Assembly (NCBI RefSeq): GCF_037154075.1
Contig: NZ_JBANRJ010000001.1
Span: 2,909,501 to 2,973,500, forward strand
Direction of reading: 5' to 3'
From: Sphingobium aromaticiconvertens
GTDB taxonomy: Bacteria > Pseudomonadota > Alphaproteobacteria > Sphingomonadales > Sphingomonadaceae
DNA length: 64,000 nucleotides
The position numbers and the translations under genes were made by a program. This document shows positions 1 to 64,000 of the stretch, piece after piece (the stretch's first letter is position 1; every line of letters starts with the position of its first letter). Under the pieces are notes generated by a model. That model searched no databases. It was not told the origin of the DNA and saw nothing but the letters and a program-made list of their open reading frames with translations.

Positions 1-144
1 ACGGTGTGGACGGGCATAGGCGCGGTCGGCGCGTTCCTCGTCGGCATCACCTTTCTTGGTGAAGGTGTCAGCGCCACGCGCCTGATCGCGGCGGCGCTGA
101 TCGTGGCCGGGCTGGCGCTGATGAAATTGTCCAGCACCGCCTGA
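1..144 (+). CDS. SMR-family small multidrug transporter, C-terminal end (partial)
   Basis: The window opens inside this gene; 47 codons and a TGA stop are visible. The peptide contains the run GIGAVGAFLVGITFLGEG followed by a second hydrophobic helix ending ALIVAGLALMKLSS. This is the pattern of the third and fourth membrane helices of EmrE/SugE-type small multidrug resistance transporters, which export cationic drugs or guanidinium as inner-membrane dimers. The N-terminal helices, including the essential glutamate of helix 1, lie outside the window, so the SugE and EmrE subtypes cannot be told apart. Confidence 0.72.
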   Translation, partial: TVWTGIGAVGAFLVGITFLGEGVSATRLIAAALIVAGLALMKLSSTA

Positions 145-151
145 GCGGCGC

Positions 152-2011
152 TTAATAGCCTACGGCATAACCCATGCGACGTGGATCGGCCCCACCCATC
201 CGCGCACCCGAAGCATCGGCCAGCACCCCCTGCACGCTGCCAATGGCATAGGGACCGACCGTTTCCAGCCGGTGCCCCATCGCCGTCAGCCCCTGTGTCG
301 TGGCAGGGTCGAAGCGCCCCTCCATCTGCACCGTGATCGCCGCGCCCGGCTGGTAGAAACTGGGTTCGGCGTCCAGGGCAAAGCGCGGCGCTTCGATCGC
401 GGCCTGAATACCCATGCCCCGGTCGATCACATTGATCAGAAACTGGAACTGCGTCTGGCCGATCGTCTCCCCGCCCGGCGATCCGCAGACCAGCCTGAAC
501 CGCCCCTTGTCCAGAACGATGGTGGGACCATTGCCCAGCAGCGCGATCTTGCCGGGCGCTACCGTGTTGGGATGCCCTTTGTCCGGCGCGCTGGACCCAA
601 CCCGCAAGCCGTTGTTGCAGAGCAGGCCGGTGTCGCCCATCACCACGAACGTGCCAAAGCCCCCGCCGACCGTCGTAGTGACGGCGATGGCATTGCCGTC
701 CGCATCGACCACCGCCAGGCTGGTCGTATCTCCACCCCGGCTGCGTCCGTCGCGCACGGCCAGTTGCACCCTGTCATCTATATAGCCCGCAATCTTTGCG
801 CCCTCGGGATAGGCGACCGCACGGGCGGGATCGATCAGCTTACGACGCTGAGCGGCGAATCCCTTGGACAGCAGCATGTCCACCGGGATCTTGCTGAACG
901 CCGGATCGGCGGCATAGCGATAGACATCGGCCTTTGCGATCTTGATCGCCTCTATCAGCAAATGAGTCGCCTGCGGGCCACCGGCTGGCAGCGCGGCCAG
1001 ATCAAAACCCTCGACGATGTTGAGCTGTTCGCAAACCTCCAGCCCTGTGCGGGAGGTCAATGGGCTGCAATAGACATCCAGACCGCGATAATTGGTCGTT
1101 ACCGGATCGGCCCATTTGGCCGCATAGGCACGCATATCGGCCATCCGCAACCAGCCGCCCTGATTTTCCGAAAAGCGTGTCATCTCCTGCGCGATCGGCC
1201 CTGCATAAAAATAATCGTGGGCAGCCTGCAACGCCCGGTCCCGATCTGCCCCGCCCTTCCGCGCCTTTGCCTCGGCATCCACCAACGCCTGCAACGTCCG
1301 CGCCAGTGGCATATTGCGAAAGATCGAGCGCGGCTCTGGCGGTTGTCCGCCGGGCAAGAAGATCGCGGCGGTCGTGGGATATAGCGCCAAAGTCTTCTGC
1401 GCCCGCCTGATGAACATCGCGATCGACGGATCGAGTGGATGCCCGTCCCGCGCATAACCGATCGCCGGTTCCAACAGTGTCGAAAGCGGCAACCGACCAA
1501 AGCGCCGGGCCAAAGCGATCCAGCCGCCAAAAGCCCCTGGCACCGCCACTGCCTTATGCCCATGATCCAGCAGCTTGGGATCGACGTTAGGGTCCAGCAA
1601 TTTCGGCGCTCCCCCGGCAAACGCCAGTGACAGCACCTTGCCCGATTTGCAATCAAGGCATGTGGCAAAACCGTTACCCGCCGCGCTCGATGCCCAAGGT
1701 TCCACGACATTCATCACCGCCATCGCCGCGACAGCAGCATCAGCCGCGCTACCGCCCTGCATCAACATCCGCGTGCCCGCCATCGCCGCGAGTGGATGCC
1801 CCGCCGACACGCCGCCGGTCGGCATCGGCACCTCGACCCGGTGCTGGGCAACCGCCGTTGTTCCGGTGCGAGGCGCATCCGGCGCGCGATCTCCCGACTG
1901 GGCCCGCGCGCGGATCGGCATGGCAGAGAGCGCCACCACGCCAAGGCCACCGCCCAGCAGTGCGCGACGCCCCATGGCCGGGCCGTTCGGATTGGAGGGC
2001 GTGGCAGCCAT
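152..2011 (-). CDS. ggt: Gamma-glutamyltransferase, Tat-exported (copy 1)
   Basis: This 619-residue protein should hydrolyse or transfer gamma-glutamyl groups from glutathione or gamma-glutamyl peptides in the periplasm. I start it at the ATG at 2011, which has AAGGAAG just upstream; an in-frame start seven codons earlier lacks such a site. The N-terminus has a twin-arginine type signal (MGRRALLGGG, then a hydrophobic stretch ending ARAQ). The family's autocatalytic threonine is in GGDTTSLAVVD near residue 427, where the precursor would self-cleave into large and small subunits; the usual His after TT is Ser here. GSPGGETIGQTQFQ and the C-terminal GGADPRRMGYAVGY also fit the family. It follows a TBDR on the same strand, with a second, diverged GGT beyond it. 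The substrate is not shown by sequence. Confidence 0.9.
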   Translation of the reverse strand: MAATPSNPNGPAMGRRALLGGGLGVVALSAMPIRARAQSGDRAPDAPRTGTTAVAQHRVEVPMPTGGVSAGHPLAAMAGTRMLMQGGSAADAAVAAMAVMNVVEPWASSAAGNGFATCLDCKSGKVLSLAFAGGAPKLLDPNVDPKLLDHGHKAVAVPGAFGGWIALARRFGRLPLSTLLEPAIGYARDGHPLDPSIAMFIRRAQKTLALYPTTAAIFLPGGQPPEPRSIFRNMPLARTLQALVDAEAKARKGGADRDRALQAAHDYFYAGPIAQEMTRFSENQGGWLRMADMRAYAAKWADPVTTNYRGLDVYCSPLTSRTGLEVCEQLNIVEGFDLAALPAGGPQATHLLIEAIKIAKADVYRYAADPAFSKIPVDMLLSKGFAAQRRKLIDPARAVAYPEGAKIAGYIDDRVQLAVRDGRSRGGDTTSLAVVDADGNAIAVTTTVGGGFGTFVVMGDTGLLCNNGLRVGSSAPDKGHPNTVAPGKIALLGNGPTIVLDKGRFRLVCGSPGGETIGQTQFQFLINVIDRGMGIQAAIEAPRFALDAEPSFYQPGAAITVQMEGRFDPATTQGLTAMGHRLETVGPYAIGSVQGVLADASGARMGGADPRRMGYAVGY

Positions 2012-2039
2012 GATTATCTTCCTTGAAATCACAAATCAA

Positions 2040-2072
2040 AAGGCCCGGCGCTCCAGCGATGGAGCACCGGGC
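2040..2072 (-). terminator. Rho-independent terminator after the TBDR gene
   Basis: A GC-rich hairpin (GGCCCGG plus CTCC pairing with GGAG plus CCGGGCC around a short AGCGAT loop) lies 11 bases beyond the stop of the TBDR gene on the minus strand. It is followed on that strand by TTTTGATTT. Being upstream of ggt copy 1, it could also attenuate read-through into that gene. Confidence 0.65.
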
Positions 2073-2082
2073 CGTGAGGGCA

Positions 2083-5000
2083 TCAGAAGGTCTTCTTGAT
2101 CCCCGTATACCAATAGCGCGCCTGCGGCTGGTAGAGGTTCGACAGATAGCCGGCCGAGGAGAGCGGCGGGTCCTTGTCGAAGATGTTGCGCGCGCCGACG
2201 GTCAGCATCGTGCCCTTCATTATGCCTTCATTCTGGAATTCATAGGAAGTGTAGAGATTGACGGTCGTCTGCCCCTTTACAATGAAGGGATTGGCTGCCG
2301 CGTCGCGCACCGCGTTTTCATAGACCGAGTCGATGAACTGGGTGAACGCGCCGACCGTCACCGGACCCGAATTCCAGGTCAGGTTGGCCGAGATGCGCCA
2401 GCGCGGCTGGCCATCGCGCCCCACGACATCGCCGCCGCCCTGGGTAGGGACACCCGCGTTGATCGTGCCCGCCGCCTTGCCGTCAATCACGTCCTGAACG
2501 CCCCTGGGCGCATCGACGACATAGCCGATCAACCGCGAGGCGTTGACGTTCAGGGCAAAGTTACCGACCGAGGTCGTGTTCAGGCGATAGTCGAGGTTGA
2601 AGTCGATACCGTTGACCGTCACCGGCAGCAGGTTTTCGAAGTTGGCGACGACATAAAGGAGTTCACCAACGGGGGCGAGACCGGTGCCCGCGGCCGTGGC
2701 AATGTCATCGGCGGTCGGCGCGCGGCGAACGACATTGGGGTTGCTGCTGCCCTGCGCGCGCAACAGATAGTCGAGGTTGAGGCCGTTTTGATAATCGAGC
2801 AGGCCGACCACATTCTTCTGCTTGATCTGCCAGCGATCGACCGTCAGCGTCACATGGCCAAAGCCGTCGGGCAGTGGCGGGGTGAAGATCGCGCCGAAGT
2901 TCCAGCTCGTCGACTCCTCAGGTTTCAGATTAGGATTGCCGCTGGAACGCCGCAGAACCGAGATGTTGCGATTGCACTGGGAGAAATTGGGAATGCGGCC
3001 CGCGCGCACATCTGCCTCGCACAGCACATAATCGACGCCGGTGTTCACACGATCGAGCGTGGAGGTGTTGATGACCTCCAGGTTCGGCGCGCGAAAGCCC
3101 TGCGACCAGGAACCACGCAGCTTGATGCCCTGTAGCAGTTCCCAAGACGCCGCCACCTTGGGCTTCGCGACGCTGCCGACATCGCTATAATCCTCGAACC
3201 GGCCAGCGACCTGGAAATCGAGCGACCGGAACAGTGTAACATCCATTTCCGGGCTGAAGATCGGGATGGCCAGTTCGGCATAGGCCGACTTCACCGTGCG
3301 CTTGCCATAGACGTCCGGGCTGGGACTCGCGCCACCCAGGTCGGACCCGTAGAAGATGCCGGTGACGGCATCGGTATAGGTGGTATCAACACCCGCAACG
3401 CCGCCCTGATAGGTCGAACGGTTGTCGCGATAGGTTTCACGGCGAAATTCGATCCCGGCCGCGATGCCGATGCTATTGTCGGCCCACAAGCCGATCAGAT
3501 TTGCGTTCGAGATCTTGAAATCCACCAGCCCAAGCGACGTGCGCGTCTTGCGCGTGGCCTTTATCATGAAGCTGTCGATCGTCGCCTGACTGTTGGGCGT
3601 GCAATCGCCGATCGACGGCGTATCGACGCACCCGCCATTGAACGGATTATAAGCGTCGGGCGTGGTTTTGTTGATTGCGGCTTGAAGCAGGGTGTTGGAG
3701 AAATTCTCCTGCGTGTCCGCTGCCGTAGCCCAGGTGTAGAGACCCGCCGTATCAAAATCCCAGTCTCCGATGGAGCCACGCAGGCCGCCAAGGAAGCGAT
3801 ACTGATAGTTGGTGACGTCGACCGTGCGCGATCCGACATCGACATAGCTTAATGACGTGATCTGAACCGGCAGGCCCGTGGCGGGCACGATAGCGGTGCT
3901 GAGGCCCGCAATGCGGTTGGGCGAACCAACCGGGCCAAGCGGATTCCAGTACGCATTGGCCGCGACCGTGATCGGGATGTTGGCGAGCGATCCGGGCGCG
4001 CCGATCGTGGAACTGGTCTTGCCGCGATAGAAGCCGGCTTCGCCGAAGAGGGTCAGATTGTCGGTCAGGTCATAATGGGCGTTGGCAAAGAAGTTGAGCC
4101 GCTTGACCGACGGCTGGGTGGTCAGATCGTCGAACGTCGCCGGTGAATTGAAGCGCAGATTGGAGTCTACACCCGCCATTTCGGTAGCGCCATTGCCATC
4201 GTCATAACACATGCCCGGCGTGCCCGATGCGATCCGGCAGCCGGTGTTGGCGTTGGGCTGGATATGGAATTGGCTTGACGCATTAGTGAAGGCGGTGGCG
4301 CCGCTGGAGACGGTCCGGTTCAGGAAACTGACGATCCCATTGGCGCTGGGCGTGGTAGCCAGCGCGCGGAATGTCCCCCACGGCGTGCTGGTGCTGGTGC
4401 CGTTGAATGCAGCGACATTGGCGAAAGGTGTTCCGGCGACATAGCCGCGCCGGTCGACACTGGCGGTATAATCCTGATCGCTAAGATAGAGCTTGGATTT
4501 TTGTGCATAGTTGGCGAACAGCGAGATGTTGCCGCGGCCTTCCGAAAAGTCCTTGCCAATTAACCCATTGACCGTGAATTCACGCAGGTTGGTGCCTTCC
4601 GCCCCACCATATTGGGCGTCGAACTTGGCGCCGTTAAAATCGGTCTGGAGCACATTGTTCACCACGCCCGCTACCGCATCCGATCCGTAGAGCGCCGCCG
4701 CGCCGTCGCGCAGCACTTCGACACGGCTGATCGCTCCGACGGGAATGGTGTTCGCGTTATAGCCAAAAGTCGGCACGCCAGAATCGACGACGCCGGTGAT
4801 CGCCTGTGATGTGGGATGCAGCACGGTACGGCGGCCGTTGATGAGCAACAGCGTGTTGCCCTGCCCCAAGCCACGTAGCGATACGGTCGATACATCGCCG
4901 CGCGCCGCATTGGCGTTGCCGCCGCCCAACACCTGTTCGTTGAACGTGACGCCGCCTAGTTGCGGGATCGAGCGGAAAAGATCAGCGCCGGATACGGCGG

Positions 5001-5262
5001 CGACAGCCTGGATCTGCTCCTCACCAACCAAGTTGACCGGCAGCGCGCCGGTGGTCTTGGCGCCGCGGATCTGCGACCCGATAACAACGATGTCATCACC
5101 ACGATTTTCAGTGACGGGGCCGTCAGGCATTCCGTCTGCCGCTTGCGCCGCCGCAGCGGTGGTGGCCAGGCTGGATGCCTGTTCCGCATAAGCCACACCT
5201 GTTGAAAGCGCGATGATGCTGGCACTCAACAATGTCCTGTTTACAGATTTAAGAGCTTTCAT
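2083..5262 (-). CDS. TonB-dependent outer-membrane receptor of the gamma-glutamyl locus
   Basis: This receptor of 1059 residues is a 22-strand outer-membrane barrel with a plug, predicted to import a substrate using TonB energy. I chose the ATG at 5262 because MKALKSVNRTLLSASIIALS begins a clear signal peptide ending AYA and GGGGGACAGGGAC precedes it; the longer frame adds 90 residues without signal character. A TonB-box-like DDIVVIGS sits near residue 60. The plug carries VSLRGLGQGNTLLLINGRR and SRVEVLRDGAAALYGSDAVA, typical of large sphingomonad and xanthomonad receptors. The chain ends in aromatic-rich YWYTGIKKTF with a terminal Phe, the usual barrel-assembly signal. It lies between two gamma-glutamyltransferase genes and is divergent from the second, which suggests a gamma-glutamyl peptide ligand by inference only. 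Confidence 0.93.
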   Translation of the reverse strand: MKALKSVNRTLLSASIIALSTGVAYAEQASSLATTAAAAQAADGMPDGPVTENRGDDIVVIGSQIRGAKTTGALPVNLVGEEQIQAVAAVSGADLFRSIPQLGGVTFNEQVLGGGNANAARGDVSTVSLRGLGQGNTLLLINGRRTVLHPTSQAITGVVDSGVPTFGYNANTIPVGAISRVEVLRDGAAALYGSDAVAGVVNNVLQTDFNGAKFDAQYGGAEGTNLREFTVNGLIGKDFSEGRGNISLFANYAQKSKLYLSDQDYTASVDRRGYVAGTPFANVAAFNGTSTSTPWGTFRALATTPSANGIVSFLNRTVSSGATAFTNASSQFHIQPNANTGCRIASGTPGMCYDDGNGATEMAGVDSNLRFNSPATFDDLTTQPSVKRLNFFANAHYDLTDNLTLFGEAGFYRGKTSSTIGAPGSLANIPITVAANAYWNPLGPVGSPNRIAGLSTAIVPATGLPVQITSLSYVDVGSRTVDVTNYQYRFLGGLRGSIGDWDFDTAGLYTWATAADTQENFSNTLLQAAINKTTPDAYNPFNGGCVDTPSIGDCTPNSQATIDSFMIKATRKTRTSLGLVDFKISNANLIGLWADNSIGIAAGIEFRRETYRDNRSTYQGGVAGVDTTYTDAVTGIFYGSDLGGASPSPDVYGKRTVKSAYAELAIPIFSPEMDVTLFRSLDFQVAGRFEDYSDVGSVAKPKVAASWELLQGIKLRGSWSQGFRAPNLEVINTSTLDRVNTGVDYVLCEADVRAGRIPNFSQCNRNISVLRRSSGNPNLKPEESTSWNFGAIFTPPLPDGFGHVTLTVDRWQIKQKNVVGLLDYQNGLNLDYLLRAQGSSNPNVVRRAPTADDIATAAGTGLAPVGELLYVVANFENLLPVTVNGIDFNLDYRLNTTSVGNFALNVNASRLIGYVVDAPRGVQDVIDGKAAGTINAGVPTQGGGDVVGRDGQPRWRISANLTWNSGPVTVGAFTQFIDSVYENAVRDAAANPFIVKGQTTVNLYTSYEFQNEGIMKGTMLTVGARNIFDKDPPLSSAGYLSNLYQPQARYWYTGIKKTF

Positions 5263-5716
5263 GTCCCTGTCCCCCATTGAAGATCGTGCCGCCTTTTCCC
5301 CGGCGACAGACCCATTCCCACGACCATGGCTCACACGCTCGCAAGCCATGTCAGGCTCACACGCGGCACTCTCATTCCGGACAGATTTCCCGCTATTGGT
5401 CGCCGTCTTGGCGAAAAGTGGATGCTTGACGGGCCGCCGTGAATGGAGCCTCGACATCCTTTCCCTGCATCGCGGCCATTGATGCCGCCCCGGCTGCTGG
5501 GGATGGTCCTCCCTCTTGTTGAGGCCATCCATGTTGCAGCGTTCTCGATGACAAAAACTATTTGGCGTGCAAAACCCGCTATCGGCATGTCATTTTTATT
5601 TCATAGTCGGTGCGCGCCGCGTAATTTTCTTAGTGCGGATATGGACCCGTCTCTCGTCTAGATCGGGTGTCGGCGGCAAGGACATGCCGCCGTTTGCCGG
5701 AGGTCAGAGGGACATA
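5263..5716. promoter_or_regulatory. Divergent promoter region between TBDR and second GGT
   Basis: No convincing gene lies in these 454 bases. Both flanking genes read outward, so two promoters must be here. The most AT-rich part is about 5545-5640, with runs such as GTCATTTTTATTTCATAG, and is the likeliest place for RNA polymerase and for an Lrp/AsnC-type regulator encoded at 7681. I could not define -35/-10 boxes with confidence. Confidence 0.4.
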
Positions 5717-7597
5717 ATGAGCAGCAGCGAAGACAGCGACACACCGACATTCAGCCGTCGAGACCTGGCCACGCTCGCCGCCGGTGGCGCAGCCCTGATG
5801 GGCGGTAGCGCGTCGCTGATAGCCCAGACCACGGGCAAACCCGCGATAGAACCGACGCGGCTGGTAAGTGCGGGCGAAACATTGCGGCCTGAGATCGTCG
5901 GCAATTTCGGTATCGTCGCCGCCGGGCGCCACTATGCGGTCGCGGCGGGCACCCGAATATTGATGGCGGGCGGCAATGCCACCGATGCAGGCGTGGCGGC
6001 GGTGTTCGCAGCGGCGGTCACGGAAATCTCGCATTTCGGTTTCGGTGGGGAAGCACCCACCATCATTTACGACGCGAAAACCAATAAGGCCTCAGTGGTA
6101 AGCGGCCAGGGTATTGCGCCCGGCCTTGCCACGCCGGATAAATTTGCCGAGGCGGGCGTCATTCCCGGCAATGGTCCCAATGGCGGCACCGTACCTGCCA
6201 TGGTCGACGCCATGGCGCTGGCCCTGCAACTCAATGGCACGATGACGCTGGATCAGGTGATGCAGCCCGCCATCGAGCTGGCGGACGGCTTCGTTATGTA
6301 TAATTTCCTCGCCGAAGTCTTCGTCAGCCAGCAGAAGGCGACGTCGAAATATAAAAGCGCCTACGACACCTATTATCCCGGTGGGAAGCTGCCCAAGACC
6401 GGTGAAATTTTCCGCCAGCCCAATCTGGCCCGCACCATGCGGGCGATTGCAGAAGCCGATCGCGCTGTCCTCGCCCGGACGAAGGACCGCAAGGCCGCAA
6501 TTCAGGCCGGTCGCGACGCATTCTACAAAGGCGACATTGCCCGCCGGATCGGCGCTGCAATGGAGGCGGATGGCGGCCTGATGCGCTATGACGACCTGGC
6601 CCGCTATAAGGGCAAGGTGGAAGCACCGGCCATGACCAGCGTGTTTGGTTATACGGTCTGCAAGGCAGGTTTCTGGAGTCAGGGTCCGGCCATGCTGATG
6701 GCGCTCAACATCGCTGAGGCAGCGGGCATCGCGTCTATGGAGCCGGGGTCCGATCCCTATCTCCACACTGTCGCGGAATCGATCAAGCTGGCCTTCGACG
6801 ATCGCAACGCCTTTTTCGGCGATCCCGATTTTGCGGCCGTCCCCGCAAGGGGCCTGCTGTCCAAGGCCTATGCGGTGCAGCGGGCCAAGCTGATCGGCCC
6901 TCGCGCTTCGCTGGAGCATCGGTTCGGCGATCCTTGGGCCTTTGAGGGGAAGAAGCGCTCCACCCCGTCCTTCACGCCGCACATGCTGAAGCGTAAGGGT
7001 GGCCCGGTCGCCGACACCACCGCAATCGAGGTCGTGGACAAACAAGGCAATCTGTTCAGTTGCACGCCCAGTTCCGGTTGGCTGCTGGGCGGTGCCTATA
7101 TTGCGGGCGATACAGGCGTGCCGATGAGCAATCGTCTGACGGTGTTCGACCTCGATCCCGAAAGCCCCAATGTCCTGGTGCCCGGCAAGCGGCCCCGCAC
7201 GACCCTCTCCCCGTCCATGGTGTTGAAGGAGGGCGCGCCCTATCTCGCCATTGGTACGCCGGGCGGCGACAATCAGGACCAGCAGATCATGAATGTGCTG
7301 TTGCGCGTGCTGGCCTTCAACCAGCCACTCCAGGCCGCGATCGAGGCGCCGCGCATCAACTCCAATCATTTCCACGGCTCCTTCGCGATCAAGAAGGACG
7401 AGCCGGGCGTACTGGAGATTGAAGATCGCATACCCGCCGACATCCGGGCAGCGCTCACCGCGCGGGGACATAAGCTGGACGTACTTGGTCCCTATGCAGT
7501 ATCGACCGGCATCGTCGCGGCGGGCGTGGTGCCTGAAACGGGCACGTTGCGCGGGGGCGCAGACGTGAGGCGCGAGCGCTATGTGTTCGGTTGGTAG
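5717..7597 (+). CDS. Gamma-glutamyltransferase, Tat-exported (copy 2)
   Basis: This is a second gamma-glutamyltransferase family protein of 626 residues, clearly diverged from the copy at 152-2011. The ATG at 5717 is preceded by CAGAGGGAC and starts MSSSEDSDTPTFSRRDLATL, a twin-arginine signal with a hydrophobic stretch ending SLIAQ. The earlier in-frame start has neither feature. The catalytic threonine is in ADTTAIEVVD near residue 433, with Ala where the family usually has His. AIGTPGGDNQDQQIMNVLLR and C-terminal LRGGADVRRERYVFGW match the family's small-subunit signatures. It is followed by an Lrp/AsnC regulator 83 bases downstream. A gamma-glutamyl or related amide substrate is likely; whether it is a transferase, hydrolase or acylase is open. 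Confidence 0.87.
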   Translation: MSSSEDSDTPTFSRRDLATLAAGGAALMGGSASLIAQTTGKPAIEPTRLVSAGETLRPEIVGNFGIVAAGRHYAVAAGTRILMAGGNATDAGVAAVFAAAVTEISHFGFGGEAPTIIYDAKTNKASVVSGQGIAPGLATPDKFAEAGVIPGNGPNGGTVPAMVDAMALALQLNGTMTLDQVMQPAIELADGFVMYNFLAEVFVSQQKATSKYKSAYDTYYPGGKLPKTGEIFRQPNLARTMRAIAEADRAVLARTKDRKAAIQAGRDAFYKGDIARRIGAAMEADGGLMRYDDLARYKGKVEAPAMTSVFGYTVCKAGFWSQGPAMLMALNIAEAAGIASMEPGSDPYLHTVAESIKLAFDDRNAFFGDPDFAAVPARGLLSKAYAVQRAKLIGPRASLEHRFGDPWAFEGKKRSTPSFTPHMLKRKGGPVADTTAIEVVDKQGNLFSCTPSSGWLLGGAYIAGDTGVPMSNRLTVFDLDPESPNVLVPGKRPRTTLSPSMVLKEGAPYLAIGTPGGDNQDQQIMNVLLRVLAFNQPLQAAIEAPRINSNHFHGSFAIKKDEPGVLEIEDRIPADIRAALTARGHKLDVLGPYAVSTGIVAAGVVPETGTLRGGADVRRERYVFGW

Positions 7598-7680
7598 TTT
7601 TCAGATCGACCCGCTTTGCCTTTGAACATACGCAGCCTTGTGCCAAGAGATGGATCATCTTTTCGCACAAGGCGCGTATC

Positions 7681-8151
7681 ATGAATAAATCCGTCACCCT
7701 TGACCCGCTGGACCGGCGTATCGTCGCCGAGTTGCAGAAGGACGCCTCCCTCAGCAACGCCGAGCTTGCCGAGAAGGTCGGAAGTACCGGTCCCTCCTGC
7801 TGGCGGCGGATCAAGGCGCTGGAGGATCAGGGCGTACTGAAGCCCGCGATCCGTCTCGCCGATCCGGAGAAGCTGGGCCACGCAGTCAATGTGCTGTGCA
7901 GCGTGCGGATGAAAAGCCACACGAGCGAAAGCATCGACGCCTTCCACGCCTTCGTTCACACCCATCCGCAGGTGATGGAATGCTATCTTATGTCAGGCGA
8001 ATGGGATTATCTGATGCGGATCGTGGCATCCGACGTGTCCGACTATGAGCATTTCCTGATGCGGACCTTGCTCAAACACCCCTCAGTTGCCGGTGCCTCG
8101 TCCCATTTCGCCTTGTCAGTGACAAAATATACGACAGCCCTACCGGTTTAA
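7681..8151 (+). CDS. Lrp/AsnC-family transcriptional regulator
   Basis: The protein has 156 residues. It opens with an AsnC-type winged helix-turn-helix (about residues 7-50, LDRRIVAELQKDASLSNAEL followed by a recognition helix with WRRIKALEDQGVL). A RAM ligand-binding domain follows. Family members bind amino acids and regulate their uptake or breakdown as dimers to octamers. I start at the ATG at 7681, where homology begins, rather than 30 codons upstream. It lies directly after the second GGT and convergent with a RidA-like gene, so it probably controls the gamma-glutamyl locus in response to an amino acid; the ligand cannot be read from sequence. Confidence 0.9.
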   Translation: MNKSVTLDPLDRRIVAELQKDASLSNAELAEKVGSTGPSCWRRIKALEDQGVLKPAIRLADPEKLGHAVNVLCSVRMKSHTSESIDAFHAFVHTHPQVMECYLMSGEWDYLMRIVASDVSDYEHFLMRTLLKHPSVAGASSHFALSVTKYTTALPV

Positions 8152-8157
8152 CGCGCG

Positions 8158-8589
8158 TCACTTGAACGCGGCAAGGCACTCCACTTCCAGCGGTGCGCCA
8201 AGCGCCAGCCCGTCGACGCCAAACGCACTGCGCGCGGGGAGGCGCTTCCCCTCGAAATAAGGGAGGTAGGCGGCGTTGAAGCGCGGCCAGTCAGCCATGT
8301 CGTCCAGCATCACCGTGCATTTGACGACATGCCCGAAATCGAGGCCATTGCTCGCCAATATTTTGCCGATGCTGTCCATTGCCGCCCTGACCGCCGCGTC
8401 ATACCCTTCCTTGTGCGGGTCCATCCCGTTGGGCACCTGCCCGATCTGGCCCGACATGAACAATATGTCCCCCACTCGCACGGCAGGCGAAAAGGGCAGC
8501 GTCGCAGGGAACGACTGCGGCCTGGGCGCGCCCTGCGCCAGCGCGGGGCCAGCAGCGAACAGCGCGAGAAGGCAAGCCAGGGTCTTCAT
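8158..8589 (-). CDS. RidA/YjgF-family protein with export signal
   Basis: The 143-residue protein starts at the ATG at 8589, preceded by GAGGAAAG nine bases away. The first 20 residues (MKTLACLLALFAAGPALAQG) form a Sec signal peptide with an ALA-Q cleavage site. The rest has the RidA fold: GDILFMSGQIGQVPNG, VVKCTVMLDDMADWPRFN, LPARSAFGVDGLALGAPLEV. Classical RidA deaminates reactive enamine/imine intermediates in the cytoplasm, with an arginine in the RxAxxV-like segment; here that Arg is present (ARSAFGV). Export to the periplasm is unusual and suggests action on a product of the exported GGTs, by inference. It is convergent with the Lrp/AsnC gene. Confidence 0.87.
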   Translation of the reverse strand: MKTLACLLALFAAGPALAQGAPRPQSFPATLPFSPAVRVGDILFMSGQIGQVPNGMDPHKEGYDAAVRAAMDSIGKILASNGLDFGHVVKCTVMLDDMADWPRFNAAYLPYFEGKRLPARSAFGVDGLALGAPLEVECLAAFK

Positions 8590-8997
8590 TGGGACGCTTT
8601 CCTCAAAGGCGCGGCCTGTAGCCGCTCGATGTAACGCCATCATCATTATGGGCCGGTTGCGAAAAGCGGAAGCGATTTTCCAATCCATTCCATAACTTGT
8701 TATGCATCCTTCCCAACGGGCACATTCGGAAGGGAGTGTCATGAATGGAGATATAAATAGGCCGGGAATACGGATTGCCATCGACAGTCGGCTATGAGGT
8801 GGTGGCGATCGCCATCAAAGAATGGCATATTTTTTCTAACGCTATCGCTCGCCACATCAATTATCTACGCCCGCGAAACAGACCCGATGGTCCTGGCGTC
8901 CAAAGACGCAGAGGGTCGAAGCCTATGTGAAACCTGGGATCAGCATCTCGCGTGATCTGGGGAAGGCCCTGACGGCCGCGCTTAACCGGCCTCTGCC
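8590..8997. other. Non-coding stretch upstream of the RidA-like gene
   Basis: I see no gene with coding character in these 408 bases. The part next to 8589 must hold the promoter of the RidA-like gene on the minus strand. An AT-rich patch at about 8830-8850 and the palindrome GGCGATCGCC at about 8804-8813 are the only notable sequence features. Confidence 0.45.
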
Positions 8998-9324
8998 TCA
9001 GTCAACGCGACTGGTGACCTTCGCTGTGCCGTCGTTCAGGATTTCAATGAGGTGAGCATTACCATTCTCACATTTGGCCCGCCAACCCATAGCGCCATTT
9101 CCAAGTTTAATATGTTCCGATCCCGACACCTCCTGACAGGCGATGCCGGAATCCCGAATAGCCCTCAAAAATACGCCATTGCGTTGCATTTCACTAAGGC
9201 CTTCAACTTGCGCTATCGCGCCCGTCACAGGCGTCACCTGATTATCAGTGGTTGCGATTTTCTCATCATCACCACCGCATGAAATGAGAGCAAGAGCAGC
9301 GGTCAGCGTCATCAATATACGCAT
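8998..9324 (-). CDS. Small predicted lipoprotein of unknown function
   Basis: This 108-residue protein begins MRILMTLTAALALISCGGDD. That is a lipoprotein signal with lipobox LIS-C, so Cys16 would be lipidated; the Gly-Gly-Asp-Asp that follows leaves sorting uncertain. GAGGAAGAAT directly precedes the ATG at 9324, supporting a real gene. The mature part has two further cysteines (GIACQEV and RAKCENG) that could form a disulfide, and no recognised domain. It stands alone, 240 bases from the start of the broken dioxygenase gene. I do not recognise the family. Confidence 0.68.
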   Translation of the reverse strand: MRILMTLTAALALISCGGDDEKIATTDNQVTPVTGAIAQVEGLSEMQRNGVFLRAIRDSGIACQEVSGSEHIKLGNGAMGWRAKCENGNAHLIEILNDGTAKVTSRVD

Positions 9325-9754
9325 ATTCTTCCTCGTATCACGTTCACATCCTCGCTACCCCAAGGGTTACACCTTCAGGTTCATCTCTCAAAACTATTAT
9401 CACAGGTACGTTGCGCCGGTGCAGCGCGACCACGCTCCCGATGAGCCTTGCAAATAGTATTTGGATATTCAAAGCGCGGCGGGTCGATCATCATAACCGC
9501 ACTCGATATTTATCAATACCACTGCTCATGCACGGACTTGTCCGGCGAAATGAGAGGTGATTTCATGTCTTCCGCAGCCGCAGATATTCTCAACCGTGCC
9601 GATCAGATCATCGGCATCCGCCCATTGCAGCCAACCATAGGCGCCGAAATCGAAGGTATCGATCTCAGCAAACCGCTTTCATCTGAGCAGCGTGACGCGA
9701 TCCGCGCCGCTGTCATTCAATATAAGGTCGTGTTCTTCCGCGACCAGCCACTAA

Positions 9755-10919
9755 TACCAAGGGGCGCTGGTTCTGACTCACGTTTGAGATTCCCAAGAGG
9801 CTGAAATTATGATTCGACATTGCAGGCACAAGGAGGCTTGCGATGGCGGCGGCGATTGGGGTTCGAACTGACTACACATCAACGGATTTGCGTGGCTTTG
9901 CCCGACGATGCGGTGATGGGGACCAGGTGCGTCGTTTATTGGCGGTGGCTCTGATCCTGGACGGCGGGAACCGTAGCGATGCAGCGAAGTTTGCCGGGGT
10001 GACGCTGCAAATCGTGCGCGACTGGGTCGTGCGGTTCAATGAGGGCGGCCCTGACGGTCTGGCAACGCGCAAGGCCCCCGGACGGACGTCGATCCTGAAC
10101 GACGAACAGCGCGCCAAGCTTGCCGAAATCGTCGAGACAGGGCCTATCCCGGCGGCGCATGGTGTCGTGCGCTGGCGTCTATGCGATCTGGCGCAGTGGA
10201 TCCGGGACGAGTTCCAATTGTCGGTCACGCGTCACACGCTTGGAAGAGAGCTTCGCGCGCTGGGGTATCGCAAGATCACGGCGCGGCCCCGCCACCGTGG
10301 CCAGAAACCCGATGATATCGCCATTTTTAAAAAGAGTTCGCTGCCTGTCTGGAGCAAATCAAACGAGGCCTCCCGAAAGGCACGCCCCTAGAATTATGGT
10401 GGCAAGATGAAGCCCGCATCGGTCAGCAGACCAAGCTCACCCGGCGCTGGGCAAAGCGCGGCACCAGACCCTCAGCGCCAAAAGACCAACGGCGATCATC
10501 GGCCTGGCTCTTTGGGGCGATTTGCCCCGCAGAAGGCAAAGCAGCAGGCATCGTCATGCCCAGGTGCAACAGTGAGGCAATGAGTATGCACCTTGACGAA
10601 ATTGCCTTCCATGTCGCGCCCGGTGCTCATGCCGTGTTGCTTCTCGATCAAGCCGGATGGCACGGCTCTGCAGAACTCGTCGTTCCGCCCAACATCACTC
10701 TGATGCCGCTGCCGCCCAGATGCCCTGAGTTGAACCCGGTCGAGAATGTCTGGCAATTTATGCGAGACAACTGGCTCTCAAACCGCATCTTCAATTCTTA
10801 CGACGATATCGTCGATCACTGCTGCTACGCCTGGAACAAGCTCGCAGAACAGCCTTGGCGCATCATGTCCCTGGGACTACGTCAATGGGCACATGGGTTC
10901 TAATCAATGCACATTGGTA
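9755..10919 (+). mobile_element. IS630-family insertion sequence in the dioxygenase gene
   Basis: The element is about 1165 bases long. Its ends are imperfect inverted repeats: TACCAAGGGGCGC at the left and, read inward, TACCAATGTGCAT at the right. It is flanked by TAA at 9752-9754 and 10920-10922; IS630 elements duplicate TA, so the shared third A may be chance. One transposase is encoded on the plus strand in two overlapping frames. Boundaries are supported because removing the element exactly re-joins the host reading frame. Confidence 0.88.
9843..10903 (+). CDS. IS630-family transposase, two frames joined by a -1 shift
   Basis: The first frame (9843-10391) carries an N-terminal helix-turn-helix region (GGNRSDAAKFAGVTLQIVRD) and a second helical DNA-binding part. 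At ATTTTTAAAAAGAG (about 10323-10336) a -1 shift gives KKEFAACLEQIKRG and continues to the stop at 10903, about 353 residues in all. The second part holds the DDE catalytic residues: D in WWQDEARIG, D in LLLDQAGWHG and E in CPELNPVENVWQF. Such an A-run shift is used as programmed frameshifting in many IS630 elements; a simple one-base mutation is the alternative. The start could be a few codons later. Confidence 0.85.
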
Positions 10920-11606
10920 TAACCAACAATCAGCATGCCGCCTTTGCAGGATCATTCGGGCCGCTCTATACGCACCCTAGCACGACCAGCGACCCCAAAA
11001 TCTCACCCATCCACCAGATCGCGGCGACGGATGCCGCCAAATATGAAAAGCGCCTTCATCGCGACGTAAAGCCAGGAGACGGCTATCACAGCGACACCAG
11101 TTGGCGTCTGGTGCCGACATGGGGCGCGGTCCTTCGCGCCGTGACACTGCCGGAGGTTGGCGGCGATACCATCTGGGTCGATGCAAACCTGGCCTATGAG
11201 GGCCTGTCCGAAGAGGTAAAGGCGCGGCTGGAGGGGCTGCATGTCACCCATGATTTCCGCGAAGCACTGAGCGGTGCGGGCCATGATTATCCGATCGTCG
11301 CCCATCCTGTCGTTCGGACACATCGAGAGACCGGCAAGAAAATCCTCTGGGTCAATCTCACCCAAAGACCGCAGATATTGGGGCTGGAACTCTCCGAAAG
11401 CCGCGAACTGCTCGATGAAGTGCTGCGCCAATATAAAAGGCCGGAATTCCAGGTCCGTTTTTCCTGGCGCCCCAACTCGGTCGCCTTCTGGGACAATCGC
11501 GCCGCCGTTCACTATGCGGTCCGCAACTATGGCGATTTTCCACGGGTTCTTGAACGCATCCTGATCGCCGACGAGCCGCTTTACGCAGATCTTTGATCGC
11601 CAGTCC

Positions 11607-11642
11607 GACCGAACGCCGACGCTATCCCGTCGGCGTTCGGTC
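11607..11642 (+). terminator. Perfect 15-bp hairpin after the dioxygenase gene
   Basis: GACCGAACGCCGACG pairs perfectly with CGTCGGCGTTCGGTC around a six-base loop, ten bases after the dioxygenase stop and 27 before the next gene. There is no T-run, so it may be an intercistronic mRNA-stabilising or attenuating structure rather than a full terminator. Confidence 0.55.
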
Positions 11643-11669
11643 GATGCTGCCGCTTGTCCTGGAGTTTCC

Positions 11670-12680
11670 ATGAGCCAGTCCCCATCGTCCCGACAAAGGG
11701 TTCTGCCCTGGCTCGGCCTCGCCCTTCTGATCGTGGCGGCCCTTGTCGGAGCCGCACTCTATCTGCGCGCTGCAGGTGCAGCCAAAAACCAGTCCTTATT
11801 GAAGATCGGCGACCAGCGCGGCGGCGCGCAGGCGCTGATGCGGGCGGCAGGCGAACTCGATGACGTCCCCTACACGATTGAATGGGCGCAATTTCCTGCA
11901 GCCTCCCCTCTGCTCGAAGCGCTGGCTGCTGGCGCCATCGACATAGGCGGCGTCGGCGGGGCGCCTTTCGCCTTCGCCTATGCGGGTGGAGCGAAGATCA
12001 GGGCCGTGTTCGCCTACCGCCCCGAAGGCGCCAATATCGGCCGCGCATCCGCCATCATCGTGCAAAAAGGATCACCCATTCGTTCGCTTGCGGACCTGAA
12101 GGGGCGCAAGCTTGCGACGGTCCGCGGCTCGGTGGGGCAGGACATGGCCCTTCGCCTGATCGAGAAGGCGGGACTAAATCCATCCGACATCCGCTGGACC
12201 TACCTCAATAATGGGGAGGCCAAGGCCGCACTGGACAGTGGCGCCATTGATGCCTGGTCCACCTGGGGCAGCTATGTGGGGATCGCGGTCATCGAGAATG
12301 GCGACCGGGTGCTGGCGGACGCCAGCGGCCTGCCGACAGGGGTTGGCTTCTTCGCCGCCTCGGACCCGGCCATCGCGGCCAAACGAGAGATGCTGGGTGA
12401 CTTTCTGGCGCGATTGAACCGGGCACGTCATTGGGCGATCACACATCCCGACGTCTATGCACAGACATTGGCGCAGGAAACGGGCCTGCCGCTCAAGGTC
12501 GCCCGCTTTTCGATCTCCGCCTATCTGGGCACCGCGCAGCCGATCGACGAGGCTCTGATCGAGGAGCAGGCGCAGATATTCGCACGCTACCAGCGCGCCA
12601 ATATCATTCCCGCGCTGCCCGACATTCGCGGGGCTTATGATCCCTCCTTCAACGCGACCACCTTCACAAAGCGGGACTGA
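11670..12680 (+). CDS. SsuA/TauA-like periplasmic substrate-binding protein
   Basis: The 336-residue protein starts at the ATG at 11670 with GGAG eight bases upstream. An N-terminal membrane helix (LPWLGLALLIVAALVGAALYL) serves as signal or anchor. The mature part is an NMT1/SsuA-type binding protein: LKIGDQRGGAQAL, EALAAGAIDIGGVGGAPFAFA, LADLKGRKLATVRGSVGQ and IDAWSTWGSYVGIAV. Family members deliver aliphatic sulfonates, taurine or similar to an ABC importer. No permease or ATPase gene is adjacent; instead a TBDR and a flavin monooxygenase follow. That context and the dioxygenase upstream suggest organosulfur scavenging under sulfate limitation; nitrate, thiamine precursor or other ligands are possible for this fold. 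Confidence 0.85.
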   Translation: MSQSPSSRQRVLPWLGLALLIVAALVGAALYLRAAGAAKNQSLLKIGDQRGGAQALMRAAGELDDVPYTIEWAQFPAASPLLEALAAGAIDIGGVGGAPFAFAYAGGAKIRAVFAYRPEGANIGRASAIIVQKGSPIRSLADLKGRKLATVRGSVGQDMALRLIEKAGLNPSDIRWTYLNNGEAKAALDSGAIDAWSTWGSYVGIAVIENGDRVLADASGLPTGVGFFAASDPAIAAKREMLGDFLARLNRARHWAITHPDVYAQTLAQETGLPLKVARFSISAYLGTAQPIDEALIEEQAQIFARYQRANIIPALPDIRGAYDPSFNATTFTKRD

Positions 12681-12729
12681 ACCCGCGCCGGCATGAAGCC
12701 GCCATCACGACATTCCAAAGGGAACCATC

Positions 12730-15252
12730 ATGAAAAGCCTGCCTTTCGCCGGCGCTGCCATTGTGTTCAGCGGCGCCCTCATCCCTGCAGCCTTCGCACA
12801 GACCACTCTCCCTGCCGCCACCGAGGAGGATGATCAGGGCGGTTCAGCCATCGTCGTGACCGGAACGCGCAAGGGCACCGGGCGCACCGTGGCCGACAGC
12901 CCGGTGCCGATCGACGTCATCAGCCCCCAGGAACTCAAGGCGAGCGGGCGAACGGGGCTGAAAGAAATTCTGGGCAACATCATCCCGTCCCTCACCATGC
13001 CCGCGCTGGGCGGCGGCGGTACGTCGGCCAGCGTGCGGCCCATCTCCATCCGTGGCCTGTCGGGCGATTATCTGCTCGTGCTCGTCAACGGCAAGCGACG
13101 CCATACGACGGCGCTCATCAACAACCTCTCGCGCATTTCGGGCGGCTCTACCCCTGTGGACATCGACCTGATCCCGACCAATGCCGTGGGCCGGATCGAG
13201 GTGCTGCGAGACGGCGCCGCCGCCCAATATGGGTCCGACGCTATATCGGGCGTCATCAATATCCTGCTGGACGACGCGCCCGAGGGCGGCGATTTTTCCG
13301 CGACCGCCGGACAACTATACGAAAAGGGCGGCGCGCTGATCCAGCAAGGATTGAGCTATGGCACCCGGATCGGCGGCGAAGGCTTCGTTCGTTTCGCAGT
13401 CGAGGGGAAATATCACGACCGGGCCGACAGTTCAGGCGAACCTGTGCCCCTGATCTATCCGCTGGTGAACGGCGCGCCCGACCCGCGTGAGGCCAGGGCG
13501 GATCATCTGATAGCGGGCGGCTATGGCCGATCGAACCGGGACAAGATCATCAACGGATCGGTGAATGCTGAACTGCCCGTTGGCGACACGCTCACCGCCT
13601 ATAGCTTCTCCACCCTCAGCTATCGTGACATTGACGACAAGCGTGGGGCAGTCGTCCCCGCGACCACCGGCTATGGCGGGCAGACCAATGTTCAGGGCTT
13701 CACGGCCCTGCCGCAAATCTATCCTTCCGGCTTTCAGGCGCGGCGACGGATCAAGGAATGGGACTGGCAGATGGCCATCGGATTGAAAGGCGGCCTGGGC
13801 GCGGACTGGTCCTTTGACCTGTCCACCACCTATGGGCGCGACGATGTGGAGTTGGGCGCCGTCGGCACGCTCAACCCATCGCTAGGCCCTTCCAGCCCCA
13901 CCAGATTCTTCATGGGCAAGCAGATCCAGGATCTGTGGATCAATAATCTGGAACTGACTCGCAGTTACGACATTGGTTTCGCCAAGCCACTCGATGTCGC
14001 CGTCGGGTTCGAGCATCGCTGGGAGAAATTCCAGAACCGCGCGGGTGAACCCGACAGCTATCGTGACGGCGGCTATATCATCCCGGCAGACGGCACGCCA
14101 TTCGGCAACGCCTATGGCGGCCGATCGCCTTCCCCCGGACTAGTATCCTTCACCGGCACCTCGCCAGCCGACGAAACGTCGCTCAGTCGCCACAATCTGG
14201 CCGCCTATATCGACCTGTCGGCGGATGTGACCAGCGCATGGTTTGTAGGGGTCGCGGGGCGGTTTGAACATTATGACGACAGCGCGGGCGAGACGGTATC
14301 GGGCAAATTTTCGACGCGCTACGAAATCGCGCGCGGGTTTGCCCTTCGTGGCGGCGTCAATACCGGCTTTCGCGCACCATCGCTTGCCCAGACCGGCTTT
14401 TCGACGACCCAGAACACCGCAACCATCATCGGCAACGATCGGGTCAGCACGACATCGAAATTCCTGCCCGTCAACAGCGTTGCGGCGCTAGCGCTCGGCG
14501 CCACACCGCTAAAACCCGAAAAATCGCTCAACTACACGGCGGGGCTGGCCTTTGAACGGGGGCCAGTTCGGCTGACCATCGACGCCTATCAGATCAACGT
14601 CGATGACCGGATCGTGAAGACCGAATTTCTGGGAACGGCGGCCAATGGCGGACCGGCCATCCGGACGATCCTGCTGGCCAATGGCGTCAGCAATGTCGAC
14701 AGCGCGCAGTTTTTCACCAACGCCATCGACACAAGGACAAGGGGCATCGACGTGGTCGCCGAATATGGTCTGCGAACCGCGGCGATCGGCAGTTTCAGGC
14801 TGAATGCCGCCTTCAGCTATAACCGGACCAAGATAACCGATATCATCGACACGCCCGCCCAGCTTGCCTCACTCAATGTCACGCTGTTCGGGCGGCAGGC
14901 CCAGAAGGATCTCGTCGCCGCGACACCACGAACAAAGCTCGTCCTGACCAACGACTGGTCGCTTCGACCTTTGCACGCTTTGGCGCGGTTGACACGCTTT
15001 GGCAGCTATCTGGAATCAAGCAACATCGCCAGCGGCGACCGGAAATATGGGGCCAAATGGATTGCCGACCTCGACATCGGCTATGATGTGAGCGACCGGC
15101 TCACGCTGTCCGTCGGCGCGAACAATCTGTTCGACAGCTATCCCCATCGCAATGGGGTCATCGCTTCCGATGGATCAGGTGCCTATGGTAATTTCGCACC
15201 CTTCGGCCTTAGCGGTGGCTTCTACTATGGGCGCATATCGGCGCGATTTTAG
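12730..15252 (+). CDS. TonB-dependent receptor of the organosulfur-type cluster
   Basis: This 840-residue receptor starts at the ATG at 12730 after AAAGGGAACC. It has a signal peptide (MKSLPFAGAAIVFSGALIPA, cleavage near AFA-Q), a TonB-box-like SAIVVTGTRK near residue 40, and a plug with ISIRGLSGDYLLVLVNGKRR and GRIEVLRDGAAAQYGSDAIS. The barrel ends FYYGRISARF with a terminal Phe. It lies 49 bases after the SsuA-like gene and 91 before the flavin monooxygenase, all on one strand, so the three are probably co-transcribed. The receptor presumably brings an organosulfur compound across the outer membrane; the ligand is inferred from neighbours only. Confidence 0.93.
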   Translation: MKSLPFAGAAIVFSGALIPAAFAQTTLPAATEEDDQGGSAIVVTGTRKGTGRTVADSPVPIDVISPQELKASGRTGLKEILGNIIPSLTMPALGGGGTSASVRPISIRGLSGDYLLVLVNGKRRHTTALINNLSRISGGSTPVDIDLIPTNAVGRIEVLRDGAAAQYGSDAISGVINILLDDAPEGGDFSATAGQLYEKGGALIQQGLSYGTRIGGEGFVRFAVEGKYHDRADSSGEPVPLIYPLVNGAPDPREARADHLIAGGYGRSNRDKIINGSVNAELPVGDTLTAYSFSTLSYRDIDDKRGAVVPATTGYGGQTNVQGFTALPQIYPSGFQARRRIKEWDWQMAIGLKGGLGADWSFDLSTTYGRDDVELGAVGTLNPSLGPSSPTRFFMGKQIQDLWINNLELTRSYDIGFAKPLDVAVGFEHRWEKFQNRAGEPDSYRDGGYIIPADGTPFGNAYGGRSPSPGLVSFTGTSPADETSLSRHNLAAYIDLSADVTSAWFVGVAGRFEHYDDSAGETVSGKFSTRYEIARGFALRGGVNTGFRAPSLAQTGFSTTQNTATIIGNDRVSTTSKFLPVNSVAALALGATPLKPEKSLNYTAGLAFERGPVRLTIDAYQINVDDRIVKTEFLGTAANGGPAIRTILLANGVSNVDSAQFFTNAIDTRTRGIDVVAEYGLRTAAIGSFRLNAAFSYNRTKITDIIDTPAQLASLNVTLFGRQAQKDLVAATPRTKLVLTNDWSLRPLHALARLTRFGSYLESSNIASGDRKYGAKWIADLDIGYDVSDRLTLSVGANNLFDSYPHRNGVIASDGSGAYGNFAPFGLSGGFYYGRISARF

Positions 15253-15343
15253 ATCAGCAGAACCAAAGAGCCTATGAGAAGGCCTCGTTATCCCCAGCCA
15301 AACAGAGTCCGTAAAACGGAGCAACATCTGGAGGATATGGACG

Positions 15344-16696
15344 ATGACGGAGACAGCGAAGCGGCAATTGCATCTGGGCGCCATATTGGAGGGGGTCGGG
15401 GCGGATCACACATCCTGGCTCGACCCTGACCTGCCGGGAGACGCCAGCATAGACATTGGCTGGTATATCGAGAATGCGAGGGCTGCCGAAACGGCTCTTT
15501 TCGACCTCGTCTTCATCGTGGATTCGCCCTATATCACCCCGGACACGGCCCCCCATTTCCTCAATCGGCTGGAGCCGCTCACCCTGCTCTCCGCGATCGC
15601 GGCTTCGACGTCGCGGATCGGCCTCGTCGGCACGCTGACGACCTCCTATTGGGAGCCATATAACGTCGCCCGCCAGTTCGGATCGCTCGACCAGATCAGC
15701 CGCGGCCGGGCCGGTTGGAACGTCGTGACCACGGGGCTTGAGGGCGCAGCCCGCAACTATGGACGCGAGGAGCATTTCGATCACAAGGTCCGCTATGCCC
15801 GCGCTCGCGAGTTTGTGGACGTGGTGCAGGGCCTGTGGGACAGCTATGAGGATGATGCCTTCCCCCGCGATCGCGACGCCGGGCTATTTCTCGACAAGAG
15901 TAAGCAGCACCGGCTCGATCATAAAGGCGAGCATTTCTCGGTCGCTGGCCCACTGGCCCTTAGTCGTTCACGGCAGGGCCAACCCGTCATTTTCCAGGCC
16001 GGTGACAGCCATGAAGGCCGCAACCTGGGCGCAGCCATTGCCGAGGGCGCCTTCACCAGCGCGGAAGATTTCGAAACCGGCCGGTCCTACTACGCCGATG
16101 TGAAAGCGCGGGCCGCAGCCATCGGTCGCGATCCCGACCGCATCAAGATACTACCGGGCCTAGTCCCCATCATCGCGGATACGGATGAAGAGGCGCAGGC
16201 CATCGTCCAGGCCGCACAAGAAACGCTCGACATCTCCAAGCTGCTTGTCCAGCTAGGCCGAGCCTTCAACTATCATGATTTTTCCGCCTACGATCTGGAT
16301 GCGCCCTTCCCCGACCTGAGTGGCGTGACGCTCAACAGCTACAAGGGCCATGCCGAGCGCATCATACGAGTGGCGCAGGACGAAAAACTGTCACTGCGGC
16401 AAGCGGCCTATCGCTTCGGCCAATGGCGATCGCCCTTTGTCGGCTCCCCCGAAACCATAGCCGATGAGATCGAGCGCTGGTTCATCGGGCGCGCCGCCGA
16501 TGGCTTCCTGTTGCGGGTAACGCGCCCGCGCGACTTCGCCCTGTTCCGCGAGCGGGTCGTGCCACTCCTGCAGGCGCGCGGCGTGTTCCGCACCGACTAT
16601 GCCCATGACACGCTGCGCGGACATCTCGGCCTGACCGTGCCGGAAAACCGCCACACTCGCGCCGCAGAGGAACCGCAGGCGATCGCCGCCGAATAA
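15344..16696 (+). CDS. Flavin-dependent monooxygenase, NtaA/SnaA/DszA family
   Basis: The protein has 450 residues, a normal length for the family; GGAGGATATGGACG precedes the ATG at 15344. It has the bacterial luciferase-like TIM barrel with group signatures: LHLGAILEGVGADHTSWLDP at the N-terminus, ASTSRIGLVGTLTTSYWEPY, ISRGRAGWNVVTTGLEGAARNYG and QGQPVIFQAGDSHEGRNLGA. Relatives use FMNH2 from a separate reductase to attack dibenzothiophene sulfone (DszA), nitrilotriacetate (NtaA) or pristinamycin (SnaA). No flavin reductase lies next to it. With TauD- and SsuA-like genes upstream, a C-S bond-cleaving role is the best inference. The gene is convergent with nagK. Confidence 0.9.
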   Translation: MTETAKRQLHLGAILEGVGADHTSWLDPDLPGDASIDIGWYIENARAAETALFDLVFIVDSPYITPDTAPHFLNRLEPLTLLSAIAASTSRIGLVGTLTTSYWEPYNVARQFGSLDQISRGRAGWNVVTTGLEGAARNYGREEHFDHKVRYARAREFVDVVQGLWDSYEDDAFPRDRDAGLFLDKSKQHRLDHKGEHFSVAGPLALSRSRQGQPVIFQAGDSHEGRNLGAAIAEGAFTSAEDFETGRSYYADVKARAAAIGRDPDRIKILPGLVPIIADTDEEAQAIVQAAQETLDISKLLVQLGRAFNYHDFSAYDLDAPFPDLSGVTLNSYKGHAERIIRVAQDEKLSLRQAAYRFGQWRSPFVGSPETIADEIERWFIGRAADGFLLRVTRPRDFALFRERVVPLLQARGVFRTDYAHDTLRGHLGLTVPENRHTRAAEEPQAIAAE

Positions 16697-16706
16697 GCGC
16701 CGCCAA

Positions 16707-16739
16707 GCCGCCGCCAATGCAACGGTCATCGGCGGCGGC
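16707..16739. terminator. Hairpin between convergent monooxygenase and nagK genes
   Basis: GCCGCCGCC at 16707-16715 pairs with GGCGGCGGC at 16731-16739 across a 15-base loop, in the 55-base gap between two convergent genes. It is GC-only with no T-run, so it is a plausible but unproven bidirectional terminator. Confidence 0.45.
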
Positions 16740-16751
16740 ATCGCAGCGTGA

Positions 16752-17657
16752 TTACTGATCGGCTGCCAGCGCGGCGCCCAACAGTCCGGCATTGCCTCCC
16801 AGCAGAGTGGCGACCAATATAGGGTGCGCCGGGGCGTCAAGCATGTCCCTACGAACCCGCTGGTCCAGTTCGCGGATCAGGGCGGCCGAATTGGAAAGCC
16901 CTCCCCCAACCGGCACAACCGTAGCTGGGTAAGTATTGAGGATCATCGCAAGCGATCCCGCCAGAATATCGCAGAAATAGTCGATGGTCGCGGTGGCCGT
17001 AGCATCACCATCTTCCCATGCAGCCGTTATTTGCGAACTTTTTGCCGTGCGATCATGCAAAAAATGATGCAGCCGTTCCAGGCCGCGCGCGCCGCCAATC
17101 GTATCCAGGCATCCCTTTCGCCCGCATCCGCATTCGAACACCGGCACGGCATCGGGCGCTTTGGGCGTGGGTATCATGATCTGGCCATGCCCCCATTCAC
17201 CGCCAATCCCGCTCGGCCCGGTGACGATGCGACCGTCTTCGATCAGGCCGCCACCAACGCCTGTGCCCAGGATCAGCCCGAATACGCGGCGATGCCCTTG
17301 GGCGACACCCATGATCGCCTCAGCCAGAACAAAAGCGTCGGCATCATTGATGACGAAAACGGGTCGCCCCAGTGCTGCCGCCAGATCCCGGGCCAGCGGC
17401 CGACCGTGAATGCATTCGATATTGGCGCTGGTCATGATGCCAGTGTCCGGCGCCGCAAGCCCCGCAAAAGCGATCGAAATGGGATCGTCGTCCCGCAGTT
17501 GAGCCACGAAGTCTGACTGAAAATCGGCAAAAACGCCTGTAAACGCGTCCCAATCCCCGGTCGGCGTGGGGATTTTTTTACGATGCTGGATTGATGCATT
17601 TTCATCAACGACAGCGATATCGATAAAAGAGCCGCCAACATCGGCGCAAATTTTCAC
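16752..17657 (-). CDS. nagK: ROK-family N-acetylglucosamine kinase
   Basis: This 301-residue kinase should phosphorylate cytoplasmic N-acetylglucosamine to GlcNAc-6-phosphate with ATP. The start is GTG at 17657, with CAGGAG upstream. The ATP-binding motif DVGGSFIDIAVVD opens the protein. GLILGTGVGGGLIEDGRI and GPSGIGGEWGHGQI carry the sugar-contact and zinc-ligand His/Glu residues, and the ROK zinc motif CGCGRKGCLD follows near residue 180. There is no N-terminal helix-turn-helix, so it is an enzyme and not a ROK repressor. It is the last gene of the operon nagP-cutC-nagB-II-nagA-nagK, 89 bases after nagA, which fixes the likely sugar as GlcNAc. Confidence 0.86.
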   Translation of the reverse strand: MKICADVGGSFIDIAVVDENASIQHRKKIPTPTGDWDAFTGVFADFQSDFVAQLRDDDPISIAFAGLAAPDTGIMTSANIECIHGRPLARDLAAALGRPVFVINDADAFVLAEAIMGVAQGHRRVFGLILGTGVGGGLIEDGRIVTGPSGIGGEWGHGQIMIPTPKAPDAVPVFECGCGRKGCLDTIGGARGLERLHHFLHDRTAKSSQITAAWEDGDATATATIDYFCDILAGSLAMILNTYPATVVPVGGGLSNSAALIRELDQRVRRDMLDAPAHPILVATLLGGNAGLLGAALAADQ

Positions 17658-17681
17658 TTAAATTCTCCTGAAACACACGAT

Positions 17682-17719
17682 GCGGGCTTTCCGCCCGCGC
17701 CGACGAAACCCGTCGTCGG
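17682..17719 (-). promoter_or_regulatory. Double hairpin in the nagA-nagK gap
   Basis: Two short hairpins lie side by side: GCGGGC/GCCCGC around TTTCC (17682-17698) and CCGACG/CGTCGG (17700-17719). They lie downstream of nagA and upstream of nagK. They could lower expression of nagK relative to nagA or protect the mRNA; no T-run follows. Confidence 0.4.
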
Positions 17720-17746
17720 CCCGGCTATGGGCATGATTAATGACAT

Positions 17747-18886
17747 TTATGCAGCGGTCATGGCGGGATGGTGTTCGCCACCTATCCAGACACCTCTGGG
17801 CTTTAGTTCATGGTCGAGCCAAACAAGGTCAGCGCGCATTCCGGGCCCCAGCGCGCCACGATCCGTCAGCCCCATGAAGGCAGCCGGTGCCGATGCCGCC
17901 ATGATTGCGGCCTCGGCAAGCGAGAGCCCGACCATGTTCACCGCATTGCGAACCGCCGTCGCCATATCGAGGTCGGAGCCGGCCAGGACGCCCCCCTCCC
18001 CGATACAGACGCCGTCTTCCACCCGGATTGTCTTACCTTGCAATATGAAGGTCTTAGAGAGGCTACCGACCGTCGGCATCGCATCCGTGACCAGCATGAA
18101 ACGATCACGCGGGCGAGCCGCCATCGCGATACGCAGGGCCACCGGATCGACATGGCGGCCATCGACAATCACGCCAGCATACACGTGTTGATCCTCCAGC
18201 GTGGCGCCGACGACGCCGGGCGCTCGATGATTGAACGGCGACATGGCGTTGTACAGATGAGTCACGCCCGTCACGCCCATCGCAAACGCCGCCTTCATCG
18301 TTGCATAGTCCGCGTCGCTATGACCAGCCGCAACGATCACACCCGCCTCGGTAAGACGCCGGATGTCATCAGGCGCGCAGTTTTCGGGTGCAAGCGTCAC
18401 CAGCGTCCGACCAAGTTTCAGGCTGGTGAGAAGGGCGATGGCGCCGTCATCAAGGCGTCGAAACTTCTGCGGATCATGCGTCCCCTTGCGGGCGGCATTG
18501 AGAAAGGGGCCTTCCAGATGGATGCCGACCACGCCCGGAACCCCCTGAGCAATGGCCTGCTCGGTGGCCCGCATCGCTGCATCAACCTTATCAAGATCAT
18601 CTGAGATCAGGGTCGGAAGGAAGGTCGTCGTGCCGAACGGCAGATGGGCCTCACCGATCTGCGCGATGCTGGCAACCGTCGGGCTGTCGTTGAACAGCAC
18701 GCCCCCACCGCCATTGACCTGAGTGTCGATGAAGCCCGGCAGCAGGAAGCCACCTTCCAGATCGATATCCAGATCGGCGGATGTCGATTGATCGGACGCG
18801 ATCAACGCCCCGTCGATCGTCAGTGCGGCCGCGCGGCTCTCCCTCTGCCCAACAAGCCTACCATTGATAAAACGCGTGCGTTTCAT
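17747..18886 (-). CDS. nagA: N-acetylglucosamine-6-phosphate deacetylase
   Basis: The 379-residue protein is an amidohydrolase-superfamily deacetylase that converts GlcNAc-6-phosphate to glucosamine-6-phosphate plus acetate. Diagnostic segments are GGFLLPGFIDTQVNGGGG, the metal-site HLEGPFLNAARKGTHDP, AAGHSDADY, THLYNAMSPFNHRAPGVVG and the catalytic Asp in LVTDAMPTVG. Length and order match the family. Its ATG overlaps the stop of the SIS-domain gene by four bases (ATGA), so the two are translationally coupled, and both belong to the GlcNAc operon. Confidence 0.95.
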   Translation of the reverse strand: MKRTRFINGRLVGQRESRAAALTIDGALIASDQSTSADLDIDLEGGFLLPGFIDTQVNGGGGVLFNDSPTVASIAQIGEAHLPFGTTTFLPTLISDDLDKVDAAMRATEQAIAQGVPGVVGIHLEGPFLNAARKGTHDPQKFRRLDDGAIALLTSLKLGRTLVTLAPENCAPDDIRRLTEAGVIVAAGHSDADYATMKAAFAMGVTGVTHLYNAMSPFNHRAPGVVGATLEDQHVYAGVIVDGRHVDPVALRIAMAARPRDRFMLVTDAMPTVGSLSKTFILQGKTIRVEDGVCIGEGGVLAGSDLDMATAVRNAVNMVGLSLAEAAIMAASAPAAFMGLTDRGALGPGMRADLVWLDHELKPRGVWIGGEHHPAMTAA

Positions 18887-19938
18887 AGCGTCTGCGTCAC
18901 CTTTTTGAGGTGCGGCGGCATGTCCGGATCAAGCCCACGGCGCAAAGCGAGCGTGTTGACGAAACGATAGAAGCTCTGGATCATCAAAATCGGCTCCAGC
19001 ACGGGGTGGCCGCGCAGCGCGGGAAGGCCCGGGATAGCTCCCCCTGCATCGGCTAACCGCACTTGTGCGCCGCGATCAAGAAACTCCTTGCCTACCGCAC
19101 GCACATCATCGCCTGCCGCATCTGACGTGGCAAAACCCAGTATCGGGAAACCATCCCTCACGATCGCCATCGGTCCATGCCGGACTTCGGCGGACGAGAA
19201 GGCCTCTGCATGCAGTCCGCACGTTTCCTTCAGCTTGAGCGCGGCCTCCTGCGCCACCGCGAAACTATATCCACGACCGATCACGAACAGGTTCGTTGCC
19301 TGCTCCAACGGCGCGATGGCCGCGTTCCAATCCAGCGCGAACGCCTGCCGCAGAGCGTCCGGCAGACGGAGAAGGTCCGCCTCCAACGCCATATTGCCCG
19401 ACCAACGGGCGACGAGCGCCGCCAGACCGGCAAGCGATACGATATAGGATTTGGTCGCCGCCACCGAAAGTTCCGGCCCCGCTTCCAGCGGAAGGACGTC
19501 ATCCGCGTGTTCGGCAAGCGGCGAGGATGCATCATTGACCAGTGCGACCACAAAGGCTCCGGCAGCCTGATAGGCCTGCACCGTCTTCAAAAGGTCCGGG
19601 CTGCGACCCGACTGGGAAATGGCGATGCACAGCGCTCCGGGCGCGATCACGGGCGCGCTGAAAAGCGACGAAACCGACAGGGCGGCCGATGCGGTGGGAA
19701 TGCCGACCATCGTTTCGATCAAATATTTACCATAGGTCGCCGCATGATCGGATGATCCTCTGGCGCAGGTGATCACAGTGCTTGGCGGGTTGGCCTCAAG
19801 ACGGGCTACAATGCGATCAAGGGCCGCCTTGTTAACGTCAAGGAAGCGGGCAACGGCGTCAGCCGCTTCCTCAGCCTCAGCATGCATAAGGGTTTTATCG
19901 GGCATTTTGCCCAACGGCCCAGGGGTGGAGGGGGTCAT
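18883..19938 (-). CDS. SIS-domain glucosamine-6-phosphate deaminase, NagB-II type
   Basis: The 351-residue protein has two sugar-isomerase (SIS) domains like the C-terminal half of GlmS but no glutaminase domain. Phosphosugar-binding motifs are ITCARGSSDHAATYGKYLIE and CIAISQSGRSPDLLKTVQAY in the first domain and FVIGRGYSFAVAQEAALKLK in the second. In other proteobacteria such proteins next to nagA and lacking a classical NagB act as the non-orthologous glucosamine-6-phosphate deaminase NagB-II, giving fructose-6-phosphate and ammonia. I keep the ATG at 19938; an internal ATG at 19905 is an alternative with a similarly weak ribosome site. It is coupled to nagA by a four-base overlap. Confidence 0.88.
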   Translation of the reverse strand: MTPSTPGPLGKMPDKTLMHAEAEEAADAVARFLDVNKAALDRIVARLEANPPSTVITCARGSSDHAATYGKYLIETMVGIPTASAALSVSSLFSAPVIAPGALCIAISQSGRSPDLLKTVQAYQAAGAFVVALVNDASSPLAEHADDVLPLEAGPELSVAATKSYIVSLAGLAALVARWSGNMALEADLLRLPDALRQAFALDWNAAIAPLEQATNLFVIGRGYSFAVAQEAALKLKETCGLHAEAFSSAEVRHGPMAIVRDGFPILGFATSDAAGDDVRAVGKEFLDRGAQVRLADAGGAIPGLPALRGHPVLEPILMIQSFYRFVNTLALRRGLDPDMPPHLKKVTQTL

Positions 19939-19958
19939 TATAGAAAAGCTCCAGTGTT

Positions 19959-20735
19959 TCAGGGCGCACTATGGATTTGAGGGCAATGCCCCATGGCAGC
20001 GCGCAAATTCTCGACAAGGGACTGGTCCGTTTCCCGACGCTGGGCATGGACGAACCCCATGGAAACGGAGCGGGCATCGGTCGTATCCACCAGCCCGCCG
20101 CATGATGCGTGGACGGAACGAACACCCGCTCCATCAAGGATCGCGCGGACATTGGCCGCATTTATGCCGCTACCCGGCAGAATTTCGACCCGTCCGGCAG
20201 CGCGAGCCTGCATCGCTGCGATAGTCGCGATCCCGTCATAGGCTTTCAGCGCCCCGCCCGAGGTGAGGATTGTAGCGATACCAAGATCAACGGCGACATC
20301 CACCGCCACGACCAGATCGGGCAGCAGATCCACGGCCCGACTCAGTGTGACATCGAGTCCTGCCGCATGTGCCACCAGACGCTTAAGCACTACCAGATCC
20401 AGCTCCCCGGTCCGCGTCAGGGCGCCAATGACCACGCCTGCAAGACCCGCAGCGCGCGCGGCGTCGATTTCGTGCAGCATCACATCCTGTTCCACTGCAT
20501 CATAGACAAAGTCACCCGCGCGCGGCCGGATCATCGCACGTACCGGCACGGATATGCGCCCCGCCAGTTGCAACAGTCCCGGCGACGGGGTGAGGCCACC
20601 AACATCCAGCGCCGCGCACAGTTCGATACGATCTGCGCCCCCAGCGATGGCCGCGCGCAGGCCCGCCGGGGAATCGACACAGATTTCCATCAGCAAGGGC
20701 GTTTGAACGGGAGCAGAATTTTCCGCTGTCATCAT
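19959..20735 (-). CDS. cutC: CutC-family protein inside the GlcNAc operon
   Basis: The 258-residue protein is a TIM-barrel of the CutC family: MEICVDSPAGLRAAIAGGAD, RIELCAALDVGGLTPSPGLL, VPVRAMIRPRAGDFVY, ILTSGGALKAYDG and ILPGSGINAANV. The family was named for copper tolerance in Escherichia coli, but that role is disputed and the biochemical function is poorly settled. Here the gene starts within the nagP stop (ATGA overlap) and is followed 20 bases later by nagB-II, so it is embedded in the GlcNAc operon. This points to a role in amino-sugar metabolism, by inference from context. Confidence 0.9.
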   Translation of the reverse strand: MMTAENSAPVQTPLLMEICVDSPAGLRAAIAGGADRIELCAALDVGGLTPSPGLLQLAGRISVPVRAMIRPRAGDFVYDAVEQDVMLHEIDAARAAGLAGVVIGALTRTGELDLVVLKRLVAHAAGLDVTLSRAVDLLPDLVVAVDVAVDLGIATILTSGGALKAYDGIATIAAMQARAAGRVEILPGSGINAANVRAILDGAGVRSVHASCGGLVDTTDARSVSMGFVHAQRRETDQSLVENLRAAMGHCPQIHSAP

Positions 20736-22054
20736 GCCTCCGACCGATCGCTTCCGACGCGGCTGCCAACGATCCCGAAGAAGAGAATATAGCTATAGGC
20801 TGGCACCATCACCATCAGGAAGACAAGCTGAAAAGGCATATGTTCCTTCAGCATCGCGAACATCTGCGGCAGAATCGCACCGCCGCAAATCGCCATGATC
20901 ATGATCGCAGAGCCGGTTTCCGTATGACGGCCAAGTCCCCGGATCGCGAGGGGGAAGATAGCGGGCCACATCATTGCATTGGCAAAGCCAAGCGCCGCCA
21001 CGAAAGCCACCGACACATAGCCGTGCGTGGCATAGGCGCCCAACACGAACAGAATGCCGAGTATCGCCGAGAAGGCCAGATAGCGCTCCTGCGAAACAAA
21101 GCGCGGGATCACAACCAAACCGACCAGATAGCCCAGCAACATGCCCGCCAGCGTGAACGAGGTGAAGAAGGCTGTTTCGTCGATCGGCAGGCCGAAACCC
21201 TGCCCATAGGCACCGATGGCATCGCCAGCCATCACCTCAACCCCGACATAGAGGAACAGGCAAACCACACCGAGCCAGAGATGGCGATAGCTGGACAGAC
21301 CACGATCCGCCTCTCCGGCATCCGTTGACTTGGGGACCGTCGGCTGGATGTCCGGCAAGGGCGAGCGAAGCACAAATACGCCCAGCAAGGCCAACAGCCC
21401 GGCCATGGCCAGATAGGGCGCGTGGATCTTGGCTGCGAAGGCATTGAGCAAGGCTTCACGCGCCTCCAGGCTGGTTGCGGCCTTCACCTGGGCATCCAGT
21501 TCGCCTACCCCATGCAGCACCAGCGTCCCGATGACGATGGGCGCGAGGATGCCGGCCACCTTATTGCAGATGCCCATGACCGCAATACGCTGGGCCGCGC
21601 TTTCGATCGGTCCGACAATGGAAATATAGGGGTTAGCTGCCGTTTGCAGGATCGCAAGCCCCGCGCCGATCACGAACAGGCCGGTCAACGCGCCGGGAAA
21701 GATCCGCATCATCGCCATCTGCCCGAACAGGATGGCCCCCGCCGCCATGACGAACAGGCCCAGCGTCATGCCCTTTTTCATTCCCGTGCGGCGCAGGATC
21801 ATGGCTGATGGCAAAGCCAGGAAGAAATAGGACATGTAAAAGACCATCGGCACCAGAAAAGCCGAAACGTCGTCCAGCGTGAAGGCCAGCTTCACGAAGG
21901 TGATCAGCGGCCCATTGAGCCATGTCACAAAGCCAAAGATGAAGAACATCACACCGATAATTCCGGTGGTGACAAGCGGATTGACGCGCTGGCCCGCGGC
22001 GATGCCGTCAGCGGACATAGTGACGGAAGGCACTGTACGAGTGTCTGATGACAT
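20732..22054 (-). CDS. nagP: MFS sugar permease, probable N-acetylglucosamine transporter
   Basis: The 440-residue inner-membrane protein has about 12 hydrophobic segments and belongs to the FucP/GluP/NagP group of proton-coupled sugar importers. Typical parts are FFIFGFVTWLNGPLITFVKL, the GMKKGMTLGLFVMAAGA loop between helices, GAGLAILQTAANPYISIVGP, AAQRIAVMGICNKVAGILAP and LGFANAMMWPAIFPLAIRGL. The ATG at 22054 is preceded by AAGGGACCATC. It is the first gene of the operon and faces the ROK regulator across a 238-base gap, which supports GlcNAc as substrate. Confidence 0.9.
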   Translation of the reverse strand: MSSDTRTVPSVTMSADGIAAGQRVNPLVTTGIIGVMFFIFGFVTWLNGPLITFVKLAFTLDDVSAFLVPMVFYMSYFFLALPSAMILRRTGMKKGMTLGLFVMAAGAILFGQMAMMRIFPGALTGLFVIGAGLAILQTAANPYISIVGPIESAAQRIAVMGICNKVAGILAPIVIGTLVLHGVGELDAQVKAATSLEAREALLNAFAAKIHAPYLAMAGLLALLGVFVLRSPLPDIQPTVPKSTDAGEADRGLSSYRHLWLGVVCLFLYVGVEVMAGDAIGAYGQGFGLPIDETAFFTSFTLAGMLLGYLVGLVVIPRFVSQERYLAFSAILGILFVLGAYATHGYVSVAFVAALGFANAMMWPAIFPLAIRGLGRHTETGSAIMIMAICGGAILPQMFAMLKEHMPFQLVFLMVMVPAYSYILFFGIVGSRVGSDRSEA

Positions 22055-22292
22055 GATGGTCCCTTATCCTTCATTCAAAGTGCGGCCCTGCCCCGATCCG
22101 GGGTGCCATGGCCGCCCTTCCAGCGCGCCTCATGTTCCATTGCCCACGATCTCCGCTCTTTCCTGACGTTAGGATGCCGCAATCAGTCATGTCAAACTAT
22201 GTTGCACTTATTTGATCATTTTTTGAACTAAGTATTGCGACTCCGTTTCATTTCTGATTTAAATTCCTTCAGAAGGCGGAGATCGAACGATT
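22055..22292. promoter_or_regulatory. Divergent promoter region of the nag operon and ROK regulator
   Basis: This gap serves two outward-reading genes. Its AT-rich core at about 22190-22265 (CTATGTTGCACTTATTTGATC, then TTTTTTGAACTAAG) is the probable promoter and operator zone for the ROK-family repressor. No clear palindromic operator was defined by eye. Confidence 0.45.
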
Positions 22293-23414
22293 ATGCTGAC
22301 GGAAACACACGCCCATGTGCTGCGACTGATCAATCAGTCAGGGCCATTGAGTCGAACCGAATTGGTGAGCCAGTTGGGTGTCAGCAAGGCGTCGATGTCG
22401 GCCCTCGCCGCCGACCTTATTGAAAAGGGTATGCTGACCGAGGGCGAGATCGTCTATGGCGCGGGCCGCCCTTCGGTCCGGCTGGAACTGGCCGCATCCT
22501 CAGCCTTTTTCATCGGTATCTCGTTGGCGGCCAGCCCATTCATCGTGCGGATAACAGACCTGCACGGCAAGGTGGTTGGAGCAGCAGACATACCCGCAGC
22601 GACCGCACCGCTGGAGGTCGTGGAGGGCATCGTCCGCGCGGTCGAACACGCTTTGGACGGTACGGAAATCGAACGCGAACGCCTTGCCGGCATTGGCCTC
22701 GCTATTCCCGGCCTTATCGACGCAGGGAGCGGAATGTGCATCCGCTCTACAGTGTTGGGCTGGCGCAACGTGCCCATCGGCGAAATGGTGGCACAGGCAA
22801 TCGGCCTGCCAACCTTCGTTGAAAATGACGCCAACGCCGTAGCGCTGGGCGAGCATCTGTTCGGCAGCCTGCGCGGAAGCGACGCTTGCGCGATGATATC
22901 GGTGGGCGACGGCATCGGCTGCGGCCTGATCGTCAATGGCGAATTGCACAGGGGCGCGCGTGGCGGTGCGGGCGAAATCGCGCACGCCACCATCGAACTG
23001 AATGGCCTGCCCTGCAAATGCGGCAAGCGTGGATGCCTGGACACCCTCGCCTCGGCCAAGAGCATCTCCAATTTTGCGCGAGAAGCGGACTTGCCGGGCA
23101 CGCTGGCGGCGCTGGACGCGGCCGCGAACGACGGCAATCAGGATGCCATCGCTATCCTGCATCGCGCAGGCTCGGCCTTGGGCCTGGCCGTATCGCAGAT
23201 CGTGCAGACACTGGACCCGGAAAGAATCGTCATCGCCTTGTCCGACGGTCCGCTCGACGGTCCCTATGTGCGTGTCATCCGTCAGACGCTGGAAGCCAAT
23301 GTGATGGCCAACGAAACCCGCCAGATCGACCTCGCCATGATGCGTCTCAACGAAGAGGCATGGGCAGTCGGGGCCGCCAGCGTGGCGGCAGGGCGCGGCA
23401 TTTTCAGGCTCTAG
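22293..23414 (+). CDS. ROK-family transcriptional repressor of the nag operon
   Basis: The protein has 373 residues. Residues 1-65 form a winged helix-turn-helix (INQSGPLSRTELVSQLGVSK, ASMSALAADLIEKGML), followed by a ROK sugar-binding domain with GIGLAIPGLIDAGSG, FVENDANAVALGEHLFG, RGGAGEIAHATIELNG and the zinc motif CKCGKRGCLDT. This is the NagC/Mlc layout. It is divergent from the GlcNAc operon and lies just before a broken TBDR, so it most likely represses both in the absence of GlcNAc or GlcNAc-6-phosphate. Effector and operator are inferred. Confidence 0.9.
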   Translation: MLTETHAHVLRLINQSGPLSRTELVSQLGVSKASMSALAADLIEKGMLTEGEIVYGAGRPSVRLELAASSAFFIGISLAASPFIVRITDLHGKVVGAADIPAATAPLEVVEGIVRAVEHALDGTEIERERLAGIGLAIPGLIDAGSGMCIRSTVLGWRNVPIGEMVAQAIGLPTFVENDANAVALGEHLFGSLRGSDACAMISVGDGIGCGLIVNGELHRGARGGAGEIAHATIELNGLPCKCGKRGCLDTLASAKSISNFAREADLPGTLAALDAAANDGNQDAIAILHRAGSALGLAVSQIVQTLDPERIVIALSDGPLDGPYVRVIRQTLEANVMANETRQIDLAMMRLNEEAWAVGAASVAAGRGIFRL

Positions 23415-23528
23415 GGCAAAGGCGGGATGCCCCGCCGCAAAAAATATAAAAGCAGAGGCGGCAAAGAACGCCCGGTCATCAGCAGGAAGAACGTGAATTT
23501 TTTTTCACGAGATAAGGGCAAAATAAAA

Positions 23529-25069
23529 ATGAAAAAACAGTTTTCTCCGCTGCTTGTGGCGACCGCGCTCAGCACATTGTTCGGTGCCGGCGCTGTCCAC
23601 GCGCAGACGGCTTCTACCCCCACGGAACAGGGCAGCGAGACGTCCGGTCGCTTCAATGGTACTTCCGACCAGAGCATCGGCGACATCATCGTGACCGGCA
23701 ATGGCGTGTCTGCCAACGGCGTGACCAACACCACCCCCGGTGGTGGCCTGATGGCCGTGCAGACCGGCACCAAGCTGCGTAGCACCGTCACCCGCGACTA
23801 TATCGATAAGCTGGCCGCCACGACCACCGTTTTCACGGCGATCAAGAGCCTGCCCGGCGTCGTTCTGGGTAGCGGCGACCCCTTTGGCTCGTCGGCCAAC
23901 CTGACGATCCGCGGCCTCAGCCAGACATCGCTGGGCTTCAACTTCGAAGGCATGCCGATCGGTGATCAGCTATCGTACAGTGCCTTTCCCGGCGAATGGG
24001 CGGACACCGAAAATATCGGCCTGATCAACCTGACGCGCGGCTCCACCGACATCACAGCCCCCGTCTATAACTCGGTTGGCGCACTCTTGCAGGAAGAGAT
24101 GATCTCCCCCTCGCGTACTCCGGGCGGCTACGTCTCGTTCGCTATGGGCAACCATGATCTCAACCGCCAGTTCCTGCGCCTTGAAACCGGCGAAATCGGC
24201 GACACCGGTATCCGCGGCTTCATCTCCGGCTCTCGGACCTATAATGACAGCTGGCGCGGTCCAGGCCGTACCGAGCGGCATCATATCGACAGCAAGTTCG
24301 TCAAGGAATGGGGTGAGGATAACATCATCTCGCTGGTCGCGACCTATAACGAAGAAAAGTCGGACCGTTCGCGCAACCCCACCAAGGCGCAGTGGGACCA
24401 GTTTGGCCGCGATTTCAACTTCGACGCGACCTACACACCGGGCAACGCCAACTATTACCGCCTGCGCGTCGCTGACCGCCAGAGCCTGTACGTCAGCGCC
24501 CCGTCAAATATCCGGCTGACCAACAACCTCCAACTCTCCGTCACGCCATATTATCTCTACACTCATGGCGTCATCAACGGCGCCAGCAACCTGAACCTGA
24601 CCAATGCGTTCCAGGGCAATCAGCCAGCAGGCCCATTGCAGGCGCCCGGTGCGACCACCAACCCTGCGACGGTGATGAACGTCGATTATTACAACCAGGA
24701 CACCTTCGGCCAGAACAGCTATCTGAAATGGGACGTTGGTTCCGCGCAGATCCGCCTGGGCTATTGGTATTCGCATTTCGTGCATATCGAACGTGCGGCA
24801 TTCCAGGTTGCCGATGCGAACGGCAATGTCACTGACCCCTATGGTAAGACCGGATCGGTCCTGACCAGCAGCGGTGAAGTGTTCCGCAACTTTGCGGCAC
24901 GCATCGAACAGGATGTCCATGGCGTCTATGCCGATGCTACGCTGAAGGCCCTCGACGACAAGCTGCTGCTGAACGCCGGGTTCAAATATGTCTGGGTGGA
25001 CCGCACGGCCACCAGCCCGCTGCCGGGTACGGCGATGCTGACCAAAAGCATGAGCCGCAAGCCCCTGCT
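23529..25069 (+). pseudogene. TonB-dependent receptor A, front part only, cut by IS21
   Basis: The gene starts at the ATG at 23529 (AAGGGCAAAATAAAA upstream) with a signal peptide MKKQFSPLLVATALSTLFGA ending VHA-Q and a TonB-box-like DIIVTGNG. The plug reads LTIRGLSQTSLGFNFEGMPI. Barrel sequence continues to about residue 513 (FKYVWVDRTATSPLPG, TKSMSRKP) and then runs into the IS21 end; the frame stops at 25091 inside the element. About 250-300 C-terminal residues expected for this receptor type are missing, so no complete barrel can form. The position right after the ROK regulator suggests it was the GlcNAc or chito-oligosaccharide receptor. The sequence beyond the IS is not its continuation. 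Confidence 0.85.
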
Positions 25070-25172
25070 GTTGATTGCCGTTGAGAAGTGACCCGGGGAA
25101 GCCAGTAATTTCCACTGAGAAGTGACCCATGTTTGAACACGTCCCTGGCTTTGACGAGCGGGGGACCATGGA

Positions 25173-26705
25173 GTGTTGGACATGGCATTATTGAGCGTTA
25201 TCCGGCGGTGGCATTACCGCGATCATCTATCGATCCGGGAGATAGCCAGGCGCACCGGTCTTTCCCGCAACACCGTTCGTAAATATCTGCGGTCGGACAC
25301 GATCGAGCCGCAGTTCAAGGTGCCGGAGCGACCGAGCAAGCTGGACCCGTTCGTCGAGCGGCTGACAGCCTGGCTGAGGCGGGAGATGGGCCGTCCGCGC
25401 AAGCAGAAGCGCACGGTCAAGCAGTTGTATGCCGATCTGGTGAGCCTCGGCTTTGACGGTTCCTATGGCCGTGTCGCGGCCTTTGCCCGGGACTGGCGTG
25501 ATGATTATCGCCGCCAGCAGCAGATGAGCGGCAGAGGCACCTTCGTGCCGTTGTCCTTCGCACCGGGTGAGGCGTTCCAGTTCGACTGGAGCGAGGACTG
25601 GGCGATCATCGATGGCGTGCGCACCAAGCTGCAGGTCGCGCACTTCAAGCTCAGCTACAGTCGCGCCTTCTTTGTGCGGGCCTATCTACTGCAGACCCAC
25701 GAGATGCTGTTCGACGCCCATAATCATGCGTTCCGCGTGCTGGGCGGCGTGCCGCGACGCGGCATCTACGACAACATGAGGACTGCCGTCGACAAGGTCG
25801 GGCGCGGCAAGAGCCGGACCGTCAACGCCCGCTTCCTGACGATGGTGAGCCATTATCTGTTCGAGGCCGAGTTCTGTAATCCGGCCGCTGGGTGGGAGAA
25901 GGGCCAGGTCGAGAAGAACGTGCAGGATGCACGGCATCGCCTGTGGCAGCCTGTCCCCCAGACTCAGAGCCTCGACGCTTTGAACATCTGGCTGGAGGAG
26001 CGCTGCAAGGCGCTATGGCAGGATATTCCGCACGGAATCGAGCCCGGGTCTGTCGCTGATGCCTGGGCGGATGAGGTGGCGAGCCTGATGCCGACAGGCA
26101 GGGCGTTCGATGGCTTTGTCGAGTATGGCAAGCGGGTCTCACCGACCTGCCTCGTCCATCTCGAGCGCAACCGCTACAGCGTGCCGGCGTCGTTCGCCAA
26201 CCGCCCCGTCAGCCTGCGCGTCTATCCCGACCGCTTCCTGGTGGTCGCCGAGGGACAGTTGCTGTGCGAACACCAGCGTATCATCGAACGATCCCACGAT
26301 GGGCCGGGGCGCACCGTCTATGACTGGCGCCATTATCTGGCGGTGGTGCAGCGCAAGCCAGGTGCCCTGCGCAATGGGGCGCCGTTCCTTGAACTGCCTG
26401 ATCCCTTCCAGCGGCTGCAGCGGCATCTGTTGCGGTCTCCTGGCGGTGACAGGGAGATGGTCGAGATCCTGGCCCTGGTGCTGCATCATGACGAGCAGAC
26501 CGTGCTGACGGCCGTCACGATGGCGTTGGAGGGGGGCGTTCCAACCAAGACCCATATCCTCAACCTCCTGCACCGTCTGCTCGACGGCAAGCCGCTGACA
26601 ACGCCGCCGGTCACGGCGCCACAGGCGCTGAGACTGGTCAGCGAGCCGATGGCCAATGTCGAGCGCTATGACGCTCTGCGTCGGGAGAGCCGCCATGCGT
26701 CATGA
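25173..26705 (+). CDS. istA: IS21-family transposase IstA
   Basis: The 510-residue DDE transposase starts at GTG 25173 or ATG 25182. The N-terminus is a helix-turn-helix ([20 protein letters not shown]). The integrase core has its first Asp in [16 protein letters not shown] and the second in [16 protein letters not shown]. The Glu lies in the helix after [16 protein letters not shown]. It overlaps istB by 11 bases, the usual IS21 arrangement. Confidence 0.95.
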
Positions 26706-27477
26706 TCCCGCCAGCGGCGCTATTATCGTCATGCTGCGCAGCCTCAAGATGCACGGCATGGCGCAGGCCGTTACCGATCTCATGGAACAGGGTGCACCGG
26801 CGTTCGATGCCGCCATCCCGATCCTGTCCCAGCTCCTGAAGGCGGAGACTGCTGAACGAGAGGTGCGATCGGTATCCTATCAACTCAAGGCTGCGCGGTT
26901 CCCGGCCTATCGCGACCTGGCAGGCTTCGACTTCGCCAGCAGTGAGATCAACGAAGCGCTGGTGCGCCAGCTTCACCGCTGTGAGTTTATCGACGTTGCC
27001 GACAACATCGTGCTGGTCGGCGGCCCCGGCACCGGCAAGACCCACATCGCGACAGCGCTGGGCGTTCAGGCCATCGAGCATCATCGAAAACGGGTGCGGT
27101 TCTTCTCCACCGTCGAGTTGGTTAATGCGCTCGAACAGGAGAAGGCCCAGGGCAAGGCAGGCCAGGTCGCCGGAAGGCTCGCCCACGCCGATCTCGTGAT
27201 CCTCGATGAGCTCGGCTATCTGCCGTTCAGCGCCTCAGGCGGTGCATTGCTGTTCCATCTGCTCAGCAAACTTTACGAGCGCACCAGCGTCATCATCACC
27301 ACCAACCTCAGCTTCAGTGAATGGGCCACCGTGTTCGGTGATGCCAAGATGACCACAGCGCTGCTCGATCGGCTGACCCATCACTGCCACATCCTTGAAA
27401 CCGGCAACGACAGCTTCCGGTTCAAAAACAGCTCTGCTCAGCAGCCCACAGCGCGAAAGGAGAAAACCTCATCTTGA
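26695..27477 (+). CDS. istB: IS21-family helper ATPase IstB
   Basis: This 260-residue AAA+ ATPase has Walker [16 protein letters not shown], Walker [13 protein letters not shown] and the sensor region [19 protein letters not shown]. The start ATG at 26695 lies inside the end of istA with GGGAGAG upstream. IstB assists IstA in target selection and strand transfer. The coding frame is intact, so the element may still be mobile. Confidence 0.95.
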
Positions 27478-27561
27478 CCCAACGGTGACATCCGAAACAT
27501 AATCGCAAGGTGGGTCACTTCTCGATGAAAACCCCGGGTCACTTCTCAACGGCAATCAACA

Positions 27562-29272
27562 CAACTATGACACGATCAGCGCGCAAGCCTATGTCGGTGG
27601 TCCGCTGACCAACACCATCAGCGCAGATGTCGCGGTGACAAGCCTGCATCAGAATGAGGGCTGGGGAAGAAACCTGACCCGCAACACCAAGAACAAGGTG
27701 AATGACTATCAGGGCATTCGATCGAAAATCATCGCGCAACCGCTTGATGCGGTAAAGCTGACATTATCAGGCGATTATTTCACCAGCCAGGACAATGTCG
27801 GCCTGGGCTGGCGCCTCGGCGACGGAAGCGTCGGGACTGGCGGTTTTACCAGCCCTGGTAATCATGACACGACGGCCAATCATGAAGCCCTGACCAAGCT
27901 GCGCCTTTGGGGTCTCAGCCTGACGGGTGAAGTGGATCTTGATTTTGCTACCCTGACCAGCATCACCGCCCTTCGGCGCACCCGCAATAACAGCAGGTTC
28001 GACGTGGATGGCGGGCCGCTCAACCTCGTCAACATCGAATATCTGGCGCGCGGCAAGACCTTTCAGCAGGAATTACGGCTCGCCTCCAGCGAAACAGAAC
28101 CATTTTCCTGGCAGATTGGCGCCTTTTACCTGCGGTCGCAGGCGAGCACGAATCAAAATCAGAACGGGGTTGCGTTCACCGCGCAAAGCCTGCGTGAGAT
28201 CGACATCCTATCATCATTGACGACCAAATCTTATGCGGCATTTGGCGAACTGACCTATTCGATCACACCAACCACCAAGATTACCGGCGGCCTGCGCTAC
28301 ACCAAGGATAGCCGCGATTTTGATGGCAACCAGACCCCAACCCTTTTGAACGGCAGCACATTGCCAACGACGTCAGTGCTATCCAATCTCAAATATAGCG
28401 AGTTCACCTACAGGGCAGCGTTGCGTCAGGAACTTACCGACACCATCAATGTCTATGCATCGGTGAACCGTGGTTTCAAGGCCGGAACCTACAGCCTGCA
28501 AAGCCCCAGCAGCCCGCCTGTGAAGCCACAATTCATCATGGCGTATGAAGGCGGCATCAAATCGGAACTGTTCGATCGTCGGCTGCGGCTCAATCTGGCG
28601 GCCTATCATTATGACATTGATGACTATCAGGTACGCTCTGCGGCCGCCGCCAACCCCGGTGCGAACATCCTCCTCAACGCCGCGACGGTCAAAGTGGACG
28701 GTTTCGACGCAGAGTTCGAAGGCATCGTCACCGACCAGTTGCGCATTTTTGGCGGCCTGACCGCCATCAAATCCCGGTTCAGTAAATTTGGCGGGCCCGG
28801 CGCCGAATTTCAGGCCCCTATTTCCTACCCCAATCCTGCCACCTGCCCCGCCGATCTTCGCGGCAGCACCAATCCCGGTTTCCTTGGCACCGGCCCGCGC
28901 ACGGGCGGGCTAACAACCTGTTTTGGCGACGTGTCAGGCAACCGCACGCCACTCGCGCCAAAGTTCGCCAGCAGCATCGGCGCCAGCTATACAATCGATG
29001 TTGGCGTTTCGGGCAGCCTGCGCTTTTCCGCCTTGTACAATTATAATAGCGGCTATGTTTTCGAGCCTGACAACAAAGCGCGGCAAGGCAGCTTCAGCCT
29101 CGTCAATGGATCAATTGAATATCGCCCGAACGAGCAGGTCGGCATCGAACTGTGGGCAAACAACATCACCGACACCGAATATGTGGTTCAGGGCCTTTCG
29201 ACCGGGACCGGCATCACTGAGGTTATTGCTCCCCCGCGTACCTATGGCGTGAACGTCAAATTCAAATTCTGA
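27562..29272 (+). pseudogene. TonB-dependent receptor B, back part only, fused to IS21
   Basis: Immediately after the IS21 end an open frame of 570 codons begins at NYDTISAQAYVGGPLTNTIS and reads to the stop at 29272. It carries early, middle and late barrel segments: DYQGIRSKIIAQPLDAVKLT, QELRLASSETEPFSWQIGAF, INVYASVNRGFKAGTYSL and a C-terminal TYGVNVKFKF ending in Phe. The signal peptide, TonB box and plug (about the first 170-200 residues) are absent. It cannot be the continuation of receptor A, which already contains much of a barrel. It leads into the SDR/CMD/MFS genes and was probably their cognate receptor. Confidence 0.85.
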
Positions 29273-29324
29273 CCCCGTTTCTTGATGCTGTCGCTGGCCC
29301 GTTGGCCTTACGGAAAGGAATAGG

Positions 29325-30074
29325 ATGCTTAAGAAAGTTGCATTGGTCACGGGCGCCCGCGCCGGTATCGGCAAAGCCATCGCGCTTCGGCTCGCGCAGG
29401 AAGGGATCGCCGTGGGCGTGCTCGACCTCATCATCAAAGATGCGCGCCAAGTGGCGAACGACATTGTGGCAGCCGGTGGGCAGGCCATCGCGCTTGAAGC
29501 CAACATCGCTGATCGTGAGCAGGTTCAGGCCGCTCTCACCACGCTGCGCGCAACCTTCGGTCCCGTAACGATCCTGGTGAACAATGCCGGCATCACCGGC
29601 TTTGTCGCCTTTGAGGATCTGACGGATTCGCAGTGGGATGACATGATGACGGTCAACCTGAAAGGCACCTTCATTGTAACCCAAGAGACTCTGCCCGACA
29701 TGAAGGCCGCGCAATGGGGCCGGATCGTCAACATCTCCTCCTCCAGCGCACAGACGGGGGCCGTCAGGATGGCGCATTACTCAGCATCCAAGGGCGCGAT
29801 GATCAGCCTCACTCGCACGCTGGCTCTTGAACTGGGACCGCTCGGCATCACCGTGAACAACATCCCGCCGGGTTCGGTGATGAACACGATCATGTCCGAA
29901 GCCAATCGCCAGCGGATGCCGCTGTCCGAAGATGTTCTGCTGGCAACCCTGCCCGTGCGCCGCCTTGGCGAACCAGAGGACATCGCCAACGCCTGCGCAT
30001 GGCTGGTTTCCGAACAGAGTGGCTATGTCACCGGCCAGACGATCGGGGTGAACGGCGGGCGGGTGGTGAGCTAA
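29325..30074 (+). CDS. Short-chain dehydrogenase/reductase (FabG-like)
   Basis: The 249-residue protein has the classical SDR layout. The cofactor motif is TGARAGIGKAIAL, the structural motif NNAG is in ILVNNAGITGF, and the catalytic residues are Ser in IVNISSSSAQTG and YSASKGAMIS (Tyr-x-x-x-Lys). The Asp at the end of strand 2 (VGVLDLI) favours NAD over NADP. GGAAAGGAATAGG precedes the ATG at 29325. It lies 52 bases after receptor fragment B and one base before the CMD gene. It should oxidise or reduce a hydroxyl/keto group in the pathway of that operon; the substrate is unknown. Confidence 0.9.
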   Translation: MLKKVALVTGARAGIGKAIALRLAQEGIAVGVLDLIIKDARQVANDIVAAGGQAIALEANIADREQVQAALTTLRATFGPVTILVNNAGITGFVAFEDLTDSQWDDMMTVNLKGTFIVTQETLPDMKAAQWGRIVNISSSSAQTGAVRMAHYSASKGAMISLTRTLALELGPLGITVNNIPPGSVMNTIMSEANRQRMPLSEDVLLATLPVRRLGEPEDIANACAWLVSEQSGYVTGQTIGVNGGRVVS

Positions 30075-30075
30075 A

Positions 30076-30711
30076 ATGACCTTCCCGGCAATCCAGAACG
30101 GTCCGATCGACGTCGATATCGATAAACGGATGGCGCAAGTTGTTGGCGCGGAACCGCGTGTTCATCCTGTGTCGTCTGATAAACTTTCCTCCGAACAGAT
30201 GAAAATGATCGAATCCATTCGCGGGTCGATCGGCAGCGGCATGGCCAGCGAGATTCCGGAATTCTTCCGCACCGCAGTGAAGCATCCGGCCTTGTTCCGC
30301 TGTCAGATGGAAGCCGGAACCCTGTTTTTCACGGGCACGATCCCGCCACGGCAGCGTGAAATGGCTGTCCTGCGGATCGCGTGGCTGTGCCGCGCGCCCT
30401 ATGAATGGGGCGAGCATGTTGACATCGCCAAACGTTATGGCGTGTCTGCGGAGGAGATCGAGCGCGTAACTCAGGGTTCCAGCGCGCCCGGCTGGAGCGA
30501 TCAGGACGTGGCGCTCCTCAGCGCAGTCGAAGAATTGCTGGGCGACCATGCAATAGCCGATGCGACATGGTCGGTACTCAGTGCGATCTGGTCCGAGGAG
30601 CAGTTGCTGGAATTTCCAATGCTGGTGGGCGCATATGTCACCACCGCTCTACAACAGAACACCCTCCGCATGCGACTGGCCAAGGACAACCCTGGCCTTT
30701 CGCATAGATGA
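30076..30711 (+). CDS. Carboxymuconolactone decarboxylase-family protein
   Basis: The 211-residue protein belongs to the CMD/AhpD-like group: FFTGTIPPRQREMAVLRIAW, then YEWGEHVDIAKRYGVSAEEI. It has the YEWGEH segment common in this sub-branch but no CxxC peroxidase pair, so alkylhydroperoxidase activity is unlikely. Decarboxylase or hydrolase roles toward lactone or ring-cleavage products are known for family members. It starts one base after the SDR stop and overlaps the MFS gene by four bases, so all three are one operon. The true substrate is not known. Confidence 0.85.
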   Translation: MTFPAIQNGPIDVDIDKRMAQVVGAEPRVHPVSSDKLSSEQMKMIESIRGSIGSGMASEIPEFFRTAVKHPALFRCQMEAGTLFFTGTIPPRQREMAVLRIAWLCRAPYEWGEHVDIAKRYGVSAEEIERVTQGSSAPGWSDQDVALLSAVEELLGDHAIADATWSVLSAIWSEEQLLEFPMLVGAYVTTALQQNTLRMRLAKDNPGLSHR

Positions 30712-31988
30712 CAATCGAATCCGGGAGGACAGATTTGAATACCCAGCAGACAAGTGCGTTTCAGGAGTGGCGCACCCATTGGGGTTTGGTGCTGGCTTCC
30801 TTCATTGGCTTCTCCTTTCATTCACTGACGACCTATTCCGCCGGGTTATTCATCCTGCCCCTCTCCACCGAATTTGGCTGGAGCCGGGCGCAGGCAACGG
30901 CAGGGCTGTCGATCGCGGCGCTCGCATCGATTCCGCTCGGCCCGGTGGTTGGCGCGATAGTCGACCGCTGGGGCGTGCGAATTCCAGCAATTACAGGGCT
31001 CGCCTTGACGGCCTGCGCGGTTAGTCTTTTCAGCATTGCAAGTGGGTCGTTCACCCAGTGGATCGCTCTGTGGACATTCTATGCAATCGTCGCGACCGGA
31101 ATCAAATCCACGGTCTGGACGGTCGCCGTGACAGGCACCTTCACTGCGGCCCGTGGACTTGCACTGGGCTTCGTTATGTGTGGCGCGGCTGCGGCCCAAA
31201 TCGTGACTCCGCCACTTACCCGCTGGCTTATCGACAGCCAGGGTTGGCGTTTTGCCTATATCTGGATGGGCCTGGGATGGGGCAGCATTGCACTTCTGGC
31301 GGCGATCTTCCTGTTCTTCGACGCGCGGGCGAAGAAGGAACGCATGGCCAAGGCAGTCGAAGCGAGAAAGCTGTCCGCCGCAGATTTTCCAGGCCTTGGT
31401 TTCCGCGAAGCAATGGGCAATCCCGCTCTCATCTGCGTCGCCATATCCACAGTGATCACCATGTTCATGGGCATAGCCCTGATCGTGCATCAGGTTCCCA
31501 TTCTCACCGAGCTTGGCGTATCACGGTCGAACGCGGCCTATCTGGCAAGTTTGAGCGGCGTGGCCGGCATTGCCGGGAAACTTGGCACCGGCTGGATGTC
31601 GGACAGGTGGGATGCCCGGCTGATTGGGGGCATTACGCTGGCGGTACCAGCCTTTGCATTCATCCTGCTGCTGGAACCGATCCGCACACCGTTCCTGATA
31701 GTGTTGGCGATGATCATCATTGGCTATTCATCGGGCGCAAAGCTGCAAATCTCCGCCTACCTCACCAGCCGCTATGTCGGAATGCGAAATTTCGGAAAAG
31801 TATTTGGGGTGATCGGCGGGCTAATCGCTGCGGGCACGGGCCTGGGACCAGTCACCGCTGCGTGGACGTTCGACCATTATGGCGGCTACATGCCTTTCAT
31901 CCTTCTGGGCATACCGATCAGCCTGTTGTGCGGCGTGCTGATAGCCAGATTGCCGCCATTCCCCGACTGGACTGTTTCAACAGCCTAA
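30708..31988 (+). CDS. MFS transporter, monocarboxylate/organic-acid type
   Basis: The 426-residue inner-membrane protein has 12 predicted membrane segments. It shows the MFS motif-A region GAIVDRWGVRI after helix 2 and its repeat GWMSDRWDARLIGG in the second half. The N-terminal FSFHSLTTYSAGLFILPLST, EFGWSRAQATAGLSIAAL resembles bacterial monocarboxylate/oxalate-formate type carriers found next to aromatic or carboxylic acid pathways. The ATG at 30708 overlaps the CMD stop. It likely imports the acid used by the SDR and CMD enzymes. Confidence 0.88.
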   Translation: MTIESGRTDLNTQQTSAFQEWRTHWGLVLASFIGFSFHSLTTYSAGLFILPLSTEFGWSRAQATAGLSIAALASIPLGPVVGAIVDRWGVRIPAITGLALTACAVSLFSIASGSFTQWIALWTFYAIVATGIKSTVWTVAVTGTFTAARGLALGFVMCGAAAAQIVTPPLTRWLIDSQGWRFAYIWMGLGWGSIALLAAIFLFFDARAKKERMAKAVEARKLSAADFPGLGFREAMGNPALICVAISTVITMFMGIALIVHQVPILTELGVSRSNAAYLASLSGVAGIAGKLGTGWMSDRWDARLIGGITLAVPAFAFILLLEPIRTPFLIVLAMIIIGYSSGAKLQISAYLTSRYVGMRNFGKVFGVIGGLIAAGTGLGPVTAAWTFDHYGGYMPFILLGIPISLLCGVLIARLPPFPDWTVSTA

Positions 31989-32075
31989 CGAACACATTCC
32001 GCGTCACCAGCGTTATATCGATGCGATGGCGGGACGGCTCCTTCAAGGTGTTTGCCTGCATCCCTGGAGGCGGAC

Positions 32076-32810
32076 ATGATCTTCACCGATTTCCTGCGCG
32101 GTCGACGGCGCCACGAACTGACAGCCGACGATCTTGCCGCATTGGAAGCGGTCGCTAACGATGTTCGCACTCTGCCAGCGCGCCAGACCTTCATCCGCCA
32201 GCATGAGCCGGTGCATTTCAGCACTTACCTTATCGAAGGGCTGATGTGTCGCTACATGGACGATCGGGAGGGGCTACGCCAACTGGTCGCCCTGCACGTC
32301 ACGGGCGATTTCGTCGACCTCCACGGCTATCCCCTCCGCTATCTCGACCATGACCTTGCGACGATCACCCCATGCCAGATCGTCACCGTTCCGCATGAGC
32401 GCCTCGATCAACTGATGGAGAACCGTCCTCATCTGGCAAAACTACTCTGGTTCAGCACGCTGATGGATGCCGCGATCCATCGCGAATGGATCTTCGCCCT
32501 TGGCAGGCTGGACGCAGTCGGCCGTGTAGCCCATTTCTTCTGTGAGACGGAGGCAAAGTTACGCGCTGTCGGCCTGTCCGATGGACGGCGCTTCGCCCTG
32601 CCGATCACCCAGGCCGATCTGGGCGAGGCCTGCGGCATCACTTCTGTCCATATGAACAGGATGCTGCGCGATTTGCGCGAAGACGGTATATTGCGTTTCT
32701 GGGGCGGCAAGGCGGAAATACTGGATCGCGCGCGACTGGAGCGGAGGGCGGAGTTCGATCCCGCCTATCTCTATCTGGATCGCCTGCCCGTCGATAGCGA
32801 GCGCGCCTGA
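32076..32810 (+). CDS. Crp/Fnr-family transcriptional regulator
   Basis: I start the protein at the ATG at 32076 because GGAGGCGGAC is a strong ribosome site; this gives 244 residues. An N-terminal cyclic-nucleotide-binding-like beta barrel (LVALHVTGDFVDLHGYPL) is followed by a dimer helix and a C-terminal Crp-type helix-turn-helix (ITQADLGEACGITSVHMNRM, LRDLREDGIL). The N-terminal cysteine cluster of oxygen-sensing Fnr is absent, so the signal is not an Fe-S cluster of that type. It sits between the MFS operon and a convergent GST gene; it may regulate the former. Confidence 0.88.
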   Translation: MIFTDFLRGRRRHELTADDLAALEAVANDVRTLPARQTFIRQHEPVHFSTYLIEGLMCRYMDDREGLRQLVALHVTGDFVDLHGYPLRYLDHDLATITPCQIVTVPHERLDQLMENRPHLAKLLWFSTLMDAAIHREWIFALGRLDAVGRVAHFFCETEAKLRAVGLSDGRRFALPITQADLGEACGITSVHMNRMLRDLREDGILRFWGGKAEILDRARLERRAEFDPAYLYLDRLPVDSERA

Positions 32811-32823
32811 ACGATTGCCCGGC

Positions 32824-33450
32824 TTACTCCGCATCCGATTGTGCCTGCGGAGCCGCCGCTGCAAAAGCTGGTAAGGCCAGACACGCCGCTTCAATCGCCC
32901 CAATCCTCCCATAATCTGTCCGCGCACCAAAACGCCGCGCATTGACGAGTTGCGGCACCAGGCAAATATCCGCCAGCGTCGGCCTTTCTCCAAGACAATA
33001 TGGCCCGCCATCGTCACCAATCAGTCGCGCGCACGCCTCCAGCCCGTCTTCGATCACGGTTCGCGCCCAACCCACGACATCCTCCTTCCCGACACCAAGT
33101 CCGCGTAGCCGGTCAAGTATCTTCAAATTCTGAACAGGATGCACATCGCAGGCGATCACCAGCGCCACGGCCCGCACATGCGCGCGCGCCACCGGATCGG
33201 CGGGCAGCAGAGGTGGCTCCGGGCAGGTTTCGTCCAGATATTCGCAGATCGCAATGCTCTGGGTGAGTATATCGCCATTCACCTCCAGCGCCGGGACGAG
33301 TCCCTGCGGGTTAACGGCCAGATAGGCCGGCGCGCGCTGTTCTCCCTTCCGCAAGTGATGAAAGGCGTCGGTATAGGTCAACCCTTTCAGGTTCAGCGCA
33401 ATGCGGACTCGATAGGTCGCGGTGGACCGGAAATAACCATGCAGGATCAT
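32824..33450 (-). CDS. maiA: Maleylacetoacetate isomerase-like glutathione S-transferase
   Basis: The 208-residue protein is a zeta-class GST. The active-site region FRSTATYRVRIALNLKG carries the Ser and Arg used to position glutathione. NPQGLVPALEVNGDILTQSI is the glutathione-binding cis-Pro segment with the conserved Gln-Ser, and PVQNLKILDRL is the zeta-class signature in the C-terminal domain. Such enzymes isomerise maleylacetoacetate or maleylpyruvate in tyrosine or gentisate breakdown. No other genes of those pathways are in view, so the physiological substrate is uncertain. Confidence 0.87.
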   Translation of the reverse strand: MILHGYFRSTATYRVRIALNLKGLTYTDAFHHLRKGEQRAPAYLAVNPQGLVPALEVNGDILTQSIAICEYLDETCPEPPLLPADPVARAHVRAVALVIACDVHPVQNLKILDRLRGLGVGKEDVVGWARTVIEDGLEACARLIGDDGGPYCLGERPTLADICLVPQLVNARRFGARTDYGRIGAIEAACLALPAFAAAAPQAQSDAE

Positions 33451-33494
33451 GTGTCAGTCCCTCGCCGAAGGTCCAATGATGATGATCGTATCGC

Positions 33495-34439
33495 CTACTT
33501 CTTACGGAGGATGCAGCGAAAGCCGATATGGCTGGTCGAACTGTCCACCGCCTGCGGATGGCGTGCTGCCGGGCGATAGCGCTGGCAATAATTGGGCGCA
33601 CAAAGATGCGATCCGCCTTTCAGCACCTTACGGCCGATCGGTGGCGCGCCCGGTTCCAGGCTTTCCCGCTTCGTGCCCCCGCGTGGATTGGCGGGAACGC
33701 AGCAGCTGCCCTTCGCCTTGCGCTCGGTTCGGGGCTGCCCATACCAGTCGGTCGTCCATTCCCATACATTGCCGATCATGTCGAACAGGCCACGCCCGTT
33801 CGCCGCATAACTGCGGACGGGCGATGTCCGCTCATAGCCATCCTCCAGCAGATTGCTGAACGGAAAGGCACCCTGCCAATAGTTCGCCTGGCAAATGCCG
33901 CTGGGCGCCAGTTCATCACCCCAGGCATAGTCGGCGCCGTCCAGTCCACCGCGCGCCGCGTACTCCCACTCCGCCTCGGTCGGCAACGCCTTGCCTGCCC
34001 AGCGGGCATAGGCCTCCGCATCTTCCAGAACGACATGGACCACCGGATGATCCTCCAGCCCGTCCAGGCCGCTGTCCGGCCCATGCGGATGCCGCCAGTC
34101 CGTACCGAAACTGAACGACCACCATTGGGAATAATCCTGCAAGTCGACCGGACCACGCGTGCGCTGGAACAGCAGCGATCCGGCGCGGGCCATCTCTGGC
34201 GGCATCCCCGGATAGTCGCGCAGATCGGGCGCGATCTCGGCCAGCGTGCGATGTCCTGTCGCCTCGACAAAACGCGCAAAAGCCCGATTGGTGACGGGCG
34301 TTTCGTCGATCCAGAAGCCATCGACACTGACCGTCCTGACCGGCGCTTCCTCCGGGTAGAAGCGATCCGATCCCATGGCAAAGGCTCCGCCCTCGACGAA
34401 GCGCATATCCCGTGTCATCGTGTCGTCCATCACCGTCAT
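33495..34439 (-). CDS. Formylglycine-generating enzyme (SUMF1) family protein
   Basis: The 314-residue protein has the full FGE-sulfatase domain: FVEGGAFAMGSDRFYPEEAP, GFWIDETPVTNRAFARFVEA, LPTEAEWEYAARGGLDGADY, DMIGNVWEWTTDWYG and the C-terminal GGSHLCAPNYCQRYRPAARH, with GFRC at the end. The two cysteines in C-x4-C before RYR correspond to the redox and copper-binding pair of true formylglycine-generating enzymes. It is therefore a likely aerobic activator of type I sulfatases, converting a CxPxR cysteine to formylglycine. No sulfatase gene lies in this window. It is divergent from the LacI gene. Confidence 0.9.
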   Translation of the reverse strand: MTVMDDTMTRDMRFVEGGAFAMGSDRFYPEEAPVRTVSVDGFWIDETPVTNRAFARFVEATGHRTLAEIAPDLRDYPGMPPEMARAGSLLFQRTRGPVDLQDYSQWWSFSFGTDWRHPHGPDSGLDGLEDHPVVHVVLEDAEAYARWAGKALPTEAEWEYAARGGLDGADYAWGDELAPSGICQANYWQGAFPFSNLLEDGYERTSPVRSYAANGRGLFDMIGNVWEWTTDWYGQPRTERKAKGSCCVPANPRGGTKRESLEPGAPPIGRKVLKGGSHLCAPNYCQRYRPAARHPQAVDSSTSHIGFRCILRKK

Positions 34440-34558
34440 CCACCGGTTCCTCTTGTCGCAGATCTGCGTGCCGCTTTATCCATTCATAGCCCCTTGCGGC
34501 GCAAAATCCATTCTATCACAGCTTGATCCCATAGCTTCCGTCCCGCTATCATTCCGCC

Positions 34559-35593
34559 ATGCAGGAAACGGCAGCCGGTCCCGGCGGAGATGGGATAACG
34601 ATTGCCGACGTGGCGGCGCAAGCGGGGGTGTCTATCCGTACCGTCTCGCGCGTCATCAACCATTCGCCCAAGGTGAACGGCGAAACTCGCGAACGGATCG
34701 AGGCGGCGATAGCCGCGCTCGGCTTCCGTCCCAGCGCGCGGGCGCGGGGGTTGGCGACCGGCCGCTCCTATCTGATCGGCATGGTCCATAATGATCGCAA
34801 TGCGCTGGTGCTGGACAGCGTGCAGCGGGGTATCGTCGGCGAAGCGGCGCGCCGGGGCTATGAACTGGTCGTCCATCCCACGCCTACGCAAGACGACCGG
34901 TCGGTGGAGGATGTGATTGACTTTGCCCGGCGCTCCCGCGTCGACGGAATCGTGGCGCTGCCGCCGGTTTCCGGGCTGATCGGCCTCGCCAAAGCCTTAT
35001 CAGGCGTTGGCGTGCCTGCCATCGCCCTGTCCTCCGTCCAGCTCGACGATTTCGCCGCCATGCTCATATCCGACGAACGGAGCGCAGCAGGAGAGGTGGC
35101 GCGACATTTCCTGGACCTCGGGCATCGGCATATCGCGCTGGTATCGGGTCCAGCCACCGCCCACTCCGCGCTGGAGCGTCGCGCGGGTTTCATCGCCGCG
35201 CTCGCCGCAGCAGGCCATGTTCTCGCCGGAGAGATTGAGGGCGACTATGGCTTCGCGTCAGGGGTGGCTGCCGCGCGCTCGCTGCTGGACCTGTCCCCCA
35301 TGCCCACCGCCATATTCGCGGCCAATGACGTCATGGCAGCGGGCGTCCTCAAGGAAGCGGCAGCCCGCTCCATTGCCGTACCGGGGCAACTTTCGGTCGT
35401 CGGCTTCGACGGCAGCCTGCTCGCGCAGATGCTGACCCCCGCGCTCAGCACCGTGCATCGTCCGCTAGGGGACATGGCGGCGCGTGCCACGGCCTGCCTG
35501 ATCGACATGATCGAGGGGACAGCGACCGACACCGACCTGCGGGTGACGCTGGGACTGGTGCCCGGAGAATCGAGCGGCCCAGCCCCATGCTGA
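34559..35593 (+). CDS. LacI-family transcriptional regulator
   Basis: The 344-residue protein has the LacI helix-turn-helix (ITIADVAAQAGVSIRTVSRV, INHSPKVNGETRERI) with the hinge ARARGLATGRSYLIGM, then a periplasmic-binding-protein-like sensor domain (ALVSGPATAHSALERRAGFI; IFAANDVMAAGVL; LSVVGFDGSL). These regulators respond to sugars or sugar phosphates. It is convergent with the hexuronate operon, ending eight bases before uxuB, and divergent from the FGE gene across 119 bases. It may act on the hexuronate genes or an unseen sugar locus. Confidence 0.92.
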   Translation: MQETAAGPGGDGITIADVAAQAGVSIRTVSRVINHSPKVNGETRERIEAAIAALGFRPSARARGLATGRSYLIGMVHNDRNALVLDSVQRGIVGEAARRGYELVVHPTPTQDDRSVEDVIDFARRSRVDGIVALPPVSGLIGLAKALSGVGVPAIALSSVQLDDFAAMLISDERSAAGEVARHFLDLGHRHIALVSGPATAHSALERRAGFIAALAAAGHVLAGEIEGDYGFASGVAAARSLLDLSPMPTAIFAANDVMAAGVLKEAAARSIAVPGQLSVVGFDGSLLAQMLTPALSTVHRPLGDMAARATACLIDMIEGTATDTDLRVTLGLVPGESSGPAPC

Positions 35594-35600
35594 CTTGCCT

Positions 35601-37061
35601 TTACAGCGCCTCGATCGTCGCGACGGCGCCCCGTGTGCTCAGACTCTCCAGATGCCCGATCAACGCCGCGCGCACGACCGGATCGGCCGCCAGCGCAGGC
35701 GGGAAGATCGCCTCTATCCCCAGCAGCGCATCGACCTGCGCCTCAGCGGTGACAGCGCCGTTTAGCCGCTCTGCCGTCAACGCTGCCATCGGGTCATCGA
35801 CCACATAAGCCGCACCCCTGTCATCCAGCGCGCCCTGCCACCGCATCCAGGCCGCAACGGCCAGCGCCAGCATGGTGATGCCCTCACCCCGCGCCAGCCG
35901 CGTGGCAATGGTCGCGACCAGCCGTTGAGGCAGCTTCTGCGATCCGTCCATAGCGATCTGCCGGGTACGATGCATCAACGTGCTATTGTCGAAGCGCGCC
36001 ATCAGATCATAGCGATAGGCGGCTACATCCAGTTCGGGCGGCGGCGACAGCGTCGCCTCTGCCTCGTCCCACAGCCCCTCGACAAAGCGCCGGGCGGCGG
36101 GATTTTCCAGCACTTCATGCACATGATCAATGCCAGCAAGCCCGCCCAGATAGGCAATCCCGCTATGCGCGCCGTTCAGCAGCCGCAGCTTCGCTTCCTC
36201 CCACGGCGCAACCGCTGCGGTGATCTGCACGCCTGCGCCAAAATCGGGACGCGGACCGCAGAAACAGTCCTCGATCACCCATTGGGTGAAGGGTTCGGTC
36301 TTGACCATTGCCCGATCCTCAACGCCCAGCCGCGCCTCCAGCGCCGCAATGTCGGCGTCGGTCGTGGCAGGCACGATCCGGTCGACCATGGTTTCGGGGA
36401 AGGCTCCTTCGCGCTCGATCCACTCGGCCAATGCCCTGTCATGCCGCGCGGCAAGGTCCAGAACAGCGTTCCGCAATCTGCGGCCATTATGCGGCAAATT
36501 ATCGCAGGAGATCGCTGTGAACGGCGCCAGCCCTGCTGCCTTACGCACCGCCAGCGCCGCCACCAGATAGCCCGGCGCCGTCTGCGGCGCGGTCAGATCA
36601 GCGCTATCGGCGGCCACCTGCGGATCGTCAGCCAGCAGCGCGCCGGTGGCCGGGTCCAGCTTATATCCCTTCTCGGTGATCGTCAGCGTGACGATATGGG
36701 TATCGGGATGGGCCATCGCCGCGATCAGCGCCGCCGGATCTTCCGGCGCAACCAGCACCTCGCCCACTGCGCCGATGATCCGCGCCTGCTCGCTCGCCCC
36801 ATCCCGCACCAGCACCGTGTACAGCCCATCCTGCGGCGTCATCTGCTCCCGCACGGTCGGCGACCGCAGCGACGCAGCCGTGATGCCCCAGCGCAAGTCG
36901 CCCGCATTCAGGCAATCGTCGAAGAACACCGCCTGATGCGCCCGATGAAAAGCGCCAATCCCCAGATGGACGACACCCCGTTTCACATCGGTCCGGTCAT
37001 AGCGAGAACGTTCAACCGTATCCGGCAGGTCGCCCAGCGTCGCGGAAGAAAGCCGGCTCAC
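35601..37061 (-). CDS. uxuB: Fructuronate/tagaturonate reductase of the mannitol dehydrogenase family
   Basis: The 486-residue, NAD-dependent long-chain dehydrogenase opens with a Rossmann segment VVHLGIGAFHRAHQAVFFDD. Further signatures are VTLTITEKGYKLDPATGALL, FTAISCDNLPHNGRRLRNAV, MVDRIVPATTDADI, the substrate-site KLRLLNGAHSGIAYLG and RTRQIAMDGSQKLPQRL. By eye it is closest to E. coli UxuB, which reduces D-fructuronate to D-mannonate. The operon, however, supplies UxaA, which acts on altronate, so tagaturonate reduction is also possible. It overlaps uxaC by four bases. Confidence 0.85.
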   Translation of the reverse strand: MSRLSSATLGDLPDTVERSRYDRTDVKRGVVHLGIGAFHRAHQAVFFDDCLNAGDLRWGITAASLRSPTVREQMTPQDGLYTVLVRDGASEQARIIGAVGEVLVAPEDPAALIAAMAHPDTHIVTLTITEKGYKLDPATGALLADDPQVAADSADLTAPQTAPGYLVAALAVRKAAGLAPFTAISCDNLPHNGRRLRNAVLDLAARHDRALAEWIEREGAFPETMVDRIVPATTDADIAALEARLGVEDRAMVKTEPFTQWVIEDCFCGPRPDFGAGVQITAAVAPWEEAKLRLLNGAHSGIAYLGGLAGIDHVHEVLENPAARRFVEGLWDEAEATLSPPPELDVAAYRYDLMARFDNSTLMHRTRQIAMDGSQKLPQRLVATIATRLARGEGITMLALAVAAWMRWQGALDDRGAAYVVDDPMAALTAERLNGAVTAEAQVDALLGIEAIFPPALAADPVVRAALIGHLESLSTRGAVATIEAL

Positions 37062-38473
37062 AGTTTGTAAGCCTGCTTGGCGAGATCATAGGCCAGCGCG
37101 CGCGCAACCTCATGCGCCTCATCCTGATCGATCCGATGCTCGGCCACCAACTGCGCCAGGAAGACGCAATCCATCCGCCGGGCGACGTCATGCCGCGCCG
37201 GAATCGACAGGAAGGCGCGGGTATCGTCGTTGAAGCCGACCATATTGTAAAAGCCCGCTGTCTCCGTCACCTGCTCGCGGAAGCGGCGCATACCTTCTGG
37301 ACTATCGTTGAACCACCAGGGCGGACCCAGACGCAGCACCGGATAATGACCCGCCATCGGCGCCAGTTCGCGCGAATAGCTGGTTTCGTCCAGCGTGAAG
37401 AGAATGACGCTGAGGCGCGGATCGGTGCCGAATGCATCCAGCAGTGGCTTCAGCGCATCGACATAAGTTGTTGCCTTGGGAATATCCGCACCCTTGTCGC
37501 GACCAAAACGCGCTTCCACACCCGCATTATGGTTACGCCACACGCCCGGATGGATTTGCAGGACCATGCCATCGTCGATGCTCATCCGCGCCATTTCGGT
37601 CAGCATCTGGGCGCGGAACAATTCCGCATCCGCCGCGCTCACCGGGCCAGCCAGAACCTTTGCATAAAGCGCTTCGGCATCGGCGCGCGACAGGTTGGCA
37701 GTCGCAGCGCTCGGATGGCCATGGTCGGTCGAGGTGGCCCCTGCTTCCCGGAAATAAGCGCGGCGGTTTTCATGGGCGCGCAGATAGCCGCCCCAGGTCG
37801 AAATATCTTCGCCGCTCACCTCGCCGAAGCGGATGAGGTTCCGGGCAAAGCCATGATGCTCGGGATCAACCACCGGATCGGGGCGATAGGCGGTGACGAC
37901 CCGGCCCTTCCACCCGCTCTCCCGGATCGCGCGATGATGGTCGAGCGGATCGAGCGGACTTTCGGTGGTGGCAATCACCTCGATATTGAACTTTTCGAAC
38001 AGAGCGCGGGGGCGAAAGGCGGGCGTTTTCAACGCCGCGTCAATCGTGTCATAATAAAGGTCGGCAGTTGCCGCCTCCAGCCGCACGTCCAGCCCGAACA
38101 CATCGGCAAATACCCAGTCCAGCCACATGCGCGACGGCGTGCCCCGGAACAGATGATAGCGCTCGGCGAACAGTTGCCACACTTTGCGCGGATCGCTCGC
38201 CGTCGGACTGCCATCCACCGTTGGGATGCCCAGATCCTCCAGCGGCACACCCTGACTATAGAGCATACGGAAGACATAATGATCGGGGACGATCAGCAAG
38301 TCGGCCGGATTGGCGAACGGCTCGTCATAGGCGAACCAGGCCGGGTCGGTGTGCCCATGTGGGCTGACGATCGGCAGGCCCTTGATCGGCTCATAGAGTG
38401 CGCGCGCAATCGACCGGATCGTCGGGTCTGATGGGAAGAGGCGGTCAGGGTTCAGCTTGAGCGGAAAAGACAT
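37058..38473 (-). CDS. uxaC: Glucuronate/galacturonate isomerase
   Basis: The 471-residue protein is the amidohydrolase-superfamily uronate isomerase that converts glucuronate to fructuronate and galacturonate to tagaturonate. It shows the metal-binding GLPIVSPHGHTDPAWFAYDE at the N-terminus, GTPSRMWLDWVFADVFGLD, VIATTESPLDPLDHHRAIRE, VTAYRPDPVVDPEHHGFARN, the His-containing MVLQIHPGVWRNHN and GGWF-like PPWWFNDSPEGMRRFREQVT. GAGAGAG lies upstream of the ATG at 38473. It is second in the operon uxaA-uxaC-uxuB. Confidence 0.95.
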   Translation of the reverse strand: MSFPLKLNPDRLFPSDPTIRSIARALYEPIKGLPIVSPHGHTDPAWFAYDEPFANPADLLIVPDHYVFRMLYSQGVPLEDLGIPTVDGSPTASDPRKVWQLFAERYHLFRGTPSRMWLDWVFADVFGLDVRLEAATADLYYDTIDAALKTPAFRPRALFEKFNIEVIATTESPLDPLDHHRAIRESGWKGRVVTAYRPDPVVDPEHHGFARNLIRFGEVSGEDISTWGGYLRAHENRRAYFREAGATSTDHGHPSAATANLSRADAEALYAKVLAGPVSAADAELFRAQMLTEMARMSIDDGMVLQIHPGVWRNHNAGVEARFGRDKGADIPKATTYVDALKPLLDAFGTDPRLSVILFTLDETSYSRELAPMAGHYPVLRLGPPWWFNDSPEGMRRFREQVTETAGFYNMVGFNDDTRAFLSIPARHDVARRMDCVFLAQLVAEHRIDQDEAHEVARALAYDLAKQAYKL

Positions 38474-38525
38474 GGAGCAACTCTCTCACTAGCTTGGATA
38501 TTTTGAGTAAACTTGGGACGGGCAG

Positions 38526-40019
38526 TCAGAGCGTGACGCCGCTCTTCCAGATGGCGATGGACCGTTCGGCATTGCGTTCATTGCAGCTCTGCGCGCCCGA
38601 TGCGGTGGCGATCACCAGGTCCAGCAACTCCTGCGCCACGACATCCATGCCCCGGTCCAACACGCTGCCCGCGTCGAAATCAATCCAGCCCGGCTTGGCC
38701 TTTGCCAGCGCACTGTTCGACGCGATCTTCAGCGTCGGCACGGGACTGCCAAGCGGCGTTCCCCGCCCCGTCGAAAACAGTGTCAGCGTCGCTCCCGCCG
38801 CCGCCAGTGCCGTGATCGACACCGCGTCATTGCCCGGCGCCTCCAGCACGGTCAGCCCCCTGCGGGATGCCCGCCCGGCATAGGGGATGACATCCGTCAC
38901 CGGCACATGGCCGCCCTTCTGCACCGCGCCCAGCGACTTTTCCTCCAATGTGGTGATGCCGCCCGCGATATTGCCAGGGCTGGGATTTTCCGACACCGGC
39001 TCGCCATGATCCACGAAATATTGCTTGAAGCGGTGGACCAGCCCCACCAGCGCGTCGAAGGTCTCCCGATCGACACAGCGGTCCATCAACAGCTGTTCCG
39101 CGCCAAATATCTCGGGGATTTCAGTCAAAACGACACTGCCTCCCGCTTCGCCTACGCTATCGGCCATGCGACCGATCAGCGGGTTGGCAGTCAAGCCCGA
39201 CAGCCCATCCGATCCGCCGCATTTCACGCCCAGCCGCAGTGCCGACAGCGGCACCGGCTCACGCCGATCCTGTCCGGCAATCGCAGCCAGTTCGGCGATC
39301 GCGGCCAGCCCTTCCTCAATCTCGTCGGCCGACTCCTGCGCTCCCATCGTCCGAATACGCGCACGGCGTTCTTCAGGGATGAGTGCAAGTAAAGCTGATA
39401 ACTGATTGGATTCACACCCCAACCCGATCAACAATACGCCGCCCGCATTGGGATGACACGCCAACGCCGCCAATATGCGCCGCGTTCCGTCCAGATCATC
39501 GCCCAGTTGCGAACAGCCATAGGGATGAGGCAAGCCCAAAACGCCATCGACACCATCCGGCAAGCTCACGGACGCCAGTGCCGCCAGCCGCTCCGCCGTC
39601 CGCCCCACACAACCGACAGTGGGAATGACCCAGATCTCGTTGCGCGTGCCTACAGTCCCATCCACGCGCCGATAGCCATCAAAAAGGCGCGGCCCATCCA
39701 GCAAGCTCGCCAATGGTTCGTTTAGCGCTTCCCCGGTGCCAAAGCGATAATCGCCGCCCAGCCCCAGCGCCGTCTTTACATTATGGCTATGCACATGGTC
39801 GCCCGGAGCAATCGCCGCCGTCGCCTGTCCAAAGGGAAAGCCGTAGCGCAGTACGGTCGCGCCTTCCGCGATGGGCATCAGCGCAAATTTATGCCCGGAC
39901 GGAATATCCTGCCGCAACCGCACGGTCGCGCCGCCGACATCGACGTCGCTGCCGGCCGTCAACGGCGCCAGCGCCACCGCAACCATATCCCTTGAATGAA
40001 CTTTGAACGCTTGCTTCAT
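38526..40019 (-). CDS. uxaA: Altronate dehydratase
   Basis: This enzyme, about 497 residues, dehydrates D-altronate to 2-keto-3-deoxygluconate. It has an N-terminal SAF domain (VHSHNVKTALGLGGDY) and a C-terminal UxaA/GarD catalytic part: YRRVDGTVGTRNEIWVIPTV, GVLGLPHPYGCSQLGDD, GVLLIGLGCESNQLSALL, LGVKCGGSDGLSGLTANP and LEEKSLGAVQKGGHVPV. The cysteines in GCVGR, YGCSQ and KCGGSD are candidates for Fe coordination. I use the ATG at 40019; a TTG at 40031 with AGAGG nearby is an alternative. It is the first gene of the hexuronate operon. Confidence 0.92.
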   Translation of the reverse strand: MKQAFKVHSRDMVAVALAPLTAGSDVDVGGATVRLRQDIPSGHKFALMPIAEGATVLRYGFPFGQATAAIAPGDHVHSHNVKTALGLGGDYRFGTGEALNEPLASLLDGPRLFDGYRRVDGTVGTRNEIWVIPTVGCVGRTAERLAALASVSLPDGVDGVLGLPHPYGCSQLGDDLDGTRRILAALACHPNAGGVLLIGLGCESNQLSALLALIPEERRARIRTMGAQESADEIEEGLAAIAELAAIAGQDRREPVPLSALRLGVKCGGSDGLSGLTANPLIGRMADSVGEAGGSVVLTEIPEIFGAEQLLMDRCVDRETFDALVGLVHRFKQYFVDHGEPVSENPSPGNIAGGITTLEEKSLGAVQKGGHVPVTDVIPYAGRASRRGLTVLEAPGNDAVSITALAAAGATLTLFSTGRGTPLGSPVPTLKIASNSALAKAKPGWIDFDAGSVLDRGMDVVAQELLDLVIATASGAQSCNERNAERSIAIWKSGVTL

Positions 40020-40031
40020 ACCGGCGGTCAA

Positions 40032-40477
40032 TCAGCCTCTGTCTGAATATACCCTCAACAGGCGTTATCGCCATATAGTGCCAGCGGTGGCACAGTCCAG
40101 TTGAAATCGATAATATGCGCTCTGGCGCTCTGCCGTCCCGCCAATTTGTTTCCAGTTGTGGGGGAGCGACACGCGCGTCCCTCGGCTATCGTCAACGGGT
40201 AGCTCGTTGCGGCCGTACCCGCACCGCCCAGTTGGAAACGTCATCCATCGGTCAATGGAACGACCGCCCGATCTTGAGCATGAACGAAGCAAACCGGGAA
40301 TATGGGCGGCGCGGCAGCAAGATTGCAGCGCAGCGCAGTCCTGCGAATTTCAAGGACGCCAACCGGAAAACGCAGAAATAGCATAATCCCCTCACCCTCT
40401 CAATTGGTAAGGCCAGATTCCGTATATCAGGCTCGCAAATCAACCATGAGCCATATTTTACTATATTGACCCATATT
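40032..40477 (-). promoter_or_regulatory. Promoter region upstream of uxaA with possible operator
   Basis: No gene is evident in these 446 bases. Transcription of uxaA on the minus strand should begin here. AATTGGTAAGGCCAGATT at 40402-40419 is an imperfect palindrome resembling the AATTGGTATACCAATT-like operators bound by GntR/FadR-group hexuronate regulators such as UxuR. The match is partial and lies far from the uxaA start, so it is a candidate only. Confidence 0.35.
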
Positions 40478-41227
40478 TCATAACGCCACACGCCGCGCGA
40501 TATGATCACGCCGCGCCTCGATCTCCGACCGCGCCTGCTCGATCAGCGCCAGTTCGGTTGCTGCGAGCAAGTCTTCCGTCACTCGCTGCAAATGCCCATG
40601 CATGGCCTGCCGGGCCGCTTGTGGATCATGGGCGCGCAGGGCATCAACGATCAGGCGATGCTCGTCCACGCGCGGCGTCACACCTTCGCGCCTGGCCTTG
40701 TCGAACATATGGACGCACAGCGGCGATTGTTCGCGGACCTTCCACAATGTCTCGATAATAGTGGCGACCAGGCTATTGCCCGTCGCCTCGGCGATCAGCA
40801 TGTGAAAATGGCGATCGGCCTGCAAACGTTCCGCATGACCGGAATTATCAGCCGCCATCGCCACCAAAGCTTCTTCCAGCCTGGTCAGCATCTCCGCATC
40901 CACCGCCGTCGCCGCCAGCGCCGCCGCCTCTCCTTCGAACAGCAGACGCGCCTCGATCAATTCAAAGGCGCCCACATCCAGTTCGGGACCGTCCGCCGCC
41001 GCCCCGGCCGTAGCCGACACATAAAGGCCTGACCCATGGCGGGCAGTCACGAAACCGCGAATTTCCAGAGCGATCATCGCCTCACGGATTGTCGGGCGAC
41101 TAACCCCGAACTCCTCGGCCAGATCGCGCTCACCCGGCAGGCGCGCACCGGGCAGGTAGCGTCCTTCCAATATGGCAGTTTCGATCGCTCCTGCGACCCG
41201 CTGGTACAGTTTTTCGCCTGTGGTCAT
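40478..41227 (-). CDS. GntR/FadR-family regulator of the hexuronate genes
   Basis: The protein is 249 residues from the ATG at 41227, chosen because GGGAGGG lies eight bases upstream and the domain begins there; the open frame extends 29 codons further without support. It has a winged helix-turn-helix (ARLPGERDLAEEFGVSRPTI, REAMIALEIRGFVTARHGSG) and an all-helical FCD effector domain with metal-binding histidines (HFHMLIAEATGN; VDEHRLIVDALRAHD; AMHGHL). This is the layout of UxuR/ExuR and related hexuronate regulators, which release DNA on binding fructuronate or tagaturonate. It is the next gene upstream of uxaA on the same strand. Confidence 0.9.
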   Translation of the reverse strand: MTTGEKLYQRVAGAIETAILEGRYLPGARLPGERDLAEEFGVSRPTIREAMIALEIRGFVTARHGSGLYVSATAGAAADGPELDVGAFELIEARLLFEGEAAALAATAVDAEMLTRLEEALVAMAADNSGHAERLQADRHFHMLIAEATGNSLVATIIETLWKVREQSPLCVHMFDKARREGVTPRVDEHRLIVDALRAHDPQAARQAMHGHLQRVTEDLLAATELALIEQARSEIEARRDHIARRVAL

Positions 41228-41494
41228 GCCAAAGCCCTCCCACATTCGACTGCATGACTCAACCATGTCGCGCAGAACAATTGGCCTGACCAGGTTAAGC
41301 ACATATCGGCTCAATGTCGATTATGCGATACCGCAACGATGGAGTTTCCATCACGCCACTTGCCTCCGGCCACCCCCTCGCATCTGCAAAAACGCGCCAT
41401 TATCCGCAGATTTCCGTGTTTCCCTCTTCCTTTTGCGCATCAATGCGCCCATTTATGGTCCACGCCCAAAGAGGCGACTGGAAAGGATGAGAGG

Positions 41495-41830
41495 ATGCTC
41501 AAGACAAGCCTGACGGGCGTGGCGCTGGCCGCGCTTCTGCTCCCCATCGCCGCGACCGCGCGCACCAGCAATGGCGACGTGCTGGTGACTGGGGAATATC
41601 GCGGCGAAACCCGCAGCATGACCGTAGCGTTGCGCGACCTCGATCTGCGTCAGGATCGCGCTGTAAACCGCGCCGAAAGCCGGATCCGTTACGCCGTAAA
41701 GCAGGTGTGCGACATTAACAGCGCACGCGAACTCTACGAACAGCGCGACTATAAGGCTTGCTATGATCCAGCGATGGATAGCGCCCAAAACGATCTGGAC
41801 CAGCGCATCTCCATCGCCCGCGCAACCTGA
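41495..41830 (+). CDS. UrcA-family exported protein
   Basis: The 111-residue protein starts at the ATG at 41495 after GGATGAGAG. A signal peptide (MLKTSLTGVALAALLLPIAA, TARTS) precedes a short domain with VALRDLDLRQDRAVNRAESR, IRYAVKQVCDI and YKACYDPAMDSAQNDLDQRI. The DLDL/aaR...L/VC.../C.. pattern is that of the UrcA family, common in sphingomonads and caulobacters. Two cysteines probably form a disulfide. The function of the family is unknown. It ends three bases before the convergent metalloprotease stop. Confidence 0.82.
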   Translation: MLKTSLTGVALAALLLPIAATARTSNGDVLVTGEYRGETRSMTVALRDLDLRQDRAVNRAESRIRYAVKQVCDINSARELYEQRDYKACYDPAMDSAQNDLDQRISIARAT

Positions 41831-41833
41831 TCC

Positions 41834-44347
41834 TCAACCGCCCAGCGGCGGTCCTGGCGGCATTGGGAAACGCGAACGCGGCCCCTTGCCCCAGGGGGAG
41901 GATGCCGATTTGGGCGCATTGGCGACCGGATCCTCCAGATAGCGCGCGATATCGCGCGCGGCCTGCCGATAATGGGCCGTCGTGATCGGGTCCGCATCCT
42001 TGCGCACCTTCAGGCTTCCCGCCAGTTGCACCAGCCGCTCCACGATATAGGCGCGCGCTTCGGCTGAGGCCGTCGCGTCACCGCCCAATATCATCATCGC
42101 CTCCAGCGCCACCCGCTGCGTCACGCGGCGCAGCGCCCGCCCCTGCGCGTCACCATCACGCGCCGCACTCCAGCTATGCGCCATCACCGCGTCCACCATT
42201 TCAGGCAGCGTCAGCGTATCCGGCTTGCGCGCGGCCAGCGCGATCATCCGGCTCGCCCGCTTCCCCTCGAACAACGGCTCCAGCACCAGCGCCGACAGGA
42301 TGCGTGCCGCCTTCAACTGATCAAACACATCGTCGCTCGACAGGTCTTCCAGCGTATTGCCCGGATCAGGCGTCAACTGCGCTAACAGAGCCTCCGGCAG
42401 CACCATGTTGGCCGGCTCGATCGCGTCCATCAACAGGCCCAGCACATCGCGTTGCAGCGTCGCTGGCACAAATTCGGTCGGCGGGATCGTGTCGCCCTTC
42501 ACCACGATATTCTCATACATCCCGCCAACATATTTCAGGCCGGATTCGATCGCATAGCGATGATGCAGATAGGCCATCCACAGCCGCGCATCGCGCAGCG
42601 CCCCGATCGGCTCATCGGGCAACAGCATGTCGGGACCATAGTTGGCAATCATGATCTTGCGCGCCGCCATCGCCTCCGTCAGATTTTCAGTCGGCGTAGC
42701 GCGATCGTCATACCAGGTCCAGCGCGGGTCGGTATCAGGCACATAAAGCAGCCCCTGCCCCCGCATATCCGCGATCACCCCGTCCAGCCCAGCCTTCTCC
42801 TGCACCGCGGGGAAGACGCTATAAGCATAGCGCGCCATCGACATGTCATATGCGCCGATTTGCTTCTGGAAGGATTCGCTGATGTCCAGCTTGCCGTTCA
42901 CGACCTTCACGCGCGGGGTTGGATATTCCATCACCGACGCCCGATCGCTCAGGCTCGACGCGAAATTATGCCCGAACCCGATTGCATGGCCCAGTTCATG
43001 CGCGGTCAGCAATGCCTGGCGCAGCAGCACCATGTCGCGCTGGCCCGCAGGCATGTTGGTCATCGCGCCCGGCGTCAGCAGGCTGGGGTCCGCCACCGTC
43101 ACGCCGCTGCCATCGCTGGGCAGCCCACCCATATAGGCATCCCAATAATTGCCGATGGTGCGGATGCGATGCGTGTCCATCCGCGTCTTCGACCCGATGA
43201 TTTCGCCCGTGCGCGGATCGCGATAGGTTCCACCGCTCGAAAAGCCGCGCTCGTCCCGGTTGATCCACAGGACATAGGCATAGCGAATGTCCATCGGGTC
43301 CATGTCCGCAGGCGCATCCACTGCGCGAACCGCATTCTGGAAGCCAGCGGCCTCGAACGCCTTGTTCCACCACAGCAGCCCGGCTTTCATCGCATGGCGG
43401 ATGGGATCGGGAATGGCGGGATCGAAATAGAAAATGATCGGCTTCACCGGCTCGCTCATCGCCGCCGACGGGTCCTTCTTCTCCAGCCGCCAGCGGGTAA
43501 CCCACTCCGTCTCCGGGCCTTCGCTCACCGGTTTTGAATAATCATGGAACTTCAATGTGCTGACGCCGATGCGCGGGTCGCCGACGCGCGGCGTATAGCC
43601 AGTGGGTGCGCGCAAAAAGCTGTGATGGATACGCATGGTGATCGCCCGTGGATCGGGCGTCGTGTTGCGGATCAATGCGCCGGGCGCGTCGCCCGTGAAG
43701 GTGGCGATCGTCTCCACCTCGCTATTGTCGGGGAAAGCCTTGATCCGGGCGGGATAGAAGCTGCTCCGACCCGCGTCGAACTTGTAGCCGCCCTGATTGG
43801 CACGCTTCAGCGTCGCCTCGATATTGGCGGCATCGCGCATGAACAGTGCGGTGGCATCGACAACCACCTGCCCGCCTGCATCGGACTCGACCGGCAATGC
43901 GGCCAGAACCGAGGTGGGGAAGGAATCCGCTACACCTTGCGCGTGCGCTGCGTCACCACCCAGTGAGCGGTAGTCCTGGTTGATCTCCGTCACCAACACC
44001 TTGGGACCGACGCGCTGGAACCGGATGACCGCGCTGTCCATGATCCCCCGGTCGAAGGGCAGTTCGACCGACCCGCCACCCGTAGCCGCCGATACATAGT
44101 AGAGGATGTCCTGATCGAAGGCAGGAATCTCCATCAACACCCGGCCCTTCGCCGCGTCCCAGCGTAGCGGAATGAAGCCGCTCATACGGGTGATCGATGC
44201 GGATGTGCTGGCGCCCGCCGCCGATTTCGCGGGTGCAGCAACGGCCGTCCCGTTCACCGCCATCAGGGCCAGCGCCATGGCCCAGCTCATCCGAAGGCGC
44301 ACAGAAGAAGCTGAAAATAAAGATGGATTTGGACCTCGTTCGGTCAT
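41834..44347 (-). CDS. Exported zinc-dependent metalloprotease (DUF5117/DUF4953 type)
   Basis: The 837-residue protein starts at the ATG at 44347 with GGGGAG upstream. A signal peptide follows a short leader (SWAMALALMAVNGTAVA). The central zinc site HELGHAIGFGHNF near residue 450 is a HExxHxxGxxH metzincin-type motif. N-terminal DUF5117-like (FDQDILYYVSAATGGGSVEL) and C-terminal DUF4953-like parts surround it; TGEIIGSKTRMDTHRIRTIG is typical. It should act in the periplasm or outside on proteins or peptides. It lies downstream of the Lrp/AsnC gene on the same strand, 72 bases away, and near two M20 hydrolases and a TBDR, which suggests a shared peptide-using programme. Confidence 0.88.
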   Translation of the reverse strand: MTERGPNPSLFSASSVRLRMSWAMALALMAVNGTAVAAPAKSAAGASTSASITRMSGFIPLRWDAAKGRVLMEIPAFDQDILYYVSAATGGGSVELPFDRGIMDSAVIRFQRVGPKVLVTEINQDYRSLGGDAAHAQGVADSFPTSVLAALPVESDAGGQVVVDATALFMRDAANIEATLKRANQGGYKFDAGRSSFYPARIKAFPDNSEVETIATFTGDAPGALIRNTTPDPRAITMRIHHSFLRAPTGYTPRVGDPRIGVSTLKFHDYSKPVSEGPETEWVTRWRLEKKDPSAAMSEPVKPIIFYFDPAIPDPIRHAMKAGLLWWNKAFEAAGFQNAVRAVDAPADMDPMDIRYAYVLWINRDERGFSSGGTYRDPRTGEIIGSKTRMDTHRIRTIGNYWDAYMGGLPSDGSGVTVADPSLLTPGAMTNMPAGQRDMVLLRQALLTAHELGHAIGFGHNFASSLSDRASVMEYPTPRVKVVNGKLDISESFQKQIGAYDMSMARYAYSVFPAVQEKAGLDGVIADMRGQGLLYVPDTDPRWTWYDDRATPTENLTEAMAARKIMIANYGPDMLLPDEPIGALRDARLWMAYLHHRYAIESGLKYVGGMYENIVVKGDTIPPTEFVPATLQRDVLGLLMDAIEPANMVLPEALLAQLTPDPGNTLEDLSSDDVFDQLKAARILSALVLEPLFEGKRASRMIALAARKPDTLTLPEMVDAVMAHSWSAARDGDAQGRALRRVTQRVALEAMMILGGDATASAEARAYIVERLVQLAGSLKVRKDADPITTAHYRQAARDIARYLEDPVANAPKSASSPWGKGPRSRFPMPPGPPLGG

Positions 44348-44419
44348 CTGCTGCTCCCCAAGGCATCGGCGATCGGCGTGATCTATCCTGCCTTGAAACG
44401 CATGACAGCGCGCGATCCG

Positions 44420-44923
44420 CTATCGCCCATTCCCGAACGGTTGCTCAAACACGATCGGTACATTGGCGCGCCGCGCAACCTCGCGCAGGATGATGCTGCT
44501 CCTGATCTTTGTGACATGGGGCAGAATCGACAGTTCCTTGCGATAGATGGAATCATATTCGTCGAGTGAACTGACATGGATCATCAGCATGAAATCGGTA
44601 TCCCCCGACACGAAGCCGCAGAAGGAGACGGAGGGGCATTTGACGACCTCGCGCTCAAACTCGTTCAGGACATTTTCGGCCTGGGACACCAGTTCGATCA
44701 TCACCATCACTACGCCGCTAAAACCCAACGCGCGCAGGTTGAGGCGCGCTGTATACCCCTCGATCACACCGGCTTCTTCCATCAAGCGTCGGCGACGGGC
44801 GACTGCGGTGCTCGACAGGTTGATCTGCTCCCCCAGCGACACATCCGACGCCCGACCATCCTCAGACAAAGCTTTCAAGATTCGATAATCAACAGCATCA
44901 AGGCCCAGATTATTTGAATGCAT
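44420..44923 (-). CDS. Lrp/AsnC-family regulator of the TBDR/M20 locus
   Basis: The protein is 167 residues from the ATG at 44923, which has GGGGAA upstream; an in-frame start ten codons earlier is less supported. It has an AsnC winged helix (VDYRILKALSEDGRASDVSL, INLSSTAVARRRRLMEEAGV) and a RAM effector domain (FCGFVSGDTDFMLMIHVSSL). It is divergent from the TBDR and amidohydrolase genes. An AT-rich, palindrome-bearing gap of 288 bases separates them, the usual setting for an amino-acid-responsive local regulator. Confidence 0.9.
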   Translation of the reverse strand: MHSNNLGLDAVDYRILKALSEDGRASDVSLGEQINLSSTAVARRRRLMEEAGVIEGYTARLNLRALGFSGVVMVMIELVSQAENVLNEFEREVVKCPSVSFCGFVSGDTDFMLMIHVSSLDEYDSIYRKELSILPHVTKIRSSIILREVARRANVPIVFEQPFGNGR

Positions 44924-45211
44924 CAACAATTCCCCAATTTTTGACGATTCCAAAAATTACCTTGCCGAAAATTGCGCTAATTTAGCGGAAATCGCAACGC
45001 AATTTCTGTTAGCCTTAATTACACGCAAGAGTTGGGCGAAGCGGCAATAGCGGATTGGCGAAACCCCCTTCGTTCCTGACTGTGAGAGACATCGAAAAGA
45101 GCCTCGGGATCGCACTGAGACCTAAGAAAAAAGCAATAAATGCACAAGAAAACAATAAGATATTGAGGGGTGCATGAATGGCCCAGGGGCAGCAGCAACA
45201 GGGGGTCAACC
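44924..45211. promoter_or_regulatory. Divergent promoter region with a candidate Lrp/AsnC operator
   Basis: The gap between the regulator and the TBDR is AT-rich next to the regulator. It contains the perfect 13-base palindrome CGCTAATTTAGCG at 44975-44987, with partly symmetrical flanks (ATTG before, GGAAAT after). This is of the size and style of Lrp/AsnC sites and lies 52 bases upstream of the regulator's start codon, suited to autoregulation and to control of the divergent TBDR promoter. No gene lies here. Confidence 0.5.
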
Positions 45212-48211
45212 ATGAACGCGATACAGTCCAACCTTTACGGTCACGTTTCTGATCGGCGCACGCGCTGGCTGCTGGGGACGGCCTGTGCTGCCGCCCTGTG
45301 CGCCATGCCGACACTGGCCACAGCCCAGGCGATAGCTTCTCTGCCCGATGAGCAGGCCACCGAGCCAGATGGCTTCACTGGCGACATCACCGTCACGGGT
45401 TCTCGTATCGTCCGCGACGGCTACGACGCTCCTACACCTGTCAGCGTCATCAGCACCAAGGAACTGAAAGCCGAAGCGCCCGCCAATATCTCCGATTTCG
45501 TCAACACTCTGCCCGCCGTTCGCGGCAGCGGCACCTCCGCCACGTCCAACGGTTCGCTCAGCAATGGCGCGGCTGGCATCAACAGCGTCAATTTGCGGAA
45601 CCTGGGCGCCAACCGCACGCTGGTATTGTTCGACGGTCAGCGCTCCGTTACCTCGACCACGACCGGACAGGTGGATGTCAACACCTTCCCGCAGGCCCTG
45701 ATCGAGCGCGTCGAAGTGGTGACCGGCGGTGCATCCTCGGCCTATGGTTCGGACGCTGTGTCAGGCGTGGTGAACTTCATCCTCGATCGCGATTTCACCG
45801 GCTTCAAGACTGAATATGAATATGGCGTCACCACCCGCGATGACGGAAAGAACTACAAGTTCAGCGCGACCGGCGGCAAATCCTTTGCCGATGGCAAGGG
45901 CCATATCCTGCTGTCGGGCGAATATTTCTCGCAAGCGGGCATCCAGTCGATCGACCGGGACTGGAACGACAGCGGCTATTTCCTCGCCAACAACCCGGCC
46001 TACAGCGCTGCCCGCTGCACAGACGCCACTTCGCTCAACACGCCCTGCGTCCCTGAATATCTCGTCCAGGCCGGTATCGGCACCGGCCAGTTCACCCCCG
46101 GTGGCCTCATCAGCACCGGCCCGCTGCGTGGCACGTATTTCGGCTCGGTCAACCCAGCTACCGGCAAGGCATCCGTCAACCAACTCACGTTCGGCCAGAC
46201 CAGTGGTCAGTGGATGATCGGCGGCGATCTCGACATCACCACTGAAGGACATCGCAGCAGCGCCACGCTGCTCCCATCGGAAAAGCGCCACAGCGCCTTT
46301 GGCCGCCTCAGCTACGAATTTTCGCCGCTGATCGAGGTTTTCGGCCAATTCTCCTACAGCCGCTATAACGGCCAAAGCTATTATCAGCAGACCCCGACCG
46401 TGGGCGTTACCATCCAGCGCGATAACGCCTTCCTGCCCGACAGCGTGCGCGCGGCGATGGTCACGAACAACCTCACTTCGGTCCAGATTGGCACCAGCAA
46501 CATCTTCCTGCCTCCGCAGGGCAGCGACAATACGCGACAGGTCTTTCGCTATGTCGCAGGCGGCCGGGGTGAATTTGCGGTCGGGTCGAGCGACTGGAAC
46601 TGGGACGCCTATTATCAACTGGGCAAGACCAAGAGCAGCGAATTGCTGACCAACGCCTGGAACATCGCCCGCATGGCGAACGCAACCGACGCCGTCGTCG
46701 CAGCGGCGGGCAATGCCGGCGGCTATGCGCCCGGCACCATCGTCTGCCGCATCAATGTCGATACCAACGCGACCAATGATGACCGCGGCTGTGTCCCCCT
46801 GAACCGTATCGGCACCAACGGCGCATCAGCGGCAGCGATCGACTATGTTCTCTACAACGGTCTCCAGCCGCTGCGAAAGCAGGAGTTGAAGCAGGAAGTG
46901 GCGGCGATCAACTTCTCAACCAACAATCTGCTCGACCTGTGGGCTGGTCCCATTTCGATCGCGTTCGGCGGCGAATATCGCAAAGAATCGGTCAATGGGT
47001 CGGTCGACGACCTGTTCCGCCCGAGCGTTACCAATGGCGTCACCACCGGCACATGGATCTACGGCAACTACCTGCCCACGGTTGGCAAATATAATGTGAA
47101 GGAAGCCTTCCTCGAAACCATCATCCCGATCTTCAAGGGTATGGATTTCAACGGCGCCTTCCGCATCACCGACTATTCGACCTCCGGCAGCGTCAATACC
47201 TGGAAGGCGGGCCTGACCTGGCAGGCGATGGACGACATCAAGTTCCGCGGCACCGTGTCCCGCGACATTCGCGCGCCCAATCTGGCCGAACTGTTCGCGC
47301 CCGGCACCGGCCGCACCAACACTGTCAACGTCCCCACCGGCACGACAGTCCGCACCGACCAGTTCAACGAATCCACCGTCGGCAATCCAGACCTTCAGCC
47401 GGAAATCGCCAAGACCTATGGGGCGGGCGTCGTTCTGACCCCCACCTTCCTGCCAGGCTTCGCCCTGTCGGTGGACTATTATAATATCAAGATCGACGGG
47501 TCGATCTCCTCGCTCCTCGCGCAGACCCTGGTCGACCAATGCTATCAGCAGAATATCGCCGAAGCCTGCACTTTCATCTCAACCAGTGGTGGGCGCGGTG
47601 TCGTCACGCCGGGCCTCGCCATCACCAGCATCGAGATCAAACCGACCAACTTCGTGACAGAAAAGACCAGCGGCCTCGACATCGAAGCCAGCTATCGCAA
47701 GCAGGTCGGCCCCGGCAACATGACCCTGCGCGCGCTGGTCAGCAAGGCGTTCGAGCTTAAGCTGAACAACGGTGTCACCGCCACCACCGACGCGGCGGGC
47801 CAGAATACGGGCGGCCTACCCGACTGGACCTACCGCTTCACTGCTGGCTACGACATGGATGCAGGCTTCAGCATTCAGGGCGTGGCGCGCGGCGTGTCCA
47901 GCGGCGTCTACAACAATAATTATATCGTGTGCGATACGGACTGCCCGCTCTCAAGCGCCGATTACCGCACGATCAACACGAACAAGATCAACGGCGCCTT
48001 CTACTTCGACCTCAACGCCAGCTATAATTTCAACCTTGGCGGCTCAAAGACCCAATTGTTCCTCGCGGTTCGCAATATCTTCGACAAGGACCCCGTGCTG
48101 GTCGGCAACGGCCCCACGGGCAACAACACGCCCGCCTATCCGCAGACCAACCGCGCGCTGTACGATGTACTGGGTCGCGTTTTCCGCATGGGTGTTCGCC
48201 TCTCGATCTAA
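45212..48211 (+). CDS. TonB-dependent receptor of the M20 amidohydrolase locus
   Basis: The 999-residue receptor starts at the ATG at 45212 after GGGGGTCAACC; the longer frame adds 14 residues ahead of the signal peptide. The signal is RTRWLLGTACAAALCAMPTL with cleavage near ATA-Q. A TonB-box-like GDITVTGSRI lies near residue 60, then a plug with VNLRNLGANRTLVLFDGQRS and IERVEVVTGGASSAYGSDAV, and a large barrel ending VFRMGVRLSI. It belongs to the same broad class as the receptor at 2083. It is followed 40 bases later by two exported M20 hydrolases, implying uptake of a peptide or N-acyl/aminoacyl compound. Confidence 0.94.
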   Translation: MNAIQSNLYGHVSDRRTRWLLGTACAAALCAMPTLATAQAIASLPDEQATEPDGFTGDITVTGSRIVRDGYDAPTPVSVISTKELKAEAPANISDFVNTLPAVRGSGTSATSNGSLSNGAAGINSVNLRNLGANRTLVLFDGQRSVTSTTTGQVDVNTFPQALIERVEVVTGGASSAYGSDAVSGVVNFILDRDFTGFKTEYEYGVTTRDDGKNYKFSATGGKSFADGKGHILLSGEYFSQAGIQSIDRDWNDSGYFLANNPAYSAARCTDATSLNTPCVPEYLVQAGIGTGQFTPGGLISTGPLRGTYFGSVNPATGKASVNQLTFGQTSGQWMIGGDLDITTEGHRSSATLLPSEKRHSAFGRLSYEFSPLIEVFGQFSYSRYNGQSYYQQTPTVGVTIQRDNAFLPDSVRAAMVTNNLTSVQIGTSNIFLPPQGSDNTRQVFRYVAGGRGEFAVGSSDWNWDAYYQLGKTKSSELLTNAWNIARMANATDAVVAAAGNAGGYAPGTIVCRINVDTNATNDDRGCVPLNRIGTNGASAAAIDYVLYNGLQPLRKQELKQEVAAINFSTNNLLDLWAGPISIAFGGEYRKESVNGSVDDLFRPSVTNGVTTGTWIYGNYLPTVGKYNVKEAFLETIIPIFKGMDFNGAFRITDYSTSGSVNTWKAGLTWQAMDDIKFRGTVSRDIRAPNLAELFAPGTGRTNTVNVPTGTTVRTDQFNESTVGNPDLQPEIAKTYGAGVVLTPTFLPGFALSVDYYNIKIDGSISSLLAQTLVDQCYQQNIAEACTFISTSGGRGVVTPGLAITSIEIKPTNFVTEKTSGLDIEASYRKQVGPGNMTLRALVSKAFELKLNNGVTATTDAAGQNTGGLPDWTYRFTAGYDMDAGFSIQGVARGVSSGVYNNNYIVCDTDCPLSSADYRTINTNKINGAFYFDLNASYNFNLGGSKTQLFLAVRNIFDKDPVLVGNGPTGNNTPAYPQTNRALYDVLGRVFRMGVRLSI

Positions 48212-48251
48212 TCGCCCTTCCGATAATCCGTTCGTCCAGGAGAAATCCGTG

Positions 48252-49868
48252 ATGCTGAAATCCGCTGCCCAGTTGCTGTCCGGCAAGTCGTTGTCCGCCC
48301 TCTTTCTGCTTTCGACCACGCTCACCGCCGTCACGCCTGCCACGGCCAAGGCGCCCGCCGCGCTCAAGAAGGAAGTCACAACCGCGATCGACGGAGAAGC
48401 CAAGCTGGTCCAGCAGATGGTCGATAGCGTCTTCAGCTTCGCCGAACCGGGCTTTCAGGAATTCAAGACCGCCGATTACCTGACTGCCATCCTCGAAAAG
48501 AATGGCTTCACCATTACCAAGGGGGTGGCGGGCATCCCGTCTGCCTGGACGGCGACATGGGGCACGGGCGGCCCGCTGGTCGCGCTCGGCTCTGACGTGG
48601 ACGGGCTGCTCGGCCTTTCTCAATATCCCGGATCGCCGACCCTGAAGCCTATGGTCGCTGGCGCACCGGGTCATGGCGAGGGGCATAATTCGGGCATGCC
48701 GCTGATCGTCGCCGCCGCCATCGCCACCAAGAATGTCATGGAAAAGCACGGGATCAAGGGACGCCTGATGCTCTGGCCCGGCGTTGCCGAGGAATTGCTG
48801 GCGACCAAGGCCTTCTATGTCCGCGCTGGGATGTTCAAGGATGTTGACGCCTCGATCTTCACCCATGTCGCCTCGGCCTTTGGCACCGGCTATGGCGAGA
48901 TGGGCAATAATGGCATGGTCTCGGTCGAATATAATTTCCACGGCAAGACATCGCACGCCGCCGGTGCCCCGTGGGCCGGGCGAAGCGCGCTTGATGGCGT
49001 CGAACTGATGGATATCGCCTGGAACATGCGCCGCGAACATCTGCCCATCACCCAGCGGTCGCACTATGTGATCACCAATGGCGGCGGCCAGCCCAACATC
49101 GTACCGGGCGAAGCGACCGTCTGGTATTATTTCCGCGAGCAGACTTTCGATTCCATCCGCAAACTCTACGAAACCGGCAATGAGATTTCGGAGGCGGCAG
49201 CCAAGGCGACCGGCACGACCGTCGACCGTCGCATCCTCGGCTATGCCGCGCCCAATTACGGAAACAAACCGCTGGCCGAAGCGGCCTATGCTAATATCCA
49301 GATGGTCGGCATGCCCAAATGGACCGCCGACGATCAGGCCTTCGCCAAGGCGGCGCAGCAAGCCAACAAGCTGGAAATCAAGCCGCTGGAGGACAAGGTA
49401 GGCATACTCTCCACCCCCGAAACGCGCGGCAAATCCAATGGCGGCGGCTCTGACGATATCGGTGACATCATGTGGACCGTGCCCACCATTACCATCCGCT
49501 TCCCCTCTAACATCCCCAGCATGATCGGCCATAATGTCACCTCCGCCATCGCAATGGCGACGCCGATCGCGCACAAAGGCGCTGTCGCGGGCGCCAAGGC
49601 GGTGGCGATGACCGTCCTCGACATCATGACCACCCCCGCGCTGGTCAGCGAGGCCAAGGCCTATTTCAACATGGTCCAGACCAAGGATCAGAAATATGAT
49701 CCGGTCCTGACGGCGCAGGACAAGCCCGCCATCCACCTGAACAAGGAAATCATGGACCGAATGCGGCCGGATCTTGAGAAATTCTACTACGACCCATCCA
49801 AATATAGCAGCTACCTTGAGCAGTTGGGTATCGCTTATCCCAACACGGACATCGGCGCGGCGAAATAA
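48252..49868 (+). CDS. Exported M20-family amidohydrolase, AbgB-like (copy 1)
   Basis: The 538-residue protein starts at the ATG at 48252 with GGAGAAATCCGTG upstream. It has a signal peptide (LSALFLLSTTLTAVTPATA). The M20 catalytic part has FSFAEPGFQEFKTADYL, a metal-site loop GAPGHGEGHNSGMPLIVAAA and the catalytic Glu-Glu in LWPGVAEELLATKAFY. The dimerisation domain contains NFHGKTSHAAGAPWAGRSAL, and late metal ligands lie in SDDIGDIMWTVPTITI. This is the AbgB/amidohydrolase layout, known from p-aminobenzoyl-glutamate and other amide hydrolysis. It forms a tandem pair with the next gene. The substrate is unknown; periplasmic location is predicted. Confidence 0.9.
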   Translation: MLKSAAQLLSGKSLSALFLLSTTLTAVTPATAKAPAALKKEVTTAIDGEAKLVQQMVDSVFSFAEPGFQEFKTADYLTAILEKNGFTITKGVAGIPSAWTATWGTGGPLVALGSDVDGLLGLSQYPGSPTLKPMVAGAPGHGEGHNSGMPLIVAAAIATKNVMEKHGIKGRLMLWPGVAEELLATKAFYVRAGMFKDVDASIFTHVASAFGTGYGEMGNNGMVSVEYNFHGKTSHAAGAPWAGRSALDGVELMDIAWNMRREHLPITQRSHYVITNGGGQPNIVPGEATVWYYFREQTFDSIRKLYETGNEISEAAAKATGTTVDRRILGYAAPNYGNKPLAEAAYANIQMVGMPKWTADDQAFAKAAQQANKLEIKPLEDKVGILSTPETRGKSNGGGSDDIGDIMWTVPTITIRFPSNIPSMIGHNVTSAIAMATPIAHKGAVAGAKAVAMTVLDIMTTPALVSEAKAYFNMVQTKDQKYDPVLTAQDKPAIHLNKEIMDRMRPDLEKFYYDPSKYSSYLEQLGIAYPNTDIGAAK

Positions 49869-49911
49869 AAGCGCACATCTCCCCTCTCCCATCTTCATCA
49901 TCGGAGCGCCC

Positions 49912-51519
49912 ATGCCCGCCCCCTTTCGTCCTATCGCCGTCCGCACGCTCGGCCTGCTTCTCGCCGCCTCCAGCCTGTCCTTCAGCGTCGCAGCGCCAGC
50001 AAAGGCCCCGGCTGCACTCAAGAAGGAAGTCACAACCGCGATCGACGGAGAGGCGAAGCTGGTCCAGCAGATGGTCGACAGCGTCTTCAGCTTCGCCGAA
50101 CCGGGGTTTCAGGAGGTGAAGACCTCGGCCTATCTGACCGGCATTCTCGAACAAAATGGCTTCACCATCACGCGCGGCGCGGCGGGCATCCCGACCGCCT
50201 GGACCGCGACATGGGGAAACGGCGGCCCGCTGGTGGCGCTGGGGTCTGACATTGACGGCCTGCTCGGCCTCTCCCAGACCCCAGGCTCTGCCGTCATCAA
50301 GCCGATGGTCGCGGGCGCACCGGGCCATGGCGAGGGGCATAATTCGGGCATGCCACTGATCGTCGCGGCCGCCATCGCTACCAAGAATGTCATGGAAAAA
50401 CATGGGATCAAGGGCCGCCTGATGCTCTGGCCCGGCGTTGCGGAGGAATTGCTGGCGACCAAGGCCTTCTATGTCCGCGAAGGGCTGTTCAAGGATGTCG
50501 ACGTCTCCATCTTCACCCATGTCAATTCGGGTTTCGGCACCGGCTGGGGCGATCTGGGCCTGACTGGCATGGTGTCGGTCCAATATGATTTCCACGGCAA
50601 GACCGCGCATGGCGCCGCGCCGTGGAATGGCCGCAGCGCGCTCGATGGCGTCGAATGGATGAATGCCGCGTGGAATTTCCGGCGCGAACATCTGCCCCTC
50701 ACCCAGCGCTCGCATTATGTCATCACCAACGGCGGAGGCCAGCCCAACATCGTTCCTGGTGAAGCCAGCGTCTGGTATTATTTCCGCGACAAGGATTTCG
50801 CCTCCGTCCGCAATCTCTACCAGACGGGCAACGAGATTTCGGAGGCTGCGGCCAAGGCGACCGGCACCACCGTCACGCGCCGACTGCTGGGCTATGCCGC
50901 GCCCAATTATGGTAACAAGCCACTCGCCGAAGCTGCTTTTGCCAATATTCAGGCGATCGGGATGCCCCAGTGGAGCGATGCAGATCAGGCCTTTGCCAAG
51001 GCGGTGCAGCAGGCCAACGGCTTCACCCTGAAACCATTAGAGGGCAAGGTCAGCCCGCTATCAACCCCGGAAATGCGTGGCGGTGCGAGCTTCGGCGGGT
51101 CCGACGACATTGGCGACATCATGTGGACCGTGCCGACCATCACCATCGGTTATCCATCGAACATTCCCAACACCATCGGCCATCATGTGACCTCCGCCAT
51201 GGCGATGGCCACGCCCATCGCGCACAAGGGCGCGGTCGCAGGCGCGAAGGCGGTGGCGATGACCGTCCTCGATATCATGACCACGCCTGCGCTGGTCAAC
51301 GAGGCCAAGGCCTTTTTCACCAACGTCCAGACCAAGGACGTGAAATATGATCCGGTCGTCACCGCACAGGACAAGCCCGCCATCCACCTTAACAAGGAAG
51401 TGATGGAGCGGCTGCGGCCCGAGATGGAGAAATATTATTACGACCCTGCCAAATATGGCAGCTATCTGGAACAGCTCGGCATCACCTACCCAGACACCAA
51501 CACCGGCGGCGCGAAATAG
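49912..51519 (+). CDS. Exported M20-family amidohydrolase, AbgB-like (copy 2)
   Basis: The 535-residue protein is a tandem duplicate of the preceding gene: long stretches such as APAALKKEVTTAIDGEAKLV and NSGMPLIVAAAIATKNVMEK are the same in both. The signal peptides differ (VRTLGLLLAASSLSFSVAAP here). The same metal and Glu-Glu motifs are kept (HGEGHNSG, PGVAEELL, SDDIGDIMWT), so both copies should be active. Differences cluster in the dimerisation-domain loop (SGFGTGWGDLGLTGM versus SAFGTGYGEMGNNGM), which may tune specificity. Start ATG at 49912 with CGGAG upstream, 43 bases after copy 1. Confidence 0.9.
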   Translation: MPAPFRPIAVRTLGLLLAASSLSFSVAAPAKAPAALKKEVTTAIDGEAKLVQQMVDSVFSFAEPGFQEVKTSAYLTGILEQNGFTITRGAAGIPTAWTATWGNGGPLVALGSDIDGLLGLSQTPGSAVIKPMVAGAPGHGEGHNSGMPLIVAAAIATKNVMEKHGIKGRLMLWPGVAEELLATKAFYVREGLFKDVDVSIFTHVNSGFGTGWGDLGLTGMVSVQYDFHGKTAHGAAPWNGRSALDGVEWMNAAWNFRREHLPLTQRSHYVITNGGGQPNIVPGEASVWYYFRDKDFASVRNLYQTGNEISEAAAKATGTTVTRRLLGYAAPNYGNKPLAEAAFANIQAIGMPQWSDADQAFAKAVQQANGFTLKPLEGKVSPLSTPEMRGGASFGGSDDIGDIMWTVPTITIGYPSNIPNTIGHHVTSAMAMATPIAHKGAVAGAKAVAMTVLDIMTTPALVNEAKAFFTNVQTKDVKYDPVVTAQDKPAIHLNKEVMERLRPEMEKYYYDPAKYGSYLEQLGITYPDTNTGGAK

Positions 51520-51531
51520 GGCTGGCGTTCG

Positions 51532-51570
51532 GATGGGCGGTCCGGGGCCTATTGCCCCGGACCGCCCATC
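51532..51570. terminator. Strong bidirectional hairpin terminator between M20 gene and topA
   Basis: Seventeen bases (GATGGGCGGTCCGGGGC) pair perfectly with GCCCCGGACCGCCCATC around a five-base CTATT loop. The hairpin fills the 53-base gap between two convergent genes. There is no long T-run, but size and position fit a shared terminator. Confidence 0.7.
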
Positions 51571-51572
51571 AT

Positions 51573-54146
51573 TCATTCGGCTGCCTTGGCCTTCTTGGCA
51601 GGCGCCTTCTTCTTCGCTGCGGCTGGCTTCTTGGCCCCATCCTTCTTGGCCGCCGCCTTTTTGGGCGCCGCCTTCTTCTTGCCCTTCTTCGCCGGAGCCG
51701 CAGCGGCCCGCGCGTCGATCAACTGAGCAGCCTCCTCCAGCGTCAGCGCATCCTTGTCGATCGTCTTGGGCAAGGTCGCATTAGTGGTGCCGTCGGTGAC
51801 ATAAGCCCCATAGCGCCCCTCCATCAGCTTGATCTCCAGTTCCGTGCGCGGATGCGCGCCCAGCACCTTCAACGGCTCACGCCCACCAGCCGAACGACCG
51901 CCGCGTGTGGCCGCCTCGGCCAGTTTCACGACCGCGCTGTTCATGCCCACCTCAAAAATCTCGGCGGTGTTGGCCAGCCGCCCATATTTGCCGTCATGCA
52001 GCAGATAGGGACCAAAACGGCCGATATTGGCGACGATCGGCAGCCCCGTTTCAGGGTGCAGACCAACCTCGCGCGGCAGGCTCAACAGCTTGATTGCCCA
52101 GTCGAGCGTCAGTTCGCCATCAGGCAGATCCTTGGGGATCGACCCGCGCTTGGCCTCCTTGCCCTCGCCCATCTCAATATAGGGGCCAAAGCGACCTGAC
52201 TTGCGGGTGATATCCTGATCGGTCTCGGGATGCTTGCCCAGCACCTCCGGCCCGGTATCCTCGCCATCCTTGCCGCCCGGCTGCCCGAATTTGCGGGTAT
52301 ATTTGCACTCGGGATAGTTGGAGCAGGCGATGAAAGCGCCAAAGCGTCCCCCACGCAACGACAACTGCCCATCGGCACAGAGCGGACAGGCGCGTGGATT
52401 GCTGCCGTCCGCCTTGGGCGGGAACAGCATCGGCTCCAGAAACTTGTCCAGCGCAGCGGTGATGTCGCTCGGCTTCTGTTCCATGACCTCGGCGGTCTTG
52501 GGCTTGAAGTCGCGCCAGAAGGCTTCCAGCACCGCCTGCCACTGGGCACGGCCGCCGGAAATCTCGTCCAGCTCGTCCTCAAGGCCCGCCGTAAAATCAT
52601 AGGAGACATAGCGTTCGAAGAAGCGCTCCAGGAATGCCGTCACCAGCCGCCCGCTCTCCTCGGCAAAGAAGCGGTTCTTCTCGATCCGCACATAGTCGCG
52701 GTCCTTCAACACCTGTAGGGTCGAGGCGTATGTGGATGGACGGCCAATGCCCAACTCCTCCAGCCGCTTGACCAAGGTCGCTTCGCTGAAACGCGGCGGC
52801 GGCTGGGTGAAATGCTGTTCGGCCGTGACGCTCTTCTTCGCGGGCGTATCGCCCTCGGCCATGCGAGGCAGCAGCTTGCCATCCTCATCGTCGCTGTCGT
52901 CGCGACCTTCTTCGTAAAGCGCAAGGAAACCGGGGAAGATCACGACCTGCCCGGTCGCGCGCAGCGTGTGGCTGCCGCTGCCATCGACCAGATCTATGGT
53001 CGTGCGTTCCATCCGCGCCGACGCCATCTGGCTTGCGAGTGCCCGCTTGAACACCAGGTCATATAGCCGCGCATGATCGCCCGACCCTGCCTTGTCCCGG
53101 CTGAACTCGGTCGGACGGATGGCTTCATGCGCTTCCTGCGCATTCTTCGCCTTGGTCTGATATTGCCGCGGCTTTTCGGGCAGATAGCCGCCGTCATAGC
53201 GCTCTGCGATCGCCTTGCGCGCGGCGGAAATGGCGCTGCCGTCCATCTGCACGCCATCGGTACGCATATAGGTGATCGCGCCGTCTTCGTAAAGCTGCTG
53301 CGCGATCCGCATCGTATGGCTGGCCGAGAAGCCCAGCTTGCGCGCAGCCTCCTGCTGGAGCGTCGATGTGGTGAAAGGCGGCGGAGGATTGCGGCTGACC
53401 GGCTTTGTCTCGACCCGCTCCACGGTGAAGCGCCCGGCCTCAACATCGGCCTTGGCGGCCATCGCGTCGCCTTCCTTGCCAATCGTCAGCCGATCGATCT
53501 TCTCGCCCTTCCAGCGGATCAGGCGCGCGGTAAAGCCCTGCCCGCCCTGCTCCATCTCGGCCGCGACCGACCAATATTCCTGGGCCGTAAAGCTCTCAAT
53601 CTCGCGCTCACGCTCGACCACCAGCCGCAACGCGACCGACTGCACGCGCCCTGCCGACTTGGCGCCGGGCAGCTTGCGCCACAGCACCGGCGACAGGGTG
53701 AAGCCCACCAGATAGTCGAGCGCGCGGCGCGCCCGATAGGCGTCGATCAAATCCTCATCCAACGCGCGCGGCTTCGCCATCGCCTCCAGCACTGCCGCCT
53801 TGGTAATGGCGTTGAACGTCACCCGGTCGACCTTCTCGGGTAGCGCCTTCTTGGCGCGCAGCACTTCCTGCACATGCCAGCTAATCGCTTCGCCCTCGCG
53901 ATCAGGGTCAGTCGCGAGGATCAGTCGATCGGCCTTCTTCGCCGCATCGCTGATGGCCTTGAGCTGCTTGCCCTTATCGCCATAATTTTCCCACGCCATG
54001 GCAAAGCCATCGTCGGGATCGACCGACCCATCCTTGGCCGGCAGGTCGCGAATATGCCCGTAGCTGGCCAGCACATGGAAATCGCCGCCCAGATATTTTT
54101 CGATAGTCTTCGCTTTGGCGGGAGACTCGACAATGACAAGCTGCAT
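51573..54146 (-). CDS. topA: DNA topoisomerase I
   Basis: The 857-residue type IA topoisomerase relaxes negative supercoils by transient single-strand cleavage. The N-terminal Toprim domain has LVIVESPAKAKTIEKYLGGD and the acidic LATDPDREGEAISWHVQEVL. The catalytic Tyr is in YEDGAITYMRTDGVQMD. One four-cysteine zinc ribbon (CPLCADGQLSLRGGRFGAFI, then CSNYPEC) follows near residue 590, then several topoisomerase C-terminal repeats (RFGPYIEMGEG, RFGPYLLHDGKYG, RYGAYVTDG). The protein ends in a Lys/Ala-rich tail (about 45 residues) that likely binds DNA. It sits downstream of dprA and plsY, a conserved alphaproteobacterial order. Confidence 0.97.
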   Translation of the reverse strand: MQLVIVESPAKAKTIEKYLGGDFHVLASYGHIRDLPAKDGSVDPDDGFAMAWENYGDKGKQLKAISDAAKKADRLILATDPDREGEAISWHVQEVLRAKKALPEKVDRVTFNAITKAAVLEAMAKPRALDEDLIDAYRARRALDYLVGFTLSPVLWRKLPGAKSAGRVQSVALRLVVEREREIESFTAQEYWSVAAEMEQGGQGFTARLIRWKGEKIDRLTIGKEGDAMAAKADVEAGRFTVERVETKPVSRNPPPPFTTSTLQQEAARKLGFSASHTMRIAQQLYEDGAITYMRTDGVQMDGSAISAARKAIAERYDGGYLPEKPRQYQTKAKNAQEAHEAIRPTEFSRDKAGSGDHARLYDLVFKRALASQMASARMERTTIDLVDGSGSHTLRATGQVVIFPGFLALYEEGRDDSDDEDGKLLPRMAEGDTPAKKSVTAEQHFTQPPPRFSEATLVKRLEELGIGRPSTYASTLQVLKDRDYVRIEKNRFFAEESGRLVTAFLERFFERYVSYDFTAGLEDELDEISGGRAQWQAVLEAFWRDFKPKTAEVMEQKPSDITAALDKFLEPMLFPPKADGSNPRACPLCADGQLSLRGGRFGAFIACSNYPECKYTRKFGQPGGKDGEDTGPEVLGKHPETDQDITRKSGRFGPYIEMGEGKEAKRGSIPKDLPDGELTLDWAIKLLSLPREVGLHPETGLPIVANIGRFGPYLLHDGKYGRLANTAEIFEVGMNSAVVKLAEAATRGGRSAGGREPLKVLGAHPRTELEIKLMEGRYGAYVTDGTTNATLPKTIDKDALTLEEAAQLIDARAAAAPAKKGKKKAAPKKAAAKKDGAKKPAAAKKKAPAKKAKAAE

Positions 54147-55134
54147 TCAGTGGCCCCGAAATCTGTTCCTCACACGTATGCGCGAGTCTGGAAGGAGCGA
54201 AGGCCTAGCGTCAAGCGGCAATCAGGTCACTGCCTGATCGCCGAAAAATGCAAATCCTCGCGCACCCATCAGCGAAGACTGACCCGACCTCCCGCCAATC
54301 GGTCCAGCCGCTCCGCCAGTTCCAGTTCCAGCAGGACCGTCTGCACCACAGCCGGACTAAAGCCCGACAGGCGGATGACCTCATCGACGGGCACCGGTGC
54401 ATGGCCCAACAAGGCCACCACAGAATCGCGTTCGCGCGCAGCAACGTCAGCGGACACCGGCTCACTCGCGAAATCGAAGCTGTTCTGCCGCACCATGCGC
54501 GGATCGATGCTGCCGATCGCCTCCAGCACATCCGCCGCATTCTGGATCAGGATTGCGCCGTCGCGAATCAACTGGTTGCATCCTTGCGCGCGCGGGTCGA
54601 GCGGAGAACCGGGCACCGCCATCACCTCGCGCCCCGCTTCGCCCGCCAGCCGTGCGGTAATCAGTGACCCGGACCGGGGGGCAGCCTCCACCACCACCGT
54701 GCCCGCCGCCAACCCGGCAATGATGCGGTTACGCGCCGGAAAGTGCCGCGCCAGTGGCTGCGTGCCGGGCGGCTGTTCGGCCACCAGCAGGCCCTGACTG
54801 GCAATCTGCTCCTGAAGGGCCGTATTTTCCGGCGGAAAAGCGATATCGATACCGCTTGCGATCACCGCGATCGTGCCGCTCGCCAGCGATCCCTGATGCG
54901 CAGCGGTATCAATACCCCGCGCAAGGCCGGACACCACGACCGCGCCGTTCTGCCCCAGATCCTGCGCCAGCACTCGCGCGAACCGGCACGCCGCCGCCGA
55001 AGCATTGCGCGCACCCACCATCGCCACACATCGCCGGGTCGCCAGCGTCACGTCGCCCCGCACGATCAGGGCAGGCGGCGCTGTTTCCATCTGGTCCAGA
55101 AGGAAGGGATAGTCCGCGTCACCCATCAGCAGAT

Positions 55135-56692
55135 CTTGCGATTACCCATAAGTTTCGAGCCCCACGCCGATCTGAATGTCGGCAAGTCGACGTAGGCCGC
55201 GCCAGACGACAGTGTTACCTGGGGGCGGGTCTGAAGATCTTGCGAGATAACCGCCGAGACGGGCCAGTTTGGTGAGATAGAGCTGGATCGTGCCCCTCTT
55301 TGCTCGGCGATTTCCGCTATCGCCAACAAGACGATCAAGGATGTTGATCTCCGATGTGGTGAACGCGATTGCCGGACTGGCGTCTGGTGCGGCGCGAGCC
55401 ATCATGGTCATCCATAATACACGCCAGCTGACGATGCAGAAGAGCGCCACTAGGTTGGCAAGCCGATCGGCCGTGCGCAGCCTGGCGTCTTCGGCACGGC
55501 ATCCAGACTTCAGGACCTTGTGGAAGACTTCGATCTTCCAGCGCATGGCGTACCAGCGGATTTTCTCGATCGCCTCTTCCAGACTGCTAACCTCCAGATC
55601 GGTAACCAGCTTCCACAGGACTGGCTTTCGACCCGGCGGAGCGCCGACTTCCGAAGCATGGATCACTGTCAGATCGAGTGCCGGGTACCGCTTCTGCTTT
55701 CCGATCGGCGGGCGGACGAGGATCCGTTTATACTGGATGTCGAGGGTTACCTGCTCGACGGTATCGTTGTCGCCCCGGACTTCGATGCTGTGCGTACCGG
55801 CGCTCGGTTCTTCGCGCATTTCGCTCTTTACGGTGTGATCGCCGTTGCCTGCCAATCGGTCAACGACGGTGCGGACGACGAAGTGCGTTCCTAGGTCCTT
55901 GGCGAGGCAGTAGAGTTCGTAGATGTCGCTTTCCCGATCACCCACGTGGACACAGCGGTCGGGCTGTCCCAGCAAAGTCATCGATTGACGCAGATTGTCC
56001 AGCCAGCGCACGCTCTCTTTTGCTTCTATCGGAACCCGGGTCGGATTGATCTTACGCTTGAGTTGAGCAGTGCCCTTGAACTTGTCGCGGTTCCAAAACT
56101 TTACCGCAGCAAGCCCCAAAGGTAGACCGTCCTCAGTCACGACCAGGCTCGAATGCATCAGTATTCCACAAACCGTGTGGTGACGGAGTCGGCCAGCCTT
56201 ATCGCGACCGCTGTTGACGCTCTTGGTAAAACCGACAGCATGTGAATTGCGGCGCTGATATGTGAACTCCGTCGTATCCTGGAGCACCAAGATGGGACCA
56301 TCCGTCACCGCGAAACGCTGTCTGGTCGCATCAAAGTGGCCGGCCAGGATATCCCCTTCTTCAACCTTGGGGTTGGAAAAGAACCGATATGCTGCCTTGG
56401 TGCTTGCCCAGTCCTGACATGCCAGGGGAATCGTTCCTCCCATTCGGTCACTCAGTCGACAAAGCAGATCTCCGCATCGGCGCCCAAGACGCGCGTCACT
56501 GAACGCACTCTCATCGATCTCGCAGTGGGACCAATGCTCTTCCAGAGAGGGCAGTTTTTCGCCTTTGGTCTGCACAGGGCACCTCACGAACACACCATGG
56601 TGCTCGTGAATGAATCATAAGCGACTCATCCGATTCAACAATTTTCAACAACGACTTGATAAGTGATTCAAATACTTATGGGTAATCGTAAG
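55135..56692 (-). mobile_element. IS4-family (IS50-group) insertion sequence in dprA
   Basis: The 1558-base element has 18-base inverted ends, CTTGCGATTACCCATAAG at the left and, read inward, CTTACGATTACCCATAAG at the right (one mismatch). It is flanked by a perfect 9-base target duplication, TCAGCAGAT, at 55126-55134 and 56693-56701. Nine bases is the duplication size of the Tn5/IS50 group. One transposase gene fills it on the same strand as dprA. Intact ends, frame and duplication point to a recent insertion. Confidence 0.95.
55142..56593 (-). CDS. IS4-family (IS50/Tn5-like) transposase
   Basis: The 483-residue transposase starts at a GTG at 56593. The N-terminal Tn5-like DNA-binding segment reads FSDARLGRRCGDLLCRLSDR, then TKAAYRFFSNPKVEEGDIL. 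The first catalytic Asp is in ILVLQDTTEFTYQRR and the second in CVHVGDRESDIYEL. The Glu is in YAMRWKIEVFHKVLKSGCRA, the R-x-x-x-E-x-x-x-x-x-x-K pattern of the YREK signature. All motifs are intact, so the enzyme should be active. The start could be a few codons later. Confidence 0.93.
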   Translation of the reverse strand: MFVRCPVQTKGEKLPSLEEHWSHCEIDESAFSDARLGRRCGDLLCRLSDRMGGTIPLACQDWASTKAAYRFFSNPKVEEGDILAGHFDATRQRFAVTDGPILVLQDTTEFTYQRRNSHAVGFTKSVNSGRDKAGRLRHHTVCGILMHSSLVVTEDGLPLGLAAVKFWNRDKFKGTAQLKRKINPTRVPIEAKESVRWLDNLRQSMTLLGQPDRCVHVGDRESDIYELYCLAKDLGTHFVVRTVVDRLAGNGDHTVKSEMREEPSAGTHSIEVRGDNDTVEQVTLDIQYKRILVRPPIGKQKRYPALDLTVIHASEVGAPPGRKPVLWKLVTDLEVSSLEEAIEKIRWYAMRWKIEVFHKVLKSGCRAEDARLRTADRLANLVALFCIVSWRVLWMTMMARAAPDASPAIAFTTSEINILDRLVGDSGNRRAKRGTIQLYLTKLARLGGYLARSSDPPPGNTVVWRGLRRLADIQIGVGLETYG

Positions 56693-56914
56693 TCAGCAGA
56701 TAGCGCGCGCCCAGCGCCCGGCTGCGGGCAATTTCCTTTTCGACCACCCCCGCATCGGCCACCGACGCCTTGCCGCCGCCCCGCGCCGCAAGGTCAGGCA
56801 CAGCGCGCAATGCCGCGCCCGCCGTACCGAACCGCGCCATCAACTGGCGGAAAGTGACAGGCCCGATACGGGGCGATCGGATGAGGCGCAGGCGATCGAA
56901 CCGCTCCTGCTCAC

Positions 56915-57544
56915 TCATTCGTTGGAAATCCCGGCCTTGGAAGCTCCGCCCCTGGAAGACCCGACCTTTGGTTCAGTCCCCTGCGCCAGTCGCGCGATAT
57001 TGGCGCGATGCCGCCACAGTACGATCAGCGCCAAAGCCAGTGCCACAGGCACCAGGTCGATCCGGTCGAACAGCCACATCGCAATCGGCGCGCTCACCGC
57101 TGCCGCCATGCCACCAACCGAGGACCAGCGTGTCCCAAAAAGCGCGCCCAGCCACACGAGCGCAAAAACAATGCCCGCGGGCCAATAAAGCGCCGTCACC
57201 ACGCCCATCATCGTCGCGACACCCTTGCCCCCGGCAAAACGCAACCAGACCGGATAACAATGACCGATAAAGGCCATCGCCCCCGCCATGGGTCCGCCCC
57301 CCTCCAGCAGCGCCGCACCGATCAGCACGGCCCCCGCGCCCTTCAGCAGATCAAGGAGCAGCGTCGCCGCCGCCAGCCCCTTGCGCCCGGTACGCAATAC
57401 ATTGGTCGCGCCGATATTGCCCGACCCAATCTGCCGCAGGTCGCCGGCCCCGGTCATGCGCGTCAGCAACAGGCCGAAGGGGATGGAACCGAGCAGATAG
57501 CCGATGATCAGCACGAATGCGGGAAGAAGCCAGGGTAGGGTCAT
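56915..57544 (-). CDS. plsY: Acyl-phosphate glycerol-3-phosphate acyltransferase
   Basis: The 209-residue inner-membrane protein makes lysophosphatidate from acyl-phosphate and glycerol-3-phosphate. It shows the three PlsY motifs: GYLLGSIPFGLLL, GSGNIGATNVLR and the phosphate-loop RFAGGKGVATMMG, between about five membrane helices. The last 20 residues are a polar tail beyond the family core. Its stop overlaps the dprA start by four bases, so the order plsY-dprA-topA was one operon before the IS insertion; the element may now affect expression of topA. Confidence 0.95.
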   Translation of the reverse strand: MTLPWLLPAFVLIIGYLLGSIPFGLLLTRMTGAGDLRQIGSGNIGATNVLRTGRKGLAAATLLLDLLKGAGAVLIGAALLEGGGPMAGAMAFIGHCYPVWLRFAGGKGVATMMGVVTALYWPAGIVFALVWLGALFGTRWSSVGGMAAAVSAPIAMWLFDRIDLVPVALALALIVLWRHRANIARLAQGTEPKVGSSRGGASKAGISNE

Positions 57545-57637
57545 TTGTCTCGCCTGTTGATTGGATCGCGACCATAGCGCTCACGGCGTAGCGGGCAATG
57601 GCGAAGGCATGTTGACAGCCACGCCCGGCACCGCAAC

Positions 57638-58453
57638 ATGGCGTCCATAATGACGGTCGCTCCCAATGCTCCCTTGCTCTTCTTCGATTCTGGCGTCGGT
57701 GGCCTGTCCATCCTTGCCCCCGCCCGCGCAATGTTACCCAATGCGCCCATCATCTACGCCGCCGACAGCGCGGGCTTCCCCTATGGAACAAAGAGCGAGG
57801 CAGAGATTGCCGCGCGCGTTCCGGCCCTGCTCGGGCGCCTGGTTGAACGCTATCGCCCGCGCCTTGCCGTCATTGCGTGCAATACCGCCTCCACGATTGC
57901 GCTGCCCGTCGTTCGCGCGGCGCTCGATATTCCGGTCGTCGGCACCGTCCCGGCGATAAAGCCCGCCGCGCTAGCGTCGCGGACCCGCGTTTTCGGCGTA
58001 TTGGGCACGGACGCCACCGTGCGCCAGCCCTATGTCGATCGCCTCGCGGCCGAACATGGCGCGGACTGCATCATGCTGCGCCACGGATCGGCTGCATTGG
58101 TGCAACTGGCTGAGGCAAAGTTGCGGGGGGAACCGCTCAATCCCCAGATTGCGCGGGACGCACTTGCCGGTCTGCTCGATCAACCGGGCGGCGACCGGAT
58201 GGATACGGTAGCCCTCGCCTGCACCCATTTCCCACTGGTGGAGGCCGAACTTGCCGCCGCATCGCCCCGCCCACTCACTTTCGTCCATGGTGGTGACGGC
58301 ATCGCCCGGCGTATCGCTTATCTCACTCAAGGGCAGGCTTGGCCCGCTGCACCGGCCCCCGGAATCGCTATATTCACGCGCGTTGATGCGGGCGTCGAAC
58401 GCCTGTCGGGGGCACTGCGAAGCTATGGACTGGACCGGATAGAGGCACTCTGA
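57638..58453 (+). CDS. murI: Glutamate racemase
   Basis: The 271-residue cofactor-free racemase supplies D-glutamate for peptidoglycan. The N-terminal LLFFDSGVGGLSIL has the conserved Asp-Ser, followed by IIYAADSAGFPYG. The two catalytic cysteines are Cys81 in IACNTAST and about Cys195 in ALACTHFPLVE. Two in-frame starts, 57638 and 57650, are both preceded by weak ribosome sites; the domain begins soon after either. It is divergent from plsY across about 93 bases. Confidence 0.94.
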   Translation: MASIMTVAPNAPLLFFDSGVGGLSILAPARAMLPNAPIIYAADSAGFPYGTKSEAEIAARVPALLGRLVERYRPRLAVIACNTASTIALPVVRAALDIPVVGTVPAIKPAALASRTRVFGVLGTDATVRQPYVDRLAAEHGADCIMLRHGSAALVQLAEAKLRGEPLNPQIARDALAGLLDQPGGDRMDTVALACTHFPLVEAELAAASPRPLTFVHGGDGIARRIAYLTQGQAWPAAPAPGIAIFTRVDAGVERLSGALRSYGLDRIEAL

Positions 58454-58533
58454 AACGGCATGGACAAAAGGTCCAATGTCTCTGATCGCTACTTCCGCGC
58501 ATTAGTGCGAGCGGTTCTCGCTGGTAAAGATGG

Positions 58534-58564
58534 CTCTCTGCGGTTAAACGCCATCGCCAGAGAG
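58534..58564. other. Hairpin in the murI-hemA gap
   Basis: CTCTCTG at 58534-58540 pairs with CAGAGAG at 58558-58564 over a 17-base loop, 28 bases before the hemA start codon. It could be a weak terminator of murI or a structure in the hemA leader. The 139-base gap otherwise holds the likely hemA promoter. Confidence 0.35.
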
Positions 58565-58592
58565 AGGTTGCGGTACAAGGGATTTGGCTTCC

Positions 58593-59819
58593 GTGAACTA
58601 TAAGCATGTGTTTGCACAGGCGATCGACCGCCTCCACAGTGAAGGGCGCTATCGCGTCTTCATCGATATCCTGCGTAACAAAGGTTCATATCCTAACGCG
58701 CGCTGCTTCCATGGCCATAACGGGCCAAAACCGATCACTGTCTGGTGCTCCAACGACTATCTGGCGATGGGCCAGCATCCCAAGGTCGTGGCTGCGATGG
58801 AAGAAGCGCTGCATGATGTCGGTGCCGGCTCAGGCGGCACTCGCAACATCGGCGGCAACACCCATTATCATGTCGATCTGGAGTATGAGCTGGCCGACTT
58901 GCACGGCAAGGAATCGGCGTTGCTCTTCACCTCGGGCTATGTCTCGAATGAAGCGACACTCTCCACGCTGGCCAAGTTGTTACCCGGCTGCATCATCTTT
59001 TCGGACGAACTGAACCACGCCTCGATGATTGCGGGCATCCGCAATTCGGGCTGCGAAAAGCGCGTGTTCCGTCATAACGACGTCGAGCATCTGCGCGAAT
59101 TGCTCGCCGCTGAAGACCCCGAGGCGCCCAAGCTGATCGCATTCGAGAGCGTCTATTCGATGGATGGCGACGTCGCTCCCATCGCCGAGATTTGCGACCT
59201 GGCCGACGAGTTCAACGCCCTGACCTATCTGGACGAAGTTCATGCAGTCGGCATGTATGGCCCACGCGGCGGCGGCATTTCGGAGCGGGACGCGGTTGCC
59301 GATCGCCTGACCATCATCGAAGGTACGCTGGGCAAAGCGTTCGGCGTGATGGGCGGCTATATCGCCGCCGACAAGATGATCGTCGACGTCATCCGCAGCT
59401 ATGCGCCCGGTTTCATCTTCACCACGTCGCTTTCCCCCGTGCTGGTCGCGGGCGTGCTGGCGAGCGTGCGCCACCTCAAATCATCGTGCGAAGAGCGTGA
59501 GGGTCAGCAGGCCGCCGCCACGACGCTCAAAGCGCTGATGGCCGACGCAGGCCTGCCGGTCATGCCATCGACCACCCATATCGTGCCCCTGATGGTCGGC
59601 GACCCGATCAAGGCAAAGCGGATCAGCGACATCCTGCTCGCCGAATATGGCGTCTATGTGCAGCCCATCAATTATCCGACCGTGCCGCGCGGAACGGAAC
59701 GCCTGCGCTTCACTCCCGGCCCCGCCCATGATGAGAGCATGATGCGCGAACTGGTGTCGGCGCTGATCGAAATATGGGACCGGCTGGAACTGGAATTGCT
59801 GGAACGGCGGGCAGCCTGA
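58593..59819 (+). CDS. hemA: 5-aminolevulinate synthase (C4 pathway)
   Basis: The 408-residue PLP enzyme condenses glycine with succinyl-CoA, the first step of heme synthesis in alphaproteobacteria. I choose the GTG at 58593 (protein starting [15 protein letters not shown]), which has AAGGGA about ten bases upstream; a TTG at 58584 sits too close to that site. Key segments are [70 protein letters not shown] and the PLP lysine in [20 protein letters not shown]-type heme-regulatory cysteine motifs are not evident. Confidence 0.95.
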
Positions 59820-59848
59820 AACCCCGCGATCAGGGCGAGTTGAGGTAG

Positions 59849-60526
59849 CTAAACGCGCACCAACCCACCCCGCACCGCATAGCCCCGATACAGCGACCGG
59901 AAATGCGCCAGCCCGCCCACTTCGCGGGCGGCCCTCTCCATCGCCTGCCCCAGCGTTGCGCGCGGTGTCACATGGAATCGCCCCAGCCAGCCTGACAGCA
60001 ATCGCTTCCAAACAACGGGCAACTCCTCCTGCGCGCCAAAATCCACGACCTCCAGCCGCCCACCCGGCGCGACGCACTTTGCCGCTTGCGCGAGTGCCGC
60101 CTCCCAGTCCGGAATCATCGACAGCGCATAGCTGATGAATACGCGATCAAAGCTAGCCCGCCCGAACAACGCCTGCGGGTCAAAGGCGCATGCGTCCGCC
60201 TGCATCAACCGCATCCGGCTGCACATCCCCACACGCTCCACCGCCACCTGCGCGGTATCCAGCATCGCCTGCGATATATCGACACCATAAAGGCGCGCAG
60301 CGGGCCATTCCCGACCCACAGCGATCAGGTTACGTCCGGTGCCACAGCCAATCTCCAGCACAGAGCCACCGCGCGGAGGGGCGAGATCGCGAATCATCGG
60401 ATCGCGTCCCAGCAGATAATATTTGCGGGTCAGGTCGTAAAAGTGCCTCTGCCGCCGATAGACCGCGTCCATCAGGGCGCCATGCCCACGCGTCTGTTCA
60501 GATCCGGGCACCGTCCAGCTATTCAC
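59849..60526 (-). CDS. btaB: BtaB-type SAM-dependent N-methyltransferase for betaine lipid
   Basis: The 225-residue class I methyltransferase has the SAM motif SVLEIGCGTGRNLIAV and the acidic loop YGVDISQAMLDTAQ. The N-terminal MDAVYRRQRHFYDLTRKYYL, LGRD is characteristic of BtaB, which trimethylates the amino group of diacylglyceryl-homoserine to give DGTS (diacylglyceryl-trimethylhomoserine). It overlaps the preceding btaA by four bases, the standard order and coupling, so the assignment rests on motif and context together. Confidence 0.9.
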   Translation of the reverse strand: MNSWTVPGSEQTRGHGALMDAVYRRQRHFYDLTRKYYLLGRDPMIRDLAPPRGGSVLEIGCGTGRNLIAVGREWPAARLYGVDISQAMLDTAQVAVERVGMCSRMRLMQADACAFDPQALFGRASFDRVFISYALSMIPDWEAALAQAAKCVAPGGRLEVVDFGAQEELPVVWKRLLSGWLGRFHVTPRATLGQAMERAAREVGGLAHFRSLYRGYAVRGGLVRV

Positions 60527-61749
60527 GCGCTCTCTCCGCCCAGCACATAGAGATGGACGCCGCCATAAATGGCCGACCGGTCGCGCGCGGTGTAGTCAAG
60601 CGACGCTTCCGCCTCATAACGCCAGTGGCGCAAGATGTCGTCACTCACCCGGCCGGGCAATATGGTCGGCTCACCGGCAGTACGGAACAGCACCCGCGCG
60701 CCGGGCTTGGCCGTGCGTGTGATTTCCGCCCATAGCTGGTTCAATTGCTGATCGGACATCCAGTCCTGCGCGTCGAGCAGCACATAGCGGTCAAGCGACC
60801 CAGCATCGCAGGCCGCCAGATAGTCGGTCATGTTGACATGCTGCACATCCACCCGCTCCGCCCGCTCGACCACAGCGCGATGGTGCGCGGCCTGGAGATA
60901 GGGTGGCAGCGATGCCGTGCTGGCCGTGCCATAGCCGCGCCCGAACGCTTGCCAGGCGAAATAATTGTCCTTCAAGGGAAAGCCGCAGGCCAGCTTCTCC
61001 AGACGCGCCTTCAGCACGGCGTCCATCCGCTCATCCCCGGCCAGCGCCTCGAACTGGGCGGGCGGAATGCCAAGGCCGAACAGCGACGCAGGCTGGCTGG
61101 TCAGCCAACGCACGAAGCCCCGGTCGAACACCGGCGCCAGTTCGTTGTCGAAGATCGCGCGCTGCTCTTCCATGCTCTGCGCTTCCAGCAGCCGGCGAGG
61201 GTTAGCGCCATGCAGCCGCGCGACCAGATGGGCTGCGCCGATGAAGCTGCCGAGCAGCCCGCGCTTGAAGATGCCGTTGGCGAAACCGCCGATCCGCCGC
61301 CGCCCGATCAGGTCGCGGCCCTCCCAATAGCGGCGCGTCGCATCGTCCAGCACCGGCGCGACATGGGTATGATAGGCCGCGATATTGTCGCGACTGTCTG
61401 CGTCCCCGAAAAAGCGATGAAAGGTCGCATGATCCGGCAAGGTCCGCGCCGCCGCCAGCTTCAGGCGATTGAGCGCGATATGCGCGGTGTTGAGGTCCAC
61501 CGCCGTGATCCGCGCCGGATCGGCCGTCAGGTAGCTCAAAACGTTGCAGCCGCCTGATGCGATAGTGACGACATGGCAATCGGGCGTGATCGCCAGCGCC
61601 TCCATATCCACCACAGGGTCTTCCCATATCTGAGCATAGACCAGCCCGCGAAAGGCAAAGGTGAAGGCTCGCTCCAGCAGCCCTTGCTTCGACAAATGCC
61701 TGTGCCGGTGGACGGCGCGCGTCACCCGCTGATGTGCCGGTCGTGCCAT
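60523..61749 (-). CDS. btaA: BtaA-type diacylglycerol 3-amino-3-carboxypropyl transferase
   Basis: The protein is 408 residues from the ATG at 61749, which has a strong GAGGAGGCAGAC ribosome site; the 51-codon upstream extension is not supported. It is a DUF3419/BtaA protein with FRGLVYAQIWEDPVVDMEAL, VVTIASGGCNVLSYLTADPA, ITAVDLNTAHIALNRLKLAA, YVLLDAQDWMSDQQLNQLW and a C-terminal DRSAIYGGVHLY. BtaA moves the aminocarboxypropyl group of SAM to diacylglycerol. With BtaB it makes a phosphorus-free membrane lipid, in other alphaproteobacteria during phosphate starvation. A Pho-box-like site lies upstream. Confidence 0.92.
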   Translation of the reverse strand: MARPAHQRVTRAVHRHRHLSKQGLLERAFTFAFRGLVYAQIWEDPVVDMEALAITPDCHVVTIASGGCNVLSYLTADPARITAVDLNTAHIALNRLKLAAARTLPDHATFHRFFGDADSRDNIAAYHTHVAPVLDDATRRYWEGRDLIGRRRIGGFANGIFKRGLLGSFIGAAHLVARLHGANPRRLLEAQSMEEQRAIFDNELAPVFDRGFVRWLTSQPASLFGLGIPPAQFEALAGDERMDAVLKARLEKLACGFPLKDNYFAWQAFGRGYGTASTASLPPYLQAAHHRAVVERAERVDVQHVNMTDYLAACDAGSLDRYVLLDAQDWMSDQQLNQLWAEITRTAKPGARVLFRTAGEPTILPGRVSDDILRHWRYEAEASLDYTARDRSAIYGGVHLYVLGGESA

Positions 61750-61808
61750 GTCTGCCTCCTCGCTATCGGGTCGATCCCGCGCCAATAGGATTATGGCAAG
61801 ACGCCAGC

Positions 61809-61837
61809 GTGACGATCGCGTTACGATTTCATGATAG
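61809..61837 (-). promoter_or_regulatory. Three-repeat Pho-box-like site upstream of btaA
   Basis: On the minus strand three 7-base units follow each other with 4-base spacers: CTATCAT, TCGTAAC, TCGTCAC. The PhoB consensus is tandem CTGTCAT-like 7-mers in an 11-base period. The first unit matches at six of seven positions, the others less well. The block ends 60 bases before the btaA start codon. CATAAT (61790-61795), 13 bases beyond it, could be the -10 box. Position, period and gene function agree. Confidence 0.6.
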
Positions 61838-61919
61838 GCACGGCTCGTTCGGCGGGGGGTGACTTTTCCAAATGTTCCGCTTATGTTCGGCATTCGCGAC
61901 AATGGGATGGATATGGATC

Positions 61920-62270
61920 ATGAGCTATGAGGGAAGCTGCCACTGCGGCGAGGTGACATTCAGCGTGGCGGGCGATCCGCCGACCAGCGCGCTGAGCTGC
62001 AACTGCTCCCATTGTCGGCGCAAGGGGTTCATGCTGACCTTCGTGTCCGCTGACCAGTTCACGCTGACGACGGGAGAGGAAGCGCTCACAAGCTATTATT
62101 TCAACCGCCACGCCATCGAGCATCAATTTTGCAAGACCTGCGGATCGCAGGCCTTTGGCGCAGGCAAGGGGCCGGACGGGTCGGTCATGCGGGCAATCAA
62201 CCTGCGCTGTGTCCCGTCCGTGGATATCGACGCCCTCACCATCGAAAAGGTGGACGGCGCCAGCCATTGA
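61920..62270 (+). CDS. GFA/CENP-V-family zinc protein
   Basis: The 116-residue protein starts at the ATG at 61920 (MSYEGSCHCGEVTFSVAG). Zinc-binding cysteines are in CHCG near residue 9, CNCSHCRRKG near residue 35 and CKTCGSQAFG near residue 80, the pattern of glutathione-dependent formaldehyde-activating enzyme and CENP-V proteins. The family is broad and most members have no proven reaction. It is divergent from btaA and followed by the carboxynorspermidine genes, with no obvious functional tie to either. Confidence 0.88.
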   Translation: MSYEGSCHCGEVTFSVAGDPPTSALSCNCSHCRRKGFMLTFVSADQFTLTTGEEALTSYYFNRHAIEHQFCKTCGSQAFGAGKGPDGSVMRAINLRCVPSVDIDALTIEKVDGASH

Positions 62271-62370
62271 ATTTGGCGCTCCGCCACATCTGCCTTTGCG
62301 CTGTAACGCAGCGCCCCTATATGGGCGCTTTCGCGTGCCCTCACGCGGCACAAGTTATGGAGCACAGGCA

Positions 62371-63591
62371 TTGAGCAAGGTTCTTGTCATCGGCGCAGGC
62401 GGCGTCGGGTCGGTCGCGGTTCACAAGATGGCGATGAACAGCGACATCTTCAGCCACATCACCCTTGCCAGCCGCCGTGTCGCCAAATGTGACGACATCG
62501 CCGCCTCGGTAAAGGAACGCACGGGCATCGCCATCGACACGGCGCAGGTCGACGCCGATGATGTCGAAGCGACCATCGCGCTTATAAAGAAGGTCCAGCC
62601 CAAGCTGGTCGTCAATCTGGCCCTGCCCTATCAGGATCTGAACATCATGGACGCCTGCCTGGCGACCAAGACCGACTATCTCGACACCGCCAATTACGAA
62701 CCGCGCGACACCCCAAAATTCGAATATGGCTGGCAGTGGGCCTATCAGGATCGCTTCAAGGAAGCAGGCATCATGGCCCTGCTCGGCTCGGGCTTCGACC
62801 CCGGCGTCACCAGCGTTTTCGCGTCCTATATCAAGAAGCATCTGCTCGACCGGATCGACACGCTCGACATATTGGATTGCAATGGCGGTGACCATGGCCA
62901 GCATTTCGCCACCAACTTCAACCCGGAAATCAACATCCGCGAAGTCACCGCGCCCTCACGCCACTGGGAAGGCGGCAAGTGGGTCGAAGGCCCCGCGCTC
63001 AAGCACAAACAGATCTTCGAGTTCGAAGCTGTCGGCGAAAAGAACATGTACCTCATGTATCATGAGGAACTGGAAAGCCTTGCCAAATTCTATCCGGAAA
63101 TCAAGCGTATCCGTTTCTGGATGACCTTTGGCGACGCCTATCTCAAGCATCTTGAAGTGCTCCAGAATGTCGGCATGACCCGCATCGACCCGGTGATGTA
63201 CGAGGGCAAGGAGATCATCCCGCTCCAGTTCCTGAAAGCCGTACTGCCCGAACCATCTTCGCTAGGCTCGACGACCAAGGGCAAGACCAACATCGGCGAC
63301 ATTGCAACCGGCGAGAAGGACGGTCGGAAAAAGACCGTCTATGTCTATAATATCTGCGACCATGAAGACGCCTATGCCGAAACCGGCAATCAGGCGGTCA
63401 GCTACACCACCGGCGTCCCCGCGATGATCGGCGCGGCCATGATGCTGACCGGCGCGTGGAAGGCCCCAGAAGGAGAAGGTGGCGGCGTGTTCAACATCGA
63501 ACAGTTCGATCCCGATCCCTTCATGGACATGCTGAACCTGCACGGCCTGCCTTGGCGGGTGAAGGAACTGTCCGCGCCGCTGGACTTTTAA
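62371..63591 (+). CDS. Carboxynorspermidine/carboxyspermidine dehydrogenase
   Basis: This 406-residue saccharopine dehydrogenase-like protein starts at TTG 62371, where GGAG lies eight bases upstream and the nucleotide motif VLVIGAGGVGSVAVHK begins at once; the longer frame is not supported. Other segments typical of CANSDH are LVVNLALPYQDLNIMDACLA, TDYLDTANYEPRD, GSGFDPGVTSVFASYIKKHL and LDCNGGDHGQHFATNFNPEI. It reductively joins aspartate-semialdehyde with a diamine (putrescine or diaminopropane). The decarboxylase gene follows 104 bases later, together giving spermidine or norspermidine by the alternative polyamine route. Confidence 0.9.
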   Translation: MSKVLVIGAGGVGSVAVHKMAMNSDIFSHITLASRRVAKCDDIAASVKERTGIAIDTAQVDADDVEATIALIKKVQPKLVVNLALPYQDLNIMDACLATKTDYLDTANYEPRDTPKFEYGWQWAYQDRFKEAGIMALLGSGFDPGVTSVFASYIKKHLLDRIDTLDILDCNGGDHGQHFATNFNPEINIREVTAPSRHWEGGKWVEGPALKHKQIFEFEAVGEKNMYLMYHEELESLAKFYPEIKRIRFWMTFGDAYLKHLEVLQNVGMTRIDPVMYEGKEIIPLQFLKAVLPEPSSLGSTTKGKTNIGDIATGEKDGRKKTVYVYNICDHEDAYAETGNQAVSYTTGVPAMIGAAMMLTGAWKAPEGEGGGVFNIEQFDPDPFMDMLNLHGLPWRVKELSAPLDF

Positions 63592-63597
63592 GATAAC

Positions 63598-63685
63598 GTC
63601 ATTCCCGCGACGGCGGGAACCCATCTCCCCATTTTGCGTCGGGAGATGGGACTGGGAGGTGAGTTCCTGCTTTTGCGGGAATGAC
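63598..63685. repeat. Dispersed palindromic repeat (GTCATTCCCGC type)
   Basis: GTCATTCCCGC at 63598-63608 is the exact inverse of GCGGGAATGAC at 63675-63685. Inside lie a further GCGGGAACCCATCTCCC segment and its inverted counterpart GGGAGATGGGACTGGGAGGTG. The 88-base unit resembles repeats common between sphingomonad genes and could fold into one long hairpin in the mRNA between the two polyamine genes. Confidence 0.7.
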
Positions 63686-63695
63686 GGAGTAAAAT

Positions 63696-64000
63696 ATGGA
63701 AACCAAAGCCGGCGATCCCGCCGCCTTCGCTCGATTCGACCTGTATCGCGTCCCCTCGCCCGCCTTCGTGGTGGATGAGGCCGCGATCCGCCGCAACCTC
63801 GCCATATTGGCCGATATTCGCGACCGGGCCGGGATCAAGGTACTCGGCGCGCTCAAGGCCTTCTCCATGTGGTCGCTGGGCAGCGTCGTCGGCGAATATC
63901 TCGACGGCGTCTGCGCCTCGGGCCTCTATGAAGCGCGCCTTGGTCGTGAGGAATATCGGGGTGAAGTCGCGACCTATTGCGCGGCCTACAAGCCCGATGA
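63696..64000 (+). CDS. nspC: Carboxynorspermidine decarboxylase, N-terminal part (cut by window end)
   Basis: The ATG at 63696 follows GACGGAGTAAAAT. The 101 visible codons encode a fold-III PLP decarboxylase: RFDLYRVPSPAFVVDEAAIR, RNLAILADIRDR and the PLP lysine in IKVLGALKAFSMWSLG, then YLDGVCASGLYEARLG. This start is typical of carboxynorspermidine/carboxyspermidine decarboxylase. It follows the matching dehydrogenase and completes the polyamine pair. The frame is open to the end of the window. Confidence 0.9.
   Translation, partial: METKAGDPAAFARFDLYRVPSPAFVVDEAAIRRNLAILADIRDRAGIKVLGALKAFSMWSLGSVVGEYLDGVCASGLYEARLGREEYRGEVATYCAAYKPD

Follow-up and report, generated by a model that had tools for sequence, protein, structure and literature searches.

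The window analysed here is a stretch of 64,000 nucleotides of the Sphingobium aromaticiconvertens genome in which a complete IS21-family element, here named IS21-a (positions 25069-27561, 2493 bp, plus strand), forms the joint between the front of one TonB receptor gene (receptor A) and the back of an unrelated one (receptor B). Upstream on the minus strand is a nag locus (17750-22054) with a nagA-like gene (above the cut-off of TIGR00221), NagB-II-like and NagP-like genes that both score under the cut-offs of their own models (the NagP-like one is above the cut-off of the gluP subfamily), and an ORF that is presumably CutC-like, a name given by reading. A ROK-family regulator (22293-23414, plus strand, PF00480) lies between this locus and receptor A, and the nag genes and the regulator together bear out the assignment of receptor A to a GlcNAc locus in the initial annotation. 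Downstream of receptor B, all on the plus strand, are genes for an SDR (29325-30074, PF00106), a carboxymuconolactone decarboxylase (CMD) family protein (30076-30711, PF02627) and an MFS transporter (30708-31988, PF07690), which agrees with the earlier statement that receptor B heads an SDR/CMD/MFS row; the row was not seen beside relatives of receptor B in three other genomes.

The terminal inverted repeats of IS21-a (25069-25098 on the plus strand and 27532-27561 on the minus strand) are 30 nt long and 100% complementary, as the initial annotation stated, and the ends have the form TG...CA, with the motif GAGAAGTGACCC repeated inside each. The plus strand encodes the transposase IstA (25173-26705; NF033546, 327 bits with a cut-off of 160) and, in its longest frame, the helper ATPase IstB (26656-27477; NF038214, 282 bits with a cut-off of 200), the two frames overlapping at 26656-26705. 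IstA and IstB above the NCBIfam cut-offs, the TG...CA ends and the repeated end motif are features that IS21-a shares with the IS21 family, and its membership rests on its genes and ends. The genome contains nine copies, of which the other eight differ from the copy at 25069-27561 by at most one mismatch. Elements of the IS21 family make a short target duplication of 4-8 bp. The flanks at the junction are ...AAGCCCCTGC on the left and CAACTATGACA on the right, and no exact direct repeat longer than one base is present at the edges, in agreement with the absence of a direct repeat noted earlier; the missing target duplication concerns the insertion rather than the family status of the element. 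A promoter-like match directed outward from IS21-a is located at 27474-27503, as a consensus match only, and a scan of positions 20000-35000 with Rfam at gathering scores gave no match.

Two truncated receptor genes

The left fragment (23529-25068, plus strand) comprises 513 codons with the signal, the plug and the first part of the barrel of receptor A; within 23529-25067 the plug matches PF07715 and the barrel has no Pfam match. The reading frame continues for seven codons past the junction, the first of which spans it, and stops within IS21-a. Aligned separately, the fragment corresponds, with 97-98% identity, to residues 1-511 of an intact receptor of 788 residues, P0001, which occurs on 14 public contigs, so that 277 residues are missing; with the last third of its barrel gone, receptor A is almost surely non-functional. 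The right fragment (27562-29272, plus strand) comprises 569 codons and a stop; within 27563-29269 the barrel matches PF00593 and the plug has no Pfam match. It corresponds to residues 196-764 of an intact receptor of 764 residues (P0107) with 95% identity, and lacks 195 residues including the start; with signal and plug gone, receptor B too is almost surely non-functional.

The initial annotation had taken these fragments for parts of two different receptors, and the separate intact relatives (788 residues at 97% and 764 residues at 95%) confirm it. Intact A and intact B resemble each other over only about 113 residues at 25% identity, and the fragments jointly amount to 513 + 569 = 1082 residues compared to 764-788 for a single receptor, which implies that the two proteins each contribute their own version of about 315 barrel positions. 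A single homologue aligning end to end with both fragments was found neither among the 106 matches to A (none with 60% of B aligned) nor among the best 120 of 1355 matches to B (none with 60% of A aligned). Division of one receptor gene by a simple insertion thus has next to no probability, given two unrelated proteins, each with its own full-length relative, and no protein that covers both fragments among the matches listed for either.

Search for the lost DNA

In seven of seven sphingomonad loci, the gene directly behind intact A encodes an M81/MlrC-like protein (M81). The back of A, the front of B and M81 were sought by tblastn in the window and in the surroundings of the eight other IS21-a copies, where nothing better than E = 0.009 was obtained, and controls on relatives were positive. 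In the whole genome, the counterparts of the back of A were only other receptors in open frames of 756-896 residues with 25-29% identity; neither the back of A nor the front of B was found within 10 kb of another copy of the element, and M81 had no match in a search that carried no positive control of its own. Comparison of the left flank of each own copy with the right flank of another, in 72 ordered pairs, also gave no match, which indicates that no inversion partner is present. Reciprocal joints at the other eight copies were accordingly rejected, as these have no back of A, no front of B and no matching flanks. The suggestion that cargo beyond the receptors was lost is likely to be correct, with M81 behind A in all seven relatives and no match to it in this genome. 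As to an uninterrupted ancestral arrangement, intact A followed by M81 is in order in all seven relatives, but no genome was found in which A, the missing stretch and B follow one another, and no relative has B at the locus of A.

Target duplications and flanks of IS21-a copies

The absence of a target duplication is not special to the junction at 25069-27561. Eight of the nine copies in this genome lack a duplication and one has 9 bp. Among full-length copies of the IS21-a group in this genome, the family and plasmids, of which 50 were examined and more may exist, a duplication is missing from 43 of 50, and where present (7/50) measures 7-9 bp. The count includes two records of the same insertion (L202 and L203) and becomes 7/49 if one is dropped; allowing one mismatch over at least seven bases gives 8/50. 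Partial matches (19 of 37 rows in one search, 6 of 30 in another) were left out of the counts; the first of these searches was scored for no more than two places in each genome, the second covered 12 of its 25 other matching genomes, and the plasmid copies derive from 16 of the 40 hits listed from 131 plasmid records. Single-contig genomes of other genera show the lack of duplications too. By contrast, a second IS21 element of the same genome, IS21-b (about 2.34 kb), of which two copies are nested within IS21-a copies, has a duplication of 5-7 bp at four of four own copies and at seven of seven full-length copies in other genomes. The difference between 7/50 and 11/11 has a Fisher p of 8e-8, calculated for copies that are not fully independent. 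The two elements belong to the same family, with 29% identity of IstA and 38% of IstB over the aligned parts. IS21 itself produced 5-bp repeats in ten of ten sequenced in vitro insertions (PMC10122671), whereas in the IS21-a group 43/50 copies have no repeat and the others have one of 7-9 bp. Since 43 of 50 copies of the group also lack a duplication, its absence at the junction is a weak argument for recombination between two copies, and, as a general warning, a missing duplication at a single copy is not proof of such recombination.

The flanks of 41 of 49 copies were examined for a base pattern, leaving out L203 and eight copies whose duplication is exact or nearly so. These 41 copies without duplication have the same outward base pattern on both flanks: the pattern learned on one flank fits the other flank best at the edge of the element compared with 189 other offsets, in both directions, and when each genome or plasmid record is represented by a single copy (23 records, 50 draws) the edge always ranks first. 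Copies of this genome alone gave ranks of 1, 6, 3 and 10 of 190, and the pattern learned from the eight copies left out for their duplication ranked only 11 and 16 of 190. Taken together, the copies thus have the appearance of genuine IS21 target joints at both ends, and not of random breaks. At the junction copy itself the evidence for a target pattern is unconvincing: the flank on the side of A is among the best-scoring 8% of background sites, and the flank on the side of B is ordinary, 75% of background sites scoring as high.

Origin of the junction

The junction consists of two cut genes with a single IS between them and no duplication, and is probably (about 0.7) the scar of a deletion made by IS21-a, a reading based on the truncation of both genes, the complete element between them, the missing duplication, the absence of the lost parts around all nine copies and the two-flank patterns of the group. 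A copy of IS21-a would have joined a cut in the A gene to a cut in the B gene with loss of the intervening DNA, which would comprise the segment for 277 residues of A, M81 behind it, anything between, and 195 residues and the start of B. We infer that a single molecule formerly carried A and B in direct order, and that a deletion took place. It may have proceeded by recombination between two direct copies of IS21-a, or by a transposase-driven attack on a new target by a single resident copy, perhaps in tandem, through its ends; the data fit either route about equally. Of the recombination deletion proposed in the initial annotation, the destruction of two receptors, the loss of material and the IS21 element at the joint therefore stand, and its two-copy mechanism is one of two candidates, as a single-copy transposase deletion fits equally well. 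Deletions made by IS150 in the Lenski lines and by IS5 in E. coli C (PMC11708052) resemble the junction in having a single IS at the joint and no target duplication, and differ from it in that their ancestor is known, where that of the junction is inferred.

It is unlikely that the junction arose by import, in which IS21-a, the tail of B and the gene row would have replaced the region behind A, with the element as left border and shared sequence near the FGE gene (33510-34406) as right border. Relatives of B in 93 other species of the genus are distant only (best 50%), so that B may come from outside; between the break point of A and the FGE gene, S. lactosutens has an entirely different stretch (about 16.8 kb, versus 8.4 kb here), although its FGE gene is 78% alike and in the same direction; and the G+C content of 27562-33450 is 58.8%, compared with 60.5% to the left and 62.4% to the right. 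Yet the right border is supported by one gene only, FGE genes at 76-79% also occur on Sphingobium plasmids, so that the shared position may be due to chance, and import still requires a B gene already cut by the element. Misjoining or collapse of identical copies during assembly, conceivable with nine near-identical copies of 2493 bp, is very improbable: a swap of flanks would place the two missing receptor parts beside another copy, and neither is there; the assembly (5.45 Mb) has six contigs and is 99.97% complete; and duplications are lacking in the single-contig genomes of other genera as well. A collapse in which the intervening stretch dropped out may still be conceivable. A jump of the element, with no staggered cut, into broken DNA or into a fusion that already existed has been proposed for IS5 and IS481 rearrangements lacking target duplications (PMC11708052), but would not be expected to leave target-site patterns on both flanks of duplication-free copies, and its probability here is slighter still.

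As an IS21-a deletion, the single junction is an ordinary example of a mobile element causing gene loss; of wider interest is the scarcity of duplications across the IS21-a group, sharply unlike IS21-b in the same genome. Tentatively, the group may be a deletion-former, most surviving insertions being joints of two targets, with the two ends placed by the transposase at separate sites and the intervening DNA lost, in contrast to the ordinary insertions of IS21-b in the same cells. If so, insertion or deletion by an IS21 element would depend on a difference in IstA, in IstB or in the structure of the ends, and whether deletion is a normal outcome of the IS21-a transposase is a testable question. 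Among the titles and abstracts listed in a search of the open-licence literature, none dealt with an IS21 group that lacks target duplications, and the word IS21 is absent from the main text of PMC11708052.

A search for empty sites of five copies on sister plasmids (12-14 rows examined of 92-332 records each) yielded one informative record, from Rhizobium sp. Y9, in which the element is part of a larger insert of 3 kb that has a 17-bp repeat; the record is therefore not decisive. The evidence from scanning for domains in the flanks of 14 additional copies (one with a near duplication) and of L091, intended as positive control, is weak, as 18 of 30 flanks, including both of L091, had no domain. 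Receptor parts at C1:498196 and C1:2729700 were considered as one gene and rejected, since they match the same relative at 72% and 41% and leave about 190 residues unaccounted for. In favour of a deletion, other copies of the element likewise connect unrelated cut genes: the copy at C1:2729700 joins a cut DUF6602 gene to the tail of a receptor, the copy at C1:2662348 joins cut IS110-type and IS3-type transposases, and a copy in another genome (G194) joins two different cut helicases.

Two receptor fragments joined by an IS21 element

A complete IS21-family element (IS21-a) with perfect inverted ends of 30 bp occupies positions 25069-27561 of the window, and its istA and istB both exceed the NCBIfam cut-offs. 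On its left are the first 513 codons of one TonB receptor (A) and on its right the final 569 codons of a second (B); Pfam finds the plug solely in A and the barrel solely in B. The initial annotation took these to be halves of two different receptors, and separate alignment bears this out: in protein searches A matches an intact relative of 788 aa (P0001) at 97%, ending at its residue 511, and B matches an intact relative of 764 aa (P0107) at 95%, starting at its residue 196. Intact A and intact B can be aligned with each other over only 113 residues (25%). No single homologue spanning both fragments was seen: among the 106 proteins hit by A, none aligns with at least 60% of B, and none of the 120 hits listed for B (of 1355) aligns with at least 60% of A. 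The assignment of A to a GlcNAc locus and of B to an SDR/CMD/MFS row also holds. To the left of A are a nagA-like gene (TIGR00221, above cut-off), NagB-II-like and NagP-like genes (each below its model's cut-off) and a ROK regulator; behind B are an SDR gene, a CMD-family gene and an MFS gene at spacings of at most 52 bp. A promoter-like match at 27474-27503 points outward from the right end of the element toward the tail of B and this row, which, as a guess, it could now drive.

Target duplications and flanks of IS21-a

The window copy has no direct repeat of more than one base at its edges. Nine IS21-a copies are present in the genome, seven unbroken and two interrupted by a second IS21 element (IS21-b), and only the copy at C1:4103744 has a target duplication (9 bp). 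Duplications accompany 4 of 25 full-length copies from other genomes of the family and 2 of 16 plasmid copies, for a total of 7/50 (eight if one mismatch is allowed), compared with a chance rate of 5/2450 from mismatched flank pairs. IS21-b, in contrast, has duplications of 5-7 bp in all four copies found in the genome (the 7-bp one shrinks to 5 bp with CA as the end of the element) and in 7/7 full-length copies of other genomes (Fisher p = 0.007 within the genome and 8e-8 overall, the copies not being fully independent). Thus, decay and poor assembly are unlikely causes of the missing duplications, and their absence looks like a trait of the IS21-a group. Among the open-licence papers listed, none on scarce duplications in an IS21 group was found. 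The IS21-b elements (78% alike) lie at L065:8064-10410 and L066:6750-9092, inside the two IS21-a copies, with short duplications.

Exchange of flanks between IS copies would cause the left flank of one to match the right flank of another. No such match was found in 72 ordered pairs of IS21-a copies of this genome (longest, 2 bases), nor any of at least 4 bases in 50 ordered within-genome pairs elsewhere, and thus no partner of an inversion or flank swap was seen. The copies at C1:498196 and C1:1131656 share eight identical bases (GGCCAGCC) on the istA side, with differing wider flanks; the only other same-side 8-base match among 50 copies is between L202 and L203, which represent one insertion.

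With L203 left out as the twin of L202, the 41 copies without duplication (of 49) were examined for a target pattern, both flanks being read outward from the element. Both flanks prefer C at position 3, A/T at 4, G at 5, C/G at 7 and T/A at 9. A pattern trained on either side gives the opposite flank its best score at the edge of the element, above all 189 other offsets, and the outcome is the same in 50/50 draws that take a single copy from each of 23 genomes or plasmid records. The pattern is weaker with copies of this genome alone (ranks 1, 6, 3 and 10 of 190) and with training on the eight copies that have exact or near duplications (ranks 11 and 16). In the window copy, the A-side flank fits moderately and the B-side flank does not fit. 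As a group, the IS21-a joints resemble genuine halves of IS21 targets, one from each of two sites. This favours recombination between two insertions, or the action of one copy on a second target; it argues against deletion ends placed at random and also against insertion into breaks, a process proposed for other IS in PMC11708052.

Probable deletion between A and B and its rivals

The most likely account (probability about 0.7) is a deletion made by IS21-a, in which the DNA between A and B would have been lost; deletions that leave a mobile element between two cut genes are already known. The initial annotation proposed recombination between two IS copies; a deletion remains favoured, with recombination between two direct IS21-a copies and a transposase-driven deletion about equal as routes. 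Since IstA acts on both single and tandem IS21 copies, as described in PMC10122671, a plausible route would be the attack of a hypothetical IS21-a tandem on a second target. Sphingobium lactosutens (NZ_QJQX01000052) is colinear with window 17054-25068 and has A intact, followed by an M81/MlrC-like gene, which stands immediately behind A in 7/7 sphingomonad loci tested. This gene had no match in a whole-genome search of the window's genome (performed with no control), nor did tblastn detect it in the window or near any of the eight further IS copies, with positive controls on relatives. No other place in the genome yielded the back of A: the four further matches, at 25-29%, are receptors whose open frames span 756-896 aa. 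A whole-genome search for the front of B, using as query a 50% relative to which the true front is about 71% alike, gave 67 matches, the remaining ones being 25-42% alike and none lying less than 10 kb from a further IS copy. Loss of further material with the back of A and the front of B, as proposed earlier, is likely as far as the M81/MlrC-like gene is concerned.

The main rival, import of DNA with the element as one border, is considered improbable. Searches of the genus gave no close relative of B (best, 50%; matches at E <= 1e-60 in 33/94 genomes, own included), and Sphingomonas naphthae has a relative at 65%. In the vicinity of the B relatives of three genomes (G120, G062 and G022), tblastn detected none of the CMD or MFS genes of the row and SDR genes alone at 31-32%, the downstream side being beyond judgement in G062, where the contig stops just behind B. 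Collapse of the assembly at the IS copies, the others of which differ from the window copy at 0 or 1 position, is very improbable.

Other joints of IS21-a

Two cut transposases flank the copy at C1:2662348, one of IS110 type and the other, which we read as IS3-type, with HTH_21 and rve domains. The copy at C1:2729700 lies between a cut DUF6602 gene and a TonB receptor tail (41% across 135 residues, without a Pfam hit), and that at C1:498196 cuts a TonB receptor short at residue 534 of roughly 857. A build like the A/B fusion is found in another genome (G194, C1:831050), where parts of two different helicase genes meet at a copy that has no duplication; the five plasmid hits listed for the first (of 621 records) name strawberry notch-type proteins and the five listed for the second (of 45) name a different helicase. 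Three of the nine IS21-a copies (C1:498196, C1:2729700 and window 25069-27561) break TonB receptor genes, four receptors in all, and a receptor tail likewise adjoins the copy carried by a Sphingobium amiense plasmid; as a guess, this may reflect tolerated loss or selection, for example by phage. At C1:1131656, a tyrosine integrase stands on one side of the copy and an open frame of 302 aa lacking Pfam domains (L061:7151-8056) on the other, perhaps a cut island. Plasmids of Agrobacterium pusense (L202) and Rhizobium sp. Y9 (L213) together show an IS21-a relative within an insert of 3 kb. This insert, which may be a larger mobile unit, is flanked by a 17-bp repeat of which Y9 has a single copy.
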